A stretch of 42,271 bases of DNA from Candidatus Omnitrophota bacterium (GTDB lineage Bacteria; Omnitrophota; Gorgyraeia; Zapsychrales; Zapsychraceae): the NCBI GenBank assembly GCA_020429915.1, contig JAGQKV010000027.1, forward strand, positions 1-42,271, written 5' to 3'. Of the stretch, positions 1 to 42,271 are shown piece after piece. Positions within the stretch are counted from its first letter, which is position 1. Each line of letters starts with the position of its first letter. The notes beneath the pieces are model-generated. The model was not told where the DNA came from, ran no database searches, and worked only from the letters and a program-made list of their open reading frames with translations. A program made the position numbers and the translations under genes.

Positions 1-1737
1 CACGCCGACAAGGCCAAGGCCTTTGAGGTCTACAGCGAACACTATCTCGCCACGGACGGTCAGATTTACTGGTCGGATTCGCATCAGATGAGTTTCTACG
101 TGGAGGGCTACATCGAGTATCTCGAGAAGGTGATGCCGGATTATCCCAAGGGCTCGCTGATGATCAGCGAGGTCTATGTCCCGCGCGACCGGCTGACGGA
201 TTTCATCGAGCAGGTGATCAAGGATGTGCGGGAACAACAGATGAACGTCGTCTACGGCACGATGCGGCTGATCGAACGCGATGACGAGAGCTTTCTGGCC
301 TGGGCGAAACAGGATTACGCCTGTATCATCTTTAATCTGCGCGTGGAGCACAGCGAGGAGGGGCTGGAACGGGCGCGGCTTCAGTTTCAAACGCTGATCG
401 ACCGGGCGCTGGAGCGCGGCGGGTCCTACTTCCTGACCTATCACCGCTGGGCGCGTCCCGATCAGGTGCTGGCGGCGTACCCGCAGTTTATTGATTTTCT
501 CCGGAACAAACTGCGCTTCGACCCGCAGCAGCGTTTTCAAAGCGAGTGGTACCGGCACTACCGTGATGTCTTCGCGGATAAACTCGGACTCCCGGAGGAG
601 GAATCCCGCTTATCCAGCGGCGGGTCTGCGGAGGACCGCACGCCGCAGTCGTCATGGGAATTCGAGGAAGATTTCCGTCTGGGCCAAGCGTCGGCCGGCG
701 AACGCATCGAGGAGCTGGCCGCAGTGCTGATCCGTAATGTTCAGGCGACCGACCTTTATAAACGCGGGACCCGGGCGTTCCGTCGCGGCCGTTACCGCAA
801 GTCTGTTTCATACTTCCGGCGGGCGCTGGAACTGAACCCGGATTTCTATTACGTTTACAATGATATGGGACTGGCCTACAAGAAGCTGGGTCAGGACCAG
901 GACGCGGTCGCGAGCTTCGACGCGGCGCTACGTATTAAACCCGACTATCACATGGCGCTCAACAACCGCGGCATTATGCGCGAGCGGCTGGACGACAATG
1001 ACGCGGCGCTGGACGATTATACCGCCGCGATCAATGCCGATCCGTTTTATGCCTACGCCTATTTCAATCGCGGCAACATTTACAAGAAACGCGGTATGGA
1101 CGACCTGGCGATTGCCGATTACACCGAGGCGATCACACTGAAATACAATTACGCCCCCGCCTTCAACAACCGCGGCATTCTCTATCAGAAACGCGAAGAC
1201 TATGACGCGGCCGCTGCCGATTACGACAAGGCCCTGGAATGGAACCCTGAGTACGCTTATGCCTGCAACAACCGCGCGATCATCCATGAGAAGAAGGGGG
1301 AGTGGGAGCAGGCGATCGAACTCTACAGCCGGGCGCTCGAGATCAAACCCGATTATCAAACCGCCTATTACAACCGCGGCAACGCGTACCGCCAAACCGG
1401 TCAGTGGAAGAGTGCGGTCAGGGACTACTCGCGTGTTATCAAACTGGCCCCCGGATTATCCAAGGCCTACTATCAGCGCGGGCGTTCGTACAAAGAACTC
1501 GGCCGTTATCGCAAGGCCGTGCGCGATCTGACCAAGGTGATCGAGTTGGGCAAGGGGTTCAACGACAGTTACCTCGAACGCGCCGAGGCGTATCTGCAGC
1601 TGCATAAAACCGAACAGAGCCGGCAGGATATCGAGAAGGCGAAAGAATTGGGGTTGAAAGTCTCGGGGGATCTACTCAAGAAAGTCGAGCCAGTCGCGGA
1701 TACCAGCGGTCAGCGTGCAGCGGACAGAGAAAAGTGA
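1..1737 (+). CDS. FAD-linked oxidase C-terminal domain fused to nine TPRs (5' end outside window)
   Basis: The reading frame is open from base 1, so the gene is cut by the window edge; the ATG at 88 is internal. The first ~195 visible codons look like the C-terminal substrate domain of a GlcD/DprE1-type FAD-linked oxidoreductase, with the closing pattern RFDPQQRFQSEWYRHYRDVF typical of that family. A short charged linker follows. From about base 740 to 1660 there are nine consecutive 34-residue tetratricopeptide repeats with the usual G/A-Y/F-A-P spacing, such as NNRGILYQKREDYDAAAADY. The missing N-terminal part should hold the FAD-binding PCMH domain. TPRs normally mediate protein-protein contacts, so the enzyme may be tethered to a complex (inference). 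No substrate can be inferred. The gene converges on the helicase after a 118-bp gap with no clear terminator. Confidence 0.75.
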   Translation, partial: HADKAKAFEVYSEHYLATDGQIYWSDSHQMSFYVEGYIEYLEKVMPDYPKGSLMISEVYVPRDRLTDFIEQVIKDVREQQMNVVYGTMRLIERDDESFLAWAKQDYACIIFNLRVEHSEEGLERARLQFQTLIDRALERGGSYFLTYHRWARPDQVLAAYPQFIDFLRNKLRFDPQQRFQSEWYRHYRDVFADKLGLPEEESRLSSGGSAEDRTPQSSWEFEEDFRLGQASAGERIEELAAVLIRNVQATDLYKRGTRAFRRGRYRKSVSYFRRALELNPDFYYVYNDMGLAYKKLGQDQDAVASFDAALRIKPDYHMALNNRGIMRERLDDNDAALDDYTAAINADPFYAYAYFNRGNIYKKRGMDDLAIADYTEAITLKYNYAPAFNNRGILYQKREDYDAAAADYDKALEWNPEYAYACNNRAIIHEKKGEWEQAIELYSRALEIKPDYQTAYYNRGNAYRQTGQWKSAVRDYSRVIKLAPGLSKAYYQRGRSYKELGRYRKAVRDLTKVIELGKGFNDSYLERAEAYLQLHKTEQSRQDIEKAKELGLKVSGDLLKKVEPVADTSGQRAADREK

Positions 1738-1855
1738 GTGTTTGGGGATTTAGAGGCAAGTGTGAGTTAGTAAGTTAGGGCAGAGTAGGAGGGATGGTCA
1801 GAGTCTTGGCCCTGATTCCTGCCTGGTCGCTGTCCGCTAGACGCTGTATCATATC

Positions 1856-3781
1856 TCATGCGCGCAACTGTTTTTCAGCATCGACGACGTCGCGGTTGAT
1901 CCGGTCGATGGCCTCGTGCGCGCGCGCCTTCAGCCCGTCACTGACCGGGCCTTCGGTCATTTCCTTCAATAACTGCATCGCCATGCGGAAGTAGCGGACC
2001 AGCTCGCCTTCGTCGGCCGGGCAGGTCTGCATGACGTGATTGAAATCCTCGCCCTTGAACCATGATTCCATGGCATTGGCCAAATGGAAATGACACGCCT
2101 TACTGTAAGGTTTGATGCGCAGGCCGTGTTCGGCGCGCAGGATGGGAAAGATGATGTCGTTGCCGATACGCTGCAGGTACTTCGCGCTCTTGCTCAGCTT
2201 GGGTTTGCGCATGCCCTTGCGCGGTTCAAAACACGCCGAGACCGCCAGCACCGCCAATTGCCCGGGACTCAGTTCGTCCAGGACCCCCTGATCGAAGAAC
2301 TCGGCGAGCAGCATTTCATAACCGTACACCTGCGCCGCGAAGGCGCCCTTGGCGGTGACTTTATTTTTACGGATGTGCCCGAGCTGTTTGAGGATCTTGA
2401 CCTTGGCGCGTAGCATGTGCTTGGCCTTCTGCCGGTTCTTCGGCGTTTGCTGATAGGCGTGCAGCGACAACGGATAGATGTCGTACAACCGCTCCTTGTG
2501 CCGTTGATACAGGTGCAGGATAGTGGCGTACGACGCGTTAAACCGCGAGCTGACCCGTTCGGGTTCGCCGTGCAGCATCCGCGCGACGTCTTCCGCCTCG
2601 ACCATCAGCGGGTCGATCCGGCAAAACACGAAGCCCTCCGCGTCGATCCCGCGCCGTCCCGCCCGCCCGGCCATCTGATAAAAGTCCCTGGTCTTCAGTG
2701 CGCGGAAACCGTCGCCGTATATTTTGCGCAGTTCATCGAAGACCACGGTGCGCGCCGGCATGTTGATCCCCAGCGCAAAGGTCTCGGTGGTAAAGATCAC
2801 CTTGATCAGACGCGTGGTAAAGAGTTGTTCGATTACTTCCTTCAGGGTCGGCAGCATGCCGGCATGATGATAGGCGATACCGCGCTCGATAAGCGGGGCG
2901 ATATCATAGGTGCTGGGTTCATGCGCGATGTCGTACTTCTCGATGAGCGCGCGGAAGCGTGTCTTGATTTCCGTGTGTTCCTCGGGAGTCAGAAAATCGA
3001 ATCCCTGGATATCCACGGCCAGTCCTTCAGCGCGCCGCCGGCTGAAGCAGAAATAAATGCAGGGGACCAGCTGCTTTTCTTTGAGATGGCGGATCAAGTC
3101 CACGGGATCGTTCGGGATGCGGATATGCGACCGTTTTTGGAAACGCTGCCAGCGCGGGACGCCCTGCGCTGCCGCGCGCATCGACTTTTGGGCCTGTTCC
3201 AGATTGTCCGCGATGCGGCCGGCGCATTGAAAGGCAAAATGCAGGGGGACGGGCCGGCGGTCCTCAACCACCACCTTGACCGGCCGGTCGTGCAGGGCCT
3301 CCATCCAGCCGGCGATCTGATCAATGTTCGGGATCGTTGCCGACAAACCGAGGATGTTCATGTGGTCCGGCAGGAACATCAAAGACTCTTCCCACACACT
3401 GCCGCGTTCGGTGTCGTCCAGATAATGCAGCTCATCGAAGATGACCCAGGAGTAGTCAAGCAGGTTGGAATGTTCTTCGACGATCTTGTTGCGGAAGATC
3501 TCTGTGGTCATGATCAACGTGTGAGCCCCGGAATTGATGGTGACGTCACCGGTCATGATGCCGACGCGGTCCGGATAGAGCGCGGAAAAGTCGCGATATT
3601 TCTGATTCGACAGGGCCTTGATCGGAGCGGTGTAGATCACCTTGTCATCGTTCTTGAGGCAGGTGGTGATCACATGCTCGGCGATGACGGTCTTGCCGGC
3701 GCCGGTGGGCGCCGCCACGATCACGGAGTGGCCCTGGTTGATATGTTCGATCGCCTGAAGTTGAAACGGGTCGTATTGCAT
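1856..3781 (-). CDS. Ski2-like DEAD/DEAH-box (DExH) RNA helicase
   Basis: This is a 641-residue superfamily 2 helicase of the Ski2/Mtr4/HelY type, probably acting in RNA unwinding or turnover. Visible motifs are motif I APTGAGKT (residues 24-31), motif II DELH, motif III SAT, motif V ETFALGINMPAR and motif VI QMAGRAGRRG. A helical C-terminal region follows. The frame stays open upstream to 3901. I chose the ATG at 3781 because the family starts close to the Q-motif-like PFQLQAI, and because a TATAAT element lies only 7 bp upstream of this ATG, which would make any longer start untranscribed from that promoter. No Shine-Dalgarno sequence is seen, so the message is probably leaderless. It is divergent from the VIT1-like gene. 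Confidence 0.9.
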   Translation of the reverse strand: MQYDPFQLQAIEHINQGHSVIVAAPTGAGKTVIAEHVITTCLKNDDKVIYTAPIKALSNQKYRDFSALYPDRVGIMTGDVTINSGAHTLIMTTEIFRNKIVEEHSNLLDYSWVIFDELHYLDDTERGSVWEESLMFLPDHMNILGLSATIPNIDQIAGWMEALHDRPVKVVVEDRRPVPLHFAFQCAGRIADNLEQAQKSMRAAAQGVPRWQRFQKRSHIRIPNDPVDLIRHLKEKQLVPCIYFCFSRRRAEGLAVDIQGFDFLTPEEHTEIKTRFRALIEKYDIAHEPSTYDIAPLIERGIAYHHAGMLPTLKEVIEQLFTTRLIKVIFTTETFALGINMPARTVVFDELRKIYGDGFRALKTRDFYQMAGRAGRRGIDAEGFVFCRIDPLMVEAEDVARMLHGEPERVSSRFNASYATILHLYQRHKERLYDIYPLSLHAYQQTPKNRQKAKHMLRAKVKILKQLGHIRKNKVTAKGAFAAQVYGYEMLLAEFFDQGVLDELSPGQLAVLAVSACFEPRKGMRKPKLSKSAKYLQRIGNDIIFPILRAEHGLRIKPYSKACHFHLANAMESWFKGEDFNHVMQTCPADEGELVRYFRMAMQLLKEMTEGPVSDGLKARAHEAIDRINRDVVDAEKQLRA

Positions 3782-3788
3782 GCCGACT

Positions 3789-3817
3789 ATTATAGAGGGA
3801 AGGGGGAATGAATGAAA
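3789..3817 (-). promoter_or_regulatory. Sigma70-type promoter placing transcription start at the helicase ATG
   Basis: On the minus strand TATAAT lies at 3794-3789 with a weak TTTCAT -35 (3817-3812) at 17-bp spacing. Transcription should start about 7 bp downstream of the -10, at about 3782, next to the ATG at 3781. That leaves essentially no 5' leader. The motif is seen directly; its activity is inferred. Confidence 0.55.
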
Positions 3818-3914
3818 TAGCGGCGGTAAAATAACCGGAGGGCGGCCGAACGGATACCGGTCCGGAACAAAACAGTCATCCGGATGCGATTTAGTTATCA
3901 TCCGCCCGGAGCTA

Positions 3915-3923
3915 TGCTAGAAT
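3915..3923 (+). promoter_or_regulatory. Extended -10 promoter of the VIT1-like gene
   Basis: TGCTAGAAT is an extended -10 element (TG, one base, TAGAAT). It predicts a start near 3930 and a leader of about 38 nt that includes an AAGGA ribosome site ahead of the GTG start. The same TATGCTA(G/C)AAT string recurs at 6053-6062. Confidence 0.5.
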
Positions 3924-3967
3924 ACTGCTAAAAGACCCGACCGGCCCACCTATACCAAGGATTCACA

Positions 3968-4729
3968 GTGGAGCATCCTCCGCACCAACCCGAAGACCTT
4001 AAAACCCTGCACTCTCCCGCGGCCATTCGCGAACGTCTGGAGGCCGGGGTGACCCACAGCTATCTGAAAGATTTTGTCTACGGTGCCATCGACGGGGCGG
4101 TGACAACCTTCGCCGTGGTCTCCGGCGTGGCCGGGGCCGGACTGTCCAGTTCCGTGATTATCATCCTCGGGCTCGCCAATCTGATCGCCGATGGTTTCAG
4201 CATGGCTGTCAGCAATTTTCTCGGGACGCGGGCCGAAGAGCAACTCCGGGAACGGATCCGTCGCCGGGAAGAGCAGCATATCCGGGACATTCCCGAGGGG
4301 GAGCAGGAGGAAATCCGGCAGATCTTCGCCGCCAAAGGATTTCAGGGAAAAGACCTGGAACGGGCGGTGCAAATCATCACCGCGGATCCCAAACAGTGGA
4401 TCGATACGATGTTGCAGGAAGAATTCGGCCTCCCGCTTGTCGGGCCGTCCCCGTGGCGCGCGGCCTTGGCCACATTCGCCGCCTTTGTCCTGGTCGGGTC
4501 CGTGTCGCTCATGGTATTTATTTACCAATGGCTCAGCGGCGCCAGCGTACCGTATGCCTTTGCCTTGAGTTCCGTGATGACCGGCGCGGCCTTCTTCGCC
4601 GTCGGTGCGATGAAAGGGCATTTCGTGGAACAAAAATGGTACATGTCCGGTCTGGAGACCCTTCTCGTCGGAGCGACGGCCTCAGCCCTGGCCTACGGGG
4701 TCGGCGCCCTTCTCAAGACCGTGATCTAA
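3968..4729 (+). CDS. VIT1/CCC1-family Fe/Mn transporter
   Basis: This 253-residue membrane protein belongs to the VIT1/CCC1 family, whose members move Fe(II) or Mn(II) across membranes. The signature first helix is visible (YGAIDGAVTTFAVVSGVAGA, about residues 38-57), followed by the ANLIADGFSMAVSNFLGTRA segment. A charged, Glu-rich cytoplasmic region (about residues 90-150, metal-binding in this family) comes next, then three C-terminal membrane segments. The start is GTG at 3968, preceded by AAGGA at a good distance. The length is normal for the family. It is a single gene divergent from the helicase, with only a weak CTCCC/GGGAG hairpin and short T tract near 4755-4776 behind it. Confidence 0.9.
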   Translation: MEHPPHQPEDLKTLHSPAAIRERLEAGVTHSYLKDFVYGAIDGAVTTFAVVSGVAGAGLSSSVIIILGLANLIADGFSMAVSNFLGTRAEEQLRERIRRREEQHIRDIPEGEQEEIRQIFAAKGFQGKDLERAVQIITADPKQWIDTMLQEEFGLPLVGPSPWRAALATFAAFVLVGSVSLMVFIYQWLSGASVPYAFALSSVMTGAAFFAVGAMKGHFVEQKWYMSGLETLLVGATASALAYGVGALLKTVI

Positions 4730-4851
4730 TCTCACCCTGCTTTCCGTTATAATTGCTCCCACGGGAGACTTTTCTTTCGAGAATAACATTCCGAGCAATG
4801 TATCCACATAGATGTGTGGCATTGGCCGGTGGCCGTAATAACCGCTGTGGT

Positions 4852-4880
4852 TTGACAGGCTTACCTTAATATTGCATACT
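4852..4880 (+). promoter_or_regulatory. Sigma70 promoter of the riboswitch leader
   Basis: A perfect TTGACA -35 (4852-4857) lies 17 bp from CATACT (4875-4880). The predicted start near 4887 is just upstream of the cyclic-di-GMP aptamer, which is the expected arrangement. Confidence 0.75.
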
Positions 4881-4902
4881 TGTAACGGACAGAATGGCAG
4901 TC

Positions 4903-4992
4903 GAGAAAGGCAAGCTGTTTCGAAAGAGCAGTACGCAAAGCCACAGGCCTAAAACCCCATGGCGCGGGGAAAAGGCGGCTGGGTTACCCCAT
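4903..4992 (+). ncRNA. Cyclic-di-GMP-I riboswitch (GEMM-I aptamer)
   Basis: The sequence follows the GEMM-I consensus. It has AAGGCAAGC, then a P2 hairpin closed by a GAAA tetraloop (4922-4925), then the hallmark ACGCAAAGCCACAGGCCTAA (4933-4952), a CCCC...GGGG hairpin, and the closing GGCGGCTGGGTTACC (4974-4988). These segments line up one for one with the Vibrio cholerae Vc2 aptamer as I know it. The aptamer sits between a good promoter and a perfect intrinsic terminator, so it should control read-through into the exported protein at 5123 in response to cyclic-di-GMP. The switching direction cannot be read from sequence alone; an alternative pairing is listed in the findings. Confidence 0.92.
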
Positions 4993-5004
4993 GGACAGAC
5001 TATG

Positions 5005-5038
5005 GCCCACTCTTTCGGATAGGAAGAGTGGGCTTTTT
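5005..5038 (+). terminator. Intrinsic terminator, expression platform of the riboswitch
   Basis: A perfect 10-bp stem, GCCCACTCTT (5005-5014) with AAGAGTGGGC (5024-5033), is followed directly by five T residues. It lies 13 nt after the aptamer and 85 nt before the regulated start codon. Confidence 0.9.
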
Positions 5039-5122
5039 ATTTGGCCGGGGAAGGGCTCCGACCGTGCGGCGTAAAGACGTCCGGGACGGGGCCGTCCCCT
5101 TTTTTATTTTTAGGAAAGACTG

Positions 5123-5716
5123 ATGAAGCCGCGTACTTTATTGATCGGAGTATTACTGCTGAGCTGGTTGCTGCACTCGCAAATGAGCAACGCGTGGGTG
5201 GACTACGACCGCAGTGTCACCGTGCGCACACCGCCCAAGCAAGGTCAGATCGACAAGGCTCCTTTTAACTTCGGAGAATTCACGATCGTTCCGCGGGCAT
5301 CCTTTGATATCGAGGCACGGGTCCTGAGCCGCAAGTCATACCTGTTCGGGACCGAGGCCAAGCTTTCGCCGGTGGACTTTGCCATGGGGTGGGGGCCAAT
5401 GTCGAATTATCACGTCTTGAAGGATCTGCGGATTTCCCAAAATAACCGCTGGTATTTTTACCGGTACCGGGAAGCCCCCATTATGCCGTCGGAAATCATT
5501 CGCAACAGTGCCAACATGCATATGATCCCGGCGGACAAGTATGTCAAAAAGAAGCTGATGGACGTCCGCCGCGGCCGTATTGTCCGGATAAAAGGATATC
5601 TGGTCAACGTGCGCGGCCCCAACGGCTGGCACTGGAACAGTTCCATGACCCGCACCGACAGTGGCAACGGGTCTTGCGAGATCATCTTTGTCGAAGACAT
5701 CGAAATTCAATCCTGA
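5123..5716 (+). CDS. Exported conserved hypothetical protein under cyclic-di-GMP riboswitch control
   Basis: This 197-residue protein starts at an ATG preceded by GGAAAG. It opens with a clear signal peptide (hydrophobic residues 6-17, likely cleavage near SNA, residues 22-24) and has no other membrane segment. The mature part carries the pattern LSPVDFAMGWGPMS and, later, SANMHMIPA. I recall these from a widespread uncharacterised proteobacterial family, whose function is not known to me. Its position directly behind the cyclic-di-GMP riboswitch and terminator makes it the first gene controlled by that second messenger, consistent with a role in the envelope or a sessile/motile switch (inference). 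The mature part is basic and rich in aromatic residues. No catalytic motif is recognised. Confidence 0.8.
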   Translation: MKPRTLLIGVLLLSWLLHSQMSNAWVDYDRSVTVRTPPKQGQIDKAPFNFGEFTIVPRASFDIEARVLSRKSYLFGTEAKLSPVDFAMGWGPMSNYHVLKDLRISQNNRWYFYRYREAPIMPSEIIRNSANMHMIPADKYVKKKLMDVRRGRIVRIKGYLVNVRGPNGWHWNSSMTRTDSGNGSCEIIFVEDIEIQS

Positions 5717-5763
5717 GGATAAGTATCGAATACCGAGACAAGGCTGTTTACGGAGGAGAAACA

Positions 5764-5925
5764 ATGATTCATTCTGACTTGCCCGCGCTGGCACTCTTTA
5801 CCGCCGGCGCCATCGCTGTGATCCAACAGATCGAACTCGAAGTTAGTCCATCCACAGATCAAACGGAGAAGGAATATCCCGCTTGGGAGGAGAAGCTCTC
5901 CCGATACCTGCCGTTTCTGTATTAG
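5764..5925 (+). CDS. Small 53-residue hypothetical protein
   Basis: A short ORF begins at ATG 5764 with a strong ribosome site, GGAGGAG, five bases upstream. It lies 47 bp after the riboswitch-controlled gene, so it is probably on the same transcript. The N-terminal half is mildly hydrophobic (ALALFTAGAIAVIQQI), possibly one membrane segment. The C-terminal half is acidic, then ends in an aromatic tail RYLPFLY. No family is recognised. Support is the ribosome site and the context; the frame also stays open upstream to 5674, overlapping the previous gene, but the ribosome site favours 5764. Confidence 0.55.
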   Translation: MIHSDLPALALFTAGAIAVIQQIELEVSPSTDQTEKEYPAWEEKLSRYLPFLY

Positions 5926-6021
5926 TCTGAATATCCCGCCGTTGCCCAATAAGGAGATATCAGTCCCGGCGGTCGCGATTCAAACGGAATGTCCCGGAGA
6001 ATCCGCGCATGGTGAGAATCC

Positions 6022-6062
6022 TTGCATGATGACGTCGTATTTTTGATAAAATATGCTACAAT
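6022..6062 (+). promoter_or_regulatory. Promoter ahead of the pseudopilin-like pair
   Basis: TGCTACAAT (6054-6062) is an extended -10 element. A TTGCAT (6022-6027) at 17 bp from GATAAA (6045-6050) offers an alternative sigma70 pair. Either would start transcription around 6057-6069, upstream of the chosen start codon. The region between 5926 and here contains no gene I can support. Confidence 0.45.
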
Positions 6063-6123
6063 GGGATCTCTTGAAGAGGTCTCCGGCGGGCGTTCCTCCG
6101 GAGAAATGGATATCCAGGAGCAT

Positions 6124-6561
6124 ATGATCAAGACCCGTCAAACAGCCCAAACGCCGATCAAACTCTTGATCAGCCTGCTCACCTTGTGCGGTTGTGCCAT
6201 TTTTGTGTTCTGGATGGCCACCGGTGCCTATGTCGCCAAGCAGACCGCCGATGATTCCGCGCGCATCGCCAAACTCAAGACGGTCAGTGCGGCGCTGGAA
6301 ACTTTTCGCGAGGTTAACACCGAATATCCGGTCGCGCTGGGCGCCTTGCTGAAGGAGGGAGCAGTCCCGCCTTTACTGTCCCGGCAGTCGCTCGACCAGC
6401 CCGGTTATACCTATGAGTACAACCCCTCCCCGGACAACTTCGCCCTGCACTTGAAGCCGGAAACCGGCGCGGGCGCCTATTACTACACCGATAAAAGCGG
6501 TGACGTTCGCGTGAGCCTCAACGCCCCCGCCGGAGCGACCAGCCCGTTATGGTCGAAATAA
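6124..6561 (+). CDS. Pseudopilin-like single-span membrane protein (copy 1)
   Basis: The product has about 145 residues. One N-terminal membrane helix (LLISLLTLCGCAIFVFWMAT) is followed by an amphipathic helix with the spacing ARIAKLKTVSAALETFREVN. A small domain follows with YPVALGALL, GYTYEYNP, and a closing YYYTDKSGDVR. The helix, YP-x-AL and GY-x-Y/F order is that of type II secretion major-pseudopilin (GspG-like) globular domains. However, the G|FTLxE prepilin peptidase site is absent, so it is not a processed pilin. ATG 6124 has AGGAG upstream with short spacing; ATG 6106 (six residues longer) is equally possible. It overlaps the next gene by 13 bp, so the two are translationally linked. 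The function is unknown. Confidence 0.7.
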   Translation: MIKTRQTAQTPIKLLISLLTLCGCAIFVFWMATGAYVAKQTADDSARIAKLKTVSAALETFREVNTEYPVALGALLKEGAVPPLLSRQSLDQPGYTYEYNPSPDNFALHLKPETGAGAYYYTDKSGDVRVSLNAPAGATSPLWSK

Positions 6562-7037
6562 GGCGCATTTACCGTCTGCCGCATGCCCGCTCCGAACCAC
6601 ATCATATCCTTGACGGACTTACCGCGACCAACAAGCTCCTGGCCAGTATTTTGGCTATCGGCATTGCGTTCGGTGTCTTGTGGGGGGTGATCGCGGGAGG
6701 CGAGGCGATGCAGACGGCCAAGCGCGAGGCCATAACCTTGTCTCTGATCCGTTCGGTGACCACTGCTTTGGACACCTATTTCTCAGCTAATAACAGGTAT
6801 CCGCCGGCCCTTATGACGCTGTTGGAGTCCGGCGAGAGAAATCCGCCCTATGTTTCGCCGCGGACACTGGAATTTCCCGGCTACGCTTTCGATTACGGAG
6901 CTACCCCCGGCGGCTACGTTCTGCGTCTTGCCCCCGCGGATACCAGAGGCCTGTATTTTTATGTGGACCAGTCGGGCGTCATCCGCGGGAAGCGGGGAAG
7001 CCCGGCGGAGGTGGGCAGTCCGGAGTGGCGGCGTTGA
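6549..7037 (+). CDS. Pseudopilin-like single-span membrane protein (copy 2)
   Basis: This 162-residue protein is a diverged relative of the preceding one, with the same order: a short cytoplasmic N-terminus, one membrane helix (LASILAIGIAFGVLWGVIAG), a helix ending TALDTYFSANN, then RYPPALMTLLESG, GYAFDYG, YVLRL and YFYVDQSGVIRG. Its 13-bp overlap with the upstream gene and the lack of a good ribosome site suggest translational coupling. As in copy 1 there is no prepilin peptidase motif. A paired role, such as a heterodimeric membrane-anchored periplasmic scaffold, is inference only. After its stop there is no strong terminator before the next promoter. Confidence 0.7.
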   Translation: MVEIRRIYRLPHARSEPHHILDGLTATNKLLASILAIGIAFGVLWGVIAGGEAMQTAKREAITLSLIRSVTTALDTYFSANNRYPPALMTLLESGERNPPYVSPRTLEFPGYAFDYGATPGGYVLRLAPADTRGLYFYVDQSGVIRGKRGSPAEVGSPEWRR

Positions 7038-7096
7038 TCAAATATCAGTGCAGGGATGAAGATCGCTCCCAATGAAGGACTTAGGGATTTTTTTGT

Positions 7097-7125
7097 TTGA
7101 CAAAAATGTTGAAGTCACGTAAGGT
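7097..7125 (+). promoter_or_regulatory. Sigma70 promoter of the giant-protein locus
   Basis: A perfect TTGACA (7097-7102) lies 17 bp from TAAGGT (7120-7125). Transcription would start near 7132 and leave a leader of about 85 nt before ATG 7219. No other promoter of similar quality is seen before the two giant genes, so this one may drive more than 18 kb. Confidence 0.6.
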
Positions 7126-7218
7126 GAAGAAGCATTTGAAACATTCGAAGCGATTTTATTGTCCGCTCTGACCGTGCGCGTCTGATCTAAGCTGAAACAT
7201 AACCCCTTGATTTCATTA

Positions 7219-7902
7219 ATGAAATTGTTTCACAGTCCAGTCGCGCTATCAGTCTATTTCTCGCTTAGTCTCTTGCTTCTTACCCCCACCCATGCCGCAG
7301 GCCGTGTCCTCGACGGCCGCAAGGTCCTTTACGATCAAAACTGGAATGCCAAAAAAGAAGCCCATTTTGTACAGGGCGTTAAGGACGGTCCCTACAAAGA
7401 ATTTGATGAGCACGGCACGACCCGGATCAGCGCCAATTACAGCAATGGATTGCTGGACGGACCTTTTCAGGCCTATTACGACAACGGCGTGGTGGGAGTG
7501 GATGCCGCGTATAGGGCCGGTCAGCTCAACGGGCCCTACCGAAGTTTTTACCGCAACGGTCGAAAAAAGGCGGAGGCCCATTTTGCGGACGGATTTCTGG
7601 ATGGGGACTACACAGGTTATTATCGTGACGGGAAGGTGAAGACTAAACACACCTACCGGATGGGCAAACGGGACGGTGATTTTATTGCCTATTATCCCAA
7701 CGGACAGGTGAAGACCGAAGTCAAATATGAAAACGGACATCCCGAGGGCGCCATCCGACAGTTTCATCCCAACGGCAGCAAAAAACTGGTGGGAAAATAC
7801 CGCAACGGTCTCAAAGAGGGGGCTTTTCAGTATTATTCCGAAAACGGTGAGAAAATCGACAAGCTAACCTATCGCGAAGGGCGGATCACCGCGTATGACT
7901 AG
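7219..7902 (+). CDS. Exported MORN_2 / YwqK-like repeat protein
   Basis: The 227-residue product opens with a signal peptide (hydrophobic SVYFSLSLLLL, likely cleavage after THAA). About eight tandem repeats of ~22-23 residues follow, with the pattern G-x-x-x-G-x-Y-x-x-Y-Y-x-N-G, for example GPFQAYYDNGV and GDFIAYYPNGQ. These match the MORN_2 / YwqK repeat family, which forms a solenoid of beta hairpins. Database names call this family an antitoxin; a secreted form with no toxin partner makes that role doubtful here. TTG 7207 is an alternative start in the same frame, but ATG 7219 gives a normal signal peptide. No clear ribosome site is visible. Its last 8 bp overlap the start of the 3746-residue giant, implying coupled translation and a shared task. 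Confidence 0.82.
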   Translation: MKLFHSPVALSVYFSLSLLLLTPTHAAGRVLDGRKVLYDQNWNAKKEAHFVQGVKDGPYKEFDEHGTTRISANYSNGLLDGPFQAYYDNGVVGVDAAYRAGQLNGPYRSFYRNGRKKAEAHFADGFLDGDYTGYYRDGKVKTKHTYRMGKRDGDFIAYYPNGQVKTEVKYENGHPEGAIRQFHPNGSKKLVGKYRNGLKEGAFQYYSENGEKIDKLTYREGRITAYD

Positions 7903-10900
7903 CGGAACGGAACGCACACTCAGAAAGTTTATTTCGACGGTGACCGTCGTGTGTTTCATGACGGTCAACGCCGTGCCGTTTCCCGGGATGCCGGTCTTTG
8001 AAACGCGGGAGGCGGCTGCGGAGAGTGTACGGGTGCCGATGCCGGATCCGGATTCGATCTTCGCCGACGGCTTTGAGTCCGGGGATGCCGTTCGCTGGTC
8101 CGACGCGCTTGATGTCGACCGGGCCGAAGAGGACCCGGTCACAGATGTGGCGCTTTCGCCCACCCGCGGCGCGGCCACGGTCAATCAAATGATCGTTGAT
8201 TCCGCACGGGCCTCCGAACGGGCGCAGGCACAGAGTGATTTCGTCGACGACGCGGTCATCGATCGGGCCGGCCGGCAGACCGACGACGTGTTTAACGCCT
8301 TTGATGATTTCTCCCGGGCCGTGAACAATCAATACGCCCAACTGGACCAGCTGTTCGCCGCGCACAACGATCTCTACTCTTATATTAACGGTCTGGACCG
8401 CGTGTCCGATCAGAATGCCATCGATTTCAACCGTCAGACCGACATCCTGGCCCAGCAGGTCGATCCCATGATCCAGCAGTCGCGCAACATGGCCAACCGC
8501 GCTACGAGCGTTGACCGTCAACTGGACAGTCTCTCAGACAGTATCAGCAAGGCCCGGATGTCCCAGGGGCCGGCCGGCTCGGCCGTCGCTCAATTGCGGC
8601 AATCGGTTGATGCCACCCGCCGCGCTTTCGGCGAACTGCAAGCCGCCGCCCAACATCAGGGAATAAAGCTGGGCGGACGTACCGGAGAAGTCGACGGTTT
8701 TCTCGACGGACTTTCCCGCAATGCCGATGATCTTGACAATTATATCCAACAGCAGGACGCCTATCTCGGCCGGGGTAAGGGTTTCCTGGACCAGGCCCGG
8801 AACGCAGTCGGCCGGCTGAAAGATGAGGCCCAGGTTCAGCAAGCCTACTTCGAACAGGCGCGTGAGTTTTTCCGCGGCTCCAAGATCACCTCCGACAATA
8901 ATTTTACACCCGTCAACAATCCGGCCGGCATCATGCGTGCCGGCGAACATGTCAACGAAGACGATTTGTGCCAAAGTCTCGACGAAAATTGGTATTCCTT
9001 CGAAACCTGCGACGACAAGTGCGATTACCGGCCGTGCCTGTATAAAGGCGGCCGGGGGTATACCGCCTGTTACGAATGCCCGTCCCCGGACAGTGAGTCA
9101 TGCTATGACTACGGGATGATCCCGTTGTTGCATCCGTTCTGCGGGCCCGGAGGTTTCTGTCAACAAACACCCGAGATGTGGTGCGGTCCGCCGTACACGT
9201 TTACCGACAAGTACAAACAATCACAAACTTGCACGTTCTGCGCGATGCGAAAGGACGAATGCGCCACCAAAGGCGTGTCCGGCAGCGGGATGTGGTATCC
9301 GGCTTGCCAGGCGGCTTGCGCCAACACCGGCGGCAAATGCCAGTTTGACGGCTTTTACATGGAACCGGATATCTGGGGCCATACCGATACATTATCATGC
9401 TGGCGCTGCGAGCCGCCGCCACCGCCTTCGACCTGTGAGGACCTGAAGTGGGGCCACACGCTTAAGGCGGATTGTGATGCCAACTGCAACGCCCCGGATA
9501 TGTGCGTGCAAGGAATGTTCGAGATGCGCGCGGCCGACGAATATTTGCACCGGCTCGCGCGAAAGGCCGGTATGGATCCCGGTCGGCCGCCGGGCGGCGG
9601 TGATAACGGCGGACCGGTCGGACCGGGTCCGGAATCACCCGAAGGTCCGGGCGGACAACCCGGCGGTACTCCGGGCGGAACGCCCGGTGAAGGCGGACAA
9701 GCCGGCGGCGGCGGTTTTGCCCCCGGTCAGGGTCAAGGCTCCGGCGGCCGCGGCGGACAGGAAGTCCCCGGCGGTGAAGGACCGGACCCGACAGGAACCA
9801 AACCTACTCCTCCCGCCCCCGGCGGGACCTCCAGCGGCGGCGGAGCGACAACCGTCGGCGGCGGCGAAGGACCCCGTCCGACCGGTACACAATCCACAGG
9901 CACACCGGCACCGACCGGTGAAGGCGGCGGTACAACCACATCCGGCGAACAACCCGGCGGCGAGGAGCGTACTCCTCCGCCGACACCGAGCCGGCCCAAA
10001 CCGCCTGAATCCGCAGAGCGCCCGCAAAAGCCGGCCGGAACAAAGCCGGAACGGCCCACCGGGGTCAAGACGGAAAATCCCCCGCAAGTGGAACTGAAGT
10101 CGGAACCCACACCGACGCAGGAGGCTAAGGACCCGTGCGAAGGACGGCGCGCCTTCGAAACCCCGGCTTCGGACGAATCGGATCTGAAAAAGAATATGCG
10201 TTCCCGCATGCTGGAGGCGGCCCGCGGCGGCGCCGGGACCTTCCGGGAATTCCAAAGCAGCATTATGGATAACACCAATGCCTCCGACCAGGAAATTGCG
10301 GCTTATGGTGAGCTGATGAATGAACTCCAGGCATGGTCGAGCGATCCGTGCAACGGCCGTACGCGGGCTCCGGGGGGGACGTCTTCCGGCAGCGGCGGCG
10401 AGTCTCCGCAACCGACCCCGACCGAAACACCGGCGCCGACCAGCGAGCAACCGCGACCGACCGAAACGACCTCGCAGACACCGGCGGATCCGTGCGCCGG
10501 AAAACGTTCGTTTGCATCCCCGGCGGAAGGAGAGTCGGGCGACAAGCGGGCGATGCGTAATCGTATCATTCACTCAATGCGCGACGGCAGCGAATCATTC
10601 CGCGGATTTATCGAGTCCATGATCGGCGAGAATTCTACGGCCAATGAAATCGAACGGCGCCTCTTCGTGGAGTTAATTAAGGAATTGCAGGAATGGGCCA
10701 AAGATCCGTGCAATAACCGCCAGCGTGAAGCGGTTACCCCGACACGGGAAACCCCGTCCGCTCCGGCCCCCACGGCCGGCACCGGCACGCAAGGCGAGGA
10801 CCCGTGTGCGGGCAAGCGAACCTTCTTCCAGTCGCCGGACAATGAATCCGCCGGCAAGAAGGCGATGCGCGCACGCATGATCAATGCGATGCGCAGCGGA

Positions 10901-13900
10901 GCGGAGGCCTTCCAGACATTGCAAAGTGATGTGATGGACGGATCAAATTCATCCCAGGACGATATCAGAGACTTCGGGGAACTGATGCAGGAGCTGCGTA
11001 CATGGGCCAATGATCCGTGCAATCCCAGTTCGCGGGCCCGCGGAGGAACATCTTCCGGAGGCGGTTCCGAGGCCCCGCGGCCTACATCGACAACTTCGCC
11101 GCCGCCGCAAACCTCGCAACCGCGTGATGGCGCGACCACCGCGTCCCGTGCGCCGGACCCGTGCGCCGGAAAACGCGCCTTCGGCACGCCGCCCGCCGGA
11201 GAAGACCAACGCAAGACATCGCTGCGCCGCCGTTTCATCGCCGCGGCCCAGGACGGCGGGGATACCTTTAACACTTTCTATCAGCGGAATATGGAGAACG
11301 GCAGTGACGAGACCAAGCGTTGGCTGCGGGAATTGATGGATGAGGCCGCCTTGATGTTGCGCGACCCATGCTTTAACAAGAATGCGGAGTCACAAAACGC
11401 GACAGCCAGTCGTCCGCGATTGACCGAACAAGGGACCGAATACCTGGCCGCCGGCGGTTGCGCCAATTCACCGGGGCTGATCAACAAGGATTCCTGCGAA
11501 GGTTATTGCCGCTACCGCAACCGGGACAACGGACTGTCCACGGCCTGTATCCCGACGCTGAAGGCCCCTAACGGCGAGCAATGCTATGCCTGCCCCGGGA
11601 CACCGGAGGCAACGCACCCCGGACAACCCGGATGCTACCAGATAGGTAAAATGACAAAGGTGGGGTGCGAATCAATTTGCGAGAACAAGTGTGAAGGCGA
11701 CGGCACGGCACCGAACACCGAACAGTGCTGGCGCTGCAAGGCGGATGCTCAATGGACGCAGGCGCCGGAGACGCGTCAGGTCCCGCAAGAGTCTGAGGAC
11801 CCCAAGCCGGAAGAACGTGATCCCTACGCCAATCGCCGTACCCGCGACGGCCGGGTTGTCCCCACTTACGCGTCCCGCGGGGAAGAAATGACCGACGAGG
11901 ACCGCGCCAAGGCCGCGGCGCAATTAGCCGCGATGTTTGAAACAGGCCAACAGCAAGGTGGCGTGGCCGACGCCAATTACGAACAAACACGTGAGCAGTA
12001 CAACACCAACATCAGCATTCAAGAGCAGATCAAGGCGGAACAACGCCGTGAATGGCAAAAGATGGAGGAGAAATACGCGGAGTGGAACCGCCGGCATCAG
12101 GAATTTCTGGCGCAACCGACAGCTTACGAACAGTTTCTTATCGATAAGGCGGAAGAAGAACAACGGATTGACCGGGAGAAGGACGAATTGCGGGCGGAAA
12201 TCGGTTCCATCCAGGGCCGGATGCTCAATGAAATCCGTGAAGAGATCAAGGAGAACAGCGATCTGTATGATCCGTACATCCTCAAATATATCTCCGTCGC
12301 CGCCGAGATGCAGCATGAGACCCGTCGTCTGGAAGCGATGGCGATCCGCGGCATGATGATCGCACAGATGCGCATCAAGGCGATTGAACTCTACATGGAG
12401 CAGCACGCCGCGGAGCTGGAGGAAAAACCGTACCTCAAACGCTATCTCACCCGGATGAAACTGCGGGCGCAGCTGCAAGAGATCGAGAATCAGCAGACGA
12501 TCCTGGAGACCACACTGCTGGTGCGTGTCGGACTGTTGATCGACGTCATCGTGTTTCTGGCTACATTGGGCTCCAGTGCCGTCGGAAAGGGAATGATGGC
12601 CGCCGAAGAGGCCGCGATGCGCACCACCCTGGCGGCGGCCCGTTCACAGGCCGGTAAAGGAACGGCCTATGTTGTCGGGGAAGTGCTGGTGCCGCGCGTC
12701 GGGGAGATGGGCGCCGGGGAGGCCTTTGCCGCGGCCAACGCGCGATTCTGGGGGACGCAGGCCGCCCGGGAGACCGGGGAGGCCCTGACGACTTCGGCCG
12801 CCCGCAACGCGTTGACCACCGGTTCGACCGAGTTGGCGGGACGGGGTGCCAAGGAATTGGTCGAGGAAGGCGGCGAGCTGCTCGGCCGCGAGGGCGGCGA
12901 AGCGCTGGCTTCCGGTGCCCGTCGTGAAACCAGCGAGGCCCTGGCCCGCGAGCTCGGTGAGGAGGCGTCGGAGGAAGTGGTATCGCCGGGCGTGCGTGAA
13001 TTACTCGAAAATTGGACGCTGGATAACGACTTCATGCTGAAGATGAATATTCTGGCCAAGGGCGAGGCCGAGGCCATGGCATCTTTGTTACGCCGTGGCG
13101 CGGAACTGGGGATGTCCAAAGCGGAGATGGCGGCGTACAGTTCGCTGGATGATTTGATGCGCGAAATTACCGAACGCGGCGGCGGCAAAATCGTCGAGTA
13201 CGCGACACGCTTCGGTCCGGGCGAGACCTTGACGCAGGAAGTCGTGGGTCTTGGCGTGCGGATCCTAAAAGGTTCCACGAAAGAGGGGGATGCGGCCCTG
13301 TTGCGCCGGCTGGTGCAGGATTTCGAACGCCAGGGGCTCAATTTCTTCGATGAGCTGGCCCGATCCGGAACGCTCGGCGACGACGGCTTCCAGCAGCTCT
13401 TCCTTAAAGAAGGCATCGATACGATGCGGAATTTCTTCGTCCGCAACGCAGGCTCCGATGCCGCCGAGGGCACCGTCCGACTGACGGCTAATCAGGTGCA
13501 AAATATTCTCAATAATGCAACGGTGCGCATGACCCAGGAACAAATCGAGGCCGTTGGGCGGATGGGGATTCAGGCGGCGGAAGACGGTACGGTGCGTTTG
13601 ACCCAAGAACAAATGCGTCGGTTCGGACTGGAAGGTGTGGAAGCCGCGGCCGATGGGACTGTCAAACTGACCCAGGGACAACTCAATCAAATGTTGAATC
13701 GGACCGGACAGGAAGTCACCGAAGCCACGGTCCGGATGACGGAGCAGGAGCTTGCCGCCATGGGCCGGTTAGGTCTGCAAGCTGCCGAAGACGGCACGGT
13801 CAAACTGACCCAACAGCAGATGCAATCCTTCGCGCGTGAAGGAATTGAAGTTGCCGCCGACGGGACGGTAAAGTTGACACGTAACCAAATCAATCAGCTT

Positions 13901-16900
13901 TTGAATCAGGCGGGACGGGAGGCTTCCGAAGCCACCATCCGCATGACCCAGCAGCAACTCGATGACATCGCACGCATCGCCGGCGGGCAGCTCGACGAGA
14001 CGTTAATATTGTCCAAGAATCAGATCAATCAACTGCTGAGTCAGGCCGGGGATGCCGCCGCGGGTATGGGCGATGAAACCGTCCGGCTTACGCAACAGCA
14101 ATTAAAAAATATGCTCGGTTCAGGCAACCGCCAGGGGGCCGTCGACCTGGCCCGGACGTTGACGGGCCGGGAGTTGGCCGAGGCCGCGGAAACCATGTCC
14201 GCGCGCGAACTCGCCGAGTTGGCCGAAACGCTCACGACCCGTCAGCTCGCCGAGATGGCGGAAACCATGGGCCCGCGGCAGATGGCGGAGTTGATGGAGA
14301 CCTTGTCCGAACGCAAAATGGCCGAACTGGCCGAAACGTTGACGGCACGTCAATTGGCGGAGACAGCCAAGACGATGACCGGCCGTGAGCTGGCGGAGAT
14401 GGCGGAAACCCTCTCCGGCCGGCAATTGGCGGAAATGGCGGAGACCATGTCATCACGTCGGTTGGCCGAGATGGCGGAGACCCTGACGTCACGGCAGTTG
14501 GCCGAGATGGCCGAAACCCTCTCCTCCAGGCAGTTGGCCGAGATGGCCGAGACCATGACCGGAGCCCGCTTGCAGGACTTCCTTAAGACATTATCGCCGG
14601 CGCAACTGGCGGACGCGACCAAGACATTGACCTCACGCGAACTCGCGGAGATGGCGGAAACGATGACCACCCGTGAACTCGCGGAGATCGCCGAAACGTT
14701 GTCCACGCAACAACTGGCCGAGATGGCGGAAACGCTGTCGGCCCGGCAACTGGCGGAGATGGCGGAAACGTTGAGCGCCCGTCAAATGGCTGAACTGGCT
14801 GAGACCCTGACATCACGTCAGCTGGCTGAACTGGCTGAAACTCTGACGTCGCGTCAACTGGCGGAAATGGCGGAGACGTTGTCGTCGCGTCAACTGGCAG
14901 AGATGGCCGAGACATTGTCGTCCCGTCAGCTGGCGGAGATGGCCGAGACGCTGTCCGAACGTCAAATCGCAGAACTTGCCGAGACATTAACGGAACGTAA
15001 CCTTCCCGAGCTGGCCCGGACGCTGACCAGTCGTGAGCTGGCCGAACAAGCCCCGACGCTGACGGGGGCCGCGCTGCAGGACGCGCTCAAGACACTGACG
15101 CCGGCGCAACTGCAGGACCTCACCCGGACCATGACCTCACGCGAATTGGCCGAGGCGGCCCGCACATTATCGTCCCGGGAATTGGCGGAGATGGCGGAAA
15201 CATTGTCGGCGCGGCAATTGGCGGAGATGGCGGAAACATTGTCATCGCGGCAGTTGGCCGAACTGGCCGAGACATTGACGTCGCGTCAACTGGCCGAGAT
15301 GGCCGAAACCTTATCATCGCGACAATTGGCGGAGATGGCCGAGACATTGACGTCGCGTCAACTGGCGGAAATGGCCGAGACCATGACGTCGCGTCAACTG
15401 GCCGAGGTGGCCGAGACGATGACCGGCGCGCGTCTGCAGGACTTCTTAAAAACTTTGTCCCCGGCGCAACTGGCCGACGCGACCAGGACGTTGACATCCC
15501 GCGAATTGGCGGAGCTGGCTGAAACGATGTCGGCCCGCGAGTTGGCGGAGATCGCCGAGACGTTGTCGACGCGTCAGTTGGCGGAGATGGCGGAAACGCT
15601 GTCCTCGCGCCAGTTGGCGGAAATGGCCGAGACATTGTCGTCCCGTCAACTAGCGGAGATGGCCGAGACGATGACCGGCGCACGTCTGCAGGATTTCTTA
15701 AAGACCTTATCACCGGCGCAATTGGCGGATGCCACCAAGACATTATCGTCGCGTGAGTTGGCAGAGATGGCCGAGACGATGACCGCGCGCGAATTGGCGG
15801 AGATCGCCGAGACGTTATCGACGCGTCAATTGGCTGAGATGGCGGAAACGCTGTCGTCACGCCAGCTGGCGGAGATGGCTGAGACATTGAGCAGTCGTCA
15901 ATTAGCGGAGATGGCGGAGACGATGACCGGCGCGCGGTTGCAGGACTTCTTGAAGACCTTATCGCCGGCACAATTGGCCGACGCGACCAAGACGCTGACG
16001 TCGCGGGAGTTGGCGGAGATGGCGGAAACGATGTCGGCCCGGGAGCTGGCGGAAATAGCGGAGACGCTTTCATCGCGCCAATTGGCGGAGATGGCTGAAA
16101 CGCTGAGCAGTCGTCAACTGGCGGAGCTGGCCGAGACGTTGTCGGCGCGTCAACTGGCGGAGCTGGCCGAAACGATGTCGGCACGGCAGGTGGCCGAGCT
16201 GGCCGAAACACTGACGGCACGCAACATGTCGGAATTAGCCGAGACCCTCGTCGGACGGGGCTTTGCCGAACAGGCGGAGACGCTCACCGGCGCGGCGTTG
16301 CAGGATGCATTAAAGACGCTGACACCGGCGCAACTGCAGGATCTGACGCGGACAATGACCTCCCGCGAGTTGGCCGAGGCGGCGCGTACGCTGACCAGCC
16401 GCGAGTTGGCGGAAATGGCCGAGACACTCACCTCACGGCAGTTGGCGGAGATGGCCGAAACGCTGAGCAGTCGTCAACTGGCGGAGATGGCTGAGACCTT
16501 GTCGTCACGCCAACTGGCGGAGCTGGCCGAAACGTTGTCGGCGCGCCAATTAGCGGAGCTGGCCGAAACGATGGGTTCACGGCAATTGGCGGAGCTGGCC
16601 GAGACGATGACCGGTGCGCGGTTGCAGGATTTCTTGAAGACATTGTCGCCGGCGCAGCTTGCCGATGCGACCAAGACGCTGACTTCCCGCGAATTGGCGG
16701 AGATGGCGGAAACGATGAGCGCGCGCGAATTAGCGGAGTTGGCGGAAACGATGTCGGCCCGCGAGTTGGCCGAGATGGCGGAAACCTTATCGGCGCGTCA
16801 GTTGGCGGAGATGGCAGAGACGATGAGTTCGCGTCAGCTGGCAGAGATGGCCGAGACGATGACCGGTGCCCGCTTGCAGGACTTCCTGAAGACGTTATCG

Positions 16901-19135
16901 CCGGCCCAATTGGCCGACGCCACCAAAACACTGACCGCACGGGAATTGGCCGAGCTGGCCCCGACGCTGTCGAGCCAGCAAATGGCCGAATTGGCGAAAA
17001 CTTTGACGGCCCGCGAACTGGCGGAGATGGCCGAAACCATGAGCGCGCGCCAACTGGCCGAACTGGCTGAGACCATGACGTCACGTCAACTCGCCGAAGT
17101 TGCCGAGACGATGACCGGCGCGCGGCTGCAGGACTTCCTTAAGACACTATCGCCCGTCCAATTGGTGGACGCGACCAAGACGTTAACCGGACAACAGGTC
17201 CGCGAATTGGCCGAGACGATGACATCGCGCGAGTTGGCCCAAATGGCGGAAACCTTGACCGAACGCCAATTGGCCGAACTGGCCGAGACCATGTCGGAAC
17301 GCCAACTGGCCGATTTGGCCAAGACCGTGGCTGAACGGAATTTGATGGAAGAGCTCGGCGAAACCTTGACCGAAACGCAGATGGCGCGGTTGGCGGAAAC
17401 ATTATCGCCGTCGCAGATCGCTCAGGTCGGCGACGTCTTGCTCGGCAAGGAGGCCACGAATCTTACCGAGACATTAACGGAACGTCAACTGGCTCAACTG
17501 GGTGAAACCTTAACCATCGAGCAGATGGAAAAACTGGCTTCCCAGGTGACCGGTTCCGCCGGACGTGAGTTGAGTGAAGATGTCGTCGGTGTCGGATCCA
17601 GAGAGGTCCTGGAAAATATGACGTTCGAACAGATGATCGCGCGTATTCAGACGCGAAATATCATTGAGACGACCGAGGCCCTTACCCGGCGGGCATTGGA
17701 ACTGGGTGCTTCCAAGGCCGAAGTCGCTGCGGCCTCGGCCAATGATCGGTTGCTGCAGTTGGTCCTCGAAAAGGAAGGGCTCAATGTGGTGAGTTCTTCC
17801 TACGCGCGTGAAATCATGGCCATCAGTACGCGTGTCTTTTCCGGAAACGCCACCGCCGCCGACCGTGCCGCATTGCAAAATATGATGGAGGCCTCAGCTT
17901 CACGCGGTATGAATTTCTTCGATGAACTGGCCCGGTCGGGTACCGCCAGTCTGGAAGAAGGCTTCCAGCCCGTTATCAACGAAGGCGCGGTCGAGGTCCT
18001 GGAGGTCTTTGCCAAGGCCGGTGTTCAGCAGGGTAGCGGGCCGGTGGTCAAATTGACGAGCCGTCAGGCCGCCCAACTCGGCGAGACGCTCACCGCCGAG
18101 CAGATGTCCAAACTCACGCAGCAGTTGGGAACCGGTCAGACCACAAATCTTGGCGAGACGTTGACGCAAAGCCAACTGCTGGAAATCACGCAACAGCTCA
18201 CCCCGCAGCAAATGAGTTATTTCGCGGAGACCTTGAGTCTGAATCAAATCAAACAAGCGGCGGTCACAATGACGCCGGCGCAGGTGTCCGAGGCGGCGAA
18301 GACACTGACCAGCCGCGAAATCGCGCAATTGGCGGAGACGTTGACCGAGAAACAAGCCAGAGGGCTGTCGGAAACGATCGTCGAACAAAGCGTGGCCGAT
18401 CTCGGCAAGACCCTGACCGCGCAGGAAATGACGGCGGTGACGGAAACATTCTCACGACGGCAGATCGCTGCGCTGGCCGAGACGCTGACCGAGTCGCAGC
18501 TTAAAGATGTCACCGAGGTCATCGGCGGCAATGCCACCGGATCATTGACGGAGAAATTTACCACGCAGGAATTAAAGAATATTGCCGAAGCCCTCACCGG
18601 AGAACAACTGGAGCGGCTCGTTCAGAACGTGGGAGACGATACCGGTATGGCCGTGCTGGAGCACGTGACCGGCCTCGGGTCGCGTCAGGCCCTGGAGAGA
18701 ATGCCGGCGAATCGCTTTATGATGGAGCTGTTGGCCAAAGTCGAAGACAATGCCGTTGAAGCCCTGAGCCAGGCGGCCCGCGAGTCCGGCGTGCCGGACG
18801 CGGTGATCCGCGCGGCCTCCAAGACGCGTAATCCCGTCGAGGAGTTGGCCACGGCCGTGGCGCGCGCGAACAATCAGGAGATTGTGACCAGTTCATCCGC
18901 CCGTGATCTGATGGCCCTGTCCACGCGGATCATGCAGGGCACCACGAATGAATTTGAAGAGGCCTTTGTGCAGCGCGCCATCCGTGAGGCAGAAGCCCGC
19001 GGCGCCGATTATTTTGAGGAACTGGGACGCAAGGTCGTTGTCTCGGGAGAAGAAGGCATTGAGCAGGTCCTCAATCCGGACCTGATCAATCAATTGCGTC
19101 AGACCGCCATCCAAAAGGGATGGGTGACACCATAA
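7895..19135 (+). CDS. Giant (3746-residue) multi-repeat surface protein
   Basis: The start ATG overlaps the upstream stop region (ATGACTAG), so translation is probably coupled. Order of regions by residue: 8-45 hydrophobic export signal; 55-69 IFADGFESGDAVRWS, a motif of secreted proteins; ~110-330 coiled coil; ~359-543 cysteine-rich; ~561-744 Gly/Pro/Thr-rich linker; 746-1161 four helical modules each bracketed by DPC cysteines; ~1189-1285 second cysteine-rich module, shared with the next gene; ~1366-1540 long charged coiled coil; ~1541-1565 hydrophobic segment; 1696-1858, 3230-3380 and 3590-3746 three copies of one helical domain; 1860-2085 23-residue repeats; 2086-3153 89 copies of a 12-residue repeat; ~3384-3576 a diverged second 12-residue array. 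No enzyme motif is seen. A structural, adhesive or cell-contact role is inferred. No known family covers the repeats as far as I can tell. Confidence 0.93.
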   Translation: MTSGTERTLRKFISTVTVVCFMTVNAVPFPGMPVFETREAAAESVRVPMPDPDSIFADGFESGDAVRWSDALDVDRAEEDPVTDVALSPTRGAATVNQMIVDSARASERAQAQSDFVDDAVIDRAGRQTDDVFNAFDDFSRAVNNQYAQLDQLFAAHNDLYSYINGLDRVSDQNAIDFNRQTDILAQQVDPMIQQSRNMANRATSVDRQLDSLSDSISKARMSQGPAGSAVAQLRQSVDATRRAFGELQAAAQHQGIKLGGRTGEVDGFLDGLSRNADDLDNYIQQQDAYLGRGKGFLDQARNAVGRLKDEAQVQQAYFEQAREFFRGSKITSDNNFTPVNNPAGIMRAGEHVNEDDLCQSLDENWYSFETCDDKCDYRPCLYKGGRGYTACYECPSPDSESCYDYGMIPLLHPFCGPGGFCQQTPEMWCGPPYTFTDKYKQSQTCTFCAMRKDECATKGVSGSGMWYPACQAACANTGGKCQFDGFYMEPDIWGHTDTLSCWRCEPPPPPSTCEDLKWGHTLKADCDANCNAPDMCVQGMFEMRAADEYLHRLARKAGMDPGRPPGGGDNGGPVGPGPESPEGPGGQPGGTPGGTPGEGGQAGGGGFAPGQGQGSGGRGGQEVPGGEGPDPTGTKPTPPAPGGTSSGGGATTVGGGEGPRPTGTQSTGTPAPTGEGGGTTTSGEQPGGEERTPPPTPSRPKPPESAERPQKPAGTKPERPTGVKTENPPQVELKSEPTPTQEAKDPCEGRRAFETPASDESDLKKNMRSRMLEAARGGAGTFREFQSSIMDNTNASDQEIAAYGELMNELQAWSSDPCNGRTRAPGGTSSGSGGESPQPTPTETPAPTSEQPRPTETTSQTPADPCAGKRSFASPAEGESGDKRAMRNRIIHSMRDGSESFRGFIESMIGENSTANEIERRLFVELIKELQEWAKDPCNNRQREAVTPTRETPSAPAPTAGTGTQGEDPCAGKRTFFQSPDNESAGKKAMRARMINAMRSGAEAFQTLQSDVMDGSNSSQDDIRDFGELMQELRTWANDPCNPSSRARGGTSSGGGSEAPRPTSTTSPPPQTSQPRDGATTASRAPDPCAGKRAFGTPPAGEDQRKTSLRRRFIAAAQDGGDTFNTFYQRNMENGSDETKRWLRELMDEAALMLRDPCFNKNAESQNATASRPRLTEQGTEYLAAGGCANSPGLINKDSCEGYCRYRNRDNGLSTACIPTLKAPNGEQCYACPGTPEATHPGQPGCYQIGKMTKVGCESICENKCEGDGTAPNTEQCWRCKADAQWTQAPETRQVPQESEDPKPEERDPYANRRTRDGRVVPTYASRGEEMTDEDRAKAAAQLAAMFETGQQQGGVADANYEQTREQYNTNISIQEQIKAEQRREWQKMEEKYAEWNRRHQEFLAQPTAYEQFLIDKAEEEQRIDREKDELRAEIGSIQGRMLNEIREEIKENSDLYDPYILKYISVAAEMQHETRRLEAMAIRGMMIAQMRIKAIELYMEQHAAELEEKPYLKRYLTRMKLRAQLQEIENQQTILETTLLVRVGLLIDVIVFLATLGSSAVGKGMMAAEEAAMRTTLAAARSQAGKGTAYVVGEVLVPRVGEMGAGEAFAAANARFWGTQAARETGEALTTSAARNALTTGSTELAGRGAKELVEEGGELLGREGGEALASGARRETSEALARELGEEASEEVVSPGVRELLENWTLDNDFMLKMNILAKGEAEAMASLLRRGAELGMSKAEMAAYSSLDDLMREITERGGGKIVEYATRFGPGETLTQEVVGLGVRILKGSTKEGDAALLRRLVQDFERQGLNFFDELARSGTLGDDGFQQLFLKEGIDTMRNFFVRNAGSDAAEGTVRLTANQVQNILNNATVRMTQEQIEAVGRMGIQAAEDGTVRLTQEQMRRFGLEGVEAAADGTVKLTQGQLNQMLNRTGQEVTEATVRMTEQELAAMGRLGLQAAEDGTVKLTQQQMQSFAREGIEVAADGTVKLTRNQINQLLNQAGREASEATIRMTQQQLDDIARIAGGQLDETLILSKNQINQLLSQAGDAAAGMGDETVRLTQQQLKNMLGSGNRQGAVDLARTLTGRELAEAAETMSARELAELAETLTTRQLAEMAETMGPRQMAELMETLSERKMAELAETLTARQLAETAKTMTGRELAEMAETLSGRQLAEMAETMSSRRLAEMAETLTSRQLAEMAETLSSRQLAEMAETMTGARLQDFLKTLSPAQLADATKTLTSRELAEMAETMTTRELAEIAETLSTQQLAEMAETLSARQLAEMAETLSARQMAELAETLTSRQLAELAETLTSRQLAEMAETLSSRQLAEMAETLSSRQLAEMAETLSERQIAELAETLTERNLPELARTLTSRELAEQAPTLTGAALQDALKTLTPAQLQDLTRTMTSRELAEAARTLSSRELAEMAETLSARQLAEMAETLSSRQLAELAETLTSRQLAEMAETLSSRQLAEMAETLTSRQLAEMAETMTSRQLAEVAETMTGARLQDFLKTLSPAQLADATRTLTSRELAELAETMSARELAEIAETLSTRQLAEMAETLSSRQLAEMAETLSSRQLAEMAETMTGARLQDFLKTLSPAQLADATKTLSSRELAEMAETMTARELAEIAETLSTRQLAEMAETLSSRQLAEMAETLSSRQLAEMAETMTGARLQDFLKTLSPAQLADATKTLTSRELAEMAETMSARELAEIAETLSSRQLAEMAETLSSRQLAELAETLSARQLAELAETMSARQVAELAETLTARNMSELAETLVGRGFAEQAETLTGAALQDALKTLTPAQLQDLTRTMTSRELAEAARTLTSRELAEMAETLTSRQLAEMAETLSSRQLAEMAETLSSRQLAELAETLSARQLAELAETMGSRQLAELAETMTGARLQDFLKTLSPAQLADATKTLTSRELAEMAETMSARELAELAETMSARELAEMAETLSARQLAEMAETMSSRQLAEMAETMTGARLQDFLKTLSPAQLADATKTLTARELAELAPTLSSQQMAELAKTLTARELAEMAETMSARQLAELAETMTSRQLAEVAETMTGARLQDFLKTLSPVQLVDATKTLTGQQVRELAETMTSRELAQMAETLTERQLAELAETMSERQLADLAKTVAERNLMEELGETLTETQMARLAETLSPSQIAQVGDVLLGKEATNLTETLTERQLAQLGETLTIEQMEKLASQVTGSAGRELSEDVVGVGSREVLENMTFEQMIARIQTRNIIETTEALTRRALELGASKAEVAAASANDRLLQLVLEKEGLNVVSSSYAREIMAISTRVFSGNATAADRAALQNMMEASASRGMNFFDELARSGTASLEEGFQPVINEGAVEVLEVFAKAGVQQGSGPVVKLTSRQAAQLGETLTAEQMSKLTQQLGTGQTTNLGETLTQSQLLEITQQLTPQQMSYFAETLSLNQIKQAAVTMTPAQVSEAAKTLTSREIAQLAETLTEKQARGLSETIVEQSVADLGKTLTAQEMTAVTETFSRRQIAALAETLTESQLKDVTEVIGGNATGSLTEKFTTQELKNIAEALTGEQLERLVQNVGDDTGMAVLEHVTGLGSRQALERMPANRFMMELLAKVEDNAVEALSQAARESGVPDAVIRAASKTRNPVEELATAVARANNQEIVTSSSARDLMALSTRIMQGTTNEFEEAFVQRAIREAEARGADYFEELGRKVVVSGEEGIEQVLNPDLINQLRQTAIQKGWVTP
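10130..11382 (+). repeat. Four DPC-bracketed helical modules inside the giant protein
   Basis: Four modules begin at 10130, 10487, 10799 and 11156, each with DPC(A/E)G(K/R)R. About 71 residues later each ends in a second DPC followed by N or F. Between the cysteines is a charged helical segment (MR-x-R-x-I/M ... F ... GELM-x-EL-x-x-W). Gly/Thr/Pro-rich spacers of varying length separate the modules. The paired cysteines probably close each module with a disulfide, consistent with export. Confidence 0.85.
13472..14140 (+). repeat. 23-residue (69-bp) LTxxQ repeats in the giant protein
   Basis: About ten units have the pattern T-V-[RK]-[LM]-T-x-x-[QE]-[LIM] followed by a Gly/Ala-rich stretch ending A-A-x-D-G or similar. 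Six of the units are exactly 23 residues; others vary by a few residues. They run directly into the 12-residue array and share its T-[LM]-T-x-x-Q-L core. Confidence 0.85.
14150..17353 (+). repeat. 89 contiguous 36-bp (12-residue) repeats in strict register
   Basis: Consensus unit: A-E-T-[LM]-[ST]-[SA]-R-[QE]-L-A-E-[MLI]. The first unit starts at 14150 and the last full unit ends at 17353, exactly 89 x 36 bp. All nine marker sub-units (TGA-[RA]-LQD) start at distances that are multiples of 36 bp. Codons vary widely between units while the residues are kept, showing selection on the protein. Position 5 (S/T) and position 8 (Q/E) form a helix capping box, so each unit probably begins a short helix. 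Confidence 0.95.
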
Positions 19136-19137
19136 GA

Positions 19138-22100
19138 ATGAAAAATAAAATAAACATCTATTTGCTGACATTGGGCATGTTGTGTCTGCCGGCCGTCGTG
19201 CAGGCACAGGTTTCCGATCGGATGCAGAACCGGTTCAACAACGCCGTCAATCAAGGACAGCGCGGAATCGACGGGCTGCTCAGTGAAATCGTGTCTATGC
19301 CCGACGGGCCGAGCAAAGATTGGCAGATGCGGCAATTCGGCGAAGCCTACCAAAAGGCTCAGGAAGACTTGGCCCTGCCCGGCCAGGAGGCCGCGCGACG
19401 GGCTCGCGATCAACAGCGCGCCCAGGAAGAACGGGAACGCCGGCGCAATAAGGACAAGGAAGGCGAAGAAGGCGGCGATAATAACCAGGGCGGTAATCAG
19501 GGAGGCAACCAAGGCGGTAATCAGGGTGGTAATCAGGGCGGCGGCACCGGCGGTGGCGGCGCTTCATACACCGATTTTACCGATCTGGAAATTGTTACCG
19601 ATCCGTGGGGACGCATTATCGAAATCAAGGAAAAGGAAACTCCTCCCCCGACGCCTCCGCCTGACCCGAACAATCCCAACCAGCCGCAACAACCGCCGCA
19701 ACCGCAGGGTCCGGAAGAACCCGGTGACGTTCCGGAGTTGCATGAATTTGACGCCGATAAGGACGGACAGTTGACGGCTTCCGAACTGGAACATTGGCGC
19801 CGGGCTTGGGAAGACTGGATGAAGAAAAAGGAAGAGTGGGATAAAGAACAGCAGAAGAAAGAAGAGGAAGGCCAGGGCGGCGGACCCGGCGGTGGTCCCG
19901 GCGGCGGTGGCGGCGATGATGACGGCGACGACGGTGATGATGACGACGACGCGACACGCATGTTCCGGCTCAATTGCTGGTACTGTAAGGATATGCCGTT
20001 GCAGCATCAATGCGAGGACGGTTTTATCGGCGGGTGCACGCCCGATCCGTGCGAAGGTGTGCGCGAGTGCTGGGAGTGGACCGAGACCGCCGTTGACGGG
20101 TCCACGGTCACCTGCCACAGCTGCGACGAGAAGGATGTGGATCCATGTGAACGTTTCCAGATGACCAGCAATTCCAACTGTGATAATCAGTGTCCTGAAG
20201 GCGCGGCCGTTTGTGAAGAGGTCCGGATTGATCCCGCGACCGGCACCATTCGCGGGCAGTCGGCGATGCGTGACGACCTAAAATGTTACCGCTGCAAGGA
20301 CATCACCGAGGGGTGCGTGGAAGCGGACATGATGGATCAGGACTCCTGCCTGGATTATTGCCACGGTGTCGGTGAGTGTGTTCCCGGCGGCAAGGCGCCG
20401 AACGGAGAACAGTGCTACGAATGTCATGAGACTATCGATGACCGGAATTGTTATCAGATCGACAAGCAAACATGGATCGGGTGCAAGTCCCTGTGCGAAC
20501 AGGAAGGCGGGCGCTGTCTGGCCGACGGCCGCGCGCCGAATGGCGAAATGTGCTGGAAGTGTTACAACAAGTCGGAACTGGAAGGGTGCCTGCAATACGG
20601 ATACCTGGACGCCGACAAATGTTCCGATGAATGTCACGGTGTGGGCGAATGTTCGCCGTCGCTGCGGGCTCCGAACGGCGAGACATGCTATGAGTGTGTG
20701 AAGGACGACGAAAAAGGCTGCGTGCAAAGCGACCTGATGACCATCCGCATGTGCGAAAGCTATTGTATGGATGCGGGCGGACAATGTGTCCCGGGAGAAC
20801 GCGCGCCGAACGGGGAGCAGTGTTTCAAATGCGAGAATGAGACCGACGGTAAAGACTGTGCTTCGCAGGATAAATTCAACAAGGATACCTGCGACCAATA
20901 CTGCAAGGACATCGGCGAATGTCTGCCCGACGGTATCGCTCCGAACAATGAACCGTGTTTCTACTGCAAGGAAATCAGCGGCTACCAGCAAAAGTGCGGT
21001 TTGCTGGAGCTGGGTGTCGGCGGATGTCCGGGGACTTGTTCCGAGGACGAGGACTGCCGGACGGTCACCCTGGAAGATCAGACCGTTTGCCACAAGTGTT
21101 CCGTCAAGGAAACCGAAGACGACAGGTGCGAGGCGGCCGAAGCCCTGCCGGGTGACTGTCCGGGCAGCTGTTCGGAGGATGAGGACTGCGAGCCGAGTAT
21201 TCTGGCCGACGGAACCAAGTGCCACAATTGCCATCCTAAAGAAGATAACTGTGAAGATTACGGATTTACCGAACAATGTCCGCAGGGGCAAGTGTGCCAT
21301 CCGGCCGCAACTTTGTCGGGCAAGGAGTGCTGCGAATGCCGGCCGGAGATCATCAAAGATCCGTGTGAGCAGGCCGAAGCGCTGCCGGGAGATTGTCCGG
21401 GGAGCTGTTCGGCGGATGAGAACTGCGAGCCCAGTATTTTGGCGGACGGAACCCGTTGTCACAATTGTGTGGAAAAGGAAGCGTGCGAAAAGGCCGAGGC
21501 GCTGCCCGGCGACTGTCCCGGCAGCTGTTCATCCACGCAAACCTGCGATCCGAGTATCTTGCCGGACGGGACCCGCTGTCACAATTGCATCGATAAGCAT
21601 CCGTGCGAAGTAGCAGATGTGCTGGCCGGGGATTGCCCGGGAACATGTTCGGCGGACCAGGAGTGTGATCCTTCGATCCTGGCCGACGGGACCCGGTGCC
21701 ATATGTGCCGGGAAAAACCCGATCCTTGTTTGGATGTCCAGTGTCCGGGGAACACAGACTGTCAGACTTACGAATGTGTGGACGGTGATTGCATCGGAAC
21801 GAACAAAGAAGGTTTCTGCGACGATCAGAATAAGTGCACATCCGGCGATCAGTGTTCCGCCGGGGAATGCCGTGGGGCGCCTGTCGAGGTGCCGGCAGCA
21901 ACGCAGTGTATGTCCTACAGCTGCGATCCGGCCGTGGGTATCAAACAGGAGCCGAAGGCCGGAAGCACCTGTGACGACGGCGATCCGTGTACCGGCGGGG
22001 ATGCCTGCCAGCAGGACGGCAGCTGCCGCGGGCGGCCGATCACCGGATGCGATTCGGACTGTGAACGTGTGCTGCCGGGCAGTACCGGCGACGCGGGTTG

Positions 22101-25100
22101 CGGGGGCAAGTGCCCGTCGGAATTGTGCGAGAAGACTCCGGTCTACGGCGCGAACAACGCCACCGGTATCGCCTACTATTGTTACAAGTGCAAGGACGAT
22201 CCGTGCGCGAACGTTCAGTGCCCCGCCTCCACGGATTGTGTCAACCATACCTGCGTGAACGGCGACTGTGTGGCGGAATACAAGGAAGGTCCCTGTGATG
22301 ACAACGACAAGTGCACCGGCAATGATCAATGTTCAGCCGGCGAATGCCGTGGGACGCCCGTTGAACCGCCGTCGGACACAGTCTGCATGAGCTACCGTTG
22401 TGATGCGGCTACCGGACAAATCAAGGAAGAACCCAAGGCCGGACAGTCCTGTGATGACGGCGATGTCTGCACCGGTCAGGACCAATGCCAGTCCGACGGA
22501 TCCTGTAAGGGGCGTCCGATCACCGGCTGCGCCAAGACTTGCGAAGAGGCTGATTTAAAACCGGGCGTTTGTCCTGGGGACTGCGATCCTTCTTCCAGCT
22601 GTTCGCCGTCCGATTTGCCGAATGGCACGAAATGTCATATGTGCTATGCCACGGATATTGCGGGAGATTGCCGGGCCGCAGGGATGGCTGACGGCGGCTG
22701 CCCGGGAATATGCGACTTGGGCGAAAAGTGTATTTCCGACAGGGTGAACGGGGTTCTTTGTCATGCCTGTGAAAAAGATGAATGTTACTACGCCTCGATG
22801 CAACCCGGAGGATGCCCCGGGACATGCGAGAGCAAAAAGGAATGTGAATCGGCCACCATCAGCGGACAGGAATGTCACCGGTGCGCTCCGCCCAAAGATG
22901 AAACCCAATGCAGCTACGGCTATGCTCCCGGTTCGTGCGACGGACATGCCTGCAGTTCCGATGAAAAGTGCTTTCAAATCGAAGGTCCGTGTTTTGCCTG
23001 CCGTAAGTGGACCTGTGATCCGCCGTTGATGGACGCCGACGGGTGTCCGCAATGTCATGCCAGCGGCGGCAAATGCTGGCCGATCATGACGCTGGCCTCC
23101 GAAGTCGGCAACGCGCCGCAGTGTTTCCGTTGCGATAAACCGCAAAGCTGTGAGGAGTACGGGCAATTGAGCGCCTGTTTCGAATGTCCGCCGGGGACGC
23201 TCTGCATCCCGGGCCGGACCATCGTCGATCAATACACGGGCGACGCCTTCCGCTGCGTGAACTGTTTGCGTCCGACCAAGGTTGAAGTGACCTACGTTAT
23301 CATTATTATCGAAACGCCGCGCTACCGCGTGGTGCTCGGGGATGACGGTAAAGAACGTTTCGAGCCGCTCTCCGTGATGGCCCTGGCCAAGCAGGAAGGC
23401 GGGAAAGTCATGAACACCGTCGGCGAATGGAAGAAGATCACCAGCATGTTCGGCGGCCTGAACGCGGGGCTCGGGCCGGCCGGTTTCGTGACTTCGGGAA
23501 ATATCAGTATGGACCAGCTGTCCGGAATTCTGCAAAGCCAGTTGGATAAAGGCGGCAGCTTCACCACCGGATGTTTCGACGATGCCATCGGTCAGGCCGA
23601 TCAAGACGCCGCGCAGCAGGGACTGCCGACCAGCGAAGACATGCAGGGGATCAGCAAAGAGCGCAAAAAGGATAAGGAACGCCGTGACAAGGAAGTCCTC
23701 AGCAAGGAACAGATGAAAGAGGCCGACGAGGCCGGTACGCCGGCGGTGACCGGTCCGATCGTGGCGTGCGGCAACGAAGGCCGCGAAAAGGTCTTTAAGA
23801 TCTACGATGCCGCCGGTCGGCTCATCGACACGGTCACCCAGGATATGTTGTCGATGAACCCGAATATCATTTCCGAAAAACTGAGCCTCGCCCAACACTT
23901 TTCCGACATATCGGTCCAATTGGGCGGCAAAGGGATCGCCGACTATGTGCAGCGTTTTACGGGGCTGCCGGTGCGCGAAATGCAAAGTTATGCCGCACAG
24001 ATTCAGAAGTACAAGAGCATGGCGGACAAGGCCGTGTCGCTGACGGAACAACGCAAGCGCGAGAAAGGCAAGAAGCGGGGTGACGAGCCGGAGGAAGAGG
24101 TCTTCCCGAACGATCCGCTTTATCAGGCGCCGGGTGAGAAAAAGAAGAAGAAACTGCTTGGCATCCTGGGCAGCGCCAAGAAGGCCGCGCCGATCACTAT
24201 CGGCAGCACCATGAAGATGGGAGGCGGCCAAACCATCGGCGGGGGATCGGACCGGGGGGGCAGTGAAGAAGAAATTAAAGATCAGTGGGGGCTGCATGAA
24301 ATCGGCTACACCCCGTGGACCGATCCCGACTCCGCCTGGAACGTTGTTCCGGCTACCGAACGTAATATCACTGTGGCGGTAGTCGACTCCGGGCTGGATA
24401 TGGGACATCCGGACGCGCCGGAGTTTATCTGGACCAACCCCAAAGAAATTCCCGACAACGGTGTGGATGACGACGGCAACGGATTTGTCGACGACGTTCA
24501 CGGCTGGAACTTCTTGACGGAAAGCCACGACTTTACGGACCGCCGCGGTCACGGAACCTTTGTCGCCGGAATCATTGCCGCCAAGACCAATAACGGTATT
24601 GGGATCGCGGGGATCAATCCGGGGGCCGTGATCATGCCGGTCGTGGTGGCCGATGAGGAAGGGGAGACGGACAGCTTGGCGATCTTCCGCGGGATCAACT
24701 ACGCGGTCAATCACGGGGCGCGCGTCATTAACGTCAGTCTCGGGGCGCCCGGCGTTTCCAAGATCGAACAGCTGGCGATTCAACGGGCGTATGATATGGG
24801 CGCGCTGGTGGTGGTGGCCGCCGGAAACACCAACGACGACATCCGCGAATTCGGCCCGTCGTCGTCCAAGCATGTTATCTCCGTCGGTCAAATCGATTAC
24901 AGCGGCGAGCGCAGTACTGTTTCCAGCCAGGGCGCGAATCTGGCCTTGCTGGCCCCGGGGGAAAAGATTTGGTCGCTGTGTTCGCGGGATACGAAGGATA
25001 TCAAACCTTCGATTATCGAGTTCGGCTATTATCCGCAAGACGGGACCTCCTTCGCAACACCGATGGTGTCTGCGACGGCTTCTCTTATTTGGGCGAAAAA

Positions 25101-25545
25101 CCCGGACCTGTCCAGTGATCAGGTCCGTCAGATCATCCTCGCGACTGCCACCGACATGAATGATCCCGGCTGGGACGGAATGACGGGCTACGGCTTGCTG
25201 AATGCGGCCGCGGCCATGCGGGCCTATGCCGACGGTTCGGTCACCGCGATGATCACCAATATCCGTGTTAACCGTGATGTCCGGGACAAGGTCATTTCAT
25301 TGGACCTCTACGGCTCGGTTCGCGGTGATGTCCGGGAGTACTTTATCGAGGTCGGTAAGGGCCAACGTGCCGATGATTTCAAGACGATCGCCGGGCCGTT
25401 GCGCGGGGAAAAGAGCTATGAGCTGATCGACCGGATTGACGTGGCCGAACATATGCGCGGCAGCCGCCACTGGATTCTGCGACTGAGGGTGATCGGCAGC
25501 GACGGTGAAGAACGGGTCGCTTCAACTTTATTCGAAATGCCATAG
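19138..25545 (+). CDS. Giant cysteine-rich secreted protein with C-terminal subtilisin-like (S8) protease
   Basis: This protein of about 2135 residues starts at ATG 19138, giving the signal peptide MKNKINIYLLTLGMLCLPAV then VQAQ; ATG 19120 is a 6-residue-longer alternative overlapping the previous gene. Layout: GGNQ low-complexity repeats (~115-140), Pro-rich linker, one EF-hand loop DADKDGQLTASE (205-216), an acidic Gly/Asp tract, then ~1100 residues with well over 100 cysteines in three repeat types, ending near residue 1380. A charged linker follows. The S8 domain (~1720-2035) has all catalytic residues: D1750 in VVDSGLD, H1805 in GHGTFVAG, N1897 in AAGN, and S1971 in GTSFATPM. A calcium-site-like DNGVDDDGNGFVDD is also present. 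About 100 residues follow the protease. It probably acts outside the cytoplasm and may process its giant neighbour (inference). Confidence 0.93.
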   Translation: MKNKINIYLLTLGMLCLPAVVQAQVSDRMQNRFNNAVNQGQRGIDGLLSEIVSMPDGPSKDWQMRQFGEAYQKAQEDLALPGQEAARRARDQQRAQEERERRRNKDKEGEEGGDNNQGGNQGGNQGGNQGGNQGGGTGGGGASYTDFTDLEIVTDPWGRIIEIKEKETPPPTPPPDPNNPNQPQQPPQPQGPEEPGDVPELHEFDADKDGQLTASELEHWRRAWEDWMKKKEEWDKEQQKKEEEGQGGGPGGGPGGGGGDDDGDDGDDDDDATRMFRLNCWYCKDMPLQHQCEDGFIGGCTPDPCEGVRECWEWTETAVDGSTVTCHSCDEKDVDPCERFQMTSNSNCDNQCPEGAAVCEEVRIDPATGTIRGQSAMRDDLKCYRCKDITEGCVEADMMDQDSCLDYCHGVGECVPGGKAPNGEQCYECHETIDDRNCYQIDKQTWIGCKSLCEQEGGRCLADGRAPNGEMCWKCYNKSELEGCLQYGYLDADKCSDECHGVGECSPSLRAPNGETCYECVKDDEKGCVQSDLMTIRMCESYCMDAGGQCVPGERAPNGEQCFKCENETDGKDCASQDKFNKDTCDQYCKDIGECLPDGIAPNNEPCFYCKEISGYQQKCGLLELGVGGCPGTCSEDEDCRTVTLEDQTVCHKCSVKETEDDRCEAAEALPGDCPGSCSEDEDCEPSILADGTKCHNCHPKEDNCEDYGFTEQCPQGQVCHPAATLSGKECCECRPEIIKDPCEQAEALPGDCPGSCSADENCEPSILADGTRCHNCVEKEACEKAEALPGDCPGSCSSTQTCDPSILPDGTRCHNCIDKHPCEVADVLAGDCPGTCSADQECDPSILADGTRCHMCREKPDPCLDVQCPGNTDCQTYECVDGDCIGTNKEGFCDDQNKCTSGDQCSAGECRGAPVEVPAATQCMSYSCDPAVGIKQEPKAGSTCDDGDPCTGGDACQQDGSCRGRPITGCDSDCERVLPGSTGDAGCGGKCPSELCEKTPVYGANNATGIAYYCYKCKDDPCANVQCPASTDCVNHTCVNGDCVAEYKEGPCDDNDKCTGNDQCSAGECRGTPVEPPSDTVCMSYRCDAATGQIKEEPKAGQSCDDGDVCTGQDQCQSDGSCKGRPITGCAKTCEEADLKPGVCPGDCDPSSSCSPSDLPNGTKCHMCYATDIAGDCRAAGMADGGCPGICDLGEKCISDRVNGVLCHACEKDECYYASMQPGGCPGTCESKKECESATISGQECHRCAPPKDETQCSYGYAPGSCDGHACSSDEKCFQIEGPCFACRKWTCDPPLMDADGCPQCHASGGKCWPIMTLASEVGNAPQCFRCDKPQSCEEYGQLSACFECPPGTLCIPGRTIVDQYTGDAFRCVNCLRPTKVEVTYVIIIIETPRYRVVLGDDGKERFEPLSVMALAKQEGGKVMNTVGEWKKITSMFGGLNAGLGPAGFVTSGNISMDQLSGILQSQLDKGGSFTTGCFDDAIGQADQDAAQQGLPTSEDMQGISKERKKDKERRDKEVLSKEQMKEADEAGTPAVTGPIVACGNEGREKVFKIYDAAGRLIDTVTQDMLSMNPNIISEKLSLAQHFSDISVQLGGKGIADYVQRFTGLPVREMQSYAAQIQKYKSMADKAVSLTEQRKREKGKKRGDEPEEEVFPNDPLYQAPGEKKKKKLLGILGSAKKAAPITIGSTMKMGGGQTIGGGSDRGGSEEEIKDQWGLHEIGYTPWTDPDSAWNVVPATERNITVAVVDSGLDMGHPDAPEFIWTNPKEIPDNGVDDDGNGFVDDVHGWNFLTESHDFTDRRGHGTFVAGIIAAKTNNGIGIAGINPGAVIMPVVVADEEGETDSLAIFRGINYAVNHGARVINVSLGAPGVSKIEQLAIQRAYDMGALVVVAAGNTNDDIREFGPSSSKHVISVGQIDYSGERSTVSSQGANLALLAPGEKIWSLCSRDTKDIKPSIIEFGYYPQDGTSFATPMVSATASLIWAKNPDLSSDQVRQIILATATDMNDPGWDGMTGYGLLNAAAAMRAYADGSVTAMITNIRVNRDVRDKVISLDLYGSVRGDVREYFIEVGKGQRADDFKTIAGPLRGEKSYELIDRIDVAEHMRGSRHWILRLRVIGSDGEERVASTLFEMP
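20313..22900 (+). repeat. Three families of cysteine-rich repeats in the protease-bearing giant
   Basis: Type A (about 20313-20985) repeats every ~40-45 residues, with C-x-x-Y/L-C ... G-x-C ... APNGE-x-C-[YFW]-x-C. Type B (about 20986-21720, again 22530-22900) has LPGDCPGSC ... C-x-[PS]-S-I-L-[AP]-D-G-T-x-CHNC, at least seven copies. Type C (21721-22050 and 22198-22530) is a long pair with C-D-D-x-[ND]-x-C-T-x-x-[DN]-x-C, resembling Dictyostelium-type (Dicty_CTDC) repeats. Type A also occurs in the upstream giant at 11459-11750. Confidence 0.8.
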
Positions 25546-25558
25546 GGAAAAATAATCC

Positions 25559-26125
25559 ATGCACATCATGAGAACGACATTCCTGCTGACGGTCCTGATT
25601 GCTCTGACGGCCACGGTCGCGTCGGCGGATAAATATGTGATCGATCCGGAGGCCTCCCAAGTCGCTTTCCGGATCCGGCACGCCGTAGGCTTTAACAGCG
25701 GATTTATCCGGAAATTTAAAGGAGAGGTTGATGTCCGCAAGTACGAGTTGAAGGATCTGGAGCTGACCACGGACATGCAGAGCATCACGACCTTTAACGA
25801 AACCCGCGACCCGATAATCAAGTCGGCGGATTTCTTTAATGTCGCCGAATATCCCGAGGCCGAAATCAAGAGCCGGAAGATCGAGGACGGATACCTGACA
25901 GCCGTTGTGACGATCAAGGACATCAAACAGGAAGTAACGTTTTATTATCAATTCCTGGGCACCACCAAGAATGACCGGGGCGAAGAGGCGGTGGTCATTA
26001 CGTTGCAGGGCGCGTTGAACAAGAAAGACTTTGACCTGAATTACTCGTCCCTGACACTAGAAGGAAATGAGAATATCGGGGACAAGCTGGAGCTTTTGAT
26101 CAAGCTTGAGGGCGTGAAAAGATAG
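25559..26125 (+). CDS. YceI-like periplasmic protein
   Basis: The 188-residue product has a signal peptide (TTFLLTVLIALTATVASA) and then the start typical of YceI proteins, KYVIDPEASQVAFRIRHA. The family forms a lipocalin-like barrel that binds isoprenoid lipids in its characterised members. Later family features include DPIIKSADFFNVAEYPEAEI and DIKQEVTF. ATG 25559 is used; ATG 25568, three codons on, is an alternative. A GGGAAA lies about 10 bp upstream. It follows the giant protease by 13 bp and is probably co-transcribed. Confidence 0.88.
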   Translation: MHIMRTTFLLTVLIALTATVASADKYVIDPEASQVAFRIRHAVGFNSGFIRKFKGEVDVRKYELKDLELTTDMQSITTFNETRDPIIKSADFFNVAEYPEAEIKSRKIEDGYLTAVVTIKDIKQEVTFYYQFLGTTKNDRGEEAVVITLQGALNKKDFDLNYSSLTLEGNENIGDKLELLIKLEGVKR

Positions 26126-26179
26126 ACTGCGTGCCGGGCTCCGGCATCCCGCCCGGAAATTCCATCACACAGGACAACC

Positions 26180-27343
26180 ATGGATAGATTCATCACCGAT
26201 TTGAGCATTTTGCTTGTCGCCGCCGGCGTCCTGTCGGTGTTGGCGATGCTCTTGCGCCAGCCTGTCATCGTCGCCTACATTCTGTCCGGGGCCATTATCG
26301 GTCCGGGCATGCTGGGTTGGATCGAAGGTGTTCATTTTATCGAGGTCGTTTCCCACCTGGGCATAACCCTCCTGCTGTTTATCGCCGGCCTGAATCTTCA
26401 CCCGCAGAAACTGATCGCCTTATTTCGCAAGACCACACTGGTCACCGCGGCCAATTGTCTGGTCAGTTTCGTGATCGCCTTCGTGGCCGCTTTGTTTATG
26501 GGGTTCGGGATCATCGAGTGCCTGTGTGTGGGCCTGGCCTTGATGTATTCCAGCACCATTTTGGTGGTCAAGCTGCTGCCCACGACTCAACTGCATCATG
26601 AACGCATGGGCGCGGCGTGTATCGGCGTGTTGATCATGCAGGACCTGCTGGCCGTGGGTGCCCTGGCGTTCATCCGTTGTCTGGGAACGGCCGCCAATCC
26701 GGTCCTCAGTTTTGCCGTCCTGACGGTGAAGCTGATCGCCTTTATCTCCGTGTTGTTTCTCATTGAGCAGTTCGTGCTCCACCGGGTCATGAAGAGGGTG
26801 GACCGGCTGCACGAGGTCTTGTTCGTGCTCGGGCTGGCGTGGTGTTTCGGGATCGCCAAGATGTCTTACAGTATGGGATTGTTCTACGAGTCCGGGGCCT
26901 TTTTTGCCGGCGTCGTGCTCGCCCGCCAGCCCATATCACGTTTCATCGCCGACAAGTTCCGGCCGCTACGGGATTTCTTCCTGGTATTGTTTTTCTTTTC
27001 GATGGGGGCGCGGCTTGACATCTCCATGCTGCACGGGATTATTCTCCCGGCAGCCGTTCTGGCAGCGGTCCTGATGGTCGTCAAGCCGGTGGTCTTTGAG
27101 AAGGCCTTTCAGTATGCCGGAGAAACGCGGAAGTTTTCCCGGGAGGCCGGTTTCCGGCTGGGACAGTTGAGCGAGTTCTCGCTGTTGGTAGCCTTCCTCG
27201 CGATGGAATTGCGGCTGATCTCGCTGGAGGCGTCGCAGTACATTCAGCTGACGACGATCCTGACCTTCATCGTTTCCAGTTATCTGGTCGTTTACAAGTA
27301 CCCGACGCCCATCGGCGTCGAGGATGACCTGATGAAAGACTGA
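26180..27343 (+). CDS. CPA2-family cation:proton antiporter (Kef-type membrane domain)
   Basis: This 387-residue integral membrane protein has about a dozen hydrophobic segments. It carries the CPA2 antiporter features: GAIIGPGMLGWI near the N-terminus, a GITLLLFIAGLNL segment, and the MYSSTILVVKLLP helix. It ends with the membrane domain; the TrkA-N/RCK regulatory domain found in full-length KefB/KefC is absent, so gating by nucleotides or glutathione adducts is unlikely. ATG 26180 has AGGA at a good distance. It exchanges K+ or Na+ for protons in characterised relatives; the ion here is unknown. Confidence 0.88.
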   Translation: MDRFITDLSILLVAAGVLSVLAMLLRQPVIVAYILSGAIIGPGMLGWIEGVHFIEVVSHLGITLLLFIAGLNLHPQKLIALFRKTTLVTAANCLVSFVIAFVAALFMGFGIIECLCVGLALMYSSTILVVKLLPTTQLHHERMGAACIGVLIMQDLLAVGALAFIRCLGTAANPVLSFAVLTVKLIAFISVLFLIEQFVLHRVMKRVDRLHEVLFVLGLAWCFGIAKMSYSMGLFYESGAFFAGVVLARQPISRFIADKFRPLRDFFLVLFFFSMGARLDISMLHGIILPAAVLAAVLMVVKPVVFEKAFQYAGETRKFSREAGFRLGQLSEFSLLVAFLAMELRLISLEASQYIQLTTILTFIVSSYLVVYKYPTPIGVEDDLMKD

Positions 27344-27456
27344 GCCCGCGGACTTCACCGGCGCGAAGAAAGTCGTTGCCGCGGGCGGTGTCTTCCTCTA
27401 TGATGACTACAATACCGTGAACGACTTGAATTTCCCGATCCCGGAGGAATATGCCC

Positions 27457-28845
27457 ATGGCCGAATCGCAGTACAAAGTTCCCGAGAACGACGCCTTCCT
27501 GATGAAGCTCAGCATCTTCCTGGCGACCGCCGTTTCTTTTGTGATGGCGGTCTTTACGTTTATGCGGGACTGGACCGCCGATATGATGACGCTGCATCTG
27601 AGACTCGGCGGCAAGCTGTTCATCATCTTTTTCCTCACGGCCTTCAGTGCCTCGTCCTTCTATTATTTTTTCCCGAATAAATTCACCCATTGGCTGCGCT
27701 ATCACCGCAAGTACTTCGGTCTGGGCGCGGTGGTGATCATGTTTTGGCATTTTCTCGTCATCGCGCTGAAGGTGTCGGTCGACTGGGGTTTCGCCGTTAA
27801 GGAACTGACGCCGGGAGAGGTGATCCCGAGCATCATCGGGTTGTTCTTTTTGGGCGGGATGGGCATCACATCGTCCGCGAAGATGCATGCACGCCTCGGA
27901 CACGAGAAATGGCAACGGCTTCATACGTACGGCGGTAATCTCTTTCTGGCCAATCTGTGGTTCGGGACGATCGACGGATTTGAACCGTGGGACATTCCGC
28001 TGTTCCTGGCCGCGACCACGGTCATCATTATGAAGGCCGCCCGGGAACTCGATCTTAAGTTGAAACGCGACAAGTTACCGCTGCGCCGCGTGATGACGCC
28101 TTTGATCGCGGGATATTTCGTCTGTGCGGTCATTGTTCAATACAGCATTCCCACCTACGAGGAAGACCAGGCCGTGATCGCGGCCGATAATCCGATCCCG
28201 ACGCTGGCGCGGCGCAATGTCTTCGATGATAAGAATATTTTTCCCGCACAAGAGTATCTGCCGTTACAGCCCGGCAATTCCTGGACCTACCGCGTCAGCC
28301 ACGAAAAGGCGCAGCCGGTCGAGGTGAGTTATGATGTGCGCCGCAGCGGAAAGGTCACGCGGCTGCCCAGGTTCCGGCTGCATACCTCGGATGACAGGTA
28401 TGCCGAATTGGTCCAGGACAACTACGGTATCCGCGTTCTCAGCGACAACCGCGGAGATTACAATTGGTTCTTTACGCCGCCCGGCATTCAATTGCCGCAT
28501 ATGCATCTCGGTCAGCGCGTCACGTTTCCGCTGAATATCCGCCAGCAGGCGCTGTCCCAACCGGATGCCGTGGACCTCAAAGGTTCCGTGGCCTTTGAAT
28601 TGGCCGCTGTCGAACCCGTTGCGGTGCCGGCCGGAACGTATCCGGATTGTCTGCGCGTCGAGTATACCCAACGGATCGATTACCCCGGGGGATCCTTCGA
28701 CGTGATTCGCGGCACGGCTTGGTACGCGCGAATGACCGGTAAGGTCAAAGACCAAAGGAAGATCGCCCGTTATCAGGCCGCCACCGGCCGGCAATCCGAA
28801 TCGGAAGAAACGATGGAATTGACCGCCAGCGTGGTCGGAAAATAA
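27457..28845 (+). CDS. Ferric-reductase-like membrane domain fused to an extracytoplasmic beta-rich domain
   Basis: The product has about 462 residues. The first ~240 hold six or so membrane helices with histidines placed as in ferric reductase-like / YedZ-type haem-binding domains: RYHRKYFG, MFWHFLVIALK, and KMHARLGHEKWQRLHTYGG. The last ~200 residues form a soluble, beta-rich domain beginning FPAQEYLPLQPGNSWTYRV, the opening common to DUF3108-like or lipoprotein domains that sit outside the membrane. ATG 27457 is chosen because GGAGG lies 9 bp upstream; ATG 27451 is only 3 bp from it. No FAD/NAD domain is present, so electrons would have to come from a partner. The 107-bp gap upstream has an 8-bp inverted repeat GCCCGCGG/CCGCGGGC (27344-27386) but no T tract. 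Confidence 0.75.
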   Translation: MAESQYKVPENDAFLMKLSIFLATAVSFVMAVFTFMRDWTADMMTLHLRLGGKLFIIFFLTAFSASSFYYFFPNKFTHWLRYHRKYFGLGAVVIMFWHFLVIALKVSVDWGFAVKELTPGEVIPSIIGLFFLGGMGITSSAKMHARLGHEKWQRLHTYGGNLFLANLWFGTIDGFEPWDIPLFLAATTVIIMKAARELDLKLKRDKLPLRRVMTPLIAGYFVCAVIVQYSIPTYEEDQAVIAADNPIPTLARRNVFDDKNIFPAQEYLPLQPGNSWTYRVSHEKAQPVEVSYDVRRSGKVTRLPRFRLHTSDDRYAELVQDNYGIRVLSDNRGDYNWFFTPPGIQLPHMHLGQRVTFPLNIRQQALSQPDAVDLKGSVAFELAAVEPVAVPAGTYPDCLRVEYTQRIDYPGGSFDVIRGTAWYARMTGKVKDQRKIARYQAATGRQSESEETMELTASVVGK

Positions 28846-28898
28846 TCCCAATCTTACCGACATGTACGGGCGCACCGCGATGTATCCCGATCCCATTC

Positions 28899-29717
28899 AT
28901 GACACCGGTTATTCAACTTAAAGATATTTCCGTCTTGGCCGAGGGCCGGATTCCCTTGTTGCGTGACGTTTCCTGGACGGTCGGTTCCGGCGAGAATTGG
29001 GTGATCCTCGGGGCCAACGGCTCGGGTAAGACCACCCTGTTGAATCTGTTGAATGCTTATGGCCATCCTTCTTCGGGGACGATGCGGGTTTTGGGTCAAA
29101 GTTACGGCCGATACGATTGGCGGGATTTGCGCAAGTCCATCGGTCTTGTTAGCACAAGCATCGAGCAGCGTGTGGAAGGGACGGAAACGGCGCTGGAGAC
29201 CGTGATGAGCGGTTACCGCGCTGTGATCAATTTCTGGGGGCCCGTGTCCCGTGGAATGAAGACCCGCGCGCGACAAATTCTGCGCCGGGTGGAATGCGCG
29301 GACACGGCCGACCGGCGCTGGCAGGTCTTGTCACAAGGCGAACGTCAACGGGTATTGATCGGGCGCGCGTTGATGGCTCGGCTGAAAATTCTCATTCTCG
29401 ACGAACCTTGCGCCGGACTGGATCCGATTGCGCGCGAGCGATTTCTGCTGTTCTTGGAAAAACTGGCCGCCGGCCGTGCAGCCCCTTTGCTGATTCTCGT
29501 CACGCATCATGTTGAGGAAATCACGCCGTGTTATACGCATGTGATGCTCCTAAAGAACGGACACGTCTTGGCCGCCGGACCGCGCCGTGAGATCATGACC
29601 ACCGCCAATCTGAGCGAGACGTTCGGCGCGCCGCTGCGATTGCTCCGGCACGGTGGTCGCTACCGGCTCGCAATGTCGGGTGACCGAACGACTTGGACTC
29701 CGAAGGGAGCGTTATAA
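28899..29717 (+). CDS. ABC-type ATP-binding protein
   Basis: This is a 272-residue nucleotide-binding subunit with Walker A GANGSGKT, the signature LSQGERQR, Walker B ILILDEP followed by the D-loop AGLD, and the switch histidine in VTHHVEE. The sequence is closest in feel to ModF/iron-siderophore-type ATPases that occur without an adjacent permease. No permease or binding protein gene lies next to it, so transported substrate and partner are unknown. There is no clear ribosome site before ATG 28899. Its stop codon overlaps the next ATG (TAATG), so the two are translationally coupled. Confidence 0.88.
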   Translation: MTPVIQLKDISVLAEGRIPLLRDVSWTVGSGENWVILGANGSGKTTLLNLLNAYGHPSSGTMRVLGQSYGRYDWRDLRKSIGLVSTSIEQRVEGTETALETVMSGYRAVINFWGPVSRGMKTRARQILRRVECADTADRRWQVLSQGERQRVLIGRALMARLKILILDEPCAGLDPIARERFLLFLEKLAAGRAAPLLILVTHHVEEITPCYTHVMLLKNGHVLAAGPRREIMTTANLSETFGAPLRLLRHGGRYRLAMSGDRTTWTPKGAL

Positions 29718-30124
29718 TGGCCCCTCGTATTTTACGCAATGCCAATATCCTGCTGGTCCGTGACGTCAAGGCATCGGCGCACTACTTTGTCAGCAAATGC
29801 GGTTTTAAAGACCCCACCTTTCACGGTCCCGAAGAGAAATTTTGTATGCTGCACCGCGATACCGCCGAACTCATGCTGAGCGAGGCCCCGGCCGACTATG
29901 AGATCGTTCCCTTCTGGAAGGTCAACGATCAGCTGTGGAATATCTACTACTGGGTGGACGATGTCGAGGCCCTGTATGCCGAAATGAAGGCGGCCGGAGC
30001 GAAGATCGATTATGAATTGTGCGACCAGCCTTGGGGATGTCGGGAATTCGGGATTCAGGACCTCGACGGGCATGATATCGCCTTCGGGCAAATCATGGAG
30101 GGAACGCAAACCGATGAACCTTAA
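29717..30124 (+). CDS. VOC (glyoxalase/bleomycin-resistance) superfamily protein
   Basis: The 135-residue product starts at ATG 29717 with AAGGGAG seven bases upstream, overlapping the stop of the ABC gene. It shows the paired beta-alpha-beta-beta-beta layout of the vicinal-oxygen-chelate fold: an opening ANILLVRDVKASAHYFVSKC and a closing REFGIQDLDGHDIAFGQ. Metal-ligand positions are incomplete by eye, so the activity cannot be assigned. It overlaps the EF-hand gene by 11 bp. Confidence 0.8.
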   Translation: MAPRILRNANILLVRDVKASAHYFVSKCGFKDPTFHGPEEKFCMLHRDTAELMLSEAPADYEIVPFWKVNDQLWNIYYWVDDVEALYAEMKAAGAKIDYELCDQPWGCREFGIQDLDGHDIAFGQIMEGTQTDEP

Positions 30125-30710
30125 TCGCATTATGGTCCTGTTCTTGGTATTGGCCGGATGGGCGGGCGTGCCTACGCCGGCGGCGGCACAGCCCGCCGAG
30201 GTGCTCAATCTCCACCGACGCATTCTGGAGGTGCGGCGGGGGATGTCGATGGAGGAAGTGGCGGTGTTTTATCAGGAAGACTTTGCCGCGCTCGATCCCG
30301 ACCAGGACGGCCGGATCGATCAGCAGGAATTCCTGAACATGAGCGACATCCGTGACCTGAAGGAACGGCTGCCGCCGGGCGAGGAACACGCGGCGGTATT
30401 CCGTATGTTCTCACAAGGAATGCACGACCAGCTCGACCGTGACCGTGACGGATTTATCTCGGTGCAGGAGTATCTCGATATATGCGTGCCGTTCGCGCGC
30501 AGTATCGACGCCGATGGAGATGAGTTTCTCAGCTACGAAGAAGTGAAGGCCGACTGGGACCGCCGGCAGCGGGTCATCGCGGAATGGGCCGTATTAACGG
30601 GCGGCGGGGATCAGAAATCCGGAGACACGGAAAAAACGTTTAACGAACCGGACGCCCGCATCGGGGGGCTGGAGAATATCGGCGCTATCCTCGGCGGGTC
30701 CGGCCAATAG
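30114..30710 (+). CDS. Exported EF-hand calcium-binding protein
   Basis: The 198-residue product starts inside the end of the VOC gene. It opens with a signal peptide (RIMVLFLVLAGWAGV, likely cleavage at PAAAQ). Three EF-hand loops are visible: DPDQDGRIDQQE, DRDRDGFISVQE and DADGDEFLSYEE. In the third, the usual Gly at loop position 6 is Glu, which may weaken binding. The C-terminal ~40 residues are Gly-rich. As an exported calcium binder it could act with the EF-hand-bearing protease giant upstream, but there is no direct evidence. GGAGGG lies 12 bp upstream of the ATG. Confidence 0.82.
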   Translation: MNLNRIMVLFLVLAGWAGVPTPAAAQPAEVLNLHRRILEVRRGMSMEEVAVFYQEDFAALDPDQDGRIDQQEFLNMSDIRDLKERLPPGEEHAAVFRMFSQGMHDQLDRDRDGFISVQEYLDICVPFARSIDADGDEFLSYEEVKADWDRRQRVIAEWAVLTGGGDQKSGDTEKTFNEPDARIGGLENIGAILGGSGQ

Positions 30711-30718
30711 GAGGAGAT

Positions 30719-31096
30719 ATGGGACTTGATGCCGTCGGAATCGTGAGTAAGGACATTCCCCGGACGATCCGGTTTTACGCGCTGCTCGGACTGGACTTGG
30801 AAGAGTGTGGAGGGTCCGGTCATTTTGAAGCGGCCACCGACGGCGGCATCCGGGTCATGGTCGATTCCGTCGACTTGATCAGGCAAATCCAGCCGGACTG
30901 GCAGGCCCCTTCCGGCAGCGGCATCACCTTGTGTTTTCTCCAGGAATCGCCGGCCGCGGTCGACGATCTGCATACCCGCATTCTCCAGGCCGGCTTCGAA
31001 TCCGTCAAAGAACCCTGGGACGCCTTCTGGGGCCAGCGCTATGCCACGGTCAAGGATCCCGACGGGAATCAGGTGGATCTCTTTGCTGCGCTCTAA
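30719..31096 (+). CDS. Second VOC-superfamily protein
   Basis: The 125-residue product has an excellent ribosome site (GGAGGAG) and lies 8 bp after the EF-hand gene. It opens VGIVSKDIPRTIRFYALLGL and closes ATVKDPDGNQVDLFAAL, where the final E/D-type ligand and DPDGN turn are the usual glyoxalase / bleomycin-resistance family features. It is clearly diverged from the first VOC protein. Substrate unknown. The operon appears to end here, followed by a palindrome and a T-rich stretch. Confidence 0.85.
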   Translation: MGLDAVGIVSKDIPRTIRFYALLGLDLEECGGSGHFEAATDGGIRVMVDSVDLIRQIQPDWQAPSGSGITLCFLQESPAAVDDLHTRILQAGFESVKEPWDAFWGQRYATVKDPDGNQVDLFAAL

Positions 31097-31098
31097 TG

Positions 31099-31120
31099 GG
31101 GGCTCAATGTATTGAGCCCC
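31099..31120. repeat. REP-like perfect palindrome
   Basis: GGGGCTCAAT and ATTGAGCCCC form a perfect 10-bp inverted repeat with a 2-bp centre, followed by TACA. The GGGGC...GCCCCTAC shape resembles REP elements mobilised by RAYT transposases, and a RAYT relic lies 39 bp away. With the T run at about 31142-31150 it might also end transcription of the VOC operon. Confidence 0.55.
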
Positions 31121-31158
31121 TACAGTATTTATATTACTATTATTTTTTTTTGCTGTTG

Positions 31159-31266
31159 ATGGTATTCGTCCTGACGCCAGTTCGCGGGATTTGCACGGAT
31201 GTATGCGCGTATTTGCTGCAGAGAATTGTCGTTGCGAATGATATGGTCGTGGAAATTGCGCTGCCG
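31159..31266 (-). pseudogene. RAYT / IS200-type (Y1) transposase C-terminal relic
   Basis: On the minus strand a 36-codon stretch reads RQRNFHDHIIRND, then IRAYIRANPANWRQDEYH. This is the characteristic C-terminal end of REP-associated tyrosine transposases (a QRN(F/Y)xxHIIRN block, then IRxYIxxNPxxW). The rest of the protein, including the catalytic HUH pair, is not recognisable in any frame nearby. It is therefore a degraded remnant, not a working gene. Confidence 0.7.
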
Positions 31267-31582
31267 GCGAAAATCTCGATCGCTGAAACACATCAGCCAT
31301 CCGCAACAGCGCGCTATTATCCTCCATTTCGGTCTCGCCGGTGATACCAAAGGACCAGGCCGGTCTTGGATCTGGTGGTCGTTTCAATTGGCCGTCCGTT
31401 TTAGAATCCGCCATATCCCAGATTTTGAGGCCTTGCTGGCCCGCAAAGATTACCAGGGAATGATCGCAATTATCGGCAACGCGACGACCGCCTGGTGATG
31501 TCGACTTATCCATTCTTTTTTTTCTGCCGCGTTCAATCTGTAAACACCTTTAAAATATAAGCTTACGAGTTTTTCCACAAGC
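31267..31582. other. Non-coding stretch between the RAYT relic and the regulator leader
   Basis: Several overlapping ORFs exist on both strands, but none has a ribosome site, a recognisable family, or a sensible composition. The part next to the relic may be further decayed transposase. A weak promoter-like pair (TTCAAT, 17 bp, ATATAA near 31531-31558) precedes the terminator at 31583 and might produce a very short leader RNA. Confidence 0.4.
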
Positions 31583-31615
31583 GCCTGCAGGGTCGGCCTC
31601 CGCGGGCCTTTTTTT
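31583..31615 (+). terminator. Intrinsic terminator upstream of the four-HTH regulator
   Basis: GCCTGCAGG and CCTCCGCGGGC form a G+C-rich hairpin with a small bulge, followed by seven T residues (31609-31615). It ends transcription arriving from the left, or attenuates a leader, just before the regulator promoter. Confidence 0.6.
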
Positions 31616-31622
31616 ATTGGGA

Positions 31623-31681
31623 GTTAACAATAGTTAACTAAGTAATATATAATATTTATAATATTGTATACTTTTGTTAAC
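31623..31681 (+). promoter_or_regulatory. AT-rich promoter with three GTTAAC sites (putative operator)
   Basis: GTTAAC occurs at 31623-31628, 31633-31638 and 31676-31681. The first two are spaced 10 bp apart (one helical turn) and the third is 43 bp further (about four turns), so all three lie roughly on one face. Between them is a very AT-rich tract with several TATAAT-like strings; TATACT at 31665-31670 would start RNA about 18 nt before ATG 31695. Repeated palindromic sites around a promoter ahead of a DNA-binding protein gene suggest autoregulation (inference). Confidence 0.5.
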
Positions 31682-31694
31682 CTATTGCTATTCC

Positions 31695-32366
31695 ATGGAT
31701 TCCTTCCGGCCGGACTACATTTCCACACGTGAACTCGCCCGCCACCTGGGTGTCACCCAGGCCACGGTCATCAATCGCATCAAGAAAGGGGTGATTGAGG
31801 CCGTCCGTATCGGGCGCAGCTATGCCATCCCTCACAGCTATATCGCCGCGGGAACGTCGCCGTACCAAATCCACCGCACCGAAGACACCGATTACCTTTC
31901 GATAATGGAAGCCGCCCGTCTGCTCGGCATCACGCGGATGGCGGTATACAACCGTATCCGCAAGGGGCAGCTGGCAGCCGAACGTGTCGGCCGCCATTTT
32001 GTCATTGCACGCGATGCACTGGCTACGCGCACAAAAGAGACGGTCCCGTCACGCCGTTACGTTTCTTTGCCGCAATACGCCAAGCAGGTCGGGCTGAGCC
32101 GTGTGGCGGTCTGGAAAAAGGTGAAGGATGGGCAGCTGCCGGCCAAGCGCGTGGGGGGGCGGCACTTTATTGCCATGGAACAAACGGAATACGACACGAC
32201 GGCGGCTGAGCCGCGTGCCTTGCAAGACTACCGGTCGGTCCCTGAAGTGGCCCGCGAACTGGGCATCAGCCGGATCGCCGTTTTTAAACGGATTCAGAAA
32301 GGACGGATCAAGGCCGTTAAGGTCGGCCGTTCTTATCTGATCCCGAAAGAGAAGAATGATACGTAA
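31695..32366 (+). CDS. DNA-binding protein of four tandem excisionase-type HTH units
   Basis: The 223-residue product is almost entirely four copies of a ~45-52-residue MerR-like/excisionase (HTH_17) unit: Y-[IL]-S-x-x-E-x-A-[RK]-x-[LV]-G-[IVL]-[ST]-x-x-[AT]-V-x-x-[RK]-[IV]-[RK]-[KD]-G, then a wing with A-x-[RK]-V-G-R-x-[YF]-x-I. The first unit opens STRELARHLGVTQATV, the last SVPEVARELGISRIAVFKRI. Single-unit versions are common in phage and plasmid genes; four in a row is unusual and implies binding to a long or repeated DNA site. ATG 31695 is used; an upstream TTG at 31674 overlaps the operator. No ribosome site is seen. It overlaps the next gene by 11 bp, so regulator and surface protein form one operon. 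Confidence 0.85.
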   Translation: MDSFRPDYISTRELARHLGVTQATVINRIKKGVIEAVRIGRSYAIPHSYIAAGTSPYQIHRTEDTDYLSIMEAARLLGITRMAVYNRIRKGQLAAERVGRHFVIARDALATRTKETVPSRRYVSLPQYAKQVGLSRVAVWKKVKDGQLPAKRVGGRHFIAMEQTEYDTTAAEPRALQDYRSVPEVARELGISRIAVFKRIQKGRIKAVKVGRSYLIPKEKNDT

Positions 32367-35300
32367 ACTGCTTCGACAACTCGGATGGGCGTTATGCCTG
32401 GCATGGTTGAGCGCGGTGCCCGCGTGGGCGCAGGCCGACCTGGACCAGCTGCATTATCGTTGGCGCAACGATAACGGGACAGAGGCGTCCGCGACATGGT
32501 ATGATCCGCGTTGGGCCAAACGCCGCAGCATTACTGTCGATAACTCAAGCAATGCCAGCACGCTGACCGACTATCAAATCTTGGTCAACGTCACCTATGA
32601 CGCCGACATGCAGACGGACTTTGACGATATCCGTTTCGCCAATGCCTCCGGCACCGAACTCGATTTCTGGCTGGAACAGAAGACCGACAGCACTTCTGCC
32701 GACTTCTGGGTCGAGGTGGATTCGGTTGCGGCCTCCACGACCACCACAATCTACATGTACTATTCCAATCCGGTGGCGACATCAAGCAGCAGCCTGGCCG
32801 ATACCTTCCGCAACGACGAGGTCTATCTGGAAGTCCGCCGTTGTCCGTCCGGCGACACCGACTGTAACGGTACCGATAATCACACGGAATTCGAGAATGT
32901 GATCACCGACAACAATACTCTGGACGGGTCCGGTTATATCGACAATGTCGATCAGACATCCAACCCGTACGGGACTCAGGACAACTTCTTCATGCGCATG
33001 CGCTTTTTGTTCCAGGCCGATACCACCGGATCGCATAACTTTTTGAGCAATTCCGACGACGGGTCCGAAGTCAATCAACGCGGCGCCACCGACACAACGT
33101 CTGCGACGGTCCCGGCCTTCTGGTACGGCAATCACGCGGCCAACGGCAGCACGTGCGGGACTGGCGGGACAGCCGGTTCGATTTCATTGACCGCGGGTGA
33201 CGTGATTTGGCTGGAATACCGGATGACCGAAGTCGGCGGATCTCAGGTCGCGCGCCTGTGCGTTCAGGAACCGTCCGGCAGTTACACGACTGTCAACGCA
33301 ACCAATTTCCCCGGCCAGCTGTACGCGCGTGAGATCACCTCGCCGGAGCCCGGGATCACGGTCAACGCGGAGTCCGACATCACCGCCGGCGCGACGTTTG
33401 CCGCTTCCGAAGACACCGGACTCACCAATCTGCCCGTACTCGCCAGGCGCCGGCTGCGCTTCCTGGTGTCCAACGAAGGGGCGAGCACCTCGGGGGCGGT
33501 TACGTACCGTCTCGAAGTGGCGGAGACGGCAACATGCTCTTCGGGCAGCTACACACGTGTCGGCAGCGATCCCGACTGGGAGATGACCGCATCTACCTAT
33601 ATCACTGATGGTGATCCGACCGGTAACATCCCGGGGCTGACCGACGAGAACACTACTTTTGTCAGTGGGGAACTGAATGAAGGCACCGACACGGCCGGGG
33701 CGCTGACCTTAACGACCAGCGAATTTACGGAGCTGGAGTTTGTGATCCGCCCGACCGTCAGCGCCACGCCCGGAGGGGACTACTGTTTCCGGCTGACCGA
33801 TGCCGGATCCGCCACGGGCTTCACTTATTCGGTGTATGCCCAGGCTCAGCTGGAGGCCGGCTTCGGAACGGTGTCCGGGACGACGGATTTGGGCGACGGG
33901 ATCACCGTGCGCATGGCGGTCAACGGGAGTCTGATCGCACAGACCGGAACGACTTCCGGCGGGACCTGGTCGATCACGCCGGTATCGGGGCCGTCTATCG
34001 GGGATGTGGTCACGGTGTGGGCCGACGGCGTGGCGGACGGCAGCGAGACGACCGGGGTGACGATCTATGACGGGTTCGGTGATATTACCAACATGGTACT
34101 CAACCAAAATGTGCTGTCGGTGGGAAGCGACGACAATCAGTCGGTCACCCTTTCGGATTTCGGATTATACGACAATGACGACGATGAGGATATCATGCAC
34201 ACTTATAACGGCAGCACGCTTACCGTGGATGCCGATGACGTCTACGGGGCCGATGAGTTGATCATCCTTTCGGGAGAAACGCTCACGCTGGGCAGCAGCG
34301 AGACGATCGACGCACATCACGTGACGATAGACGGCGCGCTGACGTCGTCCGGTTCCGGGTCGATTAACTTGACCGGAGATTGGGACAACAACAGTGAGTT
34401 TGTCAGTGCCTCCGAGACGGTCAATTTCCTGGGCGTCAGCGGCACGATCAGCATCGATTCAACCGGTGCCACGGATGCCGGTTTCTACAACATTACCTTC
34501 AATGACGGCGGCGGCACGGCCGTTTTTGAAATGGACTCCGACCTTGATGTGGACCATGACGTGAGCATTGTCAACGGGACGCTCAACACCAACGGGACCT
34601 TCAATTACGACATTACGATCGCCGGCGACTGGGATAATGGCGACGGGTTCCAAGCCAACAGCAGCGACCTGACGCTTGACGGGTCGTCCGGCCAGACCTT
34701 CTCCGCGGGGACAAGCACCTACAACGCGATTATTGTGACCAATGCCTCGGCTTCAGGCGTCACTTTTGACGAGGCCGTCACGGTGACCAATTTTACCAAT
34801 ATTGTGCCCGGATCCCGCATGACCTTCCAGGCGAGTACCACGTTTACGATTACCGGTGCGCTCACGATCAACGGGGCGGCCGGTAATCTCATCGTCCTGA
34901 ATAGCAGCGACGGCAGCAACCGCTTTACCTTTGATGTCACCGGCGGCCCGCAGACGGTCAACCGGATTGATCTGTCCAATGCCAACGCGTCTTCCAATGA
35001 CATCACCGCCAATAGTTCACTGGACCGGTCCAACAACGACGACGGGGAGGCGTCCCCACATTGGATCTTCGCCGGTTGTACCATCGCCGGTGCTCCCAAC
35101 GGTACCTGGTATGACTCGCGTTGGAATTACCGCAAACCGATATTTATCGACTGTACGGAAGTCAGCGGCTCATCTGATCTCACCGACTTTCCGGTCCTGA
35201 TCAGCACCACTGACAATAATTTGCAGGATACGTCCAACGGCGGACACGTGGGCCAATCCGACGGCGATGACATCCTGTTCACGGAAGAGGATGGAACGAC

Positions 35301-36162
35301 CAAACTCAACCATGAAATCGAGGCCTACGACAATACCACCGGTGAGCTGGTGGCGTGGGTTCAGGTCGGAACATTGAGCGCAACCGCCGAGACAGTCTTG
35401 TATATGTATTACGGCAACGCGTCGGCGGCGAATCAACAGAACGTCACCGCGACGTGGGACAGCGACTATCTGCTGGTCGCACATTTGAACGAAACCACGA
35501 CCGGGGCCACTGATTTTATGGATTCCACCGGCAACAATCACGACTCAACGGCCGTGACGTTCGGAGGCGGAGGATCGGACGCCGGGGCGACCGGACAAAT
35601 TGCCGGCGGGGTCCAGTTTGATGGGACCGACGACGTGATCAATTTCGGCAACGACACGCATCAGATCGAGGGGGCCGGTTCACGCACGATATGCGCGTGG
35701 GCGCTGGCGGAATCCTTTGACAACGGCGGGATCTTCCAGGCCGGCCCGGCCGGAACCACAGGCGCAGGCTTCTCACTCCGGACCCTGACCACAAGTGAGG
35801 CCTGGCGGGCGCAGTTCTGGGGCGGGCCAGACTTTGACACAACTCTATCGGGCAGCGCGAATAACTGGCGCTATTACTGTCTGGCCTATGACGGTTCGAC
35901 GATTACTCTATACTACGACGGTGCCTTTGACTCCTCCGCCGTGGAGAGTCTGAATACCGGGGATGACGACGTCCGGATCGGCGTATGGCGGACCGACTTT
36001 TTTGACGGGTACATGGATGAATTCCGGATCTCGGATGTTGAACGGTCGTCGGATTGGATACAGACCGAGTTCAACACGATGAGCGATCCCTCGAGTTTCT
36101 TTTTCTGCGGAGACGAGGAATCTCGCGGGCCGCTGCGGGGGGCGGTGATTCTTGTGGATTAA
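32356..36162 (+). CDS. Large secreted DUF2341 / LamG surface protein
   Basis: The 1268-residue product has a signal peptide (LLRQLGWALCLAWLSAVPAW, cleavage near AQA). A first DUF2341 domain begins at WYDPRWAKRRSITVDN (residue ~48) and runs to ~145. A PA14-like stretch may follow (~170-330; FLSNSDDGSEV is suggestive). The middle (~640-860) is rich in short G-x-L-T/I-x-x-G-D-W-D-N strands, as in beta-helix repeats. A second DUF2341 domain (WYDSRWNYRKPIFID, ~918-1050) is followed by a LamG/concanavalin-like domain (~1082-1252) with VQFDGTDDVINFG and DEFRISDVERS. These are carbohydrate- or surface-binding folds. The start overlaps the regulator stop, with an AGAGAAGA purine run as ribosome site. 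Confidence 0.85.
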   Translation: MIRKLLRQLGWALCLAWLSAVPAWAQADLDQLHYRWRNDNGTEASATWYDPRWAKRRSITVDNSSNASTLTDYQILVNVTYDADMQTDFDDIRFANASGTELDFWLEQKTDSTSADFWVEVDSVAASTTTTIYMYYSNPVATSSSSLADTFRNDEVYLEVRRCPSGDTDCNGTDNHTEFENVITDNNTLDGSGYIDNVDQTSNPYGTQDNFFMRMRFLFQADTTGSHNFLSNSDDGSEVNQRGATDTTSATVPAFWYGNHAANGSTCGTGGTAGSISLTAGDVIWLEYRMTEVGGSQVARLCVQEPSGSYTTVNATNFPGQLYAREITSPEPGITVNAESDITAGATFAASEDTGLTNLPVLARRRLRFLVSNEGASTSGAVTYRLEVAETATCSSGSYTRVGSDPDWEMTASTYITDGDPTGNIPGLTDENTTFVSGELNEGTDTAGALTLTTSEFTELEFVIRPTVSATPGGDYCFRLTDAGSATGFTYSVYAQAQLEAGFGTVSGTTDLGDGITVRMAVNGSLIAQTGTTSGGTWSITPVSGPSIGDVVTVWADGVADGSETTGVTIYDGFGDITNMVLNQNVLSVGSDDNQSVTLSDFGLYDNDDDEDIMHTYNGSTLTVDADDVYGADELIILSGETLTLGSSETIDAHHVTIDGALTSSGSGSINLTGDWDNNSEFVSASETVNFLGVSGTISIDSTGATDAGFYNITFNDGGGTAVFEMDSDLDVDHDVSIVNGTLNTNGTFNYDITIAGDWDNGDGFQANSSDLTLDGSSGQTFSAGTSTYNAIIVTNASASGVTFDEAVTVTNFTNIVPGSRMTFQASTTFTITGALTINGAAGNLIVLNSSDGSNRFTFDVTGGPQTVNRIDLSNANASSNDITANSSLDRSNNDDGEASPHWIFAGCTIAGAPNGTWYDSRWNYRKPIFIDCTEVSGSSDLTDFPVLISTTDNNLQDTSNGGHVGQSDGDDILFTEEDGTTKLNHEIEAYDNTTGELVAWVQVGTLSATAETVLYMYYGNASAANQQNVTATWDSDYLLVAHLNETTTGATDFMDSTGNNHDSTAVTFGGGGSDAGATGQIAGGVQFDGTDDVINFGNDTHQIEGAGSRTICAWALAESFDNGGIFQAGPAGTTGAGFSLRTLTTSEAWRAQFWGGPDFDTTLSGSANNWRYYCLAYDGSTITLYYDGAFDSSAVESLNTGDDDVRIGVWRTDFFDGYMDEFRISDVERSSDWIQTEFNTMSDPSSFFFCGDEESRGPLRGAVILVD

Positions 36163-36327
36163 TGGTGTCGGGAGGATGTTGCGCAATATGGTAACTAGTG
36201 TACAAATATGTATAATATAATCCCGAGCATCAGGATCATGCATCGCTGCAGGTAACCTTACTGTGCAATCTGTGCATCAGCCGCGTCAGAGGTGATGCCG
36301 TCTCGCAGAACCGTTTCGTCTTTGCCC

Positions 36328-36356
36328 TGGCAAGCCGGGGCAGTCTGAAATATAAT
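36328..36356 (+). promoter_or_regulatory. Promoter of the 2OG-oxygenase-like gene
   Basis: TATAAT (36351-36356) lies 17 bp from TGGCAA (36328-36333). An 8-bp hairpin TGCCCTGG/CCGGGGCA (36323-36342) overlaps the -35 region and could be a regulator site or the end of the previous transcript. Another TATAATATAAT string lies at about 36210-36221. The 224-bp gap contains no gene I can support. Confidence 0.45.
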
Positions 36357-36386
36357 AGGTGCTGCACAATTTACGCGAGGACATTT

Positions 36387-37049
36387 ATGCAAACCATAGA
36401 TTACGATTCGAAACAGGTTTATTACGATCTGCCGGATTTTCACAATGACCTGGAATTACTGGCGTTGATCAAGGAGTGCCTGCAGGCGCAAAAGAAGGCG
36501 GGCGAGGCGTACCGCGAAACGCAGTTCACGCCGTACCCCGACGCCATCTCGGCCGTAAAAGGGGAAGCCCTGGAGAAAATCCTGGCCGCCGAAGAGGATA
36601 TCAGCGACATCCGCACGCATCGTATTACCAATTCCATTGTGTTTCACATTGAGAATCTGGACGGGTCGGTCATCAGCGACGAGGTCTTGCACATGCGCCG
36701 GCAGATCGACGAGGCCATCGACAAGCGCATCCGGGGGATCTTTTCCGATCCGCGGGACCTGCGCATCGACTGCAGCGGCCACTACTGGTACCCGCCGGGC
36801 GGCTATATGGGCTGGCACACCAATCGGCGCAAACCGGGCTGGCGCATGTACGTCAGTTACGCCGAAGAAGAACACCGCTCATTTTTTCGCTACCGCGATC
36901 CCGACACCGGCGAAGTGATCACCTGCCCGGATGAGACCTGGAACTTCCGTTTGTTCAAAATCACCCCCGAAAAACCCTTCTGGCACTGCGTCTTTTCCGA
37001 AACGGATCGGTTTAGTTTGGGTTACCGGATTGAATCAACATCCGGATAA
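36387..37049 (+). CDS. 2-oxoglutarate/Fe(II) oxygenase-like protein
   Basis: The 220-residue product has GAGG ahead of its ATG. The C-terminal half reads like a small double-stranded beta-helix dioxygenase: YPPGGYMGWHTNRRKPGWRM, then SFFRYRDPDTGEVI, FWHCVFSETDRFSLGYRI. The likely iron ligands are H144 and H200 with R214 as the 2-oxoglutarate anchor. The residue two after H144 is Asn146, not the usual Asp/Glu. Related sequences that I recall share the WHTN form, so it may be a family trait. The N-terminal half is charged and helical with no recognised domain. It is a single gene with its own promoter. Substrate unknown. Confidence 0.6.
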   Translation: MQTIDYDSKQVYYDLPDFHNDLELLALIKECLQAQKKAGEAYRETQFTPYPDAISAVKGEALEKILAAEEDISDIRTHRITNSIVFHIENLDGSVISDEVLHMRRQIDEAIDKRIRGIFSDPRDLRIDCSGHYWYPPGGYMGWHTNRRKPGWRMYVSYAEEEHRSFFRYRDPDTGEVITCPDETWNFRLFKITPEKPFWHCVFSETDRFSLGYRIESTSG

Positions 37050-37098
37050 ATTTCGGCGTCGAATACCCTGAAACCTGCAGTAAGTGTCGTCAATTGCT

Positions 37099-37126
37099 TT
37101 GACTCGTACGTATATAATGATATACT
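37099..37126 (+). promoter_or_regulatory. Promoter of the Tat/glycosidase-domain protein
   Basis: TTGACT (37099-37104) lies 16 bp from TATACT (37121-37126), inside an AT-rich stretch. The predicted leader is about 120 nt. Nothing else coding is seen in the 203-bp gap. Confidence 0.55.
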
Positions 37127-37252
37127 ATTAATACTAGTAGGCGCTCCTGCCTGCCGGTATTCCCCAATCCTACCTGAGTCATTCGGCTTTCGTTTCCAAA
37201 AATATAAATATATCCGGCACGGATTATTTCTGTCGCTGAACGGTAACATATT

Positions 37253-40207
37253 ATGTATAAATCATTTATGAGAATTCGACCGGCGGCGGTGCTGGTGGCT
37301 GCGCTCTTTGGCGGGATGTCGGTCCTGCCCTGTCCGGCGGCGCTGGCCGCGACTCAGACGCTCCCGGTGCCGGAGCTGCCCGCGGTGGGAGCACGTCTCA
37401 TGCCCGGAGGAAGCGCGCAACCGGTCCAGCTGCGCGGGGTGAGCATCAATCCGGATGAACCGCTGCGATTTGATTTTCTGATCACCCCGGGCTCCGGTGC
37501 CCCGGCCGAGACCGAACTGCACGCGGAGTCGGAAAAGCTGATCAAATATTTCCTCGCCGCCCTGGCCGTTCCCGAAGATGAGATGTGGGTCAATCTCTCA
37601 CCATATGAAAGCGATCGGATTATCCCGCCGGCGTTGGGCCGCACCCTGATGGGCCGCGACATGCTCGCCCAGGATTATCTGCTTAAGCAACTCACCGCTT
37701 CACTTATTTATCCAGAGGATGAACTCGGCGAACGTTTCTGGGACCGTGTCCTGCGCCGCGCGCAACAGGAGTTCGGTACCACGGCCGTCCCGCTCGATAG
37801 CTTCAATAAGGTGTGGATCGTCCCCGAACGCGCGGCCGTGCAGGTCCACGGCCAGGCGGTATTCGTTACCGAGTGCCGGTTGAAGGTCATGTTGGAAGAA
37901 GACTACCTGGCGCTGGCGCATCACCACGGCGAGCGGCCGGGCGATCCGCAGACGGCGGAGGATGTCACCGCGCCGGTGGTAAGAGATATCCTGCTGCCGG
38001 AGATCGAGGCCGAGGTGAATAACGGCGCGATCTTTTCCGAGCTGCGGCAGATTTTTCATGCCGTCATCCTGGCAGCCTGGTACAAACAAAATTTAAAGGA
38101 GAGTCTGCTCGGACAGGCCTATGCCGACCGCAGGGCCGTCAGCGGGATCGACGACAACGACCCGGCGGTGAATCAGGAGATTTATGAGCGCTACGTTGCC
38201 GCGCTGCGCCAGGGGGTGTTCGATTATATCCGGGAGGACTTCGATCCGGTCACCCGTCAGACATTGCCCCGGCGCTATGTCTCCGGCGGGGTGGACGCGC
38301 GCGTGGATGTGCGGACCGACGAGGCCGTCTTGTCGCGCCGTGACTTCTTGCGAGACCTGGGCGGTTTGCTTGTGGTCAGCGCGGCCATGGTGGCGGGTGT
38401 GCCCGCCTTCGGACAGGATGACGCGCCCGGTTCACGGCTGGTGGCCCCCGGGGTGCAGGACCGCGCGCAGCCGCTGCGCTGGGGTGACCGCTCGGTGATG
38501 CTCGGCGAACAGCAGCCCGGCATTGCGTATTATCATTCCCCGACCAACACCTACGTGAACCTGCTCGATGAGACCGAGGGTGGACAGGGCGAGGCCGCGC
38601 GCATCGCGGCGGCGGGTTTTCGGGTGATAAAAGTTTACACGACGGATCGCGACAACATCCTCGAACTCGAACGCGTATCGCAACGCATTTTCGAGCAGTA
38701 CGGACTGCGCACGATCGCAATCCTTTCCCCACAGATCAACGGCACCATCCTCGATACTTCGCAGCGCACACTGTGGGACACCGTCAATTTTTACGTCGAC
38801 CACCTGGGCAAGCATCCCTGGATCGGCATTCAGCTGGGCAATGAAGACCACTATTATTTGCGCGGGGAACTGCTGGCCGGCGACGGCGGCATCCCCTTGA
38901 CCAAGGCCGTGTACTACGCGCGTTACGATCAGATCGCCGGCGCGATCCGCGCGCGGTTGCGGCAGACCGCCGAGTTCACCGAACGGGACAAGCCGATCCT
39001 GCTCGGCCAGGGCGTCCGTATCGGACACCGCGACGGGTGGCGGCAGGAGCTCGACGAGACCGTCGGATTTGTGCGCGGTATGAATAATATCACCGGGCTG
39101 GCCGTCAACGCCTACTTTGAGCCGGCGCCGTTATACGGTCCGGCGCTACAGTATCTGCGTCAACAGACGGGTATGACCGTCGTCGTCGGCGAGTTCGGCC
39201 GTTCGCGACGGCACCTGACCCCGGCGTTGCAGCAGACATTTAACCAGCAGGCGTGGTCCGCAATCCGCGAGGCGATGCGCGGCGGGCATGCTGCCGGCGG
39301 GATCCTCTTTTCCTGGACCGACAAGGTCGCCGGTGATGAGGCAGCCGGCGCCAGCGCTAACTTTCGTTTATACGACCGTGAATTCGGTATCGGTTACGAC
39401 GGGACGTCCGCTTATTATGAGCAGACCGTCGCGCCCGTGTCGACGATCCCGCGCGATCAATTCAACACCTCCGACGATATGTTCTGGCGCGCCGTGCACA
39501 ATCCGCGGCTGAATCGCGACTATCTGGTGTGGTACACCCAGAGCCTGCAGGGCCGCGCCGCCGAACAACAGCGCGAAAAGACGGAGCTGATTCGCCGTGC
39601 CGCGGCGGCCGGGCGGCTGTTGACCGACGACGAGGTTAATCATTTTCATGATCTGAATTTTGTGGGGGAAGGCTTGTATCAGCTGGCGGTGACGGCCTTG
39701 TATGACGGCAACATCGATGAGGTCGAACGGCTGTATGATCAACTGTACGTCTATTATTCCGGCGCACAGATGTATTACGGGCCGCGCAATTTTTGGGTGC
39801 CGTTCCGGAATCTCACCGCGCAGATGGAACTGATTCGTGACACCACTGCCGATGAAGCCTTGCGTGAACGTCTGCGGTTGATCATCGGGGCCCGTCCGAC
39901 AAACAACCGGCCGCGCACGTACCAGGACATCCGGCCTGACAACGCCGTGTTCGTATCGGAGAATCCCGGGGGGATCGATTTTCATCCCGGTAATATGGAT
40001 TTGACGACCGAAGGACACGGCATTCAATTCCCGGTCCCGGCGGTGAACCCGGTCGTGCCCATCGAAGACCTGTGTCCGGTTATCCTCAACATCGCTCCGG
40101 TCACCAGTCTGCCGTTGCTGCTGGGAGAGAAGGAAACGCCGCAACCGAAGGTCAGCCGCATCTCCGCGGACTTCTTCCGCTCAAGGGCGTTTCGAGCCGC
40201 TGAGTGA
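37253..40207 (+). CDS. Secreted protein: Omnitrophota N-terminal domain, internal Tat-like motif, GH-A-like glycosidase
   Basis: The 984-residue product has an N-terminal signal (RIRPAAVLVAALFGGMSVLP). Residues ~45-350 match a domain I associate with large Omnitrophota proteins: RLMPGGSAQP ... EDEMWVNLSPYE ... GRTLMGRDMLAQDYLLKQL ... FNKVWIVPERA ... LKVMLEEDYLAL. Then comes an internal twin-arginine-like segment, LSRRDFLRDLGG at residues 360-371, followed by the hydrophobic LLVVSAAMVAGVPAFG. Residues ~410-715 form a TIM-barrel-like region with E531 in LGNEDHY and E647 in VVVGEFG, placed as acid/base and nucleophile of clan GH-A glycosidases, and a late barrel strand GGILFSWTDK. About 270 helical residues follow. 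It probably acts on a glucan or envelope glycan, but the family is not assigned. The gene converges on yjbQ with 5 bp between stops. Confidence 0.75.
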   Translation: MYKSFMRIRPAAVLVAALFGGMSVLPCPAALAATQTLPVPELPAVGARLMPGGSAQPVQLRGVSINPDEPLRFDFLITPGSGAPAETELHAESEKLIKYFLAALAVPEDEMWVNLSPYESDRIIPPALGRTLMGRDMLAQDYLLKQLTASLIYPEDELGERFWDRVLRRAQQEFGTTAVPLDSFNKVWIVPERAAVQVHGQAVFVTECRLKVMLEEDYLALAHHHGERPGDPQTAEDVTAPVVRDILLPEIEAEVNNGAIFSELRQIFHAVILAAWYKQNLKESLLGQAYADRRAVSGIDDNDPAVNQEIYERYVAALRQGVFDYIREDFDPVTRQTLPRRYVSGGVDARVDVRTDEAVLSRRDFLRDLGGLLVVSAAMVAGVPAFGQDDAPGSRLVAPGVQDRAQPLRWGDRSVMLGEQQPGIAYYHSPTNTYVNLLDETEGGQGEAARIAAAGFRVIKVYTTDRDNILELERVSQRIFEQYGLRTIAILSPQINGTILDTSQRTLWDTVNFYVDHLGKHPWIGIQLGNEDHYYLRGELLAGDGGIPLTKAVYYARYDQIAGAIRARLRQTAEFTERDKPILLGQGVRIGHRDGWRQELDETVGFVRGMNNITGLAVNAYFEPAPLYGPALQYLRQQTGMTVVVGEFGRSRRHLTPALQQTFNQQAWSAIREAMRGGHAAGGILFSWTDKVAGDEAAGASANFRLYDREFGIGYDGTSAYYEQTVAPVSTIPRDQFNTSDDMFWRAVHNPRLNRDYLVWYTQSLQGRAAEQQREKTELIRRAAAAGRLLTDDEVNHFHDLNFVGEGLYQLAVTALYDGNIDEVERLYDQLYVYYSGAQMYYGPRNFWVPFRNLTAQMELIRDTTADEALRERLRLIIGARPTNNRPRTYQDIRPDNAVFVSENPGGIDFHPGNMDLTTEGHGIQFPVPAVNPVVPIEDLCPVILNIAPVTSLPLLLGEKETPQPKVSRISADFFRSRAFRAAE

Positions 40208-40212
40208 ACCGG

Positions 40213-40611
40213 CTAGCCGTCCGCGATAAATTTCACCCATACCTCCCGTGAGCGCGGGCCGTCGAATTCCATGAAGTAAATTCCCTGCCATTGCCCGAGC
40301 ATCAGGCGGCCGTCTTCCACGATAAAGGTCTGCGAGAAATTGAACAGGCCGCCCTTGATATGCGAATCGCTGTTGCCTTCGGCATGAGCGAAGCCGGAGT
40401 TTTGCGGGACGAGGCCCTTGAGGAAACACAGCATGTCCGACTTGACGTCCGGGTCGTAGTTCTCGTTAACCGAGATCGCGGCGGTAGTGTGGGGAGAGTA
40501 GACCACGAGGATCCCGGAACGGGCGTCTTCTTCATTTAGCCACGCCTGCAGGTCCCGGGTCAGATCGATGATCTCATCGCGTTTATGAGTCTTGACTTTG
40601 ATTCTGTGCAT
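40213..40611 (-). CDS. YjbQ / UPF0047 family protein
   Basis: The product has about 132 residues when started at ATG 40611, giving MHRIKVKTHKRDEIIDLT, the normal start of this family. The frame is open further upstream but without homology. Family features include VVYSPHTTAAISVNENYDP, GFAHAEGNSDSHIKGGL and a late GTWQ-like LGQWQGIYFMEFDGPR. Relatives are small, widely conserved proteins reported to have weak thiamine-phosphate-synthase activity; the true role is uncertain. The TATAAT at 40623-40618 places the transcription start on the A of ATG, so the message is probably leaderless. Confidence 0.9.
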   Translation of the reverse strand: MHRIKVKTHKRDEIIDLTRDLQAWLNEEDARSGILVVYSPHTTAAISVNENYDPDVKSDMLCFLKGLVPQNSGFAHAEGNSDSHIKGGLFNFSQTFIVEDGRLMLGQWQGIYFMEFDGPRSREVWVKFIADG

Positions 40612-40617
40612 GAGGGG

Positions 40618-40625
40618 ATTATAAT
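40618..40625. promoter_or_regulatory. Palindromic -10 element shared by two divergent genes
   Basis: ATTATAAT reads the same on both strands, so a TATAAT exists for yjbQ (40623-40618, minus) and for the glycosyltransferase (40620-40625, plus). Both -35 regions at 17 bp are weak (TTTATT on the minus strand, TTTGAT on the plus strand). Predicted starts are about 40611 (minus) and 40632 (plus). Confidence 0.55.
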
Positions 40626-40660
40626 GGAAGCCGGCCAAAAAATAAACCCGGTCGTTGTCC

Positions 40661-42190
40661 ATGACCAAATATCGTGACGTTGTTATCTGTCTGCTCCTGA
40701 TCGCGGGCAGCCTGCTGCCGCGGCTGTTTTTGATCAGCAAGGGGCCGTTCACTCCGGATGCGCTGAACCTGGCGATCATCGCACAGAAGACCCTGCTGAC
40801 CGGTCAGCTGCAGGCGCAGTTCGGGACCGGTTATCCCTTGCTGGTCCTGATCACCGCCGGGTTCGTGGGTCTGGCCAAACTTATTGGATTTTCCGATCCG
40901 GTCACCGGCGCGAACCTGATGGGCGTGACCTGCGGCGCGCTGAGTGTACCGGTGCTTTATGTGTTCGTACGCCGCATTCTCGACCGGCCCGCGGCGATCA
41001 TCAGCGCGGTGTTGTTCTCGTTGTCTCCGATCTTTTTCGGCACCTCCGTGTACGGCACCGGTCAGGCGGCGGAACATATATTCCTGGGCGGCGGATTGAT
41101 CCTGTTATGGGAATACGCCCGCGGCGGCCGGTGGCGCACGCTGGCCGCCGCGGCCCTGGTATTCGGTCTGATGGGTGCGGTGCGGTTGCAGGACTTGGTC
41201 TTTGTCAGCCCGGCGATTGTCTTCTTTTTGGTGTTCGTCCGCCCGGCGGACGGCGCAGCAGGGCGCGGAACCTGGTCGCGGGGGCTGCGTGAGGTTTTAT
41301 TCCTCGGTGCGGTTGTGTCCACCGTCATCGTTTTTTTTCATCTGCCATTGTTGCTGGGGCCGAACCACAGCGAGTATGTGACCCGCTACCGGCGCTTCCA
41401 GTCGGCGACGTTCATGAGCGGACACTTCGGCGTGCGGGCCTACATGTTCGGTCAGTTCCGGACGTGGCTGACGCAGAACTTCTCGGTGTTGGGGCTGACC
41501 GCCATACTGCTCGGCTTTTTGCTGTTGATGGCACGTCGGTCGCGTTTGGGTCTGTTTTTGCTGATTTGGATCTGCGGACCGTTGATCTTTTATTTGCTGA
41601 TCGACACCACCATCCCGCGGCTGATGGTGATCGTCCTGCCGCCGCTGTGCGTGGCGGCCGGTTATCTGCTCGGTTTTGTCTACGGGCGCGGCAGCGTGAT
41701 CAGCCGGACCGTGAGCGTGGGGTTGTGCGCCTTGATCGGATTTATGATGTTCATGGAGGTCCTTCCCTATGTGAAGTTCCGGCATCAACACGCGCTGGTC
41801 CCGGAGATGGTGCGCTGGGTGCGCGCGCAGGTCCCGGACGATGCCCGTATGCTTTTGCTGGACGAGCATCTGTTTTACGAGCATTACGGGGATTTTCCGG
41901 TGCTCAGCCGGCCGCGGCCGCGCGGACCGGGTTATGAAGAACGGCTGGAAAAGTTTGAGACGCAATTGAAAGAATTGACCGTCCGCGGGGTACCGGTGTA
42001 TGCCACGGGCGTGGGGATCTACAGCGACGACGCGCAGCAGCGTTTCGCGGGGTTCCTCAAGGAACGTTACACATTCCACGTGATCGGTGCGCCGTTCTTC
42101 GAGGACTGGCATCACGGGGAATTGAAGAACTTTATTTTTCGCAATATCGTGATCCGCCTGTCGCCCAAGCAAGGCGCGGGCGATCAATAA
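40661..42190 (+). CDS. GT-C fold membrane glycosyltransferase (GT39/ArnT-like)
   Basis: This 509-residue protein has about ten membrane helices and then a ~110-residue soluble C-terminal domain. The first extracytoplasmic loop has FTPDALNLAIIAQ, where the acidic residue after the first helix is the metal/catalytic position of GT-C enzymes such as PMT and ArnT. GYPLLVLI follows, as in the family. It would transfer a sugar from a polyprenyl-phosphate donor to a protein or lipid on the outer face of the membrane. ATG 40661 is preferred over the in-frame TTG at 40655. No clear ribosome site is visible. It ends 6 bp before the tRNA gene. Confidence 0.82.
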   Translation: MTKYRDVVICLLLIAGSLLPRLFLISKGPFTPDALNLAIIAQKTLLTGQLQAQFGTGYPLLVLITAGFVGLAKLIGFSDPVTGANLMGVTCGALSVPVLYVFVRRILDRPAAIISAVLFSLSPIFFGTSVYGTGQAAEHIFLGGGLILLWEYARGGRWRTLAAAALVFGLMGAVRLQDLVFVSPAIVFFLVFVRPADGAAGRGTWSRGLREVLFLGAVVSTVIVFFHLPLLLGPNHSEYVTRYRRFQSATFMSGHFGVRAYMFGQFRTWLTQNFSVLGLTAILLGFLLLMARRSRLGLFLLIWICGPLIFYLLIDTTIPRLMVIVLPPLCVAAGYLLGFVYGRGSVISRTVSVGLCALIGFMMFMEVLPYVKFRHQHALVPEMVRWVRAQVPDDARMLLLDEHLFYEHYGDFPVLSRPRPRGPGYEERLEKFETQLKELTVRGVPVYATGVGIYSDDAQQRFAGFLKERYTFHVIGAPFFEDWHHGELKNFIFRNIVIRLSPKQGAGDQ

Positions 42191-42196
42191 CCTTGG

Positions 42197-42270
42197 GGGC
42201 CCGTAGCCCAGTTTGGGAGAGCGTCTGGTTCGCAATCAGAAGGTCAGGGGTTCGATCCCCCTCGGGTCCA
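42197..42270 (+). tRNA. tRNA-Ala (anticodon CGC)
   Basis: A full cloverleaf can be drawn: acceptor GGGCCCG with CGGGTCC and discriminator A; anticodon stem TCTGG/TCAGA around the loop TTCGCAA, giving anticodon CGC (42231-42233), which reads GCG; T-arm AGGGG TTCGATC CCCCT. The acceptor contains the G3:U70 pair that defines alanine tRNAs, confirming the identity. In the D-stem C12 faces A23, a mismatch. The window ends one base after the discriminator, so whether CCA is encoded cannot be seen. It probably shares a transcript with the glycosyltransferase. Confidence 0.95.
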
Positions 42271-42271
42271 C

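Follow-up and report, generated by a model that had tools for sequence, protein, structure and literature searches.

The N domain of MgtE (Pfam family MgtE_N, PF03448; structures 2yvy, 2oux and 8gpv) is a single domain, 102 profile positions long, of a membrane channel, in which it has a part in Mg2+ sensing, which also requires the CBS and membrane domains of MgtE. Canonical armadillo repeats, as in the α-superhelical solenoids of importin alpha and beta-catenin, are approximately 42 residues long and contain three helices each.

The available portion of PMC11870540 describes the E-ring protein FlgY as having a signal peptide and an MgtE_N domain, with a four-helix superhelix in 56 residues; FlgY forms the E-ring around the flagellar MS-ring, and ARM repeats, according to the authors, stack within or between molecules. 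For FliG, the available portion of PMC7355467 describes ring assembly by domain swap and a distant homology to MgtE. Giant ORFs are common in Omnitrophota and, for some classes, are proposed to be extracellular and adhesive, and a predatory or parasitic way of life has been put forward for some of its members (PMC10066038, available sections).

The window analysed here, a stretch of 42,271 nucleotides from an Omnitrophota genome, encodes a giant protein in which 12-residue units of the MgtE_N type are repeated approximately 110 times. The protein is from the same phylum as the giant ORFs of PMC10066038 and is likewise very large, although in the available text of that study such ORFs were counted if longer than 20 kb, whereas the ORF described here measures 11.2 kb. 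Its scale, its probably exported setting and its different C terminus are new here; the fold is already known.

Architecture of the giant protein

The ORF and the features mapped along it are as follows.

7895..19135, forward strand: giant ORF of 3746 aa (11,241 bp; calculated mass 406 kDa)
8969..9505, forward strand: Cys-rich domain, residues 359–537, kept in six Omnitrophota orthologues with most Cys columns invariant
10130..11383, forward strand: four domain copies starting with DPC[AE]G[KR]R, with Pro/Thr/Gly-rich linkers between them (end set approximately, by eye)
11459..11737, forward strand: second Cys cluster, residues 1189–1281
12515..12571, forward strand: possible membrane segment, residues 1541–1559, the most hydrophobic 19-residue stretch (Kyte–Doolittle mean 2.3)
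12935..13459, forward strand: flanking ('capping') domain, copy 1
13472..14149, forward strand: nine matches to TV[RK][LM]TxxQ, mostly spaced by 23 residues, a related longer unit (motif search)
14150..17353, forward strand: main array of 89 units of 12 residues, MgtE_N-type superhelix (Pfam, predicted model, fold match, autocorrelation)
17357..17536, forward strand: continuation past a one-residue slip, five units in register, four over threshold (PSSM)
17522..18025, forward strand: flanking domain, copy 2
18044..18619, forward strand: second array, degenerate, with 16 in-register units, of which 11 pass the threshold (PSSM)
18605..19132, forward strand: flanking domain, copy 3, forming the C terminus

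The N terminus of the protein, with a basic start and a hydrophobic stretch, resembles a Sec signal peptide by eye, and the protein is probably exported. All of its Cys residues lie within residues 20–1281, leaving residues 1282–3746 Cys-free. The four DPC[AE]G[KR]R copies start at 10130, 10487, 10799 and 11156, and the region of these DPCxGKR domains (10130–11383) gave no Pfam match at E up to 0.1. Charged sequence separates the second Cys cluster from the strongly hydrophobic stretch that follows. The three flanking domain copies match one another with E values of 2e-23 to 2e-10, and their profile had no other match in 385 genomes of the phylum; this orphan domain accompanies the arrays.

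A strict array of 12-residue units

An earlier note on this DNA had counted 89 consecutive 12-residue units without insertion or deletion at 14150..17353. The count is right: the 3204 bp equal 89.0 × 36 bp and are read in the frame of the 3746-codon ORF (7895–19135), the sole stop of which is the ORF end. Position 3 of the unit is Thr in 89/89 units, position 4 is Leu, Met or Val in 89/89 and position 9 is Leu in 80/89. No two of the 89 units are alike in DNA, and they encode 52 protein versions. A pair of deviating units (TGARLQDFLKT-LSPAQLADATKT and variants) appears repeatedly, at units 12, 26, 36, 43, 50, 60, 69, 76 and 83. The array is acidic, with 179 Asp + Glu against 103 Lys + Arg and a pI of 4.6.

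A position-specific scoring matrix (PSSM) of the unit, with a threshold at the 99.9th percentile of 50 shuffles that all 89 units exceed by construction, located 17 extra units beyond 14150–17353 (4 in the tail, 11 in the second stretch and 2 upstream among the mostly 23-residue repeats), approximately 3 of which are expected by chance at this threshold in the rest of the ORF. The matches in the tail and second stretch all keep the 12-residue register. The bounds given in the note thus enclose the 89 units correctly, but 17353 marks only a one-residue slip, with units restarting at 17357. Units in register number 89 + 5 + 16, and thus 110.

The codons of the array were said to vary while its residues are held, and this was confirmed by a mean pS of 0.68 against a pN of 0.29 between units. 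Shuffling synonymous codons 20 times gave a pS of 0.702 (s.d. 0.009) against the observed 0.682, so the silent sites are nearly without history. Among 15 pairs of seven-unit modules, protein identity was 74–95%, pS 0.525–0.733 and pN 0.045–0.166; even the most similar modules (units 36, 43 and 50; identity 93–95%, pN 0.045–0.082) had a pS of 0.525–0.636. A recent expansion at the DNA level is rejected, the silent sites being near random. A faint excess of shared codons over column-aware shuffles at lag 1 (0.464 versus 0.414, s.d. 0.018, reached by 0/300 shuffles) and lag 2 (0.454 versus 0.405, s.d. 0.019, 1/300) fits a trace of tandem duplication; at lag 7 the excess was not significant under the same type of shuffle, 10% of which reached it. 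Selection for DNA diversity is not supported, as 20-mers recur more often than in shuffles (139 versus a mean of 70). Nearly randomised silent sites and held residues are a clear sign that the array is old and under strong selection.

An assembly or binning artefact is scarcely credible as the source of the array. Such an origin would suit its presence in 1 of 385 phylum genomes, its own, at E up to 1e-6, but all 89 units differ, the frame is open throughout, the GC content of the array (0.62) is close to that of the preceding part of the ORF (0.61) and the N-terminal half is orthologous to other Omnitrophota proteins. The longest exact direct repeat inside the array, at 31 bp, also makes misassembly unlikely.

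The repeat unit is of the MgtE_N/FliG superhelix type

The earlier note recognised no described repeat family in this unit, which proved wrong: it gives a confident match to a known family, MgtE_N, and is the unit of the MgtE_N/FliG superhelix. A new repeat family is rejected on profile, fold and periodicity evidence. PF03448 matched the ORF in 21 stretches with an E value of 2.5e-60 and 201.8 bits (curated cut-off 25.9), and in the best stretch 97 residues align with 97 positions of the profile. The repetitive nature of the array called for controls, which used its first 30 units. These units scored 76.1 bits in the original order and 33.2 bits, still over the 25.9 cut-off, when reversed; two of four column permutations scored 14.9 and 13.6 bits, and the other two, like a shuffle, had no MgtE_N match. 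Composition and period therefore inflate the MgtE_N score without accounting for it.

Profile–profile comparison (hhalign) of the array with 20 MgtE_N domains, taken from the 52 PF03448 matches outside the window (two from the window's own genome and 18 from 17 relatives), aligned 77 columns without gaps and scored 44.2. Of 12 column permutations run first, one nearly equalled this score (43.4), with at most 19.1 for the remaining 11 and 11.3 for the reversal; when 300 were run, two attained the real score (median 8.4). For a short, repetitive unit of this kind, the resemblance may reflect either common descent or convergence. Hydrophobicity autocorrelation at lags 12 and 24 was 0.67 and 0.70 in the MgtE_N domains and 0.84 and 0.80 in the array, with peaks at these two lags in both and agreement of sign at 18 of 24 lags. 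The Pfam match and the shared autocorrelation thus identify the unit as the built-in 12-residue unit of MgtE_N, which has the same length and hydrophobic peaks and aligns without gaps. The two differ in scale and setting: MgtE_N is a single domain of a membrane channel, whereas the array, of approximately 110 units, is part of a probably exported protein in which neither a CBS nor a channel domain was matched.

Other Pfam families above or near their cut-offs (in brackets) were DUF3944 at 28.2 bits (24) and STAT_linker at 24.4 (27) on the whole ORF, and E3_UFM1_ligase at 27.5 (23.2), STAT_linker at 27.2 (27) and PAS_10 at 25.0 (22.1) on 30 units; these were taken to reflect composition, since unrelated families also exceed cut-off with permuted and reversed arrays. 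Two NCBIfam matches below their cut-offs, SDE5640 (63.6 bits against 100) and SrfC_fam (19.8 against 500), were discounted, as were PDB sequence matches of the array to CheC, to two beta-lactamases and to the top-ranking 9e5c (E 1.5e-22), a protein that is repetitive and unrelated, with a 181.8-bit bias. TIGR00400 was also below cut-off on the ORF. The Pfam scan of the ORF contained no Arm family and no FliG family; FliG is a cytoplasmic motor protein, and the resemblance to it is in fold only.

By analogy with the part of the MgtE N domain in Mg2+ sensing, the array might be an element responsive to divalent cations. Its family and fold, together with its pI of 4.6, agree with this role, but the transporter parts of MgtE (the CBS pair and the membrane domain) are absent from the eight Pfam families matched at E up to 10, and the role is very improbable.

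Predicted fold and proposed organization

A solenoid of short capped helices, proposed earlier from the sequence, is supported by an AlphaFold2 model of 22 units, predicted with moderate confidence, in which 22 helices of 6–10 residues alternate with breaks, one helix per unit and a break in every unit. The best solved-structure matches of the model (VIA-align) were MgtE and FliG, the MgtE structures being 2yvy, 2oux and 8gpv. The array and the MgtE N domain are thus alike also in the one short helix per unit of the model and in its best fold matches. On this prediction, an MgtE_N/FliG-type superhelix of short helices is a fairly secure assignment. The array would share its α-superhelical nature with canonical armadillo solenoids, but the canonical repeat is rejected, the model having one helix per 12 residues.

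A coiled coil has one long helix with a heptad or hendecad register. The expectation that the array is no simple coiled coil was borne out by its strict 12-residue register and the helix break in each modelled unit, on which a coiled coil is rejected. A more general form of this alternative, in which the array is a low-complexity helical or coiled-coil rod and its MgtE_N match a by-product of composition and the 12-residue period, draws on the 33.2 bits of the reversed array, on the 2/300 column permutations that reach the real hhalign score and on the 181.8-bit bias of the top PDB sequence match. Against it, a 12-residue repeat does not match any of the usual periods of coiled coils (4.0 or 3.0 residues per turn), each modelled unit contains a helix break and the real array beats 298/300 permutations, which leaves such a rod very improbable.

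In the proposed organization, each unit would form one short helix, N-capped by Ser/Thr at position 5 and ending before the invariant Thr of the following unit (position 3). Leu/Met at positions 4, 9 and 12 would line up into a continuous hydrophobic core, with Arg7 and Glu11 outside, and the superhelix would be right-handed if it follows its family. Known members stack few helices, four in FlgY and approximately eight in the 102 positions of MgtE_N, whereas the giant protein would stack approximately 110 in one chain. The units are arranged in a long and a short block, and the three orphan domain copies beside these blocks are likely to be caps. The protein would be exported, with its Cys-rich N-terminal half holding or cross-linking it, and is most likely to act at the surface of the cell as an adhesive rod or a long elastic scaffold. 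The C-terminal part is accordingly best read, with a probability of roughly 55%, as one extended MgtE_N/FliG-type α-superhelix serving a giant exported surface scaffold or adhesive rod. With FlgY the giant protein would share an MgtE_N-type superhelix that acts as a structural scaffold and, by eye, a signal peptide, but FlgY works by oligomerizing, whereas the giant protein is a single chain of approximately 110 units.

A tentative elaboration, less likely than not, is that the giant protein is the single-chain, covalent counterpart of FliG and FlgY oligomers, an exported spring of approximately 110 helices in the position of the kinase-like domain of related secreted proteins, which might extend to partner cells, hold them or act on them; such a spring would be tens of nanometres long. 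It is unlikely that the array is instead an assembly module, which, alone or through its ends, stacks between molecules into a ring, sheath or fibre with a geometry set by the number of units. The ARM-like motifs of FliG and FlgY do stack intermolecularly and drive ring formation, according to the available portions of PMC11870540 and PMC7355467, and the fold of the model matches both MgtE and FliG. However, extra domain copies flank both blocks and are expected to cover their ends, and in a chain of approximately 110 helices the core is already buried intramolecularly.

The extended-superhelix reading suggests that nature can lengthen the MgtE_N/FliG superhelix, known as stacks of few helices, to about a hundred units. 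An array this near to consensus would directly serve measurements of the mechanics of the fold and protein design.

Searches for other arrays

Scans with two peptide patterns, which detect near relatives only, yielded 85 stretches fitting one of the patterns in genome contigs of 84,980 species and 146 stretches in viral contigs; none was confirmed in either set. At E up to 1e-3, a profile of the array matched its own genome and one other (G364) among 385 of the phylum, the latter over 41 positions with an E value of 3.8e-4 in a 456-aa frame that is, by eye, an ordinary metabolic enzyme. The region 13100–14509, compared with 56 relatives, matched its own genome and, weakly, G029 (19% identity, E 2.3e-4), in which the whole giant protein had no blastp match. 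Matches to 28 plasmid records, 22 of them from Klebsiella, all had identities below 60% (17.7–33.9% among the 20 matches listed, of which 17 were annotated as hypothetical, one as collagen-like and two not at all) and were taken as composition matches.

PF03448 matched 65 times in the 56 genomes, 13 times in the ORF of the window and 52 times elsewhere, always once per frame in the latter case and in frames of 180–507 aa. Two of these further matches belong to the window's own genome; their frames, 471 and 466 aa long, resemble ordinary MgtE. Among the matches listed in the open-access literature (titles and abstract starts), there was no report of a long MgtE_N array.

Orthologues with different C termini

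The N-terminal 702 residues matched 7 of 56 genomes, namely the window's own and six others, with frames of 1438–2099 aa in these six, the 1438-aa frame being cut by a contig end. The Cys-rich domain was found in the same seven of 385 phylum genomes. The six orthologues (L041–L046) come from genomes of the same family or order as the window and were defined by tblastn and phmmer; blastp missed L041 and, in a recheck, both L041 and L042. With phmmer, the N-terminal region was found in 6/6 orthologues at an E value of 6e-25 or better, and the array, residues 1282–2085 and residues 3154–3746 in 0/6 at E up to 1. PF03448 matched only other contigs of the six genomes. Neither the N-terminal region nor the array region, nor the kinase-like domain described below, had a match in two genomes of the same genus that are 93 and 95% complete.

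All six orthologues have at their C terminus a conserved domain that carries, by eye, kinase-like motifs including a glycine-rich loop (GxGSTSxxY, DNHTGNYGF, VVLDPGG and variants). It occupies the C-terminal 270–280 residues of L041–L046 (for example, L044:7356–8204), and the array stands where the orthologues carry it. The domain had no match in the window's genome and gave nothing of weight in Pfam and NCBIfam, for those of its members that were scanned, or in PDB sequences; judged from its motifs, it is possibly a new kinase-fold family. The 2099-aa orthologue (L046:283–6579) has an extra region before this domain that is, by eye, absent from the others and gave no Pfam match at E up to 0.1.

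Two genes border the giant ORF directly.

7207..7902, forward strand: MORN_2-repeat protein, its end overlapping the giant ORF by 8 bp
19120..25545, forward strand: Cys-rich protein of 2141 aa with a C-terminal S8 subtilase

The S8 subtilase gene overlaps the end of the giant ORF, or abuts it if read from the next Met. An S8 homologue is on the same contig as the giant protein or its orthologue in 7/7 genomes. In five of the orthologue loci it is the first large frame beside the orthologue, and in L042 one 144-aa frame lies between the two. S8 homologues occur in 17 of the 56 genomes, including one of the same genus without the giant protein. Among 11 stretches beside S8 homologues elsewhere (ORFs of at least 250 aa), only L116, the known orthologue of G053, carried the giant protein's relative; the remaining stretches had only weak local matches to the giant, inside protease frames (L106, L108 and L112). 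Together these comparisons point to a modular, probably exported family with a conserved Cys-rich front, different C termini and a neighbouring subtilase, in a phylum that is uncultured and partly host-dependent.

The different C termini could alternatively mean that the C-terminal part is the payload of a delivered effector, swapped for the kinase-like payload of the orthologues and acting in or on a partner cell. The N-terminal half and the S8 neighbour are indeed related across the loci while the C terminus differs (kinase-like in 6/6 orthologues, the array here), and the available sections of PMC10066038 propose predatory or parasitic lifestyles for part of the phylum. Yet the array and flanking domains span approximately 2000 residues, unlike a compact payload, and the kinase-like reading was made by eye, without a weighty Pfam, NCBIfam or PDB sequence match. 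Such an effector is unlikely.

Other features of the neighbourhood

No flagellar family was found among the 18 neighbouring ORFs scanned (for two of them, among the best 25 families). The intervening 144-aa frame of L042 (8356–8788) is glyoxalase-like by eye, and a glyoxalase-family ORF is present in the window at 30719–31096. A 984-aa ORF at 37253–40207 gave no Pfam match at E up to 0.1, and a 1268-aa ORF at 32356–36162 contains DUF2341 and a LamG-like domain. The Cys-rich front of the S8 protease gene contains 120-bp tandem repeats at 21355–21650, encoding Cys modules of approximately 40 residues. The 230-aa ORF at 31674–32363 has four HTH_17 stretches, an unusually large number of excisionase-type helix-turn-helix motifs.
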